Source: Prostheceraeus crozeri (lineage: Eukaryota; Platyhelminthes; Polycladida; Euryleptidae). From it: a stretch of DNA of 64,000 nt. Made by a program: the position numbers and the translations under genes. The number at the start of each line of letters is the position of its first letter. Position 1 is the stretch's first letter. This document shows positions 1 to 64,000 of the stretch, piece by piece. The notes beneath the pieces were generated by a model. That model saw nothing but the letters and a program-made list of their open reading frames with translations, made no database searches and had not been told where the DNA came from. The stretch is taken from assembly GCA_907163375.1 (NCBI GenBank), contig CAJQUW010011508.1, positions 1-64,000 on the forward strand, read 5' to 3'.

Positions 1-185
1 TGTATGATGTCTGCTAGTGGGCTACAAACATCAGCGGCCATTCGCTTCAAGAATGGAGGCTGCAAGCCATCACTTCCTGGTGACTTCTTCGCATCATGTT
101 TGAGCAACTGATTAGACACTCGATCAACACTAGCGTCCTGATCCCAATGGACATCGTTATTCGGTAGAATTCTTGAGACGCTATA
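1..185 (-). mobile_element. Non-LTR retrotransposon fragment, start of reverse transcriptase domain
   Basis: Read on the minus strand, about 60 codons are open and include KKSPGSDGLQPPFLKRMA, the conserved KSPGxDG block that opens the reverse transcriptase domain of CR1/jockey-type LINEs. The element runs off the left edge of the window, so the catalytic YADD block is not visible. I see no LINE coding sequence upstream of about 185. It is probably a truncated, inactive copy. The match rests on a single motif block. Confidence 0.65.
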
Positions 186-1599
186 GAACAATCACATGAG
201 TTTTATAAAAATTCGAAGCAAATTTAGAGCTTATTTCTTCGGCTGCATCTTTTAGAGTTGAAAATGATAAAATCAATTTTGACAAGAGAAGATATGAAGT
301 GCTACTTTTTGAATTGCTAACAACTTTTCAGAGACCACTTTTCGTGATAGCTTTGTTTCTGAACCAGTTAGACTTAGCTTGCGTTATCGATGTCCCTAGT
401 TTGTTCTTCAAATGAAGATACAGCGAGCAATTCCTCTCCGCATAGGCTTTGTGCTTCTTATCAATAACAGATTTCAACAATGGTGTGATCGACGGCTTGT
501 CTGTTTAAAAAACTGAATGAAATAGTCTCATATAGTGCTGAATCAAGAATTTCGTGGAAGATTTCACACTATTCAACAATCTGCAGTTAACTTCGATGAA
601 AGTTATACCATGCATAAGAATTCAATTTTCTTTGTAGAGTAAAAATGTGCGATTACTGTCCTGAAGCAGTCAAAGATAATGCATTATCCCTTGTCTTTGG
701 AAACAGCAGATGGCTACCTGAATTTCAAGAAAATGAATTCGAACAACAGCTCAATGCAACTTGAATTTCAACAGCATGTTTTTATACAAGTGACTAGATC
801 ATAGAGAGATCACGAAAAATTCGCTTCTCTTAATCAGCAGAAATATTAAGTAAGGTTGCTGTAGGCATTTCTCAACATATCCATCCACTGTATATAGGAC
901 ATACAGGGCATAATAGGGTGGACGAATGTGTCATGAATTGGGCTTTAGAAAAAGCACACAATAATTCTGTGATCAACTTATTACTCGCTTTCATACTTGC
1001 ATCCAGTGACGGCAGTTGTTTAGCTGAAGTCCACTGCAGTAACTAACATTCTATATAGTGTCTGCAGTCTCCATACTTCACAACACAATCGTTAGATACA
1101 AAAATTATATACAACGTGATACCTAATTCATATACAAATTGAAACTAACGTGATTTGCTAAAGACCTTCACTGAAGTCTGATAATAATTTACTAAGTAAT
1201 GACCAAATAAACTGATCAACTAAGTATGATTTGCGAAGATACCGAAGAATATTTTGATATCTTTACCTCGCATTTGCTTGGTATTGAGGGACTTGCAGTG
1301 ATATTTTTATCAAATTCTACTCTAATTGTACTAAACTGTGCATTTGCACACTACATTATATCAAAAGCTATTGCCTACTACACAAGTCAACAAAATAATT
1401 AACAATGACATGAGTGCCTAATTTTGCCGTTCGCATTATATTTGGTAAAAATTGAAATTTTACACAAAAAAATATACCCCTGGTGGGATAATGGGACATA
1501 TGTTCCATGACGAAATAACTCAAAATATCACAGAAATTGCTCGACTGAAATGCACTTCTATGTACAAAACGAGACAAGCAGTGTTTCAATTGGTGTGTT
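186..1599. other. Noncoding, no gene recognised
   Basis: AT-rich DNA with stops in all frames. I see no convincing coding region, RNA gene or repeat boundary here. Short open frames on the minus strand have no recognisable motif. Confidence 0.5.
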
Positions 1600-2191
1600 T
1601 CTCATAGTTTGACCCTGAACACCAAAATCCAAATTGATGTTAATTAGCGATGAAACCCACATCCTCAATAAGGCATCAGATGTAAGACAAGTCGCTAGTA
1701 TGACGTTCCTTGGAGTCACCTTTCAAAAGAATTTGGGTTGGAATCAGCATGTCGACAGAATATGCAGATCTGCGAGCCGCATAATTTTTTCTCTCAAAAA
1801 AATCAAAAAGTTTAAATCTTTGAAGAAAGCCGATCTGATTAAAGTAGATTACGCTTATATTATAGGGATCCTGGAGTACAACTCTCCTTTGTTTGTCGGG
1901 CTGAATGAGACTAATTCTAGGAAATCAGAGAGGATTCATCAACGGTGCCATCGCATCATCCGTGGCTCTGGATGTAACTGCGACAAATTCACTCTTCTTT
2001 TCATCCGTCGTCAGCATCAAGCCATGAAATTCTTTTGCAATTTATCAAATCCTAAGAATGTCCTCTACAAGCTCTGTCCAAAATTAAACAGGAACTCCCG
2101 TCGAATTCAGCAACCTTTGTCCAAAACCAAACGCCGCGCCAATTCGCTTGTACGATTTTGCACATCCTTGTACAATCGTCTTTATGTTTAG
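1600..2191 (+). mobile_element. Non-LTR retrotransposon fragment, C-terminal reverse transcriptase region
   Basis: The open frame from 1637 encodes the thumb and C-terminal part of a LINE reverse transcriptase. FLGVTFQKNLGWNQHVDRI matches the FLGV-(x)-LxWxxHI block that follows the palm. It is followed by ILEYNSPLFVG, the IRSxLEYxxPLFVG block, and by the Cys-containing CNCDKF segment. The same order of blocks occurs in the two LINEs at 32.4-33.5 kb and 39.4-42.1 kb, so this is the same broad family. The catalytic YADD part is missing and the frame just upstream is shifted, so this is a 5'-truncated dead copy. Confidence 0.75.
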
Positions 2192-3451
2192 AATGAGATT
2201 GTATTTTTTCTTACATTGAACCATTATTTCTGACCGCACAGCCGATTATTTGAGTGTTTGATTTTTTTGATCATGTGTGCATTACTTAATGACTTGTCCA
2301 ATCACCGATTGTCATTCATAAATAAATACGCTTTCTATTATACTCTAATTACAAGATCACACAAACATTTATCACGCAATTTTGAGCTACTTTTCGAGCA
2401 AACTGTCCAACAGCAGACAAATTGTGCTTGGTCTCCATCGATGTGATGCACTACTCAGCAAGGACTTGTACAAAAAGTTCAATATTGAAATACCTTGTTG
2501 GAATTCGACAGCAACGTTCGAACAATCTCCTCTAGGTAGCATGTTTGATGTTGATATAATCCTGTAGCTCTCTTTTAAGAAGACAATTATTTTGTATACC
2601 ATGAAATTCTGTCGCTTTCCTCATCTTCAACTAGCTCAACATCTTTTGCTGAATTATCAACACAGACTTTGATACAGAAATAACATTGTTTAAGCGGTTA
2701 AACTGCGGATTGATGTTGAATTGCTTTGTTCTTTTTTCCGAATGATGGCAATGAAAGTGATGAATAATTATGAAGATTTTCATGTGCTTTGCGACGTAAT
2801 GAAAGATCACAAAAAAAACAAGGATACTTCGAAAGTCCACTTGTAGGTACAACTCCTGCAGTTACATGCACAAGTATTTTGAACACTTTCTACATTTAGC
2901 TTTGTCCGAATTTATCTTTTCAAAATGTTCTCAAAGTTTGAGAACCGGCGAATTGTGACGTGCATCCATTGCATTCGATTTACGACTGACCTACCGTTTG
3001 AAAGTTTCATAGAAGAAAAATGAAGCACCTAAGAGTTTTCGTACTTATTGACTGTTTGAGATTTGTTAGTGTGTGACTTTCTAGCGCCAATCGACACAGA
3101 AAAGAGGCATGTGGTGATTTCTATTTACGAAAACGCCGCGAGCAAGTAGCAGCTCTGCTTTGACGTTTGCGATTTATTGTAGATAGAGTCGACGACAGAG
3201 CTACGGATACAGCAAACGATAGTGGAGTGACCAAGAAAAACGCGAGCAAGCGACTTACAGTTGCTTTAGCATCTATCGAGTAGCTGCAGGTCGTCAAATT
3301 GGTGTGAAGAAAGCGTTGACGCTATATCATTCAAAACTTAATGAATGGTTACAGAAACATTTTACCGTGAAATTTCGTGTTTATTTCCGTGAATCGGGAA
3401 GAGACACAAGCTGCTTATTTCCGGGAAACTCCCGAAAGCGTGCTTATTAAT
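2192..3451. other. Noncoding, no gene recognised
   Basis: Only short open frames without recognisable motifs. No 3' tail of the preceding LINE fragment could be fixed with certainty. Confidence 0.45.
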
Positions 3452-3960
3452 TCAGGCTAAATCAAGTTGTAAGATAGTGATTTGAAGAATATGCATATTT
3501 TACAGAGTTCTCATTTTACAAAATAGCGATCAAGAAGCAACGCAACATGGAGTGACAAATGCGAAAAAATGAATACATAAACTGAATCTGTGAAAAAAAT
3601 GATGAACAAATAAAGATGGCTCTGCTTATGAGATTTACAAGGGACCGTATGGCGGTATAGGCTACAGTTCAGTTCACGTAGGTGCTTTGTTTTTCGTGAT
3701 GTCGAAACTGCTGATTCGTGTTCAAAATGCATAAAGAATTTTTAAGACTGTAGTTTTCAGAAATATTATTCCTCAACTTCGCTGACAGCTTTTGATAGAT
3801 CACCATTTTTTCACAAATTCAGTTTAATGCATTCATTTTTTCGCAATTGTCACTCCATGTTGTGCTACTTCTTGTACGCTATTTTGCAAAGTGAAAACTC
3901 CGAAAAATAGGCACATTCTTCAAATTTCTATCTTACAACTTGATTTAGCCTGATTTCATG
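3452..3960. repeat. Foldback / MITE-like inverted-repeat element
   Basis: Two long arms are imperfect reverse complements of each other: about 3452-3605 and about 3800-3960. The outer ends are CAGGCTAAATCAAGTTGTAA on the left and its reverse complement, ending GATTTAGCCTG, on the right. Further in, AACATGGAGTGACAA at about 3543 has its reverse complement at about 3847. The arms are separated by about 195 bp of unique sequence with no open frame. This is the layout of a nonautonomous foldback or MITE DNA transposon. I could not assign a superfamily because no clean target-site duplication is visible. Confidence 0.7.
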
Positions 3961-6900
3961 CGAGTTTTTAGCGGGATAATAAGAGGGTAGAAATATGACT
4001 TCCATTCCCCGGAAGGCACTCTTTCACCTCTAATTGACATATTTCAAAATACATTTTCTTCAGACTTTGTATAAATATTCTCCAGTATAATTACAGATCA
4101 GGTCTGTATTATTGACGTACATTTCCCATAAAGCACCGAATCAAATGCTGCCATATAGGAGGAGAAATTGTCATAGGGGTAGGTAAAATGGAACTACGTA
4201 GTTTGGGGAAATTGACCGTTCTGATGAAATGGTCCATTCATTTATCTTTGAAACTCGACAGATATATTTACATGTACATGATGATCTACTATATGATGAA
4301 TGCCTATCAATCTCTTCTAATATACTTAAAAACATTAACACACAATAAAAGCAACTGTTAAACACAAATAGGAAATGGGGAAACGATTCCAATCTGGATA
4401 TTAATGACCAAAAACCCCAAAGAGCATGCAGACAAAGAGCATGCCCAAAGGCATTTCTAAGGCAAGTTTTGAAATAATGTGATGTGGTTCTGTCGCCCAT
4501 ATGCTGCCAAAGTGACATACTAAAACAACGTCACAATTATGCGCAGTTAATGCCAAAGTGACATTTGCCATTTATTTTGCATCGAATGAAAAATGACTAA
4601 GGTGCTTTCATGCCAATCAGCAGAAATGCTGCGCTAATGCAGCAAATAAGGTTGAAGCCACGAAAATGCCGCTTAGCTTCGAAAATATCTGTTAAATGTT
4701 AAAAAATATAAATGTTTGGAACTTTGCCAAAACCATTTCAACGGGGTAATTGCGACTTTTCTGACAGCTTCACAAAAGTGATTCCTTATGGAACAAAATA
4801 CTCAGAGAACAAGAAGAGTGCATCAGCTCTCCAAATGAAAGATGGAGGTTCAAGGATTCACCAGAAAAAAATTAGGAGCGATTTTGTATAAGGCGTCAAA
4901 GCATATAGAGCAGGTGAATATTACTCTATGAATTAAAGTGCTCATAGCCCAATAACACGGAGAAATATGAGCACTGAGTCGCGGGGTTATATGGGTTTTC
5001 TACGCCTTGTATTTTGGCTTATGAATAGGCCTACTAATTATCAACGGCTTTATCGCTTCTTATACATGATTGTTGCATCAGGACAAGAAATTAGAATGGA
5101 CCATGTCACCACGTCTGTGACGGCTTATATTGATTGTAGGAAATATAGTTTCATTCATGGCTGCATTTGCCTAGAAAGTCATGAATCATTATATTTAATT
5201 AGATTTTATTCCTTGACACAACTTGAATCGCCGTTTCATTTGCACCATGTTACTCATACCACATTAATCGGCTAGGGTTGTGCACAATATTTCTGTACTC
5301 GTATGAGTTTTGCATCATCGGTTTTTTGTTCCATGTGTCTTAAAATTCAATGCTTTGCAATCGGTTTTTTGCAAAGTTGCAGTATCAGTTTTCGACACAA
5401 TTATAAGTTTTAAGTGTCTATAGGCCGCAGATGTTTTGCTGTTAAATAAGAGCACAAGTAAGTATAAGTGCTTCGTTTCATATCAGCTAATACCAGTGGC
5501 GGTACTTCTATTCTCCCCCCCCCCCCGACATTTTCGTATGTTTCCAAATTCATCGAATTTCGTCAAACATAGTCACATTGGATTTAGAATATACTTGCAC
5601 TGAGTGACAGTGCAACAGCACTGAGAACTTCTCAGCATCAAGTCTTACTTGAACCATGGGATGGAGGATTGGCCACCTGGATACTCAGTTAGATTGAAAA
5701 GAACGGAGATACAGTTGTGCTCATGAACTTCGTGGGATTGTTGTCTACAGTGAACGACAAAGCAAGTGCTGTAAAATTTTCTACAAACCAGAGGACTTTC
5801 ACTCACTCAACAATTTTGCTACGGAAGTGAGACTGCACTTAGGAGCAAGAGAAGATCGTTGACGACGCAACACTCGTGAGTGTCAACAACAAAAATGAGG
5901 GGTGTGGTAGAATATTAAACCTCAGTGGCGGCTTCAGTGATCATACCCTTCATGCTCATCATGACAAGGCATTTTGTCTCATTCTCCACCTAAATCGACC
6001 TTCTCAATCATAAGACAGTCAACGTTTTGTATCGACAAACCACGCAGTTTTCAGACTTTCACTGCATTCAATTGCTGTTCTCAGATTCTTTTTGTGGTCC
6101 AGTCCATTTTGTTTGATATGCACCTATCAGCAAAATGATTTGTGATTTGTGGTTTATTTGTTGTTTCTTTCTTATTGGCCTGCGTTTTAACCATCTTTAA
6201 ATCTGAAATCGTGCAACTGCATATTTTATATGGGAGAGGCGGGACTAATATGGGCGAAATTTGAGCTTCTCAGCTCCTAGCTCAGGACCCATTGCTCGAA
6301 TGAACTTCAAATTCGATAGAGAACTAATTATGGTCATTGTTTGTCCGTATGTGGTCGTGCAACTGATTTAAGGAAGACACGCACTCACACGCGTGCACGC
6401 ACTCAGAAGATAAAAAAAGAATGTCTATGATCACAGAGGTATCGACAATGAAATCAGACTTGGTTATTTGGTTATAAACCTCTTATTCTGTGGAGATTGA
6501 TTGTTCGAGGCTCTTCCCAAATTTACCCGAAGTCGCAGTCCTAGAAGTGATTGGACTCCGGCTAATATTGTCTTGATCAGTTCCATGTTGAGCAATATGC
6601 ACGTACAATTCGTGGCTTTTGCGTTTGTCTTAAATTTATATGCTACTTTCTTGGGTTTGGATCACATGAATAGATTGTGATTTCTCAATAGACATTATCA
6701 AAACGAATATCGTTTATATTTTAATATGAGCGTGCTTAACGAAATACTGTGTATCAAGATATATTAAATTTATTTTTTTATTTATTTCTCAACAAAGAAC
6801 ACGAAGGTAATGACATGAGACATGACAAATGATGATTTTAGGTAATAATATGACAGTCTCATTTAATATCGCTCCACTGATGTATTAGTCATATGCACTC

Positions 6901-7864
6901 TAGTATTTATAGGGAACATATAATCTGATTGAAGTTTTCATGCTCTTTCTGATACGAAATAACTTGAAGATCTTGCAAAAAATCAGCTGGCTATTTAATG
7001 TACTGATTGTTTACAACATTCAGACTGTTCCAACAAAGGAAAACAGTGATCAAATCAATAAAACCCATGCTAGATAATGGGACATAGCCTACATACAATG
7101 TATTTGCGCCACAATGCTTTATAGCCACCATCACTCAGAAAAATCATGCAGAAAACCATGAATTTGCATCATGCATAGCATGTATTTAAAGATCATGCAT
7201 TTATTGTCATTATTTGTTTGCATTATTTATCATGTGAAAATTTGATAGTTATCCCAAAACAGCATGAACATGAAAGCTGCAGTTGGTGAGGAGAATTTAA
7301 TCAACTGTCCGAAGAACCGGATTCTCGCTTTTCAAAACTCTCGTTGAGATCTCTACGACCAAGTATGAACAACGGAGATACCAACATTTAGTATTTCAAA
7401 GACTTGCCCTTCAACTTCTTACTTTAAAAATCGATATTTCCTCCTTCTAATTTTTGTGCCCGTTTAAGCAGCATGGTATCTGCGGAATATCGCACGCATC
7501 ACGTATTTTACAGCAATTTTTTTAAAAAAAAATCTTGGGAGCGTGGCTCAAATTCTCTTTATTATTCACATTATTCAAGAAGTGTATTTCAAAGAGTATC
7601 TATGGGTACAACATAAAGAAGTCCGATCTCGACCTCGAAAGAAATTTGACCGAAGTCAAAGTTCTGGCAACTCCAATCAATTTACCATGTGCGTCTTATT
7701 TTTAGTAATGCGTTGATAATCTGCTAAGTGTGAAGCTTTCAGAGAGCCATCACAACAAATTGCATAATGCTTTTAAGACGCACACTTCACAGTATTTTAA
7801 TTCAGCGGAAGTACAAGATACGTAGATATCAACGTCGAGGCGTTGCATTGATTTACACATAGTG
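3961..7864. other. Noncoding upstream flank of the glycosyltransferase gene; poly-C tract
   Basis: I see no gene in these 3.9 kb. The stretch holds a run of C residues at about 5513-5526 and a CA/CG-rich patch at about 6380-6400. The last few hundred bases presumably hold the promoter and 5' UTR of the glycosyltransferase gene starting at 7865, but no convincing TATA box or initiator pair was found. Confidence 0.45.
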
Positions 7865-8504
7865 ATGCTGAATTCATTTGTCTGGACTAAGCGCCGAAAA
7901 TGTGTGGTATATACTTTAGTTTTCCTTATGGCAATGAAAAGTGCAATTTATATTATAAGTTCAGTCTATCACGGACCGATGTCAATGAATTTGCATAGAA
8001 AGTCTGCTAATGAGTGTCTGCAGTCGAGTCTCAGATACATCGATCATTCAATCACTGGAATTCCACTGATAATTCATCAGATTTATTCAAACCAACATGT
8101 TCCAATTCAATATTCAGCGCCTCTGATTTCGTGTCGAAATATGAATCCAGGCTTCCAGAAAATATTGTGGACAGATAATGAAATCAAATTATTGGTAAGA
8201 GCAAAATATCCAAGCCTATACAACCTGTTCAAAAGGGCAGAAGACATTGAAAAAGCAGACATAGGTCGATATGTCATTTTACATCATTTTGGAGGAATTT
8301 ACATTGATATGGATGTTGAATGTCGGCAACCTCTTCTCCCTATTGTCAATAAGCACATGTGTCTTTTAGATACAGAAAATAAGATACAAGTGCAAATACT
8401 GTACGATCAGCCATATAGTGTCACCAATGCCATCATGGCCTGCTCAAAAGGACATCCGTTTTTTCGATTTGCCATTGAAAGCCTAAATCGATTCCAATCC
8501 CAGC
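7865..8504 (+). CDS. Family 32 (OCH1/SUR1-like) glycosyltransferase, exon 1
   Basis: This exon encodes about 213 residues. A basic N-terminus is followed by a hydrophobic segment at residues 13-33, which suggests a type II signal anchor and a Golgi location. Next come IPLIIHQIY, the IPKxIHQ block typical of this family, and a conserved Trp (ILWTDNE). GGIYIDMDVEC contains the DxD metal and nucleotide-sugar binding motif. Relatives are mannosyl- or other hexosyltransferases; the substrate cannot be told here. The start is the first ATG after an in-frame TAG at about 7826. The exon ends at CAGC|GTGAGT (8504/8505) in phase 1. The downstream exon at 34396 restores the frame and supplies the expected C-terminal block, for a total near 360 residues, a normal length for the family. 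Confidence 0.85.
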
Positions 8505-9815
8505 GTGAGTAGGTCCATCTGCATCAATATTTTCTCGATATGAAGCAATAAGTTAAATTTCATTTCAACGTGGAGAGAAATATGGGAGTGTATTAAAAAC
8601 TTGTCTCTATTTTTTTCAATGCTCCCAATAAATGCCTGGTAGTATTTGCCACGGACATTTTACCTATCCTGAACTATTTTTCTACCTTACCTATTGTACG
8701 TATATGAAAAACACGGCATACTTAAAAATGAGAAAATCTGGCAGCGGAAGAATACAAAGTTAAACAAATACCCTGACAAAACCTTGGAAAATATTAGATA
8801 ATTGAAGGTATAGAGTTCAAAAATATAGTTTATACTTAAACTTTCTGAATATGCACAATTTGCAAAATGGCAATATGCACCTGATATACATGAAAACGTT
8901 TTGAAATTCATATTTACTTGATTCATTTATTATGAAACATAAAATGCATGATAAAACATGAGCATCACATTCGTTTTTAAGAATTGCACAAGTGCAATAT
9001 ACGTGTAAGTTATGTGCATGTTGTAAGTATAAAGCTTTCTTTACTCTAGCATGTCTTTTGTTCGCATTAAGGTACAGACCAGAGTATTCCAATTGTTGAA
9101 AATTGACACTGTGTGATGTATTTTTCTGTGCATAGATAATAGCACATTAATACAAATATACGCATGTAATTATACGAGTACAACTATACATTCCCAATAG
9201 GAATGCTGTTTATAAGACTCGATAATTAAAGTAGTGAACATTCTAAATCATTGCGTTGTCTATTCCTATGTATGGCAATTGGCAAGATTGGTTGATATTG
9301 TCTATGTTAATCATTAATAGCCTATTAGCTTTCATCATGACTAAATAAAAACTGACTAACTAAATTCTTACAAAACATCCAAAGACACGATCATATGCCT
9401 TGCACATCAATCACATGATAAAGATGATGAAATCGCATCTATTTACAGTCAATCCCTGACAATCGCAGACAACGGCGGGATAAGTTGGGATGCGAAGCCG
9501 TAGTTGGATGATACAACAGCCACTAGAGATGCGGATCGGCACTATGTGAATATATCGGCTAGTAATGAATTTTGATGACAATAAGGTTCCTACGTACCCT
9601 AATATTTCCATTAATTCCCATATTCCCGGTCTTTGCCCGCTTTACCCGATATTTACCAGTTTTTCCCATCTGCCCTACTAAGAAACCAGTTTTTCGATCA
9701 ATACTTTGACATCGTACACATGAAGCTACAATTGGCATATTTATTCATCCACGAATGCATCTATTTAATTCTTATATGAATAACAGTCAAGCTATACAAA
9801 CCCCAACTCACATTA
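8505..9815 (+). other. Intron of the glycosyltransferase gene, 5' part; no coding features
   Basis: Begins with the GTGAGT donor. AT-rich, without recognisable coding sequence. The Polinton is inserted at its right edge. Confidence 0.6.
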
Positions 9816-9821
9816 GACTTC
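9816..9821. repeat. Polinton target-site duplication, left (GACTTC)
   Basis: GACTTC directly precedes the element's terminal AGTAGTAAGC. The same hexamer follows the right terminus in tandem copies 2 (43927-43932) and 3 (55800-55805). Copy 1 has AACTTC at 32057-32062, one substitution away. Polintons characteristically make 6-bp duplications. Confidence 0.85.
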
Positions 9822-10490
9822 AGTAGTAAGCAAACCTCCACTTTAAACACAGCGCCCCCCCTCGGTTGAGTGTCCGTGTAGACTTGGGCGGCCGACCAGG
9901 TTGGGCAGAGTTAGCGGTGGGATGTTTTCGGTTCTAGCGTCTAACCGGCTGTTCCAATGGTAGATCTGAGACCAGATTCGGATTCAGCGTCAAATTCTGC
10001 ATCGGTAAGGTGATTTCCAACGCCATCGGAGAGAAAAAATTTTTGGGACGTCCCCCCCTCGGCAGCGTTGCTTCCAACTTTGGTTCTAGAGATCGTAGAA
10101 AGTCGTGCAATAGCTCGTTTGAAAGCTAAGAGTGAGACAAATTCACTGAAAGAAACGGCTTGTTTATATCTGTCTTCGTTTAGATGTGAAACGCCATTTA
10201 AGATTTGGGAGATTGGCGAAAAACGACAGAGTTAGCGGCGACTGTGGGATGTTTTGGGCTCTAGCGTCTAAACGGCTGCTCCAATGGTAGATCTGAGACC
10301 AGATTTGGAATCAGCGTCAAATTCTACATCCGTAGGGTGATTTCCAGCTCAATCGGCGAGAAAAAAGTTTCAACATTTTTCGGAAAAGTGACAGAGTTAA
10401 CGGCGAATGTGGGCTGGTTTTGGGCTGTAGAGCCAAAACGAAGCATCGGATGGGGAAACGGAGGACAGATTCGGATTCAGCGTCAAATTC
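9822..10490 (+). repeat. Polinton left terminal inverted repeat with internal subrepeats
   Basis: Reverse complement of 32056 down to about 31390, with very few differences in the outer 230 bp. It is built from a repeating module: AGATCTGAGACCAGAT, then TTCAGCGTCAAATTCT, then GTGATTTCCA, seen at about 9960, 10288 and 10465. A second copy of the segment at about 10020-10235 lies inside the repeat proper, at about 10520-10735, and has no counterpart on the right. A G-rich or C-rich run sits near the outer end (about 9853). Confidence 0.9.
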
Positions 10491-10854
10491 TGCATCCGTA
10501 GGGTGATTTCCAACGCCATCGGAGAGAAAACAATTTTGGGACGTCCCCCCTTCGGCAGCTTTGCTTCCAACTTTGGTTCTAGAGATCGTAGAAAGTCGTG
10601 CAATAGCTCGTTTGAAAGCTAAGAGTGAGACAAATTCAGTGAAAGAAACGGCTTGTTCATATCCGTCTTCGTTTAGATGTGAGACGCCATTTAAGATTTG
10701 AGAGATTGGCGAAAAAGACAGAGTTAGAATTTTACAAAAAACAGCTCCAGCGGTCGAACGAAGGCTCGGATTGGTAAGCGGAGGCCAGATTTGGAATCAT
10801 CTTGATGTTATTGTCCAATGAGGATTATCATACAATGAGAATCATGGATTTCTC

Positions 10855-10888
10855 TATAAATAATGAGACTTTAGAGTGACAATCATTC
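10855..10888 (+). promoter_or_regulatory. TATA box plus TCATTC initiator, promoter of the leftmost gene
   Basis: TATAAA starts at 10855. TCATTC lies at 10883-10888 with its A at 10885, exactly 30 bp downstream of the first T of the TATA box. The initiator resembles the arthropod-type TCA(G/T)T(C/T). The start codon is at 10956. Confidence 0.75.
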
Positions 10889-10955
10889 TATTTTTGAATC
10901 GTATAAGTGACGGACGCACGTTCTCTCAGCTCATCTATCCTACTTTTCAACTAGA

Positions 10956-11725
10956 ATGGTAAGTCAGAAAACTTCCCTCCACCTCCTTTCTTGAGTGTTT
11001 ACCTAATCGCATCTTTCCGCTTTCAGGCTTCTACATCACTTACCAGACTAGATGCTGATGTCCAGACGGTGCAAGGTTCGCTACAATCAGGACATCTACA
11101 GCTGAGACCGGTTGAGGAAACAATACAGGTACATAATCCTACACCCCTACAGCGTAAATTTAGACGAGGCATACGCTATTTCGATCATGCTATAGCGCTG
11201 GAAATGGGAATGATCCCTTCCACAGACGTGAGTGTGAAGAGGAATCAGTATGGAGACTATGTCATCATTCCTGTAGCTCCGTACATACGTCGCCAGCTTG
11301 ACATTATTGAAGAATTTGTGACACTAAATATGGATATCCCTACTCCCCTTGACGAAGTGTGGAGAGCCAGAGATGACAAGGATACACCATATAAAAAGAT
11401 ATGGGAAGGTGAACGACTTTCTTTACCACTATCGCATTGGTGTTCTTACTATCGAAAGAATAGAGAACAAATAGCACCCATCAAGTGTGAAGAGCTCGCA
11501 GAAGGCGCTTTGAATATTCGTTTCACAATAAGCGGACTATATTATGGTTATCATAAGGATAATAAATTGGCTTCTATAGCAATGCTTACTCAATCCATCC
11601 TATATATACCGAAGCAGCCAGATGTTAATAACATTATTGATCAAATCCTCAACGAGAGCGGTGGGAAGCACAGGTCAGAGAGGAATGTTGCCGGAAAACG
11701 CAAATCAAAGAAGGAGAATCGCTAA
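10956..11725 (+). CDS. Polinton early-type gene of unknown function; ATG in its own coding exon
   Basis: The ATG at 10956-10958 is followed at once by a consensus donor GTAAGT. A 68-bp intron (10959-11026) ends in TTTCCGCTTTCAG with a branch-like CCTAATC, and the second exon begins GCTTCTACA in frame. The product is about 234 residues, soluble, without a recognised domain, with a very basic tail (GKRKSKKENR) that could be a nuclear signal. A strong TATA/TCATTC promoter lies upstream and the left terminal repeat is adjacent. The end overlaps the RING-like ORF in another frame. I do not recognise the family. Intact as read. Confidence 0.7.
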
Positions 11726-11885
11726 TCCTTTCCTATCTCTACCTTATGACAATTCGCTTATGTGCTTTGAGTGTCGTAGACGTGGTCTTATCAGATACAT
11801 TTTACTTCTTCGCTGTCATCATGTTATTTGTGTATTTTGTCGTGAACAGCATCGTTGCACTTCTTCATATTGTAATATGTTATAG
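11685..11885 (+). CDS. Small RING-like zinc-finger ORF
   Basis: This 66-codon frame overlaps the end of the preceding gene by 41 bp. Residues show CxxC (CFEC), then CHHVICVFC, then CTSSYC, a C-x2-C / C-x-H-x3-C-x2-C / C-x3-C spacing close to a RING finger, though the last pair is C-x3-C. The proposed start is the ATG at 11685 in MLPENANQRRR. It may be a fragment of a longer protein that continued into the conserved segment at 11959, because the gap between them contains a pyrimidine-rich TTTCTTTTTAG (about 11918-11928) that looks like a splice acceptor. RING proteins usually act as ubiquitin E3 ligases; that role here is inference. Confidence 0.5.
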   Translation: MLPENANQRRRIANPFLSLPYDNSLMCFECRRRGLIRYILLLRCHHVICVFCREQHRCTSSYCNML

Positions 11886-11958
11886 GATTTTTCATCCGAT
11901 GAGTAAAACTATGTAATTTTCTTTTTAGTCATCCACCATCATTTTTATGGATTGATAG

Positions 11959-12480
11959 GGTGATCCTGTACAGGAGCTCAAAGCTATTGCCATGGACAAT
12001 TGCTCTTATCAGATTGTTAGTGTTTATCATCATCATGCCAAGTGTGATCCCAAAGCTGATGGATGGGCGAGAAAACATGTTCATGGACTTAATCAACAAT
12101 ATTAACAAGACTTTGGTCTTCCTACTGAAAGTGCTCTTCTTATTGACTTTAAAAGATGGCTAGCAGCCTTCAATGTTGTACGTATCTTTTTTAATGATCC
12201 CTCCAAGGAGAGAAAACTTTTTCCTAATCTAGTCATTAAAGATATTCTACTTCCACCTTGGGATAGTAGAGTTAATCAACACTATCATGAAGTTACGAAA
12301 CGTTTAAAGGAACTGAGTGTTCCCATTTCAAATGTTCGTCGTAGTAGTCGCTACATTCATAATCAATGTTCTTTTCCTCCTTACCTCAGCACTCCGAAAG
12401 TAAGGTTTGGTTTTCATTGCTCTTTATACGATAGTTACCAACTGTATCTATTTTATTTGTTTCAAACCCAAAATTTGTAA
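11959..12480 (+). pseudogene. Conserved Polinton-type ORF, interrupted by an in-frame TAA
   Basis: One frame is coding-like for 174 codons, broken once by TAA at 12103-12105. Striking blocks are VYHHHAKCDPKADGWARKH near the start, then RYIHNQCSFPPYL and GFHCSLYDSYQLYLFY at the end. The Cys, His and Trp spacing and the closing block match a protein I associate with Polinton-like elements, but I cannot name its function. There is no ATG at its beginning. The frame opens just after TAG (11956-11958), so it was probably an exon joined to upstream sequence. The same frame continues past TAA 12478 into the next gene. Confidence 0.55.
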
Positions 12481-12483
12481 TAC

Positions 12484-12978
12484 ATGCTTGAGGAAGTCAT
12501 TCAATTAAAGCTTTATGTAAAGACTTGCTGTTTTTCATGCAATTGGAAGGATAGATGCAGGATGACAATGTCTATCTCAAATGATTGTGGAACATTGCGT
12601 TTTCATAGAGAAAGTTTAAAAGGGACTATTCAAGATTATGTGATAACATTTCATAAAGATGAGATTAACATCAAATCAGTTATTGGTGATACTAGAACTC
12701 TATTTTTAAAATTAATGGATACGTTTTCTGATAAAATTGTAATGGCGAGATTAGTTGCGAAAATTCATTTCAGTCATTTTGGGAAAGAAGAGGTAGAAGA
12801 TCGTTTCTTCCACTTTGCTTCCTATTCAATGGAAGTTGTAGATAATCCTGAAGAATTTTTTGAAAGACATATGGGAAAAATTGCTCAACGTCTTGATGCA
12901 TTTAACCATCATGGTAGCAGTCTAGTGATTGAAGCAATTTCACATATTCACATTCAACTTTCTATAAAAGAAACTTAA
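12484..12978 (+). CDS. Conserved Polinton ORF with C-terminal FNxxGSSLxIxxIxxIxI block
   Basis: An intact 164-codon frame starts at ATG 12484, directly after and in phase with the preceding stop. The C-terminal sequence ERHMGKIAQRLDAF, then GSSLVIEAISHIHIQ, resembles a block in Polinton polymerase N-terminal regions and in stand-alone Polinton proteins (DxFxxxGSGWxLxxI). In this element the polymerase carries a related segment (KSNIDKFNERDSGLIFDGV). It therefore looks like a free-standing relative of the polymerase N-terminal extension. Biochemical function unknown. Cys residues at 15-24 (CCFSC...C) could bind a metal. Confidence 0.6.
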   Translation: MLEEVIQLKLYVKTCCFSCNWKDRCRMTMSISNDCGTLRFHRESLKGTIQDYVITFHKDEINIKSVIGDTRTLFLKLMDTFSDKIVMARLVAKIHFSHFGKEEVEDRFFHFASYSMEVVDNPEEFFERHMGKIAQRLDAFNHHGSSLVIEAISHIHIQLSIKET

Positions 12979-13091
12979 AGATTCAATGGTACTTGATCGT
13001 AGCACATTTGGTTTTCGAGTTATGTCTACTTACTCTCGAAGTATATTCCTTCTGTACATGCGTCTATTATTTAGAAAAGGCCAGCAAGTTC

Positions 13092-13304
13092 ATGTCTTCA
13101 AAAAGACTTGCTTTAGAAGTTGTTAGTAAGAGTGAAAATATGTGTGATATATGTAAGCGAAAGGATGGAAGTGAAAAGCGCATCTTTAAGAGATGTAGGC
13201 ATACTTTCTGCCAGCGCTGTTTCATACGCTGCTGTATTCAACTCTGTCAAAGTAGCCACTCTGATATAGCTCATTTTGAGTGTCACTTCTGCCATAAAAG
13301 TTAG
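13092..13304 (+). CDS. RING finger protein (putative E3 ubiquitin ligase)
   Basis: This small protein of 70 residues is almost entirely a RING finger: CDIC, then CRHTFCQRC, then a Cys-rich loop, then CHFC. That gives C-x2-C / C-x-H-x3-C-x2-C / C-x2-C, the C3HC4 pattern. The chosen start is ATG 13092 (MSSKRLALEVV), the first Met close to the finger; the frame is open further upstream. Viral and Polinton RING proteins are usually thought to redirect host ubiquitination, which is inference here. Second RING-like ORF of the element after 11685-11885. Confidence 0.75.
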   Translation: MSSKRLALEVVSKSENMCDICKRKDGSEKRIFKRCRHTFCQRCFIRCCIQLCQSSHSDIAHFECHFCHKS

Positions 13305-13309
13305 TACCA

Positions 13310-13705
13310 ATGCAAATATGGAAAACTCAAGTTGTGACAATGGTTAAGAGAAAAATGGCGAAACGCAAAAGTCGAAAGTCTTCAAAATTTACTGCAGCCA
13401 CTCGAGCTCTTCAACGAATGAAAGGAATTCATCGATATAATGCTATACGACATGCTAATGATAAATTTATTCGAGAAATTGTTTATCATGTGAGAAGTTT
13501 GAGGACAAAGAAATTATCACCACAACAACGAAAGTTACTTAAGCGACATACTACGAAATTGCGATTCATCTCCAATCCTAATGTTACCCCTCAAAGAAAG
13601 AGGAAAACTCTAACACAAAAGGGTGGTTTCCTTTTACCACTACTTCCGATGTTAGCTCCTGCAGTGGGCAACGTATTGGGTAGTATCTTTGGCTCTAAGC
13701 GTTAA
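13310..13705 (+). CDS. Small basic Polinton protein with hydrophobic C-terminal tail
   Basis: 131 codons from ATG 13310; ATG 13340 is an alternative. The body is very basic (KRKMAKRKSRKSSKF, many Arg and Lys). The end has QKGGFLLPLLPMLAPAVGN followed by a Gly-rich tail, a hydrophobic and amphipathic helix. The RK-LTQKGGFLP-type tail recurs in small late ORFs of Polintons, located just before the packaging ATPase as here. By analogy with adenovirus core and membrane-active proteins it could bind DNA or membranes; this is inference. It ends 31 bp before the likely ATPase start. Intact. Confidence 0.65.
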   Translation: MQIWKTQVVTMVKRKMAKRKSRKSSKFTAATRALQRMKGIHRYNAIRHANDKFIREIVYHVRSLRTKKLSPQQRKLLKRHTTKLRFISNPNVTPQRKRKTLTQKGGFLLPLLPMLAPAVGNVLGSIFGSKR

Positions 13706-13736
13706 TTATCCAAATGTTGAATCTCAAAGTATTAAA

Positions 13737-14354
13737 ATGGATTTCAGACTTCAATGTGATAAAGTTCTGACTGTATCAGGTCCATCCCATGCAGGTAAAA
13801 CTGTTTTCACTCTGAATTTGCTAGATATAAGAAGGGAATTGTTTAGGGAACCTATCAATCGAGTTATTTGGTGTTATGGTATTTATCAGCCGTTACTCTT
13901 TCAGGAATTGCAACGCCGTAACTTTCTTCAAAATGAAGGAATTATTCGAGCTGATAAGATAGAGTCCAACGATGTTGTTGTATTGGATGATCTATTGAAG
14001 GAAAGCAAGAATTCTAAAGACGTTACAGATATGTTCACCCGCGTAGCACATCACAAAAGATGCTTTATAATCTATATCACGCAAAAAGTTGTTTCCTGAT
14101 GGGAAAGAAGCCCGCACACGAAACTTGAATACACACTATTACGCTATTTTCAAGAATCCGCGAGATAAAAGTCAATTTGAAATTTTAGCGCGACTAGTTT
14201 CGCCAAGAGGTTAAAAAGCTTTAATTGAAATTTTTCAAGCAGCAACTGAAAACCACACGGTTACTTATTTATTGATTTTACACAAGAGTGTCCGGAAGAA
14301 TTTAGATTTCGAAGTGATATTTTGAAAAAGCCTATGATTATCTACAAACTATGA
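13737..14354 (+). pseudogene. Packaging ATPase (FtsK/HerA type), frameshifted
   Basis: The N-terminal part has Walker A GPSHAGKT (about residue 15), Walker B VVVLDDLL (about residue 82), and the polar FIIYITQ strand that follows in genome-packaging ATPases of Polintons and adenovirus-like viruses. The coding sense is lost at about 14088 (one-base shift). It resumes in another frame with NPRDKSQF, hits TAA at 14213, and shifts again near 14278 before ending at 14352-14354, overlapping the next start (ATGA). It would pump the element DNA into capsids. Two shifts and a stop show that it is inactive. Start chosen at ATG 13737; no upstream Met fits. Confidence 0.85.
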
Positions 14355-14815
14355 GTTATTATTCTCGCATGATTGTCATTCCTCAGGATGAATATGTGCA
14401 ATTGACTGCTTTACAGCAAGTAAAGCAACCTCTAGCAAATCAAATGTATAAGAAAGAACTGCATTATCAGGAAAATGCATATATTAAAGATCCATATCGC
14501 GCAGTTTTATTACAATCAGAAACTGTTGAAGAATTGAAAAGTTTGAAGAATAAGATGCGTGACTCTGTTTCGACTGCTACACCTTTAGCATCTCGTGCAC
14601 ATGCAATAGCTCTTTTCAACAGGATTGAACCATATCTCACTGTGAATGATAGAGGTGAAATCATTTCAGATGAAAATGAAATTATTAACGCTTCACGTTT
14701 TGAAGACTTGATTCAGTATGAAAGACGCAGAAAGCGCCGTCAAGGCTATGTCCCACCTGGTTGGTCTTACTTTCTTAAACTATTGAAAAAGCACAACGTT
14801 CCAAATTTGCTTTGA
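14351..14815 (+). CDS. Conserved Polinton ORF, N-terminal part
   Basis: 154 codons from ATG 14351, overlapping the ATPase stop. Blocks IVIPQDEYVQL at the start, DPYRAVLLQ in the middle, and SRFEDLIQY, then GWSYFLKLLKKHNVP near the end are those of a protein found in nearly all Polintons beside the ATPase and integrase. Its role is unknown; a virion role is often assumed. The frame stops at 14813-14815, but an open basic tail begins in the next frame at 14812. The natural protein therefore probably continued, and a one-base shift cut it here. Confidence 0.7.
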   Translation: MSYYSRMIVIPQDEYVQLTALQQVKQPLANQMYKKELHYQENAYIKDPYRAVLLQSETVEELKSLKNKMRDSVSTATPLASRAHAIALFNRIEPYLTVNDRGEIISDENEIINASRFEDLIQYERRRKRRQGYVPPGWSYFLKLLKKHNVPNLL

Positions 14816-15069
14816 ATAATGAAACATTGAAAGAACTTGATTCTACTTCAGAATCTAGTACTACTTCAAATGTTAATTCTGTTCCTAAAATGAGGAGTGT
14901 TACAATGCCAAGAAATTGGTTTAAGAGTTCACCTTCTACATCTCCTTCCACACTCACTAAGAAAACAAGAGCAAGAGAACGACGTAGATCTACACCCTGT
15001 AGGCAAAGAAGAGAAAGAGATAGACGTAGAAGATCTCCACCAAAACAATACATGTTCTCAGACTATTAA
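14812..15069 (+). pseudogene. Ser/Arg-rich tail of the preceding conserved Polinton ORF, in a shifted frame
   Basis: Starts without an ATG, sharing TTGA with the stop of the preceding frame. The 85 codons are Ser/Thr-rich, then strongly basic (TKKTRARERRRSTP, RQRRERDRRRRSPPK), ending at 15069. Relatives of the preceding ORF typically end in a basic, Pro/Ser-rich tail, so this reads as its displaced C-terminus. Programmed frameshifting is possible but there is no obvious slippery heptamer; a simple indel is likelier. Confidence 0.55.
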
Positions 15070-15070
15070 T

Positions 15071-15256
15071 ATGAAGCAGATGTGTTGCATGCCATGTAAT
15101 GAACCGCCGGAGGTGCATGTACTTGTAACATGTACTTGCTGTGCCAGCTCTTATAGTGAGACTCCTAAGCAATGTGAACATGAACGTAAATCTGCTAAAT
15201 CTTGTGGCTGTTGTATGTGTAGAAAGGCAAGAAAGCAAAAACATGAGAAGAAGTAA
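15071..15256 (+). CDS. Cys-rich microprotein overlapping the integrase start
   Basis: A 61-codon frame from ATG 15071 with clustered cysteines: MCCMPC, then CTCCASS, then CEHE, then CGCCMC, and a basic end (RKARKQKHEKK). It starts two bases after the previous stop and its stop (15254-15256) overlaps the likely integrase start (15243), typical of compact viral gene packing. The cysteine spacing suggests metal binding, metallothionein-like or a small zinc ribbon. No family is recognised. It could be a chance frame, but the Cys content is far above chance. Confidence 0.5.
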   Translation: MKQMCCMPCNEPPEVHVLVTCTCCASSYSETPKQCEHERKSAKSCGCCMCRKARKQKHEKK

Positions 15257-16328
15257 GAGTCAGTCGTCATCGCATGAACTTTTAAAGTCAATATACTATG
15301 ATGTAAAACATCCAGCAGGATTTGCATCTATAAAGAAATTGTTAAAAGCAAGTGGTCTTCAACAATCACAAGTTAAACAATGGTTAAAGGGTCAGGCTAC
15401 CTATACACTCCACAAACAAGTGAAAAAGAAGTACCGTACCCGTCATTATATTACTCATGACATTGATGAACAGTGGCAGGCAGATTTGTGTGACGTTGCC
15501 TCTATTTCAAAACATAACTCGGGAAATAACTTTATTTTGACAGTATTTGATATCTTCTCGCGATATGCGTGGGCTCAACCATTAAAAACTAAAGAAGGTA
15601 AAGAAGTAGCAAAGGCATTTCAGTCAATTTTCCAAGAGGGTCGCATTCCAAAGAGAATTCAGAGTGATCAAGGAAAAGAGTTCGAAGATTAGCATGTCGG
15701 AAGATTGTTTGAGAGATATGACATTGAGCTGTTTAGTGTAAAGAGTGCCTTTAAGGCTGCAATAGTTGAAAGTTTTAACCGCTCATTGAAAAATCGCTTG
15801 TGGCGACATTTCACTGCCAACTTGAAACAAAATTGTACAAAGATTCTACAAGATACACTACATGCCTACAATCACTCTGTACATCGCTCTATTGGACTCA
15901 GACCAGCGGATGTGAATGCTGACAATGTGGATGAAGTGCATGAAACATTCCAACGTAAGCGTAATAATGGAAAAGGTGATGTAAAAATAGGCGACAAAGT
16001 TCGCATATCAAAAGTGAAGAGTGTTTTTGCCAAAGGTTATCTCCTGAATTGGACAGAAGAAATTTTTACAATTTCAAACATCAATAAAAAAGACTCTCCC
16101 ACAACTTACAAGTTGAAAGATTACGATAATGAAGAAATAGATGGCAGCTTTTACCGTGATGAGATTGAGGTAGTCACTGAAAGTGAAACATATTTAGTAG
16201 AGAAAATCATTCGAAGTAAGAAACGTCAAGGCGAATAATGGTGTCTTGTTAAATGGGTCGGTTATCCATCAAGTATGAACTCTTGGATGCATCGTGCAGA
16301 CATCTTTCATCTACGCGATCGTCAGTGA
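15243..16328 (+). pseudogene. Polinton integrase (retroviral DDE type with chromodomain), two in-frame stops
   Basis: A single frame runs through the whole gene, broken by TAG 15690-15692 and TAA 16236-16238. The rve core shows QADLCDV (first Asp), DQGKEFED (second Asp region) and VESFNRSLK (the Glu), the DD35E-type triad. NHSVHRSIGLRPADV follows, as in Ty3-type and Polinton integrases. After the second stop the frame continues with LVKWVGYPSSMNSWM, the chromodomain aromatic cage region, whose N-terminal strand YLVEKIIR precedes the stop. Start taken at ATG 15243 (MRRSKS), upstream of the helix-rich region. It would insert the element; neither active site nor chromodomain would be made intact. 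Confidence 0.92.
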
Positions 16329-16368
16329 TTTATGCAAAGATATAACTTGTACTGTCAAGGTCTAAGTT

Positions 16369-16831
16369 ATGAGTCCGACTGCATCGCTTTATTCACGCCC
16401 CTCCTATCTAAGTGGCGTGGGTGCAATTTACAGCGGCACCCGCCGTCAACGTGGAGGTAGTATATTTGGCTTGCTGAAATCTGTTGTATCTCCTCTCTTA
16501 TCTACTGTCGGAAAAACTTTAAACGATCTGTTTTAAGTAATGCTGTTGGCTTTGCTGGTGATGTTGTCAATGATATTGCCAGTGGAAAAGATATAAAGAG
16601 TAATATACTAAATCGTGGGAAGGAACGCGGTTTAAGAACATTACAACAAACTTTAATGCTACACAACGAAAGAAAGCACCTAAACGAATGAATGTTAGAA
16701 GAAAAAGAAAACAGCGCGGAGCTGGTAAGAGGCGAACTTTACGCAAATCTAAGAAAAGGCATTCACGCAAACGCCGTGCGCGCTCTAATCCTTCATCGCG
16801 TGCTAAACGACGACGCTGTCATAACTTCTAA
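16369..16831 (+). pseudogene. Basic Polinton virion-type protein (YLSGxGxIYxG family), frameshifted twice
   Basis: The first frame (ATG 16369) has YLSGVGAIYSG and QRGGSIFGLLKS, a Gly-rich start followed by hydrophobic VVSPLLSTVGK. It stops at about 16535. Coding continues in a second frame after about 16512 (GFAGDVVNDIASGKD) and in a third frame after about 16655, ending in a long Arg/Lys tail at 16829-16831, three bases before the capsid gene. This order (Gly-rich start, amphipathic stretch, basic tail) belongs to a protein that precedes the major capsid gene in many Polintons. It is likened to adenoviral minor core or membrane-lytic proteins; the exact role is unproven. Confidence 0.7.
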
Positions 16832-16833
16832 TC

Positions 16834-18108
16834 ATGGAGTGTAAAACTTCAAATTTTTGTTTGTTTGATCAGCCAGCGATACAGACAGATATTCTTAGTT
16901 CAAGTATTGTAGATTATCATCCTCGTACAGCTGAGAATACTGGTCCTATTGAATTTGTTATTCCTGGCGCTAGCGATGATTACATTGATTTGAGTTATGC
17001 GATGGTTGAAGTGCGGTTCAGAATTCAGCAAGCAGATGGTGCTAACATCGATGATGCACATAAAGTTGGTCTGAACAATTTACCGCTGGCTACATTATTT
17101 CGTGATGTTTCTCTAACTATTGGAGAGCAACAGGTAGAAGGTGGACAAAGCGATTATCCCTATAAAGCATATTTAAATGCTCCATCACAGTTTAATCCGT
17201 CAGCACAAAAGAGTCATATGGAAGCAATGGGATGGTATAGAGATGAAGCAACACAATTTGATAGTGAGACAAACACTGGTTTTGTAAAGTGATCTGCTTT
17301 GATTAAAGATAGTAAAGTATGTCAGCTATATGGTCCACTAAATCTTGACTTCTTCAGACAATCAAAATTTTTACTCTGTAATACCAGTATGCGACTCAAA
17401 CTTACATTGAATAAGCCTGAATTTTTGTAGAATGCATATGCTAAAGTTGTCAATTTTAAAATCCATGTGGAAGATATTACAGTATACATTCGTCGAGTGG
17501 TAGCTAATCCAAGTGTAATTAGAGGATATGCTGAGGGTCTTAACCGTAGTAATGCTATTTATCCCATTCAACATACAAAGCTTCTCATATTTACTATTCC
17601 TAAAGATCAAAAGAGTTTTGTGAAAGATGGTTTATTTCCATCAGAAGCACCAAAACTCCTCATGGTAGCAATGGTTGAAAATGATGCATTCAATGACAAC
17701 ATCAAGAAGAATCCTTTCAACTTCAAACACAACAGTTTGAGCGAAATTGCTTTGCGTGTAAATGGTGTTAGTCATCCTGGTCCACCCTATAAACCAGATT
17801 TTACTTATCAATTTCTGCGTAGTTATGTTGATTATATGAATGTCTTTGGCTTTTACAACACAGACGATACCAACGGACTTACAATGAAAGAGATTAAAAA
17901 TGGATATATTATTTATGAATTTGATTTGACTGTCGACAGCGATATTTGTGCACCTTATCGTCAAGCTAACGTTCCTCATAATATTCGCTTGGATCTGGAG
18001 TTCAAAACAACGCTAACGGAGACGATCAATGTATTGATTTATGCAGTTTTTGATTCAAGTATTGAAATAACTAAGTATCGTGACGTGATTCCTTACTATA
18101 ATCGTTAA
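16834..18108 (+). pseudogene. Major capsid protein (double jelly-roll), two in-frame stops
   Basis: One frame of about 424 codons from ATG 16834, broken by TGA 17290-17292 and TAG 17428-17430. Recognisable Polinton capsid blocks include DLSYAMVEVRFRI, NNLPLATLFRDVSLTIG, DYPYKAYL (N-terminal jelly roll) and YAVFDSSIEITKYRDV near the end. Length is within the usual 400-500 residues for this family. It would form the hexon-like trimers of an icosahedral particle. The stop TAA overlaps the ATG of the protease (TAATG), indicating tight late-gene packing. The stops prevent a full product. Confidence 0.88.
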
Positions 18109-18512
18109 TGAGTTGGTTGAATGCTGACGATATTAAAGCTAAAGTACAGCGCAATGCAGATGAAGCTACGTTGAAGGCTTTTGATAATGTCTATTCGCTA
18201 GATACCTTACCGACTACTGTAAAACAGCATCCCATCTTTATCTTATTAAACACTCAGTCAAAGAATCTAGAAGGTGAACAATGGAAAGCTATCTTTATTG
18301 GAAAAGACAGACTTGGTGAACTATTTGACTCTCTTGCTCAACCTCCAAATATACCAACACAGCAGTGGTTGAGAAAACATACTCGTCAATATCAACGAAA
18401 TGAGCGCATACTGCAACATCCACTTTCATCATCTTGTGGAGCTTTCGTATTGTACTTCATTTTAAAACGTTTGCATGTACGTCGATTTAAATCTGTTGTT
18501 CAAAAGTTTTAA
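18108..18512 (+). CDS. Adenain-like cysteine protease with the catalytic His replaced by Gln
   Basis: 134 codons, full-length and open, starting at ATG 18108, overlapping the capsid stop. Family landmarks: FILLNTQ, then GEQWKAIFI where relatives have G-x-H-W; ELFDSLAQPP (acid position D74); Gln103 and SSSCGAFVLYF with nucleophile Cys110. The general-base His position is Gln58 (CAA), so the triad is broken by one transversion while the rest is preserved. Adenain-like proteases mature virion proteins; this copy is predicted inactive although its frame is intact. Convergent with the minus-strand TBP-like gene 88 bp away. Confidence 0.85.
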   Translation: MSWLNADDIKAKVQRNADEATLKAFDNVYSLDTLPTTVKQHPIFILLNTQSKNLEGEQWKAIFIGKDRLGELFDSLAQPPNIPTQQWLRKHTRQYQRNERILQHPLSSSCGAFVLYFILKRLHVRRFKSVVQKF

Positions 18513-18559
18513 TGTAGCCCATCCTCTAATGAAAAAATGATTTGTATGTTCTATAATGA

Positions 18560-18603
18560 TTTGAAATAAAACATCATCATATTGGAATAAAAATTGTTTT
18601 TAT
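18560..18603. terminator. Back-to-back polyadenylation signals between convergent genes
   Basis: AATAAA occurs twice on the + strand (about 18564 and 18586), serving the capsid-protease unit. TTTATT at about 18597 is AATAAA on the minus strand and overlaps the stop codon of the TBP-like gene. Confidence 0.6.
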
Positions 18604-19484
18604 TTCACAATCCGCTGGATATGTACATATTCGATTAAACGGTCTAGGATTGTATCTGCTTGCACTTCTGATTTCAGTTCAGTAATGATAACTTTACTGT
18701 TGTGAAAGATTGCAATATGTATAGGATTCCAACAATTAATGAGAGCTGCAGGAAAAAGTTCTGGTCCATAACACAAATTGTAGCTGCTGCCATGAATCTT
18801 CGAAAACGATGCATTTTCACTCAATTGAGTAGAGATCACCATAGTGTTCACAGTCAGATTCGACATCACACACTTCTCCCTCTTCCATATCCGACGTAGT
18901 AGTCTCTGCAGCTCTAAGCGCATTAACCGCGCCGATGAATGAGAAAGGGCGCCGAGAATTTGTACCGTCCCATTTGGAAAGAGTTGACGGTTCCGTAAAT
19001 TGCTCATCTTCACCACTAACATTTGTGGTCGACCCGGATAATGCTTCCTGTTTGGAATTTGTTGATGTAATGTTGCGAGATCGATTTTGGTATAGAGTCT
19101 GATGCGGCGGAGAATGTTGACGATGGTGTAGCGATGACGTTTCATGATAAAAAAATGAGTAAACAGAGCGATGTATCTTCCTTTTATACTTTCCCAACTA
19201 CCTTGATGAAATGTGAAGTTAGTATGGAGTTGGGAATGATAGATTTGTATTCGTTGCTTTTTTAGCCGCAACCATATGCGATTTCCTATGCGTGAATGTC
19301 TTTTCATATAGAAGTATTTCAAGTCCTTCATGATATGATTTAGACATTGAAAATGTCGATATGATAAAGCAAATTCTCTTCTCATATTTCCAGTATAGTC
19401 GTTGAAGTAAACGTTTTGATCATAATCAATCTCAACATGTTGTAGGGAATCTAATTTCCAACACTCCATGATGGAGCGTAACAT
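18600..19484 (-). CDS. TATA-binding-protein homologue with N-terminal PC4-like domain
   Basis: 294 codons from a Met at 19484; the real start may lie upstream. Residues 8-110 form a PC4-like region: HVEIDYDQNVYFNDY followed by FALSYRHFQCLNHIMKD (compare the ISLxxEQWxxLK block), then IGNRIWLRL and FHQGSWESIK. Residues about 121-292 are a two-repeat TBP fold. Repeat 1 has NILRRIRLYTKIDL, then LFPNGTVQILGALS. Repeat 2 has YGPELFPAALI (compare SYEPELFPGLIY) and IAIFHNSKVIITELKS. Phe159 and Phe260 sit at the DNA-intercalating positions before each GK-type strand. TBP bends TATA DNA and nucleates pre-initiation complexes; PC4 is a ssDNA-binding coactivator. This gene and the protease (its active site lost) are the only diagnostic core genes with full-length open frames. 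Confidence 0.8.
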   Translation of the reverse strand: MLRSIMECWKLDSLQHVEIDYDQNVYFNDYTGNMRREFALSYRHFQCLNHIMKDLKYFYMKRHSRIGNRIWLRLKKQRIQIYHSQLHTNFTFHQGSWESIKGRYIALFTHFFIMKRHRYTIVNILRRIRLYTKIDLATLHQQIPNRKHYPGRPQMLVVKMSNLRNRQLFPNGTVQILGALSHSSARLMRLELQRLLRRIWKREKCVMSNLTVNTMVISTQLSENASFSKIHGSSYNLCYGPELFPAALINCWNPIHIAIFHNSKVIITELKSEVQADTILDRLIEYVHIQRIVK

Positions 19485-19916
19485 TGTGTTGAAGGTGGTG
19501 TCTGATTAAGATTTGCATAGTAAAGCGATGAACTCTCGACGAATAAATGACATAATGGAGCGATGTATGTATCCATCTTTTATATTTTTTCCAATTGTAT
19601 TTGCGAAATGAAAAATAGATTGAGGAATCAGAATGACAGATTTGAATTTCATTTCTGTAATGTTGAAGCCAAACTTGATCACCCAAGGAGAGGAATTTTA
19701 GCGTTTCAAATAGTCCAAATCCCTCATGATGTCATTAAGATTGAAAAATTGTCGCCATGTTAATGTAATTCTTTTCGATGTATTTCCATAAGAATTCTTG
19801 AAATGAACGTTTCCATTGCGATCAACTTTGATGTATTGTTGAGAATCCAAAATCCAAGTCTTCATGATGTTATGCAAATTGGTAATATATAGATCACCAG
19901 AATATGAAAATGTCAT
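19432..19916 (-). pseudogene. Second PC4-like copy upstream of the TBP-like gene, frameshifted
   Basis: Two frames together cover one more copy of the N-terminal domain of the TBP-like protein. The first (19916-19698) has WILDSQQYIKVDRNGNVHF and RITLTWRQFFNLNDIMRDLD. After a one-base shift near 19700, the second (19686-19432) has LGDQVWLQ and NWKKYKRWIH. These align block by block with the downstream domain (KLDSLQHVEIDYDQNVYF, HFQCLNHIMKDL, IGNRIWLRL, SWESIK). It is either a tandem gene duplicate that lost its TBP part or the first half of a two-domain protein. The Met at 19916 overlaps, on the opposite strand, the ATG of the next + gene. Confidence 0.6.
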
Positions 19917-21290
19917 TTTACCATATTTTGCTTAGCAATGCAGCAACAAATAGATTTGCTAGTAATCGAGCCGCTATCTTTTCTACTCCCATTGATAATA
20001 TACAACAGCTGAATGGAGAGTGGGAAGTAGGGGTCACACAACTTTTTCACAGTAACTGTGTCTATACTTTTGATCATTAATATGAGACGCACAGCTGCTT
20101 ACCAATGTGAAAAGGGCTGCCGAGTATACAATCCACAATGGCCGAAGAAAGATCTTCTATCACGCCAGAAATTCGTTTATGATTTCCTGAATAAAGCGTG
20201 TAAACATATTGTCCAATTAACTCCGCACAATGATCATCATAATTATGTACATCATGTAGTTGAGAAAGATTGGATTGTTGGTTTAAGTCCAAGTTTAAGA
20301 AATGATTTAGGTTACCTCGCTAGCGCCTTAACAAGCTATGATAATTATAACGTTAATTACAACCCAAGTGGTCAGAAACAGTTAATGTATCGAGAGGAAG
20401 CTTATTATGTAGATCTTATTCCAAGAAATGAGAAGACGTTGGTGAAGAGGATTGTGATTAAGCCAAGAAAGACAAACATGACTCCTGAAACATTATTGAA
20501 GAAATTTAATTATCTCCTTCGAGTTGATGGTAAATAAGTGGCAACATTGACTTATATCAAATCATCTAATCATATTGTAATAAGTAAATTAAATGATGAT
20601 GATCTAGTATTAGTTTGTTCAAAAGATTTTCATCAGTTCTTACGACATCGTTCTGCGGCTGTTCATGGAAAATTTAATATGCAACATTTGCCATGTGAAA
20701 GGTCAAATCAATTTGATACAGAATGGACCGTATCTTTATACAGAAAGTGTCTAGAGCCTTTCGGTGGTATCTTACATGAAACAAGACTGTTGATGCCTCG
20801 CATTATCACTTCAGTGAAATTGGCTATAAATTATTTGAATGAAGTGATTAATGAGCAACATGTTTCATTTTCTGAAAAAGAAGGTGCTTTGTCTCTCACT
20901 GTAAGGGGAAAAGGTATTGAACTAATAATGGATAAAACTCTAATGGACATTTTGGGTTTTGATCAAAATATCTTTAAAAGTGGTACTGTAACCAAAGCTA
21001 GCGCAGACATGTCGCTATCGCGTCGTATTAACTATTTTCAGATATATTCCAATATTGGTGAAGATGTACGTGTGGGAGATGTTGAAGCTCCACTTCTATC
21101 AATGATACCCTACCAACCAAAATGCAATAGTACTCTATCTGAGCATACTTTTCAGAAAGTGCATTATACAAACTTGAAATCAAACTATATGGCACAAATT
21201 GATATTGCAATTTATGACGATGGTGCGTTGATTCCTTCTCACAAAGATGCTGTGACATGTATAACACTCCATTTTCGAATGAAGAATTAA
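19910..21290 (+). pseudogene. Structural-type Polinton protein A (SNAS/GEWEVG family), broken
   Basis: Starts at ATG 19910 with LLSNAATNRF and LNGEWEVGVTQL, the N-terminal signature of a protein family found in most Polintons. The frame shifts between about 20058 and 20080. It then runs open to 21290 except for TAA 20535-20537. The C-terminal blocks FQIYSNIGEDVRVGD, ALLSMIPY-like PLLSMIPY and CITLHFRMKN (relatives: VGDxxxPLLRxVP, LHFRR) complete the family. Such proteins are candidate minor capsid or penton-type components, but function is not proven. It is paralogous to the next gene, suggesting a duplication. Confidence 0.72.
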
Positions 21291-21329
21291 TGCAAAAGTG
21301 TGGAAATATATGTTTCCAATGTGAATGAC

Positions 21330-22850
21330 ATGGAAAGTGAAAATAGAGATTCGTTTCTAATTCACTTACCCAGTAATGCTTCTATGAATATATTTCCTAA
21401 TAATAAACCATAAGACTTTCGTGTAGAATTAAATCGCTCACTACATCTAGAAGGTGAATGGGAAGTAGATGTTTCCAGCAGTTGCTATGATAGCAATATT
21501 CAGAATGTGAATGATTTGGAAGAAATGATATTGACTCCTCGCACCTATGATGGAATAACGATGAATGATGCATTCCAGTTCCCATACAAATTAACGTCAG
21601 ATGGAAAGTGGAACTATGAATGTATTCAGATAAAATCAGATTATTATGATCCATTTGGAGATGAGAAAATTATTAAGGCATTCAATAGTGGTAATACTTC
21701 CATCATGAAGAATAAGGATCAGAAAGTTTATGAGTTTACTATCTATCATTGGAGTGGGAGACAGTTCCTTCGCTTTCATTCTTTTACTAAAGGACTTACA
21801 CTGAGGTTGGATAATGAATTCTATCCACATCTCGGTTTTGGCCATGGACTACATCTAACGTCAATTGCTACTGCAATTGTTAAAAAAGTTTATTCAAATC
21901 GAATCAACAAATTTCATTATAAATTTAAAATATTTGATGAAGATGTTGTAGAATGTGAAGATCGCATCATTTTGAAAAAGCGTGGTGTTCAACCTTTGTC
22001 ACCTATTGAGTTAGTAAAACGATTGAATGAGACTGTGGGTAAGAAGTATGGAGAGAAGATTATGGCGGACAAAGATACATTGGTTATTCAGAAATATAAT
22101 GACAAACTTACAGTTTATTTCTCTCCAAGCTTCCGTCATTTTGTAAGACATCATACACCTATTATTGGAAGCGGTTTGGTTTATGCTTCTCATGAATATC
22201 ACACTAAAGCTGATTCAGTTAATGATGAATGGTGGGTGGACATCTGTGGTGATCGCATCAAGAAAATTTACCAGTCTTATCAAGAATCCAAAGTTTCTGT
22301 CAATATAATGCCGCGTCTATATCATACAGTTGAAAGCTTCATTCATGTAATAAATACTTATATACAACAGAAGTTGAAGCATGTGATGAAAAGTAAATAT
22401 GATGTAAAGACACACCACATTTCGTTTTCAATTGAAAATCAACGCGTTGTTCTGAAACTGGGTGATGACATTCAATGTCAATTGAGCAAAAATTTGAAAA
22501 AACTCTTTGGTTCTTCAATGCTACAAACTGTGTTTACTGCTGCGCATACGATTGGTATAGAAACACCAATGACACTTGATAAACATGAACAACATCTTTA
22601 CATTCAAAGTGATTTGATTCTACCTATTTCTGTTGGCGAGGAAAAAGAACACATTTTACGTGATTTCATTCATGATAAGGATGCTTTATATGGAATAGTC
22701 GAGAAGATGCTTCAACCTATTTTCTACCAACCTGTAATCAAACAAACTATACCATCTATTTCTATCAAAATTACAAATGGTCTACATGAGTGCATCCATG
22801 TCAAAGATACTAAATCCCTCGTAACTTTGGTGTTTCGGAAAACAAAGTGA
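21330..22850 (+). pseudogene. Structural-type Polinton protein B, paralogue of A, one early in-frame stop
   Basis: From ATG 21330 the frame reads SFLIHLPSNASMNIFPNN, then TAA at 21411-21413, then LHLEGEWEVDV and 450 more codons to TGA 22850. Shared layout with protein A: LPSNAS/GEWEV start, VNIMPRLYHTVESFIHVIN (A: MPRIITSVKLAINYLNE), LYIQSDLILPISVGEE, and a TLVFR end. About 506 codons. The downstream part from about 21507 is fully open. If reinitiation occurred, a protein lacking the N-terminal block could still be made. Role inferred as virion-structural only by family company. Confidence 0.75.
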
Positions 22851-22862
22851 AGTCATTGTGAT

Positions 22863-22882
22863 ATGTTTATTGAAATAAAAAT
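22863..22882. terminator. Overlapping polyadenylation signals on both strands
   Basis: TTTATTGAAATAAAAA holds AATAAA on the + strand (for protein B) and AATAAA on the minus strand (for polymerase B), back to back between convergent genes. Confidence 0.55.
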
Positions 22883-23032
22883 ATGTGTATGAAAAGTCTT
22901 TTCACAGATATAAAGGGAATGGGCTGACTGTAGGCATATATTCACAAGGAAGTGCAATCTAAAGCGATACATAAAACAACAATGAATGTCAACAAAAGCA
23001 TCATCAAAATACTGATTTGAGACTGAATCTAT

Positions 23033-26000
23033 TTACACATCTCCTGAATGTGGTAGTGTGAGTTTAATTCTTTTGGTTAGTGATATGTTTGTATCAGGAT
23101 GACCATGTGGAAGAGATATGCTATGCCCTATCCAACACCTCTTATCTTCCCACGCTGAAAGTGCTCGCTTCCTAGATGTATGAGTTTTACCTCATGCGTC
23201 TTTGATTTTAAGATGGTCATGTTGACAAACGTTGCACACTTATTTTGAAAGGCCTTCTTATAGACCCTATGTTTCATATTTACAACAATCGACTTAGATA
23301 TGCCTTTTGCGCGCTTAATACTGTCACTGGAGTCTTTTGGTTTCATAGAATACATTTTAGGCCGAAGAAGAATCATTTCCTTAATTTCTTTTCCTGCCAT
23401 TTCATCTTTGAAGCATCCTAATTTTGCTTTATTTTTAGTAGAGTATAGTGGGTGATATGTAGGATAATTTGACGTATCAAAATATTTTCTAAAGATTTTC
23501 CTATTTCATTGAAGTTTAACTCTTTCTGAGCAGCGATGCTTAAAAAGAAACTGTCGGTATCACCACCCAGGAAACGCACGTCTTTAATTAGAGGACATGG
23601 TTTTAATATTCTATAGAAGAGTTGATACATTTCAAGCTTGGAATAATCTAATACAGCTTGTCCAATGTAGATGGGCTTGCACAACTCTACTTCTGATTTT
23701 ATCATTTTAACACCAACCAACTCATTATCTATAATATCTCTATCAATAAAGAGAGGTGATGCCGCTAACTTTTGAAATTTATCATTATGATTCACAAGTT
23801 TATAGTTTATGCGTTTTCTAACATCCACCATCGACTTACCAAAAAGACTATTATTCTTATACTTATAAAAATCCTTTTCAAAATTATTTTGGGCTGGTGC
23901 ACGTTTCTGGCTGTTACTATCAATATATGGTTTCAGAAAGGCTTTCTGTCTAAATTTGATAATGCGGTGAACTGTTTTTAAAATCACGCCCATTTCTAAA
24001 TAAAATTTTAAGATGGAAAAGTGGACTAGATAATTTTCTTTATCAAATTGAGTAAGCAAAAGTTTACGGCAATGCTTATACTTGGGCTGTCCACTCCCTT
24101 ATAAATCTTTATGAAATTGCTTCATAAAGTCCGAAAACATATCTTCAGTCACTTCGCCTGATTCGGGTGCAAGTAAAAAATCCACAGTTTTATTTTTAAT
24201 ACTATTTGGATAGATAAGATCTACCTCAAAATAATATCCCCAATCACCATCATCTGGAATAGCTAGTATGTTTGAAGGATTGGAGAAATGCTGAATTTCA
24301 TTATCACCCAACCAGCTAAACTCAGAGTGAGGTAGAGGTTTGGACAGTGAACTACCATATAAATTATTCTGGTCATAGTACTTTAAATGAATCTGATCAT
24401 CATCTACTAATTTTGATTCTATTTGATGCCTATTTACAAATGTGAGACCACAGCGAATTCCTCGTTCAAATAAATTATACATCTCTGGATCTTGCAAAAG
24501 ATGGATGCTCTCTCCAGTCATTTTAAAAGCAGACTGGAATGACATGGCTGGAAGACTGACAAAGTGGATAGGGTCAAATTTATCTTCTTCTAATGTCACT
24601 CGTCGAAACTCCTGAAATACATCAGCCAGCAAAAATACATCTAATTTTAGATAGGGGATCATATAATCGCTAAACTTTGACAGTCAAATTTTGTCCATGC
24701 AACTTGAGCATGATTGTAATCTTCTACCTTGCATTCTATACCAGTCAAATCATTTTTAAATTTGTCTATTGATGGAAGAGAAGTCTCACTAAGTTTAGAA
24801 TTGTTGTCAAAGTATGCATATGGAAACACTCCTTTGCGTGTGATGACTTCATCCGTCAAGTTAGGATATTGTTTCTTCAAATTTTGAGTTAGTGGAAGAG
24901 ACTTAAGATTTTGAACGAGAGATGCTAGTGATGAGGTCATGAATTGATAGGAATCTAAAAATTTTATATCAAAGTAGACTGTCTTATTTTCTTTAGTCTT
25001 ATCAACTGGTACTTTTGCTGACATGGACATAAATTTTTCCCTCGTTTGAGATGTAACATTCATCAACCATCCCTCCATTTTTCCTAACCCCCTTTTTATT
25101 ATCATATGGCTGTCATAGCCTTTGAAGTTATGAAAAATAGCGGGTAGAGTGCGCCGTTTCATTCTTAGACAAAAATTGCATCTTGAACACAGTGCGTTTC
25201 TAAATTTTAACAGTGATGTGATCATGGTCACGCACTTTCTTAATTTTACCCTAATCAAACGTTTTATTACATTTTGAGCAGACTTTACAACTTTCAAATT
25301 TTACCTGATCATCTGCTGTCATATTTAATGATCTGTGATAGAGTTCACTATCATATTTTTGTTGAAATTTACTACCACTTTCCAGGAATTGCAAGAATTA
25401 GTGTATACAATCCTCACCTTGCCAGATGTGCATTTTATTATTTTTATTTTGAAAATGATTATGCTATACCTCATAACAGAATATGGCTGCTGGCTTGTGG
25501 ATGTTATCATCAATATAGCATTCGATGTCAGCATAGATGACACGAAGAGGACTTAATTCACTACCATTCTCTCTATATGAAAAGATTTTATCTTTGGGCA
25601 TGCGTTTCATTTGCAATTTACCTCGCTTACACCATTCATAATGTGTTTGAAACTTATCTTTTGACCAGAAGGATCTCATACAACGGTCACATATGAAATG
25701 CTCCCCCTTTTGGATGTTAAGTGGGAATAATCGATGATTATTTGGAATACCGCAGTGATGCCATTGTTGACTGCTATCCTCATATACCAACAAGAGGTTG
25801 ACAACGCGATCATAAGTTGATGAACGTTTGTTGTAGCGTACACCTTTAAGTCCTTTTTGCCAGACATGAACAACTATTTTAATTTCATTTAATTTTTCAA
25901 ATTTCTCTATATCTTTCAATTTCATATCTTCGCCATTACAGTCATCAAATTTCAATTCATTCTCCCATGGATGATATTTGATTTTACGGAAACGATTGTT

Positions 26001-26819
26001 CTGTACATCATGATGGTGGAGAATGGATAAAACCGCATAATTTAAACAGTGCGATTCACAATCTATAGAAATGACTGCTTTCCTATCTTTTAACGTTTTT
26101 GGAAGATTGAAGGAGCCTCGTCCACTGCAATTTTCAAATAGAGTAATTTTAAAGTTGGCAGATTCTACACCATCAAAAATCAGACCACTATCGCGCTCGT
26201 TAAATTTATCAATATTTGATTTTAGCCCTTGAATGTGAAAATTTAACCATACTTCTTTATCTACTACCTCTGTAGCAGGAGAGGAGGGTATGTGAAACTC
26301 CAACCTCTGCACTATTTCGCAAGTATGATGATCAAATTTAACATTTTTTTTAAGATAGATGAGCGCTTTTATTCTAAAGTTGTCTAAATTTCTAAAGAGC
26401 GCATCTATTAATATTGAATTTTGATGAAACCACTCCGGAAAATCAGCAATAGATTCTGAGGATTCCATATGGTAATTTCTCACTACATTATTGAGCGACA
26501 CTTCAGTGAGACGGATAGAGGAGGTGCTGTTACTATAACTATCATTTGTGTGTGTGTGGTGATGTCTATGTGAAGATAATTCAAAACCTGTTTCAAAAGA
26601 TTGGAAACAAAAGTCACAAGTAAAGGAGAAGTGTTGAATAGAATCATCCTCACCTCGGGAGATTGATGATGTCTTGGGTTGACATACACGTTGTCTGATG
26701 TGTCGGGCGAGATCACGCTTCCTTGCAAAGATGTGACCACAATCAGCACATTCCCGCTCATTAGATTCCCGCGACTGGCCGCTTGAGCTGGTACTAACAT
26801 CACCAGAAAGAGAAATCAT
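23033..26819 (-). pseudogene. polB: Protein-primed family B DNA polymerase, broken into at least five frames
   Basis: All landmarks are present in order on the minus strand. N-terminal C2H2 fingers (CADCGHIFARKRDLARH, CDFCFQSF) come first. Exo I is VIYADIECY (about 25.54 kb). NFKGYDSHM is Exo II (about 25.1 kb), YLKLDVFLLADVF Exo III. YYDQNNLYGSSL is Pol A, KYKNNSLFGKSM Pol B and GGDTDSFFL Pol C (about 23.57 kb). Coding shifts frame or stops near 25.46, 25.3, 24.66, 24.1 and 23.41 kb. A final shift near 23.14 kb leads to LPHGHPD and TAA at 23033-23035. It would replicate the element from terminal-protein-primed ends. The catalytic Asp and Glu positions survive, but no single product could form. 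Confidence 0.93.
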
Positions 26820-26908
26820 TCTATCATCTCTATTAAAGTTTTAGTTTATTGTTTCAGCTGACCTTCACTTATTAGGTCTAAAGTTTCCTCGAGAAGGGAG
26901 CGTTTTGG

Positions 26909-26993
26909 TCATGAATTAGATGCCTGTAATTGAGAAGGATGCTATTAGCCAAACGTTTGAGTGAAGTAAGTGAGGAAATCTTCAACTTACCAT
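26909..26993 (-). other. Leader coding exon and 67-bp intron of the polymerase transcript
   Basis: On the minus strand, ATG (26993-26991) is followed directly by GTAAGT. A 67-bp intron (26990-26924) ends TTCTCAATTACAG, and the next exon starts GCATCTAATTCA. This copies the design of the leftmost gene (ATG|GTAAGT ... CAG|GCTTCTACA). After five codons the frame meets TGA (26911-26909), and beyond it another coding-like stretch (PKRSLLEETLDLISEGQLK) runs toward the polymerase Met at 26819, in a different frame. I infer that the polymerase originally began at this spliced ATG, and that decay separated it. Alternatively it was a small separate leader protein. Confidence 0.5.
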
Positions 26994-27092
26994 TTCAACG
27001 AAAACAAGTTTAAGTATGATACTTTAATGTTAGAAAATTGTATAGTTTGTCAAAATGGAGACTTCACTTATTCTCAATACGTATCAAATATA

Positions 27093-27127
27093 GAATGAAA
27101 ATGAATCTGTTTCCCCCCTTTTATATA
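27093..27127 (-). promoter_or_regulatory. TATA box plus TCATTC initiator of the polymerase gene
   Basis: On the minus strand TATATAAAA starts at 27127. TCATTC lies at 27098-27093 with its A at 27096, 31 bp downstream. The surrounding CATTTTCATTCTATA is nearly identical to the promoter at 29321-29354. Confidence 0.75.
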
Positions 27128-27177
27128 CTCTCATACTCGGCATTCATTGGCTATTCATTTGATTGGCTGCTTCCTTG

Positions 27178-27212
27178 TACTTAAGCACTAAGAAATCAAG
27201 TTTATAGCATTC
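27178..27212 (+). promoter_or_regulatory. Weak TATA-like/CATTC promoter candidate
   Basis: TACTTAAG at 27178 and GCATTC with its A at 27209, spacing 31 bp, just before ATG 27224. CCAAT-type ATTGG boxes occur upstream (about 27146 and 27162). It fits the element's promoter layout with a poorer TATA. Confidence 0.35.
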
Positions 27213-27223
27213 AATTTGAAGTC

Positions 27224-27622
27224 ATGAATTCGCCAACAGCAACTCTCTCCGTGGACACATCAACTTGCCCTCCCGCTCCAAAGAAGGTGAAGTTGGAGAA
27301 GAAGAAAACAGTCGAGGATATTCCAAGTTTGGAGTATCCGTCTCTGACTGAGAAAGAGGAGATGGAAATGGTGTATGTGAGGTGGAAGTACCTACTATAC
27401 AACAAGGAGGATGTGTCGAAGGAGGAGGATATCAGTCTTCTCCATGACATACGGAGATGGTACAGCCCATCGTCTCAACCCAGGAACGAGAGTGAGTGGG
27501 AGTACGTCTTTGGTGTGTTGGCTGGAGCGGAGGAAAGACTGCGACAACTGAAATGTGACTGTAGCAACTGTGAATCGCTATGGGACAATATCAGTAGTGA
27601 AGAACTTTTAAACTACTTGTAA
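27224..27622 (+). CDS. Small acidic protein with SV40-like nuclear localisation signal
   Basis: 132 codons from ATG 27224, intact, followed by AATAAA at about 27629. Near residue 20 lies PKKVKLEKKK, a classical nuclear import signal. The rest is rich in Glu and Trp (VRWKYLLYNKEDVSKEEDIS, ESEWEYVFG) and has a CDCSNC cluster near the end. No family recognised. It is divergent from the polymerase gene and shares its 400-bp promoter region, so it is likely expressed with it and acts in the nucleus; this is inference. One of the few intact genes in the element. Confidence 0.65.
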   Translation: MNSPTATLSVDTSTCPPAPKKVKLEKKKTVEDIPSLEYPSLTEKEEMEMVYVRWKYLLYNKEDVSKEEDISLLHDIRRWYSPSSQPRNESEWEYVFGVLAGAEERLRQLKCDCSNCESLWDNISSEELLNYL

Positions 27623-27838
27623 TTTCCAATAAATGTTTTGTTTGTTATATCTGTCTGTTTTCACTTAGTTCTGGGTAATGTAGTCATCAACATCATAGTG
27701 AAAATCTAATCATTTGACAGCTCAGCATAAATCATAGCAGCTGATGCTAGACACCATCATTTTTCCTAAATACTACCTCAATCACTGAGGGAAGATATGA
27801 AAAAGTAGTGACATGTGGTTCTTTAGATTTATTCAAAA

Positions 27839-27999
27839 TCAAAGCATGCTTGATCGTTTGGGAGCATCTGACACTCTTCTCTCACGAGTTGTTTTCGGTG
27901 TCCACTCTTCGTCTGTCCAGATAATTCTTACATTCTTGTTACCACTCTCCTGACTACTCATGCCTTCATCGCATTCATTGACGATCACAAAATTGTCAT
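27839..27999 (-). pseudogene. Inverted paralogue of the gene at 28162, degraded
   Basis: Minus-strand coding sense of about 50 codons includes FVIVNECDEGM, SGNKNVRIIWTDEEWTPKTT and RERRVSDAPKR, and ends at TGA 27841-27839, followed by AATAAATCTAAAGAAC. The + gene at 28162 has FEVVDEWDEDV, VVWSEGEFTPKTT and DAPKR in the same order, and the same 3' UTR sequence. The frame is broken just after its likely ATG (27999). The two copies face away from each other across a shared 160-bp promoter region. Confidence 0.55.
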
Positions 28000-28102
28000 T
28001 TTAACTGAGATTGGGATATCTTGCAATCTTCTGACTTTAACAGTCTTTATCTAAATTAGGGTGATTTTGATTAGCTTTCGAGGAAAGTATTGTTGAATAT
28101 CC

Positions 28103-28136
28103 TATATAAATCAGAAGATTGTAGCGCTTCTCATTC
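28103..28136 (+). promoter_or_regulatory. TATA box plus TCATTC initiator
   Basis: TATATAAA starts at 28103. TCATTC lies at 28131-28136 with its A at 28133, exactly 30 bp downstream. The ATG follows at 28162. Confidence 0.75.
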
Positions 28137-28161
28137 ATATCATACGATCGAACAGGCTAGT

Positions 28162-28398
28162 ATGGCAAATTCTTCGGAAGCCTTAAATATTTTCCACAAA
28201 ATTTTCGAAGTTGTCGATGAATGGGATGAGGATGTGGACAGTGGCAATGAACCCAAAATTACCCAAGTTGTATGGAGTGAGGGCGAGTTCACGCCGAAGA
28301 CGACGTGACTTAGAAGAGTTTAGGATGCACCAAAGCGAGTGACATATTACAGGATTTACAATGACTTGAAACCAGTCCCACTGCACTTTGATAAATAA
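28162..28398 (+). pseudogene. Small acidic protein gene with two in-frame stops
   Basis: From ATG 28162 the frame gives 48 codons (acidic: DEWDEDVDSG, ending GEFTPKTT) to TGA 28306-28308. The same frame stays coding-like to TAA 28396-28398 with TAG at 28321. The inverted paralogue reads through at both places (RERRVSD), so the stops are secondary. A polyadenylation signal (AATAAA) follows at about 28394. Strong promoter 28103-28136. Function unknown. The truncated 48-residue form could still be made. Confidence 0.55.
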
Positions 28399-28498
28399 AT
28401 CTAAAGAACTACATGTCTTTGTTTTGCAATGTATTGATCTAGAAATGGAAACAAAGGGAAGAATTTAGATATGGGGTTTATTGTATACATGGTTGTGA

Positions 28499-29068
28499 AT
28501 GTCATCACATTTATTATCGGTCTACTTTTCTATCAATAGAGATCGTATTATTAATAAAGATAGAGGATGTATATGTTTGCGTGTGGCGCAAGAGTGCCCT
28601 CCCATTTCATCCCTTCATCATTTAGCCTCAATAATAGAGGCAGTTTTTAAGAGAACTCATGATTCATTCTCAGATAACGTACGCAATGGAGAATTTAAAA
28701 AAGTAACCTGCGGCAGATAGCTAAGACTCAACCGATTGGCGTTGAAAGTGCTATGTTGAGCGAAGAGACCACGACGACCGTTGGAAAGTCGGATTAAGGT
28801 GAGTCTCAAGCCCTTGCCACACTCATCACTACGATATCATCCGCTGTCTCAATAGAGATCGCCCACCAACAGGAAGAATTATACCGAAGTTATTCGTGCC
28901 ATGCAACTTTATGATTATATTTTTGATATTCGTGTGATAGATTCATTCAGACCAAAGTCTGTCCAGGGCAAACCACGAGGAGGTACTATCACATTTTGCC
29001 CCATGTGGTCTCTTAAAGACCGACGGTTCGTTCTCGGATACATGTCTAGATTTGGCCGATTCCGCTGA
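28499..29068 (+). pseudogene. Spliced cargo gene of unknown function with two in-frame stops
   Basis: Exon 1 (28499-28798) is in frame from ATG with TAG 28718-28720 and TGA 28757-28759. It ends ATTAAG|GTGAGT. A 57-bp intron (28799-28855) ends CAATAG, and exon 2 (28856-29068) continues in phase 0. Exon 2 is preceded in frame by that TAG, so splicing is needed to open it. It encodes a basic start (SPTNRKNY), then RPKSVQGKPRGGTITFCPMW and YMSRFGRFR. No domain recognised. Part of exon 2 is duplicated at 29396-29504, which supports its being real sequence under past constraint. Confidence 0.42.
28934..29044 (+). repeat. Direct repeat, unit 1 (partner 29396-29504)
   Basis: About 105 bp starting GTGATAGATTCA and containing GTCTGTCCAGGGCAAACCAC and GGAGGTACTATCAC. 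It recurs at 29396-29504 with about ten differences. Unit 1 is within exon 2 of the gene at 28499. Unit 2 covers the 3' end of the minus-strand zinc/coiled-coil gene. This suggests a local duplication during assembly of the right arm. Confidence 0.8.
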
Positions 29069-29309
29069 GAGAGACTTTTGATCTCTCTATGTCAGCGGCA
29101 TCGACCTCCTCTACTTCCATCCGACTGTCAGAGGGTGGAATATATCTCCACTCTGTTGAATCACCATCATCGGTAACCGATTAGCCGATTCGAGCAAGAT
29201 TGTTATAGACTCGCTTTCGCTCCTCCATCTCTGAAAACTCAATAAATAAATTTCTCGGTCTAAGCCGAGTCTTGTCAGGAGAGCTGACTGTCGTCTTAGG
29301 TGTGTTCAT
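29046..29309 (-). pseudogene. Small protein gene with one in-frame stop
   Basis: Minus-strand frame of 88 codons from ATG 29309, broken by TAA 29183-29181 at codon 43 and ending at TAG 29048-29046. It begins with Thr/Ser/Arg-rich sequence (KTTVSSPDKTRLRPR), and the second part is acidic (EVEEVDAADIE). It has a strong TATA/TCATTC promoter and overlaps the end of the + gene at 28499. No family recognised. Confidence 0.45.
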
Positions 29310-29320
29310 GATGGAGTATA

Positions 29321-29354
29321 GAATGAAAATGAAAGAGAGGTAATGGTTTATATA
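29321..29354 (-). promoter_or_regulatory. TATA box plus TCATTC initiator
   Basis: On the minus strand TATATAAA starts at 29354. TCATTC has its A at 29324, exactly 30 bp downstream. The start codon follows at 29309. Confidence 0.75.
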
Positions 29355-29493
29355 CCCCTCTGATACAAAGACATGACTCAGTCTTTCTAATTATGTGATA
29401 GATTCAGTCAGACCGAAGTCTGTCCAGGGCAAACCACGTGGAGGTACTATCACTTTTTACCCCATGGTGGCCTCTTAAAGACCGTTGGTTCGT

Positions 29494-30539
29494 TCACGTC
29501 GCATCTGAAAAATAGAAAGAAAATAGATGAAATCATATTCAAGTGATAGAGATGATATTAACCTACCATAAATTAACTTAATCGGTTCGTTGAACCTTCG
29601 ATGGTGGTGGCTGAGGCAAGTATTTGGCCGGCAGTTTCCGCTTGCGGTGGCGGAATTCCTGCTCTTGATTCTGCTCTTGATGACGGGAATGTGGAGCGTT
29701 GTTCGTCTCTCCTCTTTCTTCTGGCTCTCAGTCAGGCTAATCTTTAGTTGCTCGATTTTTAACTTTGACACCTCTTCCTGAGCTTTTAATGATTTTATAT
29801 ACGTCGCCTGCCCTTCAACTCGTTTTTTCCTGGCAAGCGCCCTTTCGCGGAAAGGGTCTAAGTTAATTACTTGGGTCTTGAGGGTCCGAATCTCGGCTAC
29901 CTGACCCTTCAGGTGGAAATTGTCGTCCCTAAGGGCCGCACATTCGTTTTTGTAACGAGTGAGCTCGTCTTTTAATTTTGTGAGTGCATATTCCTGGCTC
30001 ACTTTCGCGATCTGGGCATCCTTATTCCAGCTATCCGTCTGCTGCTTAATCCCCTTCTTTACTGGGGAAGGTGCGATCACTTTATTTTTCGGGGAAGACT
30101 GATTTGCCGGTTTTCCTATCTCTTCCGCGTTTTTAGTGATGACGACCGCCTCATTATCGGAGTCGTCTGAGCTGTCCGATCCACTTAGTTGTTCTGTGGT
30201 CGGTGCAGTCGGACTCAAGATGGTGTCAATTGCATCTTGCAATTCTGCGTCTAAATCGACTGTTGTTTCGTTGAAGAAGGCTGTGATCACTTTGCCGATG
30301 TCTGATGTCGTATAATTGCTAGCCTTCTTAATCGGACATTCGGCGTGAGCGGCATAAAGTGCTGTCTGATCTTTGCCTTTTAAAAATTTCAGGCAATGTA
30401 TGCAGCCGTAAATAACGGCTCTTTTCTCGTGAAAGTGAGGAGCATTCTTGTACTTGTTAATGTGGCGTTTGAATTCGCCGCCTCTCTTTATCTCTCCACA
30501 AGAGCACTTCTTAAATAAAAGTTTGCTATTTCCTCCCAT
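29494..30539 (-). CDS. Zinc-binding plus coiled-coil Polinton cargo protein, spliced
   Basis: Main exon 30539-29567, a 62-bp intron (29566-29505; donor GTAGGT, acceptor TTTCTATTTTTCAG), and a short last exon ending at TGA 29496-29494; the product is about 327 residues. Residues 1-80 are rich in Cys and His (CSCGEIKRGGEFKRHINK, CIHCLKFL, HAECPIKK), likely one or two zinc-binding modules. An acidic Ser linker (SGSDSSDDSDNE, about 119-130) follows, then a coiled coil (about 180-290; LTKLKDELTRYKNECAALRD). It may be a DNA-binding or scaffold protein. Its promoter matches other element genes, which argues that it belongs to the Polinton. Intact. Its first 107 codons are repeated at the two tandem junctions. 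Confidence 0.65.
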
Positions 30540-30554
30540 TTTCTGTAAAGGAAG

Positions 30555-30587
30555 GATGAAATGGAATTACTACTTATACCATTTATA
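30555..30587 (-). promoter_or_regulatory. TATA box plus TCATCC initiator
   Basis: On the minus strand TATAAA starts at 30587 and TCATCC has its A at 30557, 30 bp downstream. The start codon is at 30539. Duplicated in the two further tandem copies. Confidence 0.6.
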
Positions 30588-31389
30588 ACTTCAACGAATG
30601 AATGCATTGACAATCATTTTAAAAATACAACTAATATGTCATTCAATACTTGAGGATAGACAAGCTAGGCTGATGAATCCGTTACAGGCATTACTCAGAG
30701 GGGATCTTATCCCGACTCCAAGGCCTCGGCCCTCAAATCCAACCTCCCGCGGACAGAGCGTGCGTCATATCACTGTGTTGGTATTCGGACCCCGATTTTG
30801 ACATGAAAACCGGTGTAGTTATTTACATCAGGAAGCAAGTCTCGAGCCAAAGCTTGCCTCTGACAACTTTATAAAGGTCTTTATTGAAATCAGAAGGTTT
30901 GAAAACCCCAAAAATCACCAAAAATAGCGAATTTAGATTTTTCAACTTTTTAGCACTACTTATGAAATTTTATAAGTAATCTATCACTTAGGGCAGGTCA
31001 ATAGCGACCGAACCTTTTTTGAATCAAGTCAAACGGACTTGTAGAAGCAGAGTTACAAGCCTTTAAAGTTTTGGAGTCTTTTATGGCCTGGAGACGAAGG
31101 CCATCTCCTGGCAAACCTTTAAGTCTGACGGATTAGCTGATATCAGCAATGAAATTTTACTAAGTCGGTTTCCGGAATTTGGAATGTCCGATGCTAGCAT
31201 CAGAGCTCAGAGAGACGACCTACCATTGACAATCTCTCGTCTTAATGACAAGTCTCTGTCGGTTCCCAGCTTATATAGTTTGTGGCGATCAGCTGATGAC
31301 GCAACATCCATCATCCAAAAACTTAAAACGCTTCTATCACCAATTCTAGAGGTCCGATTGCGCTGGAAATACACCATTTCACTGTAGAA
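30588..31389. other. Polinton subterminal region without genes
   Basis: Between the rightmost gene and the right terminal repeat. No supported coding sequence. Repeated in tandem copies 2 and 3. Confidence 0.5.
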
Positions 31390-32056
31390 TTTGACGCTGA
31401 ATCCAAATCTGTCCTCCGTTTTCCCATCCGATGCTTCGTTTTGGCTCTACAGCCCAAAAACCAGCCCACATTCGCCCTTAACTCTGTCGCTTTTCCGAAA
31501 AATGTTGAAACTTTTTTCTCGCCGATTGAGCTGGAAATCACCCTACGGATGTAGAATTTGACGCTGATTCCAAATCTGGTCTCAGATCTACCATTGGAGC
31601 AGCCGTTTAGACGCTAGAGCCCAAAACATCCCACAGTCGCCGCTAACTCTGTCGTTTTTCGCCAATCTCCCAAATCTTAAATGGCGTTTCACATCTAAAC
31701 GAAGACAGATATAAACAAGCCGTTTCTTTCAGTGAATTTGTCTCACTCTTAGCTTTCAAACGAGCTATTGCACGACTTTCTACGATCTCTAGAACCAAAG
31801 TTGGAAGCAACGCTGCCGAGGGGGGGACGTCCCAAAAATTTTTTCTCTCCGATGGCGCTGGAAATCACCTTACCGATGCAGAATTTGACGCTGAATCCGA
31901 ATCTGGTCTCAGATCTACCATTGGAACAGCCGGTTAGACGCTAGAACCCAAAACATCCCACCGCTAACTCTGCCTAACCTGGTCGGCCGCCCAAGTCTAC
32001 ACGGACACTCAACCGAGGGGGGGCGCTGTGTTTAAAGTGGAGGTTTGCTTACTACT
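31390..32056 (-). repeat. Polinton right terminal inverted repeat
   Basis: Reverse complement of the left terminal repeat, ending GGTTTGCTTACTACT at 32056. It holds the same module series (TTCAGCGTCAAATTCT family, inverted) and a G-run near 32020. The outer 230 bp differ from the left repeat by only a few substitutions. Copies lie at 43260-43926 and 55130-55799. Confidence 0.9.
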
Positions 32057-32062
32057 AACTTC
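32057..32062. repeat. Polinton target-site duplication, right (AACTTC, one change)
   Basis: AACTTC against GACTTC on the left. Tandem copies 2 and 3 keep GACTTC at the same place, so the G-to-A change is private to copy 1. Confidence 0.8.
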
Positions 32063-32415
32063 TAATGTCAATTTGATGCTACAAATAGGGGATCCCAAGA
32101 TTCAAATGGACAGATTCGCCTGCACAACATATATGATTCTGAATATGCATATGTGGACGTGCAGTTTCTCCTCAATATATAGCTGGCATAGTAGCAGACT
32201 AGTCCAATGTACAGACATTGGACAATTAACAAACTTCACGACTCCGACAAAGCAGTATTGAACGGCCACATGATTATGCTATATCGGTGTCTGTACATAG
32301 GTACAAATTTATCTGAACTATAAAGGCAGGCTATGTACACACAGATGTGAAAAAATGGACATATCCAAAAAAATGAGAAGTGAAAAGGAATAATTAGACA
32401 TGTTAGACTTTTTTT

Positions 32416-33738
32416 GCAAAAGTCCTCGAAGCCTGTGTTTTGAAGTCCGTCAAACCAAAGTTATTGAGTCTCTATGGTCCTAACAGCTTCGGTTTCAAAC
32501 CTGGCACTTCGACTCTTCATGCCCACATTTCCATTCATAATGAATTGACAATTAATTTGGATAAACCCAGCAATAGTAGTGTTACGATGATTAGCTTTGA
32601 CATAACGAAAGCTTTTGACTCATTAAATCACGGCTGTCGTGTGAGAACTTTACAACGGGGAAATTTGCCTTCGTCATTTGTCCAATGGTGTATTAGTTAT
32701 CTGCAGGACCGCCGTCAAAGAGTCGGGCTGGACTCCAATATAAAGAGTGACGAATCATGTGCCATTTCTGGAGTGCCACAAGGCTCAATCATTTTGCCTT
32801 TCTTATTTGCAGCTCATATGGGCTCTTTGCAATCGTCTAATTCAAATAATTTCATGTTCAAGTACGCGGATGATATTATCACTTTGATTCCTAATGAACA
32901 CATGTCCAATGTTGAACACTGTATTGAGTGTGAAATTGGGCATGTAAAAAGTTGGTGCGAACAAAATGGTCTAACAATGAACAAGAAAAAGACTCAAATC
33001 ATGTTGGTCAAGAAAAACATTCCTACCTTATCATCGTCAATGTCATCTTTTAAAGCTGTACAATTTCTGAAAGTTCTTGGCATTACTTATGATCACCACT
33101 TATCTTGGGATTTGCATATTGACAACCAATGCAAGAAAGCCGTAAAACATATTTTTGACCCGAACTTTGAAGAAATTTTTGGCAAAGGAAGATCTCATTC
33201 GTATTTACAAAACTTTTGTCCTACCTATCCTCGAATATTGCAACCCTTTATTCATTGGTTTGCTTGACAAAAATTCCTGGAAGCTAGAGAAGATCCAAAG
33301 ACGATATAATCACACAATATGTGGTCTTCATTGTGATTGTGGAGAATTTCCGACCCTTGCCTCAAGAAGAAAATCTCAATCAATGAAATTATTTTCGGCT
33401 ATGTCCGACGCCAACCATGCTTTACATGCATTACCTCCTCCAACACTGCGATTTTCTGGACATTATGAGATGCCCTTGTGCAAAAGACAAAGACGATATA
33501 ATTCATATATACCACACTGAACGTCATTGTAAAACAATACTTGGACTTAGCATCCAATTTGCGTGTTCTTCAACTTCTGGGAATACTTTACTTTGAGTAT
33601 TGAGTATGTACACGCATCAATAACTTTGAAATTTATCGATGTATCATCTCGTAATTTGATCATGTTGCTGAAAACTATCTTCTGTACTGTCTGATTTTCA
33701 TTCTTACAATAAACGAGTATTACTATTATTATTATTAT
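32416..33738 (+). mobile_element. LINE A: 5'-truncated CR1/jockey-like reverse transcriptase
   Basis: The open frame starts inside the RT domain (AKVLEACVLKSV), then SFGFKPGTSTLHAH, SFDITKAFDSLNH (first catalytic Asp), SGVPQGSIILPFLF, FKYADDIITLI (catalytic YADD), FLKVLGITYDHHLSWDLHI and ILEYCNPLFIGLL. A frameshift near 33155 separates the last part, which ends at 33520. The 3' end is CAATAAACGAGTATTACTATTATT, a (TTA)n tail. No endonuclease part is present. It is a dead, truncated copy in the glycosyltransferase intron, and is duplicated with the tandem unit. Confidence 0.88.
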
Positions 33739-34395
33739 GTCAAAAATAATAAAAATGAAAATGTGAAGAAAAATAAAAATATCATAAAAATTAAATAAAG
33801 TGAATAATTTATAGCAAGGTAGCAAGTCAACCATATTTGCAAAAACAAAAAATAGATATAAAAGGAATTAAAAACAGAACTGTACAGCATATGATCTTCC
33901 GCTTGCATGCATTATTTTCTGTTTTAATAATTTCAGCAGGAAAAATAGGCTGATGTTGCGTTTCATGTGCGTGTCCGTTGTAGCCATGTAGCCGTTTCAC
34001 AACATGAACATGTTCCTTGTCATTGTACTGAACTTTCTACCGGTTTCGCCTAAAAAGAATTTACCATGCTGATCATCACCACAGTTGACTTTGTGCACAA
34101 TTCCAGTCTTGTCTTATTCGTTTGATTTTGCCATCATCAGAACATTCCGTAGACTTTTGTCAGGTTTGAAAATGACTTTTAAGCCACTGTTAAATCTGAC
34201 AAACGCGTTTTACCCGTTCGTTAGTACCTTCGCAAAAAAGTCTCTGGTATTTTCATCCCTTGTGTTTTGCAGTTTGTTCCGAGTAATATTTTAAGCTGGT
34301 CTGGACCATTCCCAGCCGTGCGAGAAAAGTCTGTAGACATCTCTCTATTTTGAGTTGCTTTAACAGATCAAACATCCAATTCAATTTAATTTCAG
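33739..34395 (+). other. Glycosyltransferase intron, 3' part
   Basis: No coding sequence recognised. It ends with the acceptor TTTAATTTCAG at 34385-34395. Repeated upstream of the other two exon copies. Confidence 0.55.
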
Positions 34396-34841
34396 GTGAT
34401 GTCTTGTATCGAACGGGGCCTCTGTTTCTGAATGCAATTTACTCAACCTGGCTGTCACGGATCAGAAGTAACCCAAGAATCAAGTCAGTAAATATTACTG
34501 AATCATACGTTTTCAATCCGTTGATTGATGCGGCAAGTATGGCTCGATTCAAATTATTTTGTCAAAAAGCTTGGCAGCGGAGCAATAGTCGACGTGACCA
34601 TTCATCAGTTGCTGTTAAAGACAATTGGCGCTTGAAAGGATGTGAATTCATGAGAAGAAATAACTTTCAAGTAACGGCCTATGAAAAGGCAGTAGAAAAT
34701 TCAACCTTGGTCCATCTATTTTATCATCTTGGTTACAATAGAGAAAGGCGAAAAATAAATCAACGAGTTAACATTTGCAGATTGCTGCCTCAAATGCAGA
34801 AATTTGATACAAATACGATGAGAAACGACAGCTTTCCATGA
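34396..34841 (+). CDS. Glycosyltransferase family 32, C-terminal exon (copy 1)
   Basis: Enters after TTTCAG in phase to complete the split codon left by exon 1 (C|GT = Arg). It reads DVLYRTGPLFLNAIYSTWL, the STGPxxLT-type block expected about 30 residues after the DxD region in this family, then ITESYVFNPL, the YFYPL-type block. A basic C-terminal part follows to TGA 34839-34841. AATTAAA lies downstream as a possible polyadenylation signal. About 148 codons. Exon 1 is 25.9 kb upstream, across the Polinton. The nearest copy is the natural splice partner; copies at 46266 and 58138 could serve as alternative last exons. Confidence 0.75.
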
Positions 34842-36384
34842 TTCAACTGGTTATCATTTGACAATTAAATGTTGCACTGTTTTATATAAATTTTCTGTAA
34901 AGCTTGGGTCGGCAAACGTAGGCTTACTTTTAATTCTCAATTTTTAGTACAGAACTGTTTGGCAAAAACTCTGTGAGTATTTAATCAGTGCTTCCGAAAA
35001 GTTGAGAGAAACTTGAAGAGAGAAAAGTTGAAATGCAGAATGATATAGATTATTATACTAAACTCTCTAAATATTAGTTCACGTCGTTCAACATACAACT
35101 AGCTGTTGTGCAAGACTCTTTACATGCAACTACAGGAAAACATAAAGCAGTTACCGATCTTTTCAATTACTGAGGTCGAGCAGTCATGGAACTTAATGGG
35201 CCCTTAACATCGGCCATGTACAGTATAAACTTTTGATGTAGACATTGGCCGGTGAGGAATCACCTGATGCAAAACCTGTCCACGCCACATTAAGCAAATT
35301 ATGTTCAGTTTGCGCTAAAACTAAAAGAGCTCCTTGATGTATGCTAAAACTGAAAGAGATTGAAATTAGAACTTGACTTTTTCCAAGGACCTATAAGTTT
35401 TCAGCGGATACATTTTGAAGCAACATAACTTAAGCACTTCGAAGTGGATCCAATATATCAATTTTGATGCCACGCTAACAAAGAAGATCGTGAGAGAAAG
35501 GAAGAGAGACAATTCACTCTAAAATTTGAACTTCAGCTGAATGAAGGATAATTAGTTTGCCATTGATTTTCTGTATTGAGGAGAAATGAAACATTTTAAA
35601 ATCTGGATTGTGCTTTTTCATTTTGGATTCAAGGTTTTGCACATTCTTTATTGATTTTATTCTCAATTATAAATGAGAATGTTGTTCTGATTATATATAC
35701 CTCCCGGGAATCGCCCAAGAATTGTGTCGGGCACCATGGCTTAGATGTTAGCTAAATAGGCACAATGCACATTGTTCAGTAACCAGAATATATACAGAAT
35801 TTTGTCGTTAAAGCGTCGCCTAGCAAAATCACAAAAGTTTTTAAATAAGTAGCGGCACGTTATGATAGAATCCTTTTCATGGCTGCTTCTAAGTCGTGTT
35901 GTATACTTAATAGGGCTGATTATAATTCGTACATACAAGTAAACTTTCGAGCAATAAAAAATTCCCTTAACTTGCGAAACCTGTATACCCCTGAGTTTGA
36001 ATTACACAATATAGTACTGTAGACACTTCGTCTCTTTTCACTCCACACTAACTTGGGGAAAGCGAGACTTACTATTCTAAACAATAGCTCCATTGGCTTG
36101 GATGACGGTACTGTATGACATGAATTGCGAGATTTTCAAAGTCATCACCTAGCTTGCTTAACCATAGACTTCGATTCTAGATACAAGCGGAATGTCTGAT
36201 ACAGTTCTTTTGTGTGAGTGCAATAAATCGCTCTCTTCGGTCGGTACCTTTGTAATTTCGAAAGATGCTCACAGTTAATTGCGTTTCGTGCCGTGACGTG
36301 CGGTAGTTGCTTAATTGAAGATGAGTCACACGAAGTAATAATCGAACCAAAATGAAAATAAGAGGCACAGCGTTACCCACAGTA
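34842..36384. other. Noncoding, no gene recognised
   Basis: Downstream of the glycosyltransferase exon; no supported features beyond a possible 3' UTR in the first hundred bases. Duplicated in copies 2 and 3. Confidence 0.5.
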
Positions 36385-36494
36385 TTAGACAGGTCGTCTC
36401 ACAGAATTAGATTGTTCCTTTCTAGTCAAACAGAAGAAGAGACGACCTGTCTAATTCTGTGGGTCGTCTCTTCCACTGTTTGACTAGAAAGGAA
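36385..36494. repeat. Interleaved perfect inverted repeats (pseudoknot topology)
   Basis: TTAGACAGGTCGTCTC (36385-36400) pairs with 36439-36454. TTCCTTTCTAGTCAAACAG (36415-36433) pairs with 36476-36494. Both are perfect, in the order A B A' B'. In addition ACAGAATTAG (36401-36410) pairs with 36451-36460, and GGTCGTCTC recurs directly at 36462. Copies at 48255-48364 and 60127-60236. Confidence 0.85.
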
Positions 36495-38649
36495 ACATTA
36501 GAACATGTAGCGTTAATGAAATGGCAAAGTTGCTGACATAATACCACAGGAATCGAACAATGAGCAACCAGTTCAACACTAAACACGTCAAACTGTGCAA
36601 AGTTTCAGTGACTGTTATCAGCCGGATCACACAGCAAGGAGACACAGTCAATGTTAAAGTTCTACAGAGAAGTTTGCGAACGTTTTTTCGTGCGCCTGCT
36701 AACTTTTTTGATACTGATCGGAGGGCCCAACATTATTGAGAAAACTGTAGCGCTATGATCTGAATTTTTCGTATCTGAAGGAATGGTGGCGATCGGATCA
36801 TTTTGAAGGAATTCACACCAATCCGCAAGCGACGCACGACTATTTTTTCTATCTCTGTAAGGTATTAAAAATTTCTTATTCCTCACTTAGTAAGTTCTTG
36901 CATGTACCATCGTTTTGAATCAGTCTGCACTTCTAGCAAAGTGATACGCTTAAGCAATCTAATTCTGTACCGTTACCACATGTTTGTAGTCATCTTCCTT
37001 GAGACTGAACAGTCAGCAAAAATATCAGATTCCTTTATCCATTTGTGTCATCGTGAAAATATTCGAAACACGTAGCAGCTATAAATGGTGATCATGGTGG
37101 TGGTCACGTTTCGGCCACGCAGGCTTTTTCACGTACGTGACTCAAACATTCTGTGCATCCGATACAAAGCCGACAGCTACATCTTTTGGAGTTACGGAAG
37201 GCATGGACGAGGACAAAGCTTGCGTTGACAAAATATGCATCAGAGTTTTCGCTAGTGCGAATCAAAGTCAATGACTAAGCAAAGTGAGGAGTTCGAAAAT
37301 TTCAAATTTCATGTCAGGGAGTCTATGAAAATTAACGGAACTACTTATGCACACATTATGCTTCGAATTCCTCAAGTTCGTGTAAATGTAGACCTATGTC
37401 GTAGGTAAGCTACATATAGTGTGATCTATTGTTCGAACTAAGCTCACAGAAATTTTGCAATTTCAGAAACAGTTGCTGTCAAAAGTTGCAACTCAAGAAA
37501 TTGACCATGTGGCGATAAGCACTCATTTAGATAAGATCCATGTCAGAGTTGGAACCGGGCCTGGGCCTGGGCCGGGCTTGGACCTGTGAATGGGAAACTC
37601 GCAAAGGCCTGGACGGGCCTTGGCCCGTGAATATTGGGTGCATATATTGCAACCAGATTACTGTTTCAATGATTGACAGGCCAGATGTTAAAGCCATCTT
37701 ATTATCCCGTGCCTAAAAGCATTAAGCTACTGAGGTGTGAAGACAACAAATAGAGATTTTTATTGCTGTCTTATTCAGTGATCCTTCGTTTCTCATTCTT
37801 GTTGTGTACGATATTTCAGGCATATATATGGCAGCCGCCATACCAATCATATGATCAGCATACACGAAAGTTTGTCTGAAAGAATTCGAAAGATCTCGGT
37901 TTGTATAGAATGATGCAGTTTGTTATTGTTACTTTTAGATTGATATCGTTTGTTGAAAGTTGTTCCTTCGATCATTAAAGTCCTAACATAAACTATTTAT
38001 CATGAGCATGATTTCATCAAAGCTACACTTTGTGCTAGGCATGCTCCAAAAAGATCATAAAGTCATCTTATGGATTGCCCTTCAACTCATGAACACATTG
38101 AATCTAGTCTAATGGTCAAAAGTATGTGTAATGACATATTTCTAAATGAAAATGTTTGGTGTTTAACTTGGACGAAATGTGGAACAGATATGGAAACTAT
38201 GCAAGAAATATAACAGGAAAACACAAAATTTTTGACGCTCTGTTACAAAGCGTGATTGCTGAAGGTTGATCCAATCATCACCCATTTGATGTTGTGTGAT
38301 CATCGGTAACAGAAAGACTTCGCCATGATGATTATCGTGGTGAAGAATTGTAAGTATGCTAGCTCTTCCATTCAGTCGCCGTTCTTTTCACCTAGTATTT
38401 GGATTTCGAGCTCTTCGGCATTGTGTGCATATTGTACTCTCACCCTCAAATGCAATCATTGCAATGTGGTAATAGAGATATGCATTGGCTTCAAAATGAG
38501 ACCTTATTTGTTAATTTCTGTTGCACAATTAGAAAGTTATGCTACATTGAAATTTAATCACATTTTCTATGCTGTATCCTGTATTTTTCAACTACAACAT
38601 CTAATTTTCGCGCCTAGAATCCACTAACGAAACCAAGAAATGTCCGTGC
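36495..38649. other. Noncoding, with a GGGCCT-rich patch
   Basis: No gene recognised. At about 37553-37630 the DNA turns GC-rich with repeated GGGCCTGG/GGGCCGGG motifs, unlike the AT-rich surroundings. Repeated in copies 2 and 3. Confidence 0.45.
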
Positions 38650-38925
38650 TCCGCACAGGAGATTTTCAATGACGCAAGTCGGACAATTTGACGCAGAAAA
38701 CCATTTTTACCAACTGAATTCGTCACTTCAGATACGTGACGTGACGCAAGTGGTATATTAGACGCAAGAAGTATATTTTTACTCAAGCTGAAGTAAATGA
38801 AAATTGAAGTCAGACTTTTTGACGTAGTTCGTATATTTGACTCAAAATCATGAGATAAATTCTGAAAACCTCCTGACGCGTCCGAACAATTTGACGCATT
38901 TGGTATATCTGACTCAAAAACGATC
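38650..38925 (+). repeat. Degenerate short tandem motif TGACGCA...GTATAT...TGACTCA
   Basis: At least five imperfect units combine TGACGCAA or TGACGTA, then GTATATTT, then TGACTCAAAA or TTACTCAA. TGACTCA is the consensus AP-1 site and TGACGTGACGCAA is CRE-like, so it could be a cluster of bZIP binding sites or simply a decayed satellite. Copies at about 50520-50795 and 62391-62666. Confidence 0.55.
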
Positions 38926-39379
38926 GGTAATGCAATGCGGCATGTTAAGATCTAAATATACGGTCAGAAGTTCTCTCAACAATTTCATGTATCGACTAAA
39001 GCGCTTATCTCAAAAGAACAAGTTAACATGGAATCAAATAGACCTATATCAAATGATGCCCAAGATTTACAATCTTAATTCAGACAACGGTTCATGGTAA
39101 ATTTTGCACAACAGAAATAAGGCGATCATGCTTTCTTCTAATTCAATGTTATCCACTGTTAGAATTATTTGTCAGGATAATTTGCTCTAAGTTTTAATGA
39201 TCATCACACTATAAATGAGCTAATCGCCGGAGTAATTTTCTGTCAACTGGAACATTCATCGTAATTGAAATATAATTTGCAGAATGTTCGAATCGATTAA
39301 TTAGAAAATTGCCATCTCATGTCAAGTAATGAGACCGGAAAGTTGACACACCGCTTATCAGGGGGGCAACGACATGACT

Positions 39380-39381
<2 letters not shown>

Positions 39382-39417
<36 letters not shown>
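39382..39417 (+). repeat. (AAT)n microsatellite, 3' tail of LINE B
   Basis: About twelve AAT units. On the minus strand it is the (ATT)n tail directly after CAATAAACGTGA at the end of LINE B. Copies at 51252-51287 and 63122-63158. Confidence 0.85.
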
Positions 39418-39418
<1 letters not shown>

Positions 39419-42087
39419 CACGTTTATTGAATAAAGTTAGTCCCAATAATGAGAATCGTGAGACAAGAGCACAGATCACACAAATAATACTCAAAATTAA
39501 AAGCAAAACAAGGAAAAGTCAAACACATAAGTCAATGAAAAAGGAAGTCTCTCGCTGGAAAAAGTTGACAAGCATCATCAGAGTGAAAAACCATCATTAC
39601 ACAACTTACTCATGTATACAAAGAAACTATTGCTTCGCATCATCGTACGACAAGTAGGCAAGCGAAATTTGTTACTGATACACATAACCTGAGGACTATA
39701 CCGATGAAGAGGATGTTCCTCATCATCCACAATTTTTCTGAAAAGCTTATAACTTAAAATCAGTCGTCGGTAATTCAGTGGGACAAACCTAGGGCAATCA
39801 CATTTCAGTTTACATATAATGCGGTGACATATATTTTGGAAACGTTCCAACAAGTTGGAAGAAGAGATCTGTAAACAGACAAAAAGAGGCGAACAATACT
39901 CCAAAATGCTTCTAATACACGAAAAATATATATCAATAAGAAACTCGTTAGAAACAATGTTCTTCAGTTGCCACAAAACGTGAATCTTTCTGGACGCCTT
40001 CTTCAAAATTTCAGAGACATGACAATTCCAAGATAGTCTAGGATCAAATATAACACCAAGCAATTTCAAAAATTTAACATAAGGAATATCATTTATCAGA
40101 AATGAAATTATGTCAAAATGACTAATGTTGGCAAAAAACGTTTGATTACATTTTGCCGTGTTTACAAACATGCCATTTTCATCCGTCCATACTCTCACAT
40201 GCTCATACAGGGTGGTCATTAAGTCACAAGTCGCTTCTCGAAAAGAGACAGGACAACATATCGTAATGTCATCGGCATATTTAGTTAACAAAGACTTTTC
40301 TGATGGCAAGAATAAATCACTCATGAAAAGGCCAAAAAGAATAGGCCCCAACGACGAGCCCTGAGACACATCGCTCGTAACTGGCAAGAAGGAGCTGCAT
40401 AATGTCTTCCACCTTACTCTTTGCTGTCTATTACACAGGAAATTAGTCACAAAGGAAAGCAAAAAAGTTGTCAACATTCCTGTCAGACATTTTTTTAATT
40501 GACAGTTGATGAGGAACACGGTCAAAACCTTTGGAAAGATCTATAGCTAATACATGAACAGCAGAAACATGAGAGTCTTGCAAGGTACGAGTCACATATT
40601 CTTGTATCTCAATCAATCCACATGGCGTCGAAGATTTGGGTCTGTATCCAAACTGAGATGAATCAAAAAGATTTGTGATACTTTTTTTGCAAAAGTGTAC
40701 AATACGCCGCTCTAGAATGCGAGCTGGAACACACAATAATGAAATAGGACGAGTGTTACTTTAAATGGGAGGAGTAGTCTTTGGAAGAGGAACTACATCC
40801 GCTCTTTTCCAAAAGGCAGGAAAATTTGCTTCCTCTAGACAACGATTGAACAACAATTGCAGAGGTTTGGAAAGCACACTTAGACCAAATTATTGATGGT
40901 ACTAGATCTGAGCCAGGTGATGTTTTAGGGTTGACCCTCGCCAAGCAATCAAAAACTTCATGTTCACAAAATTCAAACGGTACAATAAAGGGACGATGAT
41001 CAGGTACAAAGGGATCATTACCAAAATTGGAATTATACAATTCATTTAGATAGCACAGAATCTCAGCAGTGTTCTTATTCGGATCACAGTTTGGTAACCA
41101 ATTCTTATTATGATCCCTTCCCTTGAGTGTCCTATATACACTCCAGATAGATTTGTTTTCATTTACGAGGTACTTCTCTGCTTGCCCAGTTCTGTTTCGC
41201 TGCTATGATTGCATTCCTTACTTTCAGTTTGTAATGATTATACAAATCCCAATTCCTCTGTCGATATGCTAAATATCTCTTGTTGATCGATACATTTATA
41301 ATAGATGACATCCAAGGTTTATCTCTTGTTGTGGTCTCAATGATATTTGTAGGAATAGTTTGTAAAGCACGATGTAGAACATAGTAAAAGAAATCACAGG
41401 CTGAATCGATGTCCAACACATTGAAAGATGTATTCCAATCAACAGCATTGAGAATTTCAACAGCTTTAAGGATATTTGAATCACGCAAGTCCATAACTCG
41501 AACAGTATTTGACGGAAAAATGAAAGTACGATCAGGATGCATTATAAAGATATTATGATCACTATTCGATAGCGGAGGATGAAAAACAGGTGAGTTATAC
41601 ATAGAGAAGAGTTTCTTTGGAATAAGAAACTTGTCCAACACAACGCTACCTCGAGTGGGATAATTGACAACATTTACAAGATCGTAGCATGCCTCAAGAA
41701 AAGAAGTATATCCACTCGATTGAAATCACCGGCAATAAATATGCTTAAATTTGGGAATTTAAGCAGGCAGTCATCAACAATAGAAGCAATATAATCACAA
41801 GCCACTTGTTGTTGATGAGTATTTAAGATACCACCGTGTGGGATATAGATGCCACAAAAAAGACATGCAAAGTCTTTGAAATTCAGCCGAAGCACAAGAC
41901 ATTCAACATCTGGACTACAAGAGGCATTGAACAGTGAATTCTCATTAAAATGTGATTTTACGTAGATGCAAATACCCCCACCTTTCCTTCCATCTGTTCT
42001 ATCGGCACGAAACGAAGAAAAGCCTTCCACAAATAATAGATCATCATCAAAAGTCGGATCCAACCATGATTCGGTTATAACAAAAAT
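39382..42087 (-). mobile_element. LINE B (copy 1): endonuclease and reverse transcriptase, 5' end lost at the tandem junction
   Basis: On the minus strand in order: apurinic-type endonuclease (ITESWLDPTFDDD, RKGGGICIYVKS, FIAGDFNR, SDHNIFI); linker DKPWMSSII and AYRQRNW; RT start NPKTSPGSDLVPSIIW; FGYRPKSSTPCGLIE; VLAIDLSKGFDRVPH; SQGSSLGPILFGLFMSD; TKYADDITI; LLGVIFDPRLSWNCHV; and RSILEYCSPLFV. Coding is broken into five frames (near 41.66, 41.15, 40.75 and 40.5 kb), so it is dead. It ends in CAATAAACG and a (ATT)n tail. The 5' end stops exactly at the 42087/42088 unit junction. Confidence 0.9.
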
Positions 42088-42408
42088 GATGGTGTCAATT
42101 GCATCTTGCAATTCTGCGTCTAAATCGACTGTTGTTTCGTTGAAGAAGGCTGTGATCACTTTGCCGATGTCTGATGTCGTATAATTGCTAGCCTTCTTAA
42201 TCGGACATTCGGCGTGAGCGGCATAAAGTGCTGTCTGATCTTTGCCTTTTAAAAATTTCAGGCAATGTATGCAGCCGTAAATAACGGCTCTTTTCTCGTG
42301 AAAGTGAGGAGCATTCTTGTACTTGTTAATGTGGCGTTTGAATTCGCCGCCTCTCTTTATCTCTCCACAAGAGCACTTCTTAAATAAAAGTTTGCTATTT
42401 CCTCCCAT
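41674..42408 (-). CDS. Chimeric ORF: Polinton zinc domain fused to LINE endonuclease (junction 1/2)
   Basis: 244 codons. The first 107 (42408-42088) are identical to the start of the Polinton zinc/coiled-coil protein, including CSCGEIKRGGEF and CIHCLKFL. At the unit junction the frame continues without a break into the LINE B endonuclease domain (VITESWLDPTFDDD, GGGICIYVKS, IFIAGDFNR), ending at 41674 before the endonuclease is complete. The copied Polinton promoter (TATAAA 30 bp before TCATCC, about 42456-42424) lies upstream, so it may be transcribed. It arose by duplication, not by domain evolution; activity is doubtful because SDH and the RT lie in other frames. Confidence 0.7.
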   Translation of the reverse strand: MGGNSKLLFKKCSCGEIKRGGEFKRHINKYKNAPHFHEKRAVIYGCIHCLKFLKGKDQTALYAAHAECPIKKASNYTTSDIGKVITAFFNETTVDLDAELQDAIDTIIFVITESWLDPTFDDDLLFVEGFSSFRADRTDGRKGGGICIYVKSHFNENSLFNASCSPDVECLVLRLNFKDFACLFCGIYIPHGGILNTHQQQVACDYIASIVDDCLLKFPNLSIFIAGDFNRVDILLFLRHATIL

Positions 42409-43259
42409 TTTCTGTAAAGGAAGGATGAAATGGAATTACTACTTATACCATTTATAACTTCAACGAATGAATGCATTGACAATCATTTTAAAAATACAAC
42501 TAATATGTCATTCAATACTTGAGGATAGACAAGCTAGGCTGATGAATCCGTTACAGGCATTACTCAGAGGGGATCTTATCCCGACTCCAAGGCCTCGGCC
42601 CTCAAATCCAACCTCCCGCGGACAGAGCGTGCGTCATATCACTGTGTTGGTATTCGGACCCCGATTTTGACATGAAAACCGGTGTAGTTATTTACATCAG
42701 GAAGCAAGTCTCGAGCCAAAGCTTGCCTCTGACAACTTTATAAAGGTCTTTATTGAAATCAGAAGGTTTGAAAACCCCAAAAATCACCAAAAATAGCGAA
42801 TTTAGATTTTTCAACTTTTTAGCACTACTTATGAAATTTTATAAGTAATCTATCACTTAGGGCAGGTCAATAGCGACCGAACCTTTTTTGAATCAAGTCA
42901 AACGGACTTGTAGAAGCAGAGTTACAAGCCTTTAAAGTTTTGGAGTCTTTTATGGCCTGGAGACGAAGGCCATCTCCTGGCAAACCTTTAAGTCTGACGG
43001 ATTAGCTGATATCAGCAATGAAATTTTACTAAGTCGGTTTCCGGAATTTGGAATGTCCGATGCTAGCATCAGAGCTCAGAGAGACGACCTACCATTGACA
43101 ATCTCTCGTCTTAATGACAAGTCTCTGTCGGTTCCCAGCTTATATAGTTTGTGGCGATCAGCTGATGACGCAACATCCATCATCCAAAAACTTAAAACGC
43201 TTCTATCACCAATTCTAGAGGTCCGATTGCGCTGGAAATACACCATTTCACTGTAGAAT

Positions 43260-43926
43260 TTGACGCTGAATCCAAATCTGTCCTCCGTTTTCCCATCCGA
43301 TGCTTCGTTTTGGCTCTACAGCCCAAAAACCAGCCCACATTCGCCCTTAACTCTGTCGCTTTTCCGAAAAATGTTGAAACTTTTTTCTCGCCGATTGAGC
43401 TGGAAATCACCCTACGGATGTAGAATTTGACGCTGATTCCAAATCTGGTCTCAGATCTACCATTGGAGCAGCCGTTTAGACGCTAGAGCCCAAAACATCC
43501 CACAGTCGCCGCTAACTCTGTCGTTTTTCGCCAATCTCCCAAATCTTAAATGGCGTCTCACATCTAAATGAAGACAGATATGAACAAGCCGTTTCTTTCA
43601 GTGAATTTGTTTCACTCTTAGCTTTCAAACGAGCTATTGCACGACTTTCTACGATCTCTAGAACCAAAGTTGGAAGCAACGCTGCCGAGGGGGGGGACGT
43701 CCCAAACATTTATTCTCTCCGATGGCGCTGGAAATCACCTTACCGATGCAGAATTTGACGCTGAACCCGCATCTGGCCTCAGATCTACCATTGGAACAGC
43801 CGGTTAGACGCTAGAACCCAAAACATCCCACCGCTAACTCTGCCTAACCTGGTCGGCCGCCCAAGTCTACACGGACACTCAACCGAGGGGGGGCGCTGTG
43901 TTTAAAGTGGAGGTTTGCTTACTACT
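43260..43926 (-). repeat. Polinton right terminal repeat, copy 2
   Basis: Duplicate of 31390-32056, followed by GACTTC at 43927-43932. Carries the diverged patch 43556-43790. Confidence 0.9.
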
Positions 43927-44285
43927 GACTTCTAATGTCAATTTGATGCTACAAATAGGGGATCCCAAGATTCAAATGGACAGATTCGCCTGCACAACAT
44001 ATATGATTCTGAATATGCATATGTGGACGTGCAGTTTCTCCTCAATATATAGCTGGCATAGTAGCAGACTAGTCCAATGTACAGACATTGGACAATTAAC
44101 AAACTTCACGACTCCGACAAAGCAGTATTGAACGGCCACATGATTATGCTATATCGGTGTCTGTACATAGGTACAAATTTATCTGAACTATAAAGGCAGG
44201 CTATGTACACACAGATGTGAAAAAATGGACATATCCAAAAAAATGAGAAGTGAAAAGGAATAATTAGACATGTTAGACTTTTTTT

Positions 44286-45608
44286 GCAAAAGTCCTCGAA
44301 GCCTGTGTTTTGAAGTCCGTCAAACCAAAGTTATTGAGTCTCTATGGTCCTAACAGCTTCGGTTTCAAACCTGGCACTTCGACTCTTCATGCCCACATTT
44401 CCATTCATAATGAATTGACAATTAATTTGGATAAACCCAGCAATAGTAGTGTTACGATGATTAGCTTTGACATAACGAAAGCTTTTGACTCATTAAATCA
44501 CGGCTGTCGTGTGAGAACTTTACAACGGGGAAATTTGCCTTCGTCATTTGTCCAATGGTGTATTAGTTATCTGCAGGACCGCCGTCAAAGAGTCGGGCTG
44601 GACTCCAATATAAAGAGTGACGAATCATGTGCCATTTCTGGAGTGCCACAAGGCTCAATCATTTTGCCTTTCTTATTTGCAGCTCATATGGGCTCTTTGC
44701 AATCGTCTAATTCAAATAATTTCATGTTCAAGTACGCGGATGATATTATCACTTTGATTCCTAATGAACACATGTCCAATGTTGAACACTGTATTGAGTG
44801 TGAAATTGGGCATGTAAAAAGTTGGTGCGAACAAAATGGTCTAACAATGAACAAGAAAAAGACTCAAATCATGTTGGTCAAGAAAAACATTCCTACCTTA
44901 TCATCGTCAATGTCATCTTTTAAAGCTGTACAATTTCTGAAAGTTCTTGGCATTACTTATGATCACCACTTATCTTGGGATTTGCATATTGACAACCAAT
45001 GCAAGAAAGCCGTAAAACATATTTTTGACCCGAACTTTGAAGAAATTTTTGGCAAAGGAAGATCTCATTCGTATTTACAAAACTTTTGTCCTACCTATCC
45101 TCGAATATTGCAACCCTTTATTCATTGGTTTGCTTGACAAAAATTCCTGGAAGCTAGAGAAGATCCAAAGACGATATAATCACACAATATGTGGTCTTCA
45201 TTGTGATTGTGGAGAATTTCCGACCCTTGCCTCAAGAAGAAAATCTCAATCAATGAAATTATTTTCGGCTATGTCCGACGCCAACCATGCTTTACATGCA
45301 TTACCTCCTCCAACACTGCGATTTTCTGGACATTATGAGATGCCCTTGTGCAAAAGACAAAGACGATATAATTCATATATACCACACTGAACGTCATTGT
45401 ACAACAATACTTGGACTTAGCATCCAATTTGCGTGTTCTTCAACTTCTGGGAATACTTTACTTTGAGTATTGAGTATGTACACGCATCAATAACTTTGAA
45501 ATTTATCGATGTATCATCTCGTAATTTGATCATGTTGCTGAAAACTATCTTCTGTACTGTCTGATTTTCATTCTTACAATAAACGAGTATTACTATTATT
45601 ATTATTAT
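44286..45608 (+). mobile_element. LINE A, copy 2
   Basis: Duplicate of 32416-33738 with the same frameshift and the same (TTA)n tail; the encoded protein segments are unchanged. Confidence 0.88.
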
Positions 45609-46265
45609 GTCAAAAATAATAAAAATGAAAATGTGAAGAAAAATAAAAATATCATAAAAATTAAATAAAGTGAATAATTTATAGCAAGGTAGCAAGTCAA
45701 CCATATTTGCAAAAACAAAAAATAGATATAAAAGGAATTAAAAACAGAACTGTACAGCATATGATCTTCCGCTTGCATGCATTATTTTCTGTTTTAATAA
45801 TTTCAGCAGGAAAAATAGGCTGATGTTGCGTTTCATGTGCGTGTCCGTTGTAGCCATGTAGCCGTTTCACAACATGAACATGTTCCTTGTCATTGTACTG
45901 AACTTTCTACCGGTTTCGCCTAAAAAGAATTTACCATGCTGATCATCACCACAGTTGACTTTGTGCACAATTCCAGTCTTGTCTTATTCGTTTGATTTTG
46001 CCATCATCAGAACATTCCGTAGACTTTTGTCAGGTTTGAAAATGACTTTTAAGCCACTGTTAAATCTGACAAACGCGTTTTACCCGTTCGTTAGTACCTT
46101 CGCAAAAAAGTCTCTGGTATTTTCATCCCTTGTGTTTTGCAGTTTGTTCCGAGTAATATTTTAAGCTGGTCTGGACCATTCCCAGCCGTGCGAGAAAAGT
46201 CTGTAGACATCTCTCTATTTTGAGTTGCTTTAACAGATCAAACATCCAATTCAATTTAATTTCAG

Positions 46266-46711
46266 GTGATGTCTTGTATCGAACGGGGCCTCTGTTCCTG
46301 AATGCAATTTACTCAACCTGGCTGTCACGGATCAGAAGTAACCCAAGAATCAAGTCAGTAAATATTACTGAATCATACGTTTTCAATCCGTTGATTGATG
46401 CGGCAAGTATGGCTCGATTCAAATTATTTTGTCAAAAAGCTTGGCAGCGGAGCAATAGTCGACGTGACCATTCATCAGTTGCTGTTAAAGACAATTGGCG
46501 CTTGAAAGGATGTGAATTCATGAGAAGAAATAACTTTCAAGTAACGGCCTATGAAAAGGCAGTAGAAAATTCAACCTTGGTCCATCTATTTTATCATCTT
46601 GGTTACAATAGAGAAAGGCGAAAAATAAATCAACGAGTTAACATTTGCAGATTGCTGCCTCAAATGCAGAAATTTGATACAAATACGATGAGAAACGACA
46701 GCTTTCCATGA
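46266..46711 (+). CDS. Glycosyltransferase family 32, C-terminal exon (copy 2)
   Basis: Duplicate of 34396-34841 with its own acceptor and stop. The only coding difference I see is a silent TTT to TTC change. No copy of exon 1 accompanies it, so it can only be used by splicing past copy 1, or it is silent. Confidence 0.65.
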
Positions 46712-49700
46712 TTCAACTGGTTATCATTTGACAATTAAATGTTGCACTGTTTTATATAAATTTTCTGTAAAGCTTGGGTCGGCAAACGTAGGCTTACTTT
46801 TAATTCTCAATTTTTAGTACAGAACTGTTTGGCAAAAACTCTGTGAGTATTTAATCAGTGCTTCCGAAAAGTTGAGAGAAACTTGAAGAGAGAAAAGTTG
46901 AAATGCAGAATGATATAGATTATTATACTAAACTCTCTAAATATTAGTTCACGTCGTTCAACATACAACTAGCTGTTGTGCAAGACTCTTTACATGCAAC
47001 TACAGGAAAACATAAAGCAGTTACCGATCTTTTCAATTACTGAGGTCGAGCAGTCATGGAACTTAATGGGCCCTTAACATCGGCCATGTACAGTATAAAC
47101 TTTTGATGTAGACATTGGCCGGTGAGGAATCACCTGATGCAAAACCTGTCCACGCCACATTAAGCAAATTATGTTCAGTTTGCGCTAAAACTAAAAGAGC
47201 TCCTTGATGTATGCTAAAACTGAAAGAGATTGAAATTAGAACTTGACTTTTTCCAAGGACCTATAAGTTTTCAGCGGATACATTTTGAAGCAACATAACT
47301 TAAGCACTTCGAAGTGGATCCAATATATCAATTTTGATGCCACGCTAACAAAGAAGATCGTGAGAGAAAGGAAGAGAGACAATTCACTCTAAAATTTGAA
47401 CTTCAGCTGAATGAAGGATAATTAGTTTGCCATTGATTTTCTGTATTGAGGAGAAATGAAACATTTTAAAATCTGGATTGTGCTTTTTCATTTTGGATTC
47501 AAGGTTTTGCACATTCTTTATTGATTTTATTCTCAATTATAAATGAGAATGTTGTTCTGATTATATATACCTCCCGGGAATCGCCCAAGAATTGTGTCGG
47601 GCACCATGGCTTAGATGTTAGCTAAATAGGCACAATGCACATTGTTCAGTAACCAGAATATATACAGAATTTTGTCGTTAAAGCGTCGCCTAGCAAAATC
47701 ACAAAAGTTTTTAAATAAGTAGCGGCACGTTATGATAGAATCCTTTTCATGGCTGCTTCTAAGTCGTGTTGTATACTTAATAGGGCTGATTATAATTCGT
47801 ACATACAAGTAAACTTTCGAGCAATAAAAAATTCCCTTAACTTGCGAAACCTGTATACCCCTGAGTTTGAATTACACAATATAGTACTGTAGACACTTCG
47901 TCTCTTTTCACTCCACACTAACTTGGGGAAAGCGAGACTTACTATTCTAAACAATAGCTCCATTGGCTTGGATGACGGTACTGTATGACATGAATTGCGA
48001 GATTTTCAAAGTCATCACCTAGCTTGCTTAACCATAGACTTCGATTCTAGATACAAGCGGAATGTCTGATACAGTTCTTTTGTGTGAGTGCAATAAATCG
48101 CTCTCTTCGGTCGGTACCTTTGTAATTTCGAAAGATGCTCACAGTTAATTGCGTTTCGTGCCGTGACGTGCGGTAGTTGCTTAATTGAAGATGAGTCACA
48201 CGAAGTAATAATCGAACCAAAATGAAAATAAGAGGCACAGCGTTACCCACAGTATTAGACAGGTCGTCTCACAGAATTAGATTGTTCCTTTCTAGTCAAA
48301 CAGAAGAAGAGACGACCTGTCTAATTCTGTGGGTCGTCTCTTCCACTGTTTGACTAGAAAGGAAACATTAGAACATGTAGCGTTAATGAAATGGCAAAGT
48401 TGCTGACATAATACCACAGGAATCGAACAATGAGCAACCAGTTCAGCACTAAACACGTCAAACTGTGCAAAGTTTCAGTGACTGTTATCAGCCGGATCAC
48501 ACAGCAAGGAGACACAGTCGATGTTAAAGTTCTACAGAGAAGTTTGCGAACGTTTTTTCGTGCGCCTGCTAACTTTTTTGATACTGATCGGAGGGCCCAA
48601 CATTATTGAGAAAACTGTAGCGCTATGATCTGAATTTTTCGTATCTGAAGGAATGGTGGCGATCGGATCATTTTGAAGGAATTCACACCAATCCGCAAGC
48701 GACGCACGACTATTTTTTCTATCTCTGTAAGGTATTAAAAATTTCTTATTCCTCACTTAGTAAGTTCTTGCATGTACCATCGTTTTGAATCAGTCTGCAC
48801 TTCTAGCAAAGTGATACGCTTAAGCAATCTAATTCTGTACCGTTACCACATGTTTGTAGTCATCTTCCTTGAGACTGAACAGTCAGCAAAAATATCAGAT
48901 TCCTTTATCCATTTGTGTCATCGTGAAAATATTCGAAACACGTAGCAGCTATAAATGGTGATCATGGTGGTGGTCACGTTTCGGCCACGCAGGCTTTTTC
49001 ACGTACGTGACTCAAACATTCTGTGCACCCGATACAAAGCCGACAGCTACATCTTTTGGAGTTACGGAAGGCATGGACGAGGACAAAGCTTGCGTTGACA
49101 AAATATGCATCAGAGTTTTCGCTAGTGCGAATCAAAGTCAATGACTAAGCAAAGTGAGGAGTTCGAAAATTTCAAATTTCATGTCAGGGAGTCTATGAAA
49201 ATTAACGGAACTACTTATGCACACATTATGCTTCGAATTCCTCAAGTTCGTGTAAATGTAGACCTATGTCGTAGGTAAGCTACATATAGTGTGATCTATT
49301 GTTCGAACTAAGCTCACAGAAATTTTGCAATTTCAGAAACAGTTGCTGTCAAAAGTTGCAACTCAAGAAATTGACCATGTGGCGATAAGCACTCATTTAG
49401 ATAAGATCCATGTCAGAGTTGGAACCGGGCCTGGGCCTGGGCCGGGCTTGGACCTGTGAATGGGAAACTCGCAAAGGCCTGGACGGGCCTTGGCCCGTGA
49501 ATATTGGGTGCATATATTGCAACCAGATTACTGTTTCAATGATTGACAGGCCAGATGTTAAAGCCATCTTATTATCCCGTGCCTAAAAGCATTAAGCTAC
49601 TGAGGTGTGAAGACAACAAATAGAGATTTTTATTGCTGTCTTATTCAGTGATCCTTCGTTTCTCATTCTTGTTGTGTACGATATTTCAGGCATATATATG

Positions 49701-51249
49701 GCAGCCGCCATACCAATCATATGATCAGCATACACGAAAGTTTGTCTGAAAGAATTCGAAAGATCTCGGTTTGTATAGAATGATGCAGTTTGTTATTGTT
49801 ACTTTTAGATTGATATCGTTTGTTGAAAGTTGTTCCTTCGATCATTAAAGTCCTAACATAAACTATTTATCATGAGCATGATTTCATCAAAGCTACACTT
49901 TGTGCTAGGCATGCTCCAAAAAGATCATAAAGTCATCTTATGGATTGCCCTTCAACTCATGAACACATTGAATCTAGTCTAATGGTCAAAAGTATGTGTA
50001 ATGACATATTTCTAAATGAAAATGTTTGGTGTTTAACTTGGACGAAATGTGGAACAGATATGGAAACTATGCAAGAAATATAACAGGAAAACACAAAATT
50101 TTTGACGCTCTGTTACAAAGCGTGATTGCTGAAGGTTGATCCAATCATCACCCATTTGATGTTGTGTGATCATCGGTAACAGAAAGACTTCGCCATGATG
50201 ATTATCGTGGTGAAGAATTGTAAGTATGCTAGCTCTTCCATTCAGTCGCCGTTCTTTTCACCTAGTATTTGGATTTCGAGCTCTTCGGCATTGTGTGCAT
50301 ATTGTACTCTCACCCTCAAATGCAATCATTGCAATGTGGTAATAGAGATATGCATTGGCTTCAAAATGAGACCTTATTTGTTAATTTCTGTTGCACAATT
50401 AGAAAGTTATGCTACATTGAAATTTAATCACATTTTCTATGCTGTATCCTGTATTTTTCAACTACAACATCTAATTTTCGCGCCTAGAATCCACTAACGA
50501 AACCAAGAAATGTCCGTGCTCCGCACAGGAGATTTTCAATGACGCAAGTCGGACAATTTGACGCAGAAAACCATTTTTACCAACTGAATTCGTCACTTCA
50601 GATACGTGACGTGACGCAAGTGGTATATTAGACGCAAGAAGTATATTTTTACTCAAGCTGAAGTAAATGAAAATTGAAGTCAGACTTTTTGACGTAGTTC
50701 GTATATTTGACTCAAAATCATGAGATAAATTCTGAAAACCTCCTGACGCGTCCGAACAATTTGACGCATTTGGTATATCTGACTCAAAAACGATCGGTAA
50801 TGCAATGCGGCATGTTAAGATCTAAATATACGGTCAGAAGTTCTCTCAACAATTTCATGTATCGACTAAAGCGCTTATCTCAAAAGAACAAGTTAACATG
50901 GAATCAAATAGACCTATATCAAATGATGCCCAAGATTTACAATCTTAATTCAGACAACGGTTCATGGTAAATTTTGCACAACAGAAATAAGGCGATCATG
51001 CTTTCTTCTAATTCAATGTTATCCACTGTTAGAATTATTTGTCAGGATAATTTGCTCTAAGTTTTAATGATCATCACACTATAAATGAGCTAATCGCCGG
51101 AGTAATTTTCTGTCAACTGGAACATTCATCGTAATTGAAATATAATTTGCAGAATGTTCGAATCGATTAATTAGAAAATTGCCATCTCATGTCAAGTAAT
51201 GAGACCGGAAAGTTGACACACCGCTTATCAGGGGGGCAACGACATGACT

Positions 51250-51251
<2 letters not shown>

Positions 51252-51288
<37 letters not shown>

Positions 51289-53957
51289 CACGTTTATTGA
51301 ATAAAGTTAGTCCCAATAATGAGAATCGTGAGACAAGAGCACAGATCACACAAATAATACTCAAAATTAAAAGCAAAACAAGGAAAAGTCAAACACATAA
51401 GTCAATGAAAAAGGAAGTCTCTCGCTGGAAAAAGTTGACAAGCATCATCAGAGTGAAAAACCATCATTACACAACTTACTCATGTATACAAAGAAACTAT
51501 TGCTTCGCATCATCGTACGACAAGTAGGCAAGCGAAATTTGTTACTGATACACATAACCTGAGGACTATACCGATGAAGAGGATGTTCCTCATCATCCAC
51601 AATTTTTCTGAAAAGCTTATAACTTAAAATCAGTCGTCGGTAATTCAGTGGGACAAACCTAGGGCAATCACATTTCAGTTTACATATAATGCGGTGACAT
51701 ATATTTTGGAAACGTTCCAACAAGTTGGAAGAAGAGATCTGTAAACAGACAAAAAGAGGCGAACAATACTCCAAAATGCTTCTAATACACGAAAAATATA
51801 TATCAATAAGAAACTCGTTAGAAACAATGTTCTTCAGTTGCCACAAAACGTGAATCTTTCTGGACGCCTTCTTCAAAATTTCAGAGACATGACAATTCCA
51901 AGATAGTCTAGGATCAAATATAACACCAAGCAATTTCAAAAATTTAACATAAGGAATATCATTTATCAGAAATGAAATTATGTCAAAATGACTAATGTTG
52001 GCAAAAAACGTTTGATTACATTTTGCCGTGTTTACAAACATGCCATTTTCATCCGTCCATACTCTCACATGCTCATACAGGGTGGTCATTAAGTCACAAG
52101 TCGCTTCTCGAAAAGAGACAGGACAACATATCGTAATGTCATCGGCATATTTAGTTAACAAAGACTTTTCTGATGGCAAGAATAAATCACTCATGAAAAG
52201 GCCAAAAAGAATAGGCCCCAACGACGAGCCCTGAGACACATCGCTCGTAACTGGCAAGAAGGAGCTGCATAATGTCTTCCACCTTACTCTTTGCTGTCTA
52301 TTACACAGGAAATTAGTCACAAAGGAAAGCAAAAAAGTTGTCAACATTCCTGTCAGACATTTTTTTAATTGACAGTTGATGAGGAACACGGTCAAAACCT
52401 TTGGAAAGATCTATAGCTAATACATGAACAGCAGAAACATGAGAGTCTTGCAAGGTACGAGTCACATATTCTTGTATCTCAATCAATCCACATGGCGTCG
52501 AAGATTTGGGTCTGTATCCAAACTGAGATGAATCAAAAAGATTTGTGATACTTTTTTTGCAAAAGTGTACAATACGCCGCTCTAGAATGCGAGCTGGAAC
52601 ACACAATAATGAAATAGGACGAGTGTTACTTTAAATGGGAGGAGTAGTCTTTGGAAGAGGAACTACATCCGCTCTTTTCCAAAAGGCAGGAAAATTTGCT
52701 TCCTCTAGACAACGATTGAACAACAATTGCAGAGGTTTGGAAAGCACACTTAGACCAAATTATTGATGGTACTAGATCTGAGCCAGGTGATGTTTTAGGG
52801 TTGACCCTCGCCAAGCAATCAAAAACTTCATGTTCACAAAATTCAAACGGTACAATAAAGGGACGATGATCAGGTACAAAGGGATCATTACCAAAATTGG
52901 AATTATACAATTCATTTAGATAGCACAGAATCTCAGCAGTGTTCTTATTCGGATCACAGTTTGGTAACCAATTCTTATTATGATCCCTTCCCTTGAGTGT
53001 CCTATATACACTCCAGATAGATTTGTTTTCATTTACGAGGTACTTCTCTGCTTGCCCAGTTCTGTTTCGCTGCTATGATTGCATTCCTTACTTTCAGTTT
53101 GTAATGATTATACAAATCCCAATTCCTCTGTCGATATGCTAAATATCTCTTGTTGATCGATACATTTATAATAGATGACATCCAAGGTTTATCTCTTGTT
53201 GTGGTCTCAATGATATTTGTAGGAATAGTTTGTAAAGCACGATGTAGAACATAGTAAAAGAAATCACAGGCTGAATCGATGTCCAACACATTGAAAGATG
53301 TATTCCAATCAACAGCATTGAGAATTTCAACAGCTTTAAGGATATTTGAATCACGCAAGTCCATAACTCGAACAGTATTTGACGGAAAAATGAAAGTACG
53401 ATCAGGATGCATTATAAAGATATTATGATCACTATTCGATAGCGGAGGATGAAAAACAGGTGAGTTATACATATAGAAGAGTTTCTTTGGAATAAGAAAC
53501 TTGTCCAACACAACGCTACCTCGAGTGGGATAATTGACAACATTTACAAGATCGTAGCATGCCTCAAGAAAAGAAGTATATCCACTCGATTGAAATCACC
53601 GGCAATAAATATGCTTAAATTTGGGAATTTAAGCAGGCAGTCATCAACAATAGAAGCAATATAATCACAAGCCACTTGTTGTTGATGAGTATTTAAGATA
53701 CCACCGTGTGGGATATAGATGCCACAAAAAAGACATGCAAAGTCTTTGAAATTCAGCCGAAGCACAAGACATTCAACATCTGGACTACAAGAGGCATTGA
53801 ACAGTGAATTCTCATTAAAATGTGATTTTACGTAGATGCAAATACCCCCACCTTTCCTTCCATCTGTTCTATCGGCACGAAACGAAGAAAAGCCTTCCAC
53901 AAATAATAGATCATCATCAAAAGTCGGATCCAACCATGATTCGGTTATAACAAAAAT
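51252..53957 (-). mobile_element. LINE B, copy 2
   Basis: Duplicate of 39382-42087 with the same breaks. One replacement is seen in the endonuclease/linker frame: LFYMYN here (at about 53471) against LFSMYN in copy 1. Confidence 0.9.
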
Positions 53958-54278
53958 GATGGTGTCAATTGCATCTTGCAATTCTGCGTCTAAATCGACT
54001 GTTGTTTCGTTGAAGAAGGCTGTGATCACTTTGCCGATGTCTGATGTCGTATAATTGCTAGCCTTCTTAATCGGACATTCGGCGTGAGCGGCATAAAGTG
54101 CTGTCTGATCTTTGCCTTTTAAAAATTTCAGGCAATGTATGCAGCCGTAAATAACGGCTCTTTTCTCGTGAAAGTGAGGAGCATTCTTGTACTTGTTAAT
54201 GTGGCGTTTGAATTCGCCGCCTCTCTTTATCTCTCCACAAGAGCACTTCTTAAATAAAAGTTTGCTATTTCCTCCCAT
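53544..54278 (-). CDS. Chimeric ORF: Polinton zinc domain fused to LINE endonuclease (junction 2/3)
   Basis: Identical in layout to the fusion at junction 1/2: 107 Polinton codons (54278-53958) joined in frame to the LINE B endonuclease (53957-53544). The identical breakpoint shows that one founding fusion was amplified with the unit. Confidence 0.7.
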   Translation of the reverse strand: MGGNSKLLFKKCSCGEIKRGGEFKRHINKYKNAPHFHEKRAVIYGCIHCLKFLKGKDQTALYAAHAECPIKKASNYTTSDIGKVITAFFNETTVDLDAELQDAIDTIIFVITESWLDPTFDDDLLFVEGFSSFRADRTDGRKGGGICIYVKSHFNENSLFNASCSPDVECLVLRLNFKDFACLFCGIYIPHGGILNTHQQQVACDYIASIVDDCLLKFPNLSIFIAGDFNRVDILLFLRHATIL

Positions 54279-55129
54279 TTTCTGTAAAGGAAGGATGAAA
54301 TGGAATTACTACTTATACCATTTATAACTTCAACGAATGAATGCATTGACAATCATTTTAAAAATACAACTAATATGTCATTCAATACTTGAGGATAGAC
54401 AAGCTAGGCTGATGAATCCGTTACAGGCATTACTCAGAGGGGATCTTATCCCGACTCCAAGGCCTCGGCCCTCAAATCCAACCTCCCGCGGACAGAGCGT
54501 GCGTCATATCACTGTGTTGGTATTCGGACCCCGATTTTGACATGAAAACCGGTGTAGTTATTTACATCAGGAAGCAAGTCTCGAGCCAAAGCTTGCCTCT
54601 GACAACTTTATAAAGGTCTTTATTGAAATCAGAAGGTTTGAAAACCCCAAAAATCACCAAAAATAGCGAATTTAGATTTTTCAACTTTTTAGCACTACTT
54701 ATGAAATTTTATAAGTAATCTATCACTTAGGGCAGGTCAATAGCGACCGAACCTTTTTTGAATCAAGTCAAACGGACTTGTAGAAGCAGAGTTACAAGCC
54801 TTTAAAGTTTTGGAGTCTTTTATGGCCTGGAGACGAAGGCCATCTCCTGGCAAACCTTTAAGTCTGACGGATTAGCTGATATCAGCAATGAAATTTTACT
54901 AAGTCGGTTTCCGGAATTTGGAATGTCCGATGCTAGCATCAGAGCTCAGAGAGACGACCTACCATTGACAATCTCTCGTCTTAATGACAAGTCTCTGTCG
55001 GTTCCCAGCTTATATAGTTTGTGGCGATCAGCTGATGACGCAACATCCATCATCCAAAAACTTAAAACGCTTCTATCACCAATTCTAGAGGTCCGATTGC
55101 GCTGGAAATACACCATTTCACTGTAGAAT

Positions 55130-55799
55130 TTGACGCTGAATCCAAATCTGTCCTCCGTTTTCCCATCCGATGCTTCGTTTTGGCTCTACAGCCCAAAAAC
55201 CAGCCCACATTCGCCCTTAACTCTGTCGCTTTTCCGAAAAATGTTGAAACTTTTTTCTCGCCGATTGAGCTGGAAATCACCCTACGGATGTAGAATTTGA
55301 CGCTGATTCCAAATCTGGTCTCAGATCTACCATTGGAGCAGCCGTTTAGACGCTAGAGCCCAAAACATCCCACAGTCGCCGCTAACTCTGTCGTTTTTCG
55401 CCAATCTCCCAAATCTTAAATGGCGTTTCACATCTAAACGAAGACAGATATAAACAAGCCGTTTCTTTCAGTGAATTTGTCTCACTCTTAGCTTTCAAAC
55501 GAGCTATTGCACGACTTTCTACGATCTCTAGAACCAAAGTTGGAAGCAACGCTGCCGAGGGGGGGACGTCCCAAAAAATTTTTTCTCTCCGATGGCGCTG
55601 GAAATCACCTTACCGATGCAGAATTTGACGCTGAATCCGAATCTGGTCTCAGATCTACCATTGGAACAGCCGGTTAGACGCTAGAACCCAAAACATCCCA
55701 CCGCTAACTCTGCCTAACCTGGTCGGCCGCCCAAGTCTACACGGACACTCAACCGAGGGGGGGGGGCGCTGTGTTTAAAGTGGAGGTTTGCTTACTACT
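55130..55799 (-). repeat. Polinton right terminal repeat, copy 3
   Basis: Duplicate of 31390-32056, followed by GACTTC. It matches copy 1 where copy 2 has the diverged patch; a nearby G-run is longer (about 55757). Confidence 0.9.
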
Positions 55800-56158
55800 G
55801 ACTTCTAATGTCAATTTGATGCTACAAATAGGGGATCCCAAGATTCAAATGGACAGATTCGCCTGCACAACATATATGATTCTGAATATGCATATGTGGA
55901 CGTGCAGTTTCTCCTCAATATATAGCTGGCATAGTAGCAGACTAGTCCAATGTACAGACATTGGACAATTAACAAACTTCACGACTCCGACAAAGCAGTA
56001 TTGAACGATCACATGATTATGCTATATCGGTGTCTGTACATAAGTACAAATTTATCTGAACTATAAAGGCAGGCTATGTACACACAGATGTGAAAAAATG
56101 GACATATCCAAAAAAATGAGAAGTGAAAAGGAATAATTAGACATGTTAGACTTTTTTT

Positions 56159-57482
56159 GCAAAAGTCCTCGAAGCCTGTGTTTTGAAGTCCGTCAAACCA
56201 AAGTTATTGAGTCTCTATGGTCCTAACAGCTTCGGTTTCAAACCTGGCACTTCGACTCTTCATGCCCACATTTCCATTCATAATGAATTGACAATTAATT
56301 TGGATAAACCCAGCAATAGTAGTGTTACGATGATTAGCTTTGACATAACGAAAGCTTTTGACTCATTAAATCACGGCTGTCGTGTGAGAACTTTACAACG
56401 GGGAAATTTGCCTTCGTCATTTGTCCAATGGTGTATTAGTTATCTGCAGGACCGCCGTCAAAGAGTCGGGCTGGACTCCAATATAAAGAGTGACGAATCA
56501 TGTGCCATTTCTGGAGTGCCACAAGGCTCAATCATTTTGCCTTTCTTATTTGCAGCTCATATGGGCTCTTTGCAATCGTCTAATTCAAATAATTTCATGT
56601 TCAAGTACGCGGATGATATTATCACTTTGATTCCTAATGAACACATGTCCAATGTTGAACACTGTATTGAGTGTGAAATTGGGCATGTAAAAAGTTGGTG
56701 CGAACAAAATGGTCTAACAATGAACAAGAAAAAGACTCAAATCATGTTGGTCAAGAAAAACATTCCTACCTTATCATCGTCAATGTCATCTTTTAAAGCT
56801 GTACAATTTCTGAAAGTTCTTGGCATTACTTATGATCACCACTTATCTTGGGATTTGCATATTGACAACCAATGCAAGAAAGCCGTAAAACATATTTTTG
56901 ACCCGAACTTTGAAGAAATTTTTGGCAAAGGAAGATCTCATTCGTATTTACAAAACTTTTGTCCTACCTATCCTCGAATATTGCAACCCTTTATTCATTG
57001 GTTTGCTTGACAAAAATTCCTGGAAGCTAGAGAAGATCCAAAGACGATATAATCACACAATATGTGGTCTTCATTGTGATTGTGGAGAATTTCCGACCCT
57101 TGCCTCAAGAAGAAAATCTCAATCAATGAAATTATTTTCGGCTATGTCCGACGCCAACCATGCTTTACATGCATTACCTCCTCCAACACTGCGATTTTCT
57201 GGACATTATGAGATGCCCTTGTGCAAAAGACAAAGACGATATAATTCATATATACCACACTGAACGTCATTGTACAACAATACTTGGACTTAGCATCCAA
57301 TTTGCGTGTTCTTCAACTTCTGGGAATACTTTACTTTGAGTATTGAGTATGTACACGCATCAATAACTTTGAAATTTATCGATGTATCATCTCGTAATTT
57401 GATCATGTTGCTGAAAACTATCTTCTGTACTGTCTGATTTTCATTCTTACAATAAACGAGTATTACTATTATTATTATTATG
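56159..57482 (+). mobile_element. LINE A, copy 3
   Basis: Duplicate of 32416-33738. Just beyond its tail, a one-base deletion in an A-run (about 57592) distinguishes this copy. Confidence 0.88.
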
Positions 57483-58137
57483 TCAAAAATAATAAAAATG
57501 AAAATGTGAAGAAAAATAAAAATATCATAAAAATTAAATAAAGTGAATAATTTATAGCAAGGTAGCAAGTCAACCATATTTGCAAAAACAAAAATAGATA
57601 TAAAAGGAATTAAAAACAGAACTGTACAGCATATGATCTTCCGCTTGCATGCATTATTTTCTGTTTTAATAATTTCAGCAGGAAAAATAGGCTGATGTTG
57701 CGTTTCATGTGCGTGTCCGTTGTAGCCATGTAGCCGTTTCACAACATGAACATGTTCCTTGTCATTGTACTGAACTTTCTACCGGTTTCGCCTAAAAAGA
57801 ATTTACCATGCTGATCATCACCACAGTTGACTTTGTGCACAATTCCAGTCTTGTCTTATTCGTTTGATTTTGCCATCATCAGAACATTCCGTAGACTTTT
57901 GTCAGGTTTGAAAATGACTTTTAAGCCACTGTTAAATCTGACAAACGCGTTTTACCCGTTCGTTAGTACCTTCGCAAAAAAGTCTCTGGTATTTTCATCC
58001 CTTGTGTTTTGCAGTTTGTTCCGAGTAATATTTTAAGCTGGTCTGGACCATTCCCAGCCGTGCGAGAAAAGTCTGTAGACATCTCTCTATTTTGAGTTGC
58101 TTTAACAGATCAAACATCCAATTCAATTTAATTTCAG

Positions 58138-58583
58138 GTGATGTCTTGTATCGAACGGGGCCTCTGTTCCTGAATGCAATTTACTCAACCTGGCTGTCAC
58201 GGATCAGAAGTAACCCAAGAATCAAGTCAGTAAATATTACTGAATCATACGTTTTCAATCCGTTGATTGATGCGGCAAGTATGGCTCGATTCAAATTATT
58301 TTGTCAAAAAGCTTGGCAGCGGAGCAATAGTCGACGTGACCATTCATCAGTTGCTGTTAAAGACAATTGGCGCTTGAAAGGATGTGAATTCATGAGAAGA
58401 AATAACTTTCAAGTAACGGCCTATGAAAAGGCAGTAGAAAATTCAACCTTGGTCCATCTATTTTATCATCTTGGTTACAATAGAGAAAGGCGAAAAATAA
58501 ATCAACGAGTTAACATTTGCAGATTGCTGCCTCAAATGCAGAAATTTGATACAAATACGATGAGAAACGACAGCTTTCCATGA
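58138..58583 (+). CDS. Glycosyltransferase family 32, C-terminal exon (copy 3)
   Basis: Duplicate of 34396-34841, sharing the silent TTC variant with copy 2. Acceptor and stop are intact. No promoter or exon 1 of its own. Confidence 0.65.
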
Positions 58584-61500
58584 TTCAACTGGTTATCATT
58601 TGACAATTAAATGTTGCACTGTTTTATATAAATTTTCTGTAAAGCTTGGGTCGGCAAACGTAGGCTTACTTTTAATTCTCAATTTTTAGTACAGAACTGT
58701 TTGGCAAAAACTCTGTGAGTATTTAATCAGTGCTTCCGAAAAGTTGAGAGAAACTTGAAGAGAGAAAAGTTGAAATGCAGAATGATATAGATTATTATAC
58801 TAAACTCTCTAAATATTAGTTCACGTCGTTCAACATACAACTAGCTGTTGTGCAAGACTCTTTACATGCAACTACAGGAAAACATAAAGCAGTTACCGAT
58901 CTTTTCAATTACTGAGGTCGAGCAGTCATGGAACTTAATGGGCCCTTAACATCGGCCATGTACAGTATAAACTTTTGATGTAGACATTGGCCGGTGAGGA
59001 ATCACCTGATGCAAAACCTGTCCACGCCACATTAAGCAAATTATGTTCAGTTTGCGCTAAAACTAAAAGAGCTCCTTGATGTATGCTAAAACTGAAAGAG
59101 ATTGAAATTAGAACTTGACTTTTTCCAAGGACCTATAAGTTTTCAGCGGATACATTTTGAAGCAACATAACTTAAGCACTTCGAAGTGGATCCAATATAT
59201 CAATTTTGATGCCACGCTAACAAAGAAGATCGTGAGAGAAAGGAAGAGAGACAATTCACTCTAAAATTTGAACTTCAGCTGAATGAAGGATAATTAGTTT
59301 GCCATTGATTTTCTGTATTGAGGAGAAATGAAACATTTTAAAATCTGGATTGTGCTTTTTCATTTTGGATTCAAGGTTTTGCACATTCTTTATTGATTTT
59401 ATTCTCAATTATAAATGAGAATGTTGTTCTGATTATATATACCTCCCGGGAATCGCCCAAGAATTGTGTCGGGCACCATGGCTTAGATGTTAGCTAAATA
59501 GGCACAATGCACATTGTTCAGTAACCAGAATATATACAGAATTTTGTCGTTAAAGCGTCGCCTAGCAAAATCACAAAAGTTTTTAAATAAGTAGCGGCAC
59601 GTTATGATAGAATCCTTTTCATGGCTGCTTCTAAGTCGTGTTGTATACTTAATAGGGCTGATTATAATTCGTACATACAAGTAAACTTTCGAGCAATAAA
59701 AAATTCCCTTAACTTGCGAAACCTGTATACCCCTGAGTTTGAATTACACAATATAGTACTGTAGACACTTCGTCTCTTTTCACTCCACACTAACTTGGGG
59801 AAAGCGAGACTTACTATTCTAAACAATAGCTCCATTGGCTTGGATGACGGTACTGTATGACATGAATTGCGAGATTTTCAAAGTCATCACCTAGCTTGCT
59901 TAACCATAGACTTCGATTCTAGATACAAGCGGAATGTCTGATACAGTTCTTTTGTGTGAGTGCAATAAATCGCTCTCTTCGGTCGGTACCTTTGTAATTT
60001 CGAAAGATGCTCACAGTTAATTGCGTTTCGTGCCGTGACGTGCGGTAGTTGCTTAATTGAAGATGAGTCACACGAAGTAATAATCGAACCAAAATGAAAA
60101 TAAGAGGCACAGCGTTACCCACAGTATTAGACAGGTCGTCTCACAGAATTAGATTGTTCCTTTCTAGTCAAACAGAAGAAGAGACGACCTGTCTAATTCT
60201 GTGGGTCGTCTCTTCCACTGTTTGACTAGAAAGGAAACATTAGAACATGTAGCGTTAATGAAATGGCAAAGTTGCTGACATAATACCACAGGAATCGAAC
60301 AATGAGCAACCAGTTCAGCACTAAACACGTCAAACTGTGCAAAGTTTCAGTGACTGTTATCAGCCGGATCACACAGCAAGGAGACACAGTCGATGTTAAA
60401 GTTCTACAGAGAAGTTTGCGAACGTTTTTTCGTGCGCCTGCTAACTTTTTTGATACTGATCGGAGGGCCCAACATTATTGAGAAAACTGTAGCGCTATGA
60501 TCTGAATTTTTCGTATCTGAAGGAATGGTGGCGATCGGATCATTTTGAAGGAATTCACACCAATCCGCAAGCGACGCACGACTATTTTTTCTATCTCTGT
60601 AAGGTATTAAAAATTTCTTATTCCTCACTTAGTAAGTTCTTGCATGTACCATCGTTTTGAATCAGTCTGCACTTCTAGCAAAGTGATACGCTTAAGCAAT
60701 CTAATTCTGTACCGTTACCACATGTTTGTAGTCATCTTCCTTGAGACTGAACAGTCAGCAAAAATATCAGATTCCTTTATCCATTTGTGTCATCGTGAAA
60801 ATATTCGAAACACGTAGCAGCTATAAATGGTGATCATGGTGGTGGTCACGTTTCGGCCACGCAGGCTTTTTCACGTACGTGACTCAAACATTCTGTGCAC
60901 CCGATACAAAGCCGACAGCTACATCTTTTGGAGTTACGGAAGGCATGGACGAGGACAAAGCTTGCGTTGACAAAATATGCATCAGAGTTTTCGCTAGTGC
61001 GAATCAAAGTCAATGACTAAGCAAAGTGAGGAGTTCGAAAATTTCAAATTTCATGTCAGGGAGTCTATGAAAATTAACGGAACTACTTATGCACACATTA
61101 TGCTTCGAATTCCTCAAGTTCGTGTAAATGTAGACCTATGTCGTAGGTAAGCTACATATAGTGTGATCTATTGTTCGAACTAAGCTCACAGAAATTTTGC
61201 AATTTCAGAAACAGTTGCTGTCAAAAGTTGCAACTCAAGAAATTGACCATGTGGCGATAAGCACTCATTTAGATAAGATCCATGTCAGAGTTGGAACCGG
61301 GCCTGGGCCTGGGCCGGGCTTGGACCTGTGAATGGGAAACTCGCAAAGGCCTGGACGGGCCTTGGCCCGTGAATATTGGTGCATATATTGCAACCAGATT
61401 ACTGTTTCAATGATTGACAGGCCAGATGTTAAAGCCATCTTATTATCCCGTGCCTAAAAGCATTAAGCTACTGAGGTGTGAAGACAACAAATAGAGATTT

Positions 61501-63120
61501 TTATTGCTGTCTTATTCAGTGATCCTTCGTTTCTCATTCTTGTTGTGTACGATATTTCAGGCATATATATGGCAGCCGCCATACCAATCATATGATCAGC
61601 ATACACGAAAGTTTGTCTGAAAGAATTCGAAAGATCTCGGTTTGTATAGAATGATGCAGTTTGTTATTGTTACTTTTAGATTGATATCGTTTGTTGAAAG
61701 TTGTTCCTTCGATCATTAAAGTCCTAACATAAACTATTTATCATGAGCATGATTTCATCAAAGCTACACTTTGTGCTAGGCATGCTCCAAAAAGATCATA
61801 AAGTCATCTTATGGATTGCCCTTCAACTCATGAACACATTGAATCTAGTCTAATGGTCAAAAGTATGTGTAATGACATATTTCTAAATGAAAATGTTTGG
61901 TGTTTAACTTGGACGAAATGTGGAACAGATATGGAAACTATGCAAGAAATATAACAGGAAAACACAAAATTTTTGACGCTCTGTTACAAAGCGTGATTGC
62001 TGAAGGTTGATCCAATCATCACCCATTTGATGTTGTGTGATCATCGGTAACAGAAAGACTTCGCCATGATGATTATCGTGGTGAAGAATTGTAAGTATGC
62101 TAGCTCTTCCATTCAGTCGCCGTTCTTTTCACCTAGTATTTGGATTTCGAGCTCTTCGGCATTGTGTGCATATTGTACTCTCACCCTCAAATGCAATCAT
62201 TGCAATGTGGTAATAGAGATATGCATTGGCTTCAAAATGAGACCTTATTTGTTAATTTCTGTTGCACAATTAGAAAGTTATGCTACATTGAAATTTAATC
62301 ACATTTTCTATGCTGTATCCTGTATTTTTCAACTACAACATCTAATTTTCGCGCCTAGAATCCACTAACGAAACCAAGAAATGTCCGTGCTCCGCACAGG
62401 AGATTTTCAATGACGCAAGTCGGACAATTTGACGCAGAAAACCATTTTTACCAACTGAATTCGTCACTTCAGATACGTGACGTGACGCAAGTGGTATATT
62501 AGACGCAAGAAGTATATTTTTACTCAAGCTGAAGTAAATGAAAATTGAAGTCAGACTTTTTGACGTAGTTCGTATATTTGACTCAAAATCATGAGATAAA
62601 TTCTGAAAACCTCCTGACGCGTCCGAACAATTTGACGCATTTGGTATATCTGACTCAAAAACGATCGGTAATGCAATGCGGCATGTTAAGATCTAAATAT
62701 ACGGTCAGAAGTTCTCTCAACAATTTCATGTATCGACTAAAGCGCTTATCTCAAAAGAACAAGTTAACATGGAATCAAATAGACCTATATCAAATGATGC
62801 CCAAGATTTACAATCTTAATTCAGACAACGGTTCATGGTAAATTTTGCACAACAGAAATAAGGCGATCATGCTTTCTTCTAATTCAATGTTATCCACTGT
62901 TAGAATTATTTGTCAGGATAATTTGCTCTAAGTTTTAATGATCATCACACTATAAATGAGCTAATCGCCGGAGTAATTTTCTGTCAACTGGAACATTCAT
63001 CGTAATTGAAATATAATTTGCAGAATGTTCGAATCGATTAATTAGAAAATTGCCATCTCATGTCAAGTAATGAGACCGGAAAGTTGACACACCGCTTATC
63101 AGGGGGGCAACGACATGACT

Positions 63121-63121
<1 letters not shown>

Positions 63122-63159
<38 letters not shown>

Positions 63160-64000
63160 CACGTTTATTGAATAAAGTTAGTCCCAATAATGAGAATCGT
63201 GAGACAAGAGCACAGATCACACAAATAATACTCAAAATTAAAAGCAAAACAAGGAAAAGTCAAACACATAAGTCAATGAAAAAGGAAGTCTCTCGCTGGA
63301 AAAAGTTGACAAGCATCATCAGAGTGAAAAACCATCATTACACAACTTACTCATGTATACAAAGAAACTATTGCTTCGCATCATCGTACGACAAGTAGGC
63401 AAGCGAAATTTGTTACTGATACACATAACCTGAGGACTATACCGATGAAGAGGATGTTCCTCATCATCCACAATTTTTCTGAAAAGCTTATAACTTAAAA
63501 TCAGTCGTCGGTAATTCAGTGGGACAAACCTAGGGCAATCACATTTCAGTTTACATATAATGCGGTGACATATATTTTGGAAACGTTCCAACAAGTTGGA
63601 AGAAGAGATCTGTAAACAGACAAAAAGAGGCGAACAATACTCCAAAATGCTTCTAATACACGAAAAATATATATCAATAAGAAACTCGTTAGAAACAATG
63701 TTCTTCAGTTGCCACAAAACGTGAATCTTTCTGGACGCCTTCTTCAAAATTTCAGAGACATGACAATTCCAAGATAGTCTAGGATCAAATATAACACCAA
63801 GCAATTTCAAAAATTTAACATAAGGAATATCATTTATCAGAAATGAAATTATGTCAAAATGACTAATGTTGGTAAAAAAACGTTTGATTACATTTTGCCG
63901 TGTTTACAAACATGCCATTTTCATCCGTCCATACTCTCACATGCTCATACAGGGTGGTCATTAAGTCACAAGTCGCTTCTCGAAAAGAGACAGGACAACA
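63122..64000 (-). mobile_element. LINE B, copy 3 (cut by the window end)
   Basis: 3' tail, CAATAAACG and the C-terminal RT frame are present. A one-base insertion at about 63873-63880 (GGTAAAAAAACG against GGCAAAAAACG) breaks the frame that is open in copies 1 and 2. Confidence 0.85.

What the first reader, a model, noticed from the sequence alone, without database searches (positions are those of the whole stretch)
18600..19916. Polinton-encoded TBP homologue fused to PC4-like domains
Seen: a minus-strand ORF with two TBP-type repeats, including YGPELFPAALI and the NILRRIRLYTKIDL start, preceded by a domain patterned like the PC4 coactivator, and a second PC4-like copy just upstream. Known: TBP and PC4 act together at RNA polymerase II promoters; TBP genes occur in giant viruses, but I am not aware of TBP as a standard Polinton gene. 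Inference: the element carries its own promoter-recognition factor. The TBP frame is open over its full length while most core genes around it are broken.
Basis: partly seen in the sequence, partly recalled or inferred. Interest (0 to 1): 0.88.

Follow-up and report, generated by a model that had tools for sequence, protein, structure and literature searches.

The report
Polinton TBP gene overlapping PC4-like gene
A virus-like element in an animal genome carries its own version of the promoter-recognising protein TBP, and related copies show that it is not fused to the neighbouring PC4-like protein but overprints that protein's tail in another reading frame, so one stretch of DNA encodes parts of two proteins.

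Summary
The TBP is real: PF00352 E=2.9e-13; an AlphaFold2 model of a relative is confident (pLDDT 90). The "PC4-TBP fusion" is an artefact of decay: a frame change in this copy joins two genes. In relatives the PC4-like protein (two beta4-alpha units plus a disordered tail) and TBP are separate same-strand genes overlapping by about 320-340 nt in different frames: 11 of 11 public PC4-like proteins and three groups in the same genome with 36-56% TBP identity. Synonymous recoding of TBP keeps the PC4 frame open in only 1-13 of 20,000 trials. TATAAAAGG lies 43-46 nt before the TBP start in 19 of 25 copies. An 18-mer of the overlap has 5,303 exact matches in the genome. "PC4" rests on predicted fold; sequence profiles do not support it. 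The window copy looks relaxed, not preserved. I found no report of TBP in Polintons in the open papers searched. Most likely the element brings its own promoter-recognition factor, made from a nested TATA promoter; binding and expression are inferred, not shown.

The parts
18600..19145 (-). TBP gene of the element (181 aa, two TBP repeats)
   Evidence: PF00352 E=2.9e-13; 224 bits to the 40-row profile; own ATG at 19145, in register with relatives
18817..19197 (-). C-terminal frame of PC4-like gene 2: end of the last helix plus disordered tail; overlaps TBP over 18817-19145 (329 nt)
   Evidence: matches columns 94-217 of the profile of 11 PC4-like proteins, 212 bits
19146..19484 (-). N-terminal, ordered part of PC4-like gene 2, in this copy joined to the TBP frame by a frame change
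   Evidence: 129 bits to the same profile, columns 1-101; relatives P0004-P0006 run on into the other frame
19432..19916 (-). PC4-like gene 1, a shorter paralogue without tail, broken into two frames here (limits approximate)
   Evidence: 66.8 and 56.4 bits; a single 125-codon frame in L049
19180..19188 (-). TATAAAAGG, candidate TATA box of the TBP gene, 43 nt upstream of its ATG, inside the PC4-like coding sequence
   Evidence: exact at the corresponding place in 19 of 25 copies
18108..18512 (+). Protease-like gene (C48/adenain type), convergent with TBP
   Evidence: PF02902 E=0.011, below its cut-off; a homologue sits beside the pair in the 4 stretches of groups A and C
15141..16238 (+). Integrase, in two pieces
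   Evidence: PF00665 E=1.1e-7 for the first piece, 32.5 bits against a cut-off of 32.6; no Pfam match for the second
23418..26819 (-). Family B DNA polymerase, in four pieces, with C2H2-like fingers in the N-terminal piece
   Evidence: PF03175 E=3.5e-5 and 1e-4 for two pieces, both below the cut-off; fingers
9822..32056 (.). The whole element, bounded by terminal inverted repeats beginning AGTAGTAAGC, with flanks GACTTC / AACTTC
   Evidence: 40 of 40 terminal bases identical, 99.2% over 600 nt; inverted arms

Best explanation
A Polinton/Maverick-type provirus encodes its own TATA-binding protein. It is made from a gene that starts inside a PC4-like gene and overprints the disordered C-terminal tail of that gene in the +1 frame. 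The PC4-like protein has two tandem beta4-alpha units, which could form an intramolecular pair that binds single-stranded DNA. TBP is probably translated from its own short mRNA, started at a TATAAAAGG box embedded in the PC4-like helix codons about 43 nt upstream of its ATG. The viral TBP would then bind that box and other element promoters and recruit host TFIIB and RNA polymerase II, so that late or autonomous transcription no longer depends on host TBP. Shown here: TBP homology, the two-gene overlap, maintenance of both frames, purifying selection between lineages, and the TATA match. Inferred: the separate mRNA, DNA binding, recruitment of host factors, single-stranded DNA binding, and timing. 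The window's copy is a decayed one in which a frame change joins the two frames.
For: TBP. Two genes, not one: the 10 hits to the 294-aa query are 7 TBP-only and 3 PC4-like-only proteins, none with both. Eleven PC4-like proteins share a tail of constant register and end, and 11 of 11 can encode the TBP profile in frame +1 at 255-281 bits, against at most 72 for shuffled tails. In 22 of 25 genomic copies with an open TBP, the PC4 frame runs through the overlap to its usual stop (317-341 nt). Openness under synonymous recoding: 3, 1, 1 and 13 of 20,000 in four representatives of three groups, and 0 of 22-23 stop opportunities used in each. dN/dS between two group A lineages is 0.28 for TBP outside the overlap and 0.22 for the PC4-like ordered part. 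TATAAAAGG at -43/-46 in 19 of 25 copies, and 5-13 ATGs from the PC4 start to the TBP ATG in 11 copies, which disfavours leaky scanning. Three of the four positions that hold DNA-intercalating phenylalanines in cellular TBP (recalled) are F in 120, 119 and 120 of 120 relatives. Homologues of the window's Polinton genes flank the pair in all six 10-kb stretches looked at, though in group B in another order.
Against: No expression, binding or RNA-mapping data. Third-position constraint in the overlap is inconclusive. The tail's amino-acid sequence beats a synonymous-recoding null clearly in one of five pairs (0/1500), less so in three (5, 17 and 64 of 1500) and not in one (450/1500), so mostly openness is kept. 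Close pairs within a group show dN/dS of 0.63-0.80 for four of six values at small counts (TBP 0.70, 0.73, 0.80; PC4-like 0.24, 0.63), as expected of copies drifting after insertion. The first DNA-intercalating Phe position of repeat 1 is replaced by a GRP motif in about 115 of 120 relatives, so DNA contact may differ. The TATA box is exact in only 5 of 9 group B copies; of 22 public TBP rows printed, 12 carry the I-K that fits TATAAA, 2 have T-K (does not fit), 2 have I-N, 1 is unlike, 2 were too short and 3 had a mislocated start. Of 17 other ORF starts of the element checked in the window, 1 has TATAAAAG within 160 nt and 1 a looser match. Overlap in the wide 120-protein family is not separable from the null except in P0001-P0003.
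Confidence: 0.7

Rival explanations
1. A real PC4-TBP fusion protein, as first read from the window.
For: One open frame of 294 aa in this copy; joined frames also in copies L011 and L015.
Against: None of 10 hits to the joined ORF holds both parts; the PC4-like tail continues in the other frame in 11 of 11 proteins; group B has a TBP-frame stop one codon before the TBP ATG in 9 of 9 copies; in L011, L015 and the window the tail frame is still present beside the joined frame.
Confidence: 0.03
2. Two genes, but a fraction of ribosomes shifts frame in the PC4-like gene and makes a PC4-TBP fusion in some lineages.
For: The TBP frame is open for 165 nt upstream of the TBP match in 8 of 13 group A copies; an A-rich stretch lies there.
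Against: Group B has a TBP-frame stop directly upstream, so the trait is not conserved; RNA folding of the site is ordinary, z=-0.29.
Confidence: 0.04
3. The viral TBP acts not as an initiation factor for element genes but on the host: it competes with host TBP or TFIID, or binds the element's ends during replication.
For: The first repeat has lost one DNA-intercalating Phe position; few element ORFs have TATA boxes near their starts in this copy; the stem separating it from four reference TBPs is very long.
Against: The second-repeat stirrup (E, F, P) is kept in 119-120 of 120, a region that contacts TFIIB in cellular TBP (recalled); a TATA box sits before TBP itself.
Confidence: 0.2
4. The overlapping tail is a by-product: only TBP matters and the second frame is open by chance or by composition.
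For: Tail sequence conservation beyond openness is weak; the tail is predicted disordered.
Against: Chance openness 1-13 of 20,000 in each of three diverged groups; tail length and end conserved in 11 of 11 proteins.
Confidence: 0.03

Closest known systems
Cellular TATA-binding protein (PF00352), archaeal and eukaryotic
   Same: Two TBP repeats across the whole length, E down to 2.4e-23 with the 40-row profile; confident model with the TBP-type strand and helix order in both halves; three of four DNA-intercalating Phe positions kept (the positions recalled).
   Different: Very long branch from four reference TBPs; repeat 1 has GRP[EQ]M where cellular TBPs have an F; short and intronless; gene overlaps a PC4-like gene. 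The host's own TBP is a separate canonical gene in exons.
Beta/gamma-herpesvirus TBP-like protein (BcRF1/UL87/ORF24; PMC4893493, passages read)
   Same: Virus of animals with its own TBP-like factor, which acts in a viral pre-initiation complex.
   Different: The herpesvirus proteins are said to have around 10% identity and are known by fold; the Polinton protein is found by the ordinary TBP profile. A TATT-type late promoter set was not tested here.
TBP of mirusviruses (PMC10132985, passages read) and of a haloarchaeal virus, HRTV-9
   Same: TBP carried by a DNA virus.
   Different: Larger, unrelated viruses; no overlap with a PC4-like gene is mentioned in the passages seen, and the HRTV-9 TBP gene does not overlap its annotated neighbours.
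PC4/Sub1 (PF02229)
   Same: Predicted beta4-alpha unit, here twice in tandem (the PC4 fold itself recalled).
   Different: No profile match in 11 of 11, hhalign about 0% to host PC4 exons.
Polintons/Mavericks and adintoviruses
   Same: Terminal inverted repeats, integrase, family B polymerase, protease-like gene.
   Different: The conserved set named in the passage read of PMC4028283 has no TBP; in 12 Polinton- or adintovirus-related papers searched inside, TATA and PC4 do not occur as genes, nor TBP in the 11 where I asked for it.

Membership tests
TBP superfamily (PF00352) | Profile match above curated cut-off, two repeats | tested here: met
   49.9 bits against 22.9, two stretches
TBP superfamily (PF00352) | Pseudo-symmetric saddle fold | tested here: inconclusive
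Canonical cellular TBP | Four intercalating Phe positions (recalled) | tested here: not met
   three kept (F in 120, 119, 120 of 120), the first of repeat 1 replaced; so I file it in the superfamily, not as a canonical TBP
Canonical cellular TBP | Binds and bends TATA DNA, recruits TFIIB | not testable with these tools
   needs purified protein
PC4 (PF02229) | Profile match | tested here: not met
   0 of 11 members at E up to 10
PC4 (PF02229) | Beta4-alpha fold forming a dimer | tested here: inconclusive
   two beta4-alpha units at pLDDT about 95 in relative P0006; no structure comparison possible; weak shuffle signal for unit 1, 4 of 11, unit 2, 1 of 11
Polinton/Maverick | Protein-primed-type PolB and retroviral-type integrase | tested here: met
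   PF03175 in two pieces, PF00665, all three just below their curated cut-offs; the genes are broken
Polinton/Maverick | Terminal inverted repeats and short target duplication | tested here: met
   TIRs 99.2% over 600 nt; flanks agree in 5 of 6 bases
Polinton/Maverick | Double jelly-roll capsid and packaging ATPase | tested here: inconclusive
   no Pfam match above cut-off for the candidate capsid ORFs or the ATPase-like ORF
Overlapping (overprinted) gene pair | Both frames maintained across diverged lineages | tested here: met
   constraint on the tail's own sequence is weak

The most novel reading that the evidence does not exclude
A widespread lineage of animal Polintons carries a compact transcription module: a TBP gene with its own TATA box nested inside a PC4-like, single-stranded-DNA-binding-type gene. 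The viral TBP activates its own promoter and others of the element, giving a self-reinforcing switch from host-TBP-driven early transcription to viral-TBP-driven late transcription. Overprinting ties expression of the promoter recogniser to that of the promoter-melting or replication factor.
Probability: 0.3. Interest if true: 0.88.

Novelty: new variant of a known kind. Interest (0 to 1): 0.74.

Why it matters
Virus-encoded TBP-like factors are known from giant viruses, mirusviruses and herpesviruses (passages in PMC4893493 and PMC10132985). A TBP in elements of about 22 kb would put a viral promoter recogniser into a far smaller virus-like genome and would give a handle on how Polintons time gene expression. 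The overlap of about 330 nt may also explain why the protein searches returned either the TBP or the PC4-like protein, since gene callers tend to drop one of two long overlapping frames (inference; contigs could not be opened). A deeply diverged TBP lineage under dual-frame constraint, with thousands of matches in one animal genome, is a natural experiment in TBP evolution.

Tried and rejected
Looked for DNA of relatives in public collections: four scans of viral contigs and two of genome contigs found none; the phage collection gave one haloarchaeal virus TBP; the plasmid collection gave 40 records, of which the 20 listed are archaeal TBPs. DNA relatives came from the window's own genome instead.

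Reduced synonymous divergence in the overlap: lower third-position change for close group A pairs, not for distant pairs; inconclusive. Tail-encoding test on 120 TBPs: only P0001-P0003 exceed the null. N-terminal extensions of 24 TBPs (28 rows, 4 of them PC4-like proteins dropped): 19 end in the PC4 register at columns 110-114, 17 of these above all their 20 shuffles; 3 others matched further down because the start motif was mislocated, 2 gave nothing. RNA structure at the junction: ordinary. Rfam and tRNA searches of the window: nothing. Sequence link to PC4, and between the two units, by hhalign: none. Programmed frameshifting rejected as a general explanation because of the group B stop. 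Two scripts ended by time limit with no result and were rerun in faster form.

Full report
1. What is in the window. The minus-strand ORF 18600-19484 matches the Pfam TBP profile at E=2.9e-13 with two stretches and 35 distinct PDB sequences of TBP or TBP fusions at E<1e-3. The TBP gene proper begins at the ATG at 19145 and has 181 codons. It lies in an element of 22.2 kb with terminal inverted repeats (99.2% identical over 600 nt, 40 of 40 terminal bases, flanks GACTTC/AACTTC), with pieces of an rve integrase, a family B polymerase and a C48-type protease. These matches lie slightly below their curated cut-offs, and the genes are broken; capsid and ATPase were not confirmed by Pfam. I accept Polinton/Maverick.

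2. The fusion is not ancestral. A search with the 294-aa ORF found 10 proteins: 7 are stand-alone TBPs (175-202 aa) and 3 are PC4-like proteins of 216-222 aa whose C-terminal half corresponds to the other frame, window 18817-19197. A second search gave 11 PC4-like proteins including its query, every one with a tail of the same register and end. A search with the TBP alignment gave 208 relatives at E<=0.001, 120 listed, all 120 with PF00352. In the window a frame change in the codons for the last helix joins the N-terminal part of the PC4-like gene to the TBP frame.

3. Dual coding in public proteins. A dynamic programme asked how well each of the 11 PC4-like proteins could encode the TBP profile (40 rows) in another frame. 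Frame +1 gave 255-281 bits in 11 of 11, in the same register; shuffled tails (12 each) reached at most 72; frame +2 gave at most 49. Conversely, P0001-P0003 can encode the PC4-like tail (283-324 against a null maximum of 190); the other 117 of 120 TBPs do not exceed the null. N-terminal extensions of 24 TBPs end in the PC4 register in 19, 17 of them above all 20 shuffles.

4. Dual coding in DNA. The window lies in a genome of 2.05 Gb in 14,165 contigs; the TBP family gave 150 scored matches out of 10,983 candidates, among them the host's canonical TBP gene and a TRF-like gene in exons. From the places listed I fetched 40 copies spread down the list; with five loci and the window that makes 46 copies, a best-scoring sample, not a random one. 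In 25 of 46 the TBP frame is open throughout; in 22 of these 25 the PC4 frame also runs through the overlap to its usual stop, and in 3 it stops early (L007, L019, L042). Three groups exist, A (13 copies with the window), B (9) and C (3), with TBP identities of 36-56% between groups; the overlap is 323, 332-341 and 317 nt in the copies that reach the usual stop. In 9 of 9 B copies the TBP frame has a stop one codon before the ATG. In four representatives, synonymous recoding of TBP kept the PC4 frame open as long as observed in 3, 1, 1 and 13 of 20,000 trials, and none of 22-23 stop opportunities was used. Selection on the tail's own sequence is weaker: tail identity reaches the observed value in 64, 5, 450, 17 and 0 of 1,500 recodings for five pairs, and at columns where TBP differs only one pair stands out (19 of 1,500). 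Third-position constraint was inconclusive. The whole genome has 5,303 exact matches to an 18-mer from the group A overlap (control 0), 5,524 to an 18-mer around the TATA box (control 1) and 809 to a group B box-to-start pattern (control 0). These count matches, fragments included, not whole elements.

5. Selection and decay. Between two group A lineages (L030, L038) dN/dS is 0.28 for TBP outside the overlap and 0.22 for the PC4-like ordered part; two further pairs give 0.28-0.31 and 0.25-0.29. Between the window and L030 it is 0.73 (11 non-synonymous and 4 synonymous changes), and close pairs within groups give 0.70 and 0.80 for TBP at small counts, as for copies drifting after insertion. The window TBP departs at 2 of 18 invariant columns; of 80 other relatives 77 depart at none and 3 at one; at 39 conserved columns it departs at 5, and 5 of the 80 depart at 5-7.

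6. Structure. Relative P0006, a PC4-like protein, is modelled as two beta4-alpha units (residues 5-61 and 63-114, pLDDT about 95) and a tail from about residue 117 mostly under pLDDT 50; that tail is the overprinted part. Sequence does not support PC4: 0 of 11 in Pfam, hhalign about 0% with host PC4 exons and between the two units, weak shuffle signal for unit 1 (4 of 11 above the 99th percentile), little for unit 2 (1 of 11), none for the tail (0 of 7 scored). TBP relative P0002 is modelled at pLDDT 90. Fold comparison was never available.

7. How it may work. A TATAAAAGG lies 43 nt (A, B) or 46 nt (C) upstream of the TBP ATG in 12 of 13, 5 of 9 and 2 of 3 copies. Among the PC4-like codons of four representatives Arg is AGG in 6 of 39; four of those six are this very site, one in each representative. 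That the codons TAT AAA AGG recur in all three groups is therefore suggestive of a kept box, though the amino acids YKR are conserved too. In 11 copies 5 to 13 ATGs, the PC4 start included, precede the TBP ATG, which makes leaky scanning unlikely. I therefore favour a separate TBP mRNA from a nested promoter that viral or host TBP can bind. Three of four intercalating Phe positions (recalled) and the second-repeat stirrup are kept. Steps shown are anatomy and selection; binding, recruitment and timing are inferred.

8. Context. In groups A and C (two 10-kb stretches each) the pair lies between the protease/capsid-candidate genes and one or two conserved genes homologous to window 20031-22847; PolB follows within the stretch in three of the four (not in L050). 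In group B (two stretches) the order differs: PolB lies beside the pair in L052, only a polymerase fragment in L051. A tree of 20 sequences separates 16 Polinton-type TBPs from 4 references (host TBP exon, two haloarchaeal plasmid TBPs, one haloarchaeal virus TBP) with 100/100 support and a very long stem; with so few references it says nothing on origin.

9. Literature. Searches: Polinton + TATA-binding protein, 3 papers, two of them looked into at passages and about other viruses (PMC10675990; PMC10132985), the third (PMC7786948) not opened; adintovirus + TBP, 0; Polinton + PC4, 0; two of Maverick/Polinton/TBP, 146 papers, 40 listed, one with all three terms (PMC7786948); adintovirus, 29 papers, 20 listed; TATA-binding protein + giant virus + virus-encoded, 5; Polinton + overlapping genes, 2, not opened; Maverick + TATA-box binding protein, 1, an algal virus paper not opened; two searches gave no such report in their listings. 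Term searches inside PMC11071308, PMC11071296, PMC10120064, PMC8097293, PMC4028283, PMC8363768, PMC4642659, PMC12220804, PMC10328495, PMC10675110, PMC12721341 and PMC7805220 show no TATA or PC4 gene, and no TBP in the 11 where it was asked (not PMC4028283); the two hits for 'tata' in PMC12220804 are an author's name. Only open-licence papers are held, and the first descriptions of Polintons and adintoviruses were not seen, so a report elsewhere is possible.

Noticed in passing
window 30219-64000: A tandem array with an 11.87-kb period and nearly identical units begins inside the right end of the element and runs to the end of the window; units hold reverse-transcriptase ORFs and a copy of the element's terminal repeat.
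   Followed up: partly
window 19432-19916; L049 4171-4545: Group A elements have an additional PC4-like gene without tail directly upstream of the overlapping pair; it is one open frame in L049 and broken in the window.
   Followed up: partly
whole genome G000: More than 5,000 exact matches to each of two 18-mers of the TBP/PC4-like locus suggest a very large Polinton load in this animal.
   Followed up: partly
window 7862-8512 +: Glycosyltransferase ORF with a DXD-type sugar-binding region (PF04488 E=3.3e-13) in the left flank.
   Followed up: no
window 9917-10716: Direct repeats of 127-300 nt, 76-89% alike, in and beside the left terminal repeat.
   Followed up: no
L002 (G000:C3829): A TBP-related gene in exons, distinct from the host's canonical TBP, resembling a TRF-type factor (label recalled).
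   Followed up: no
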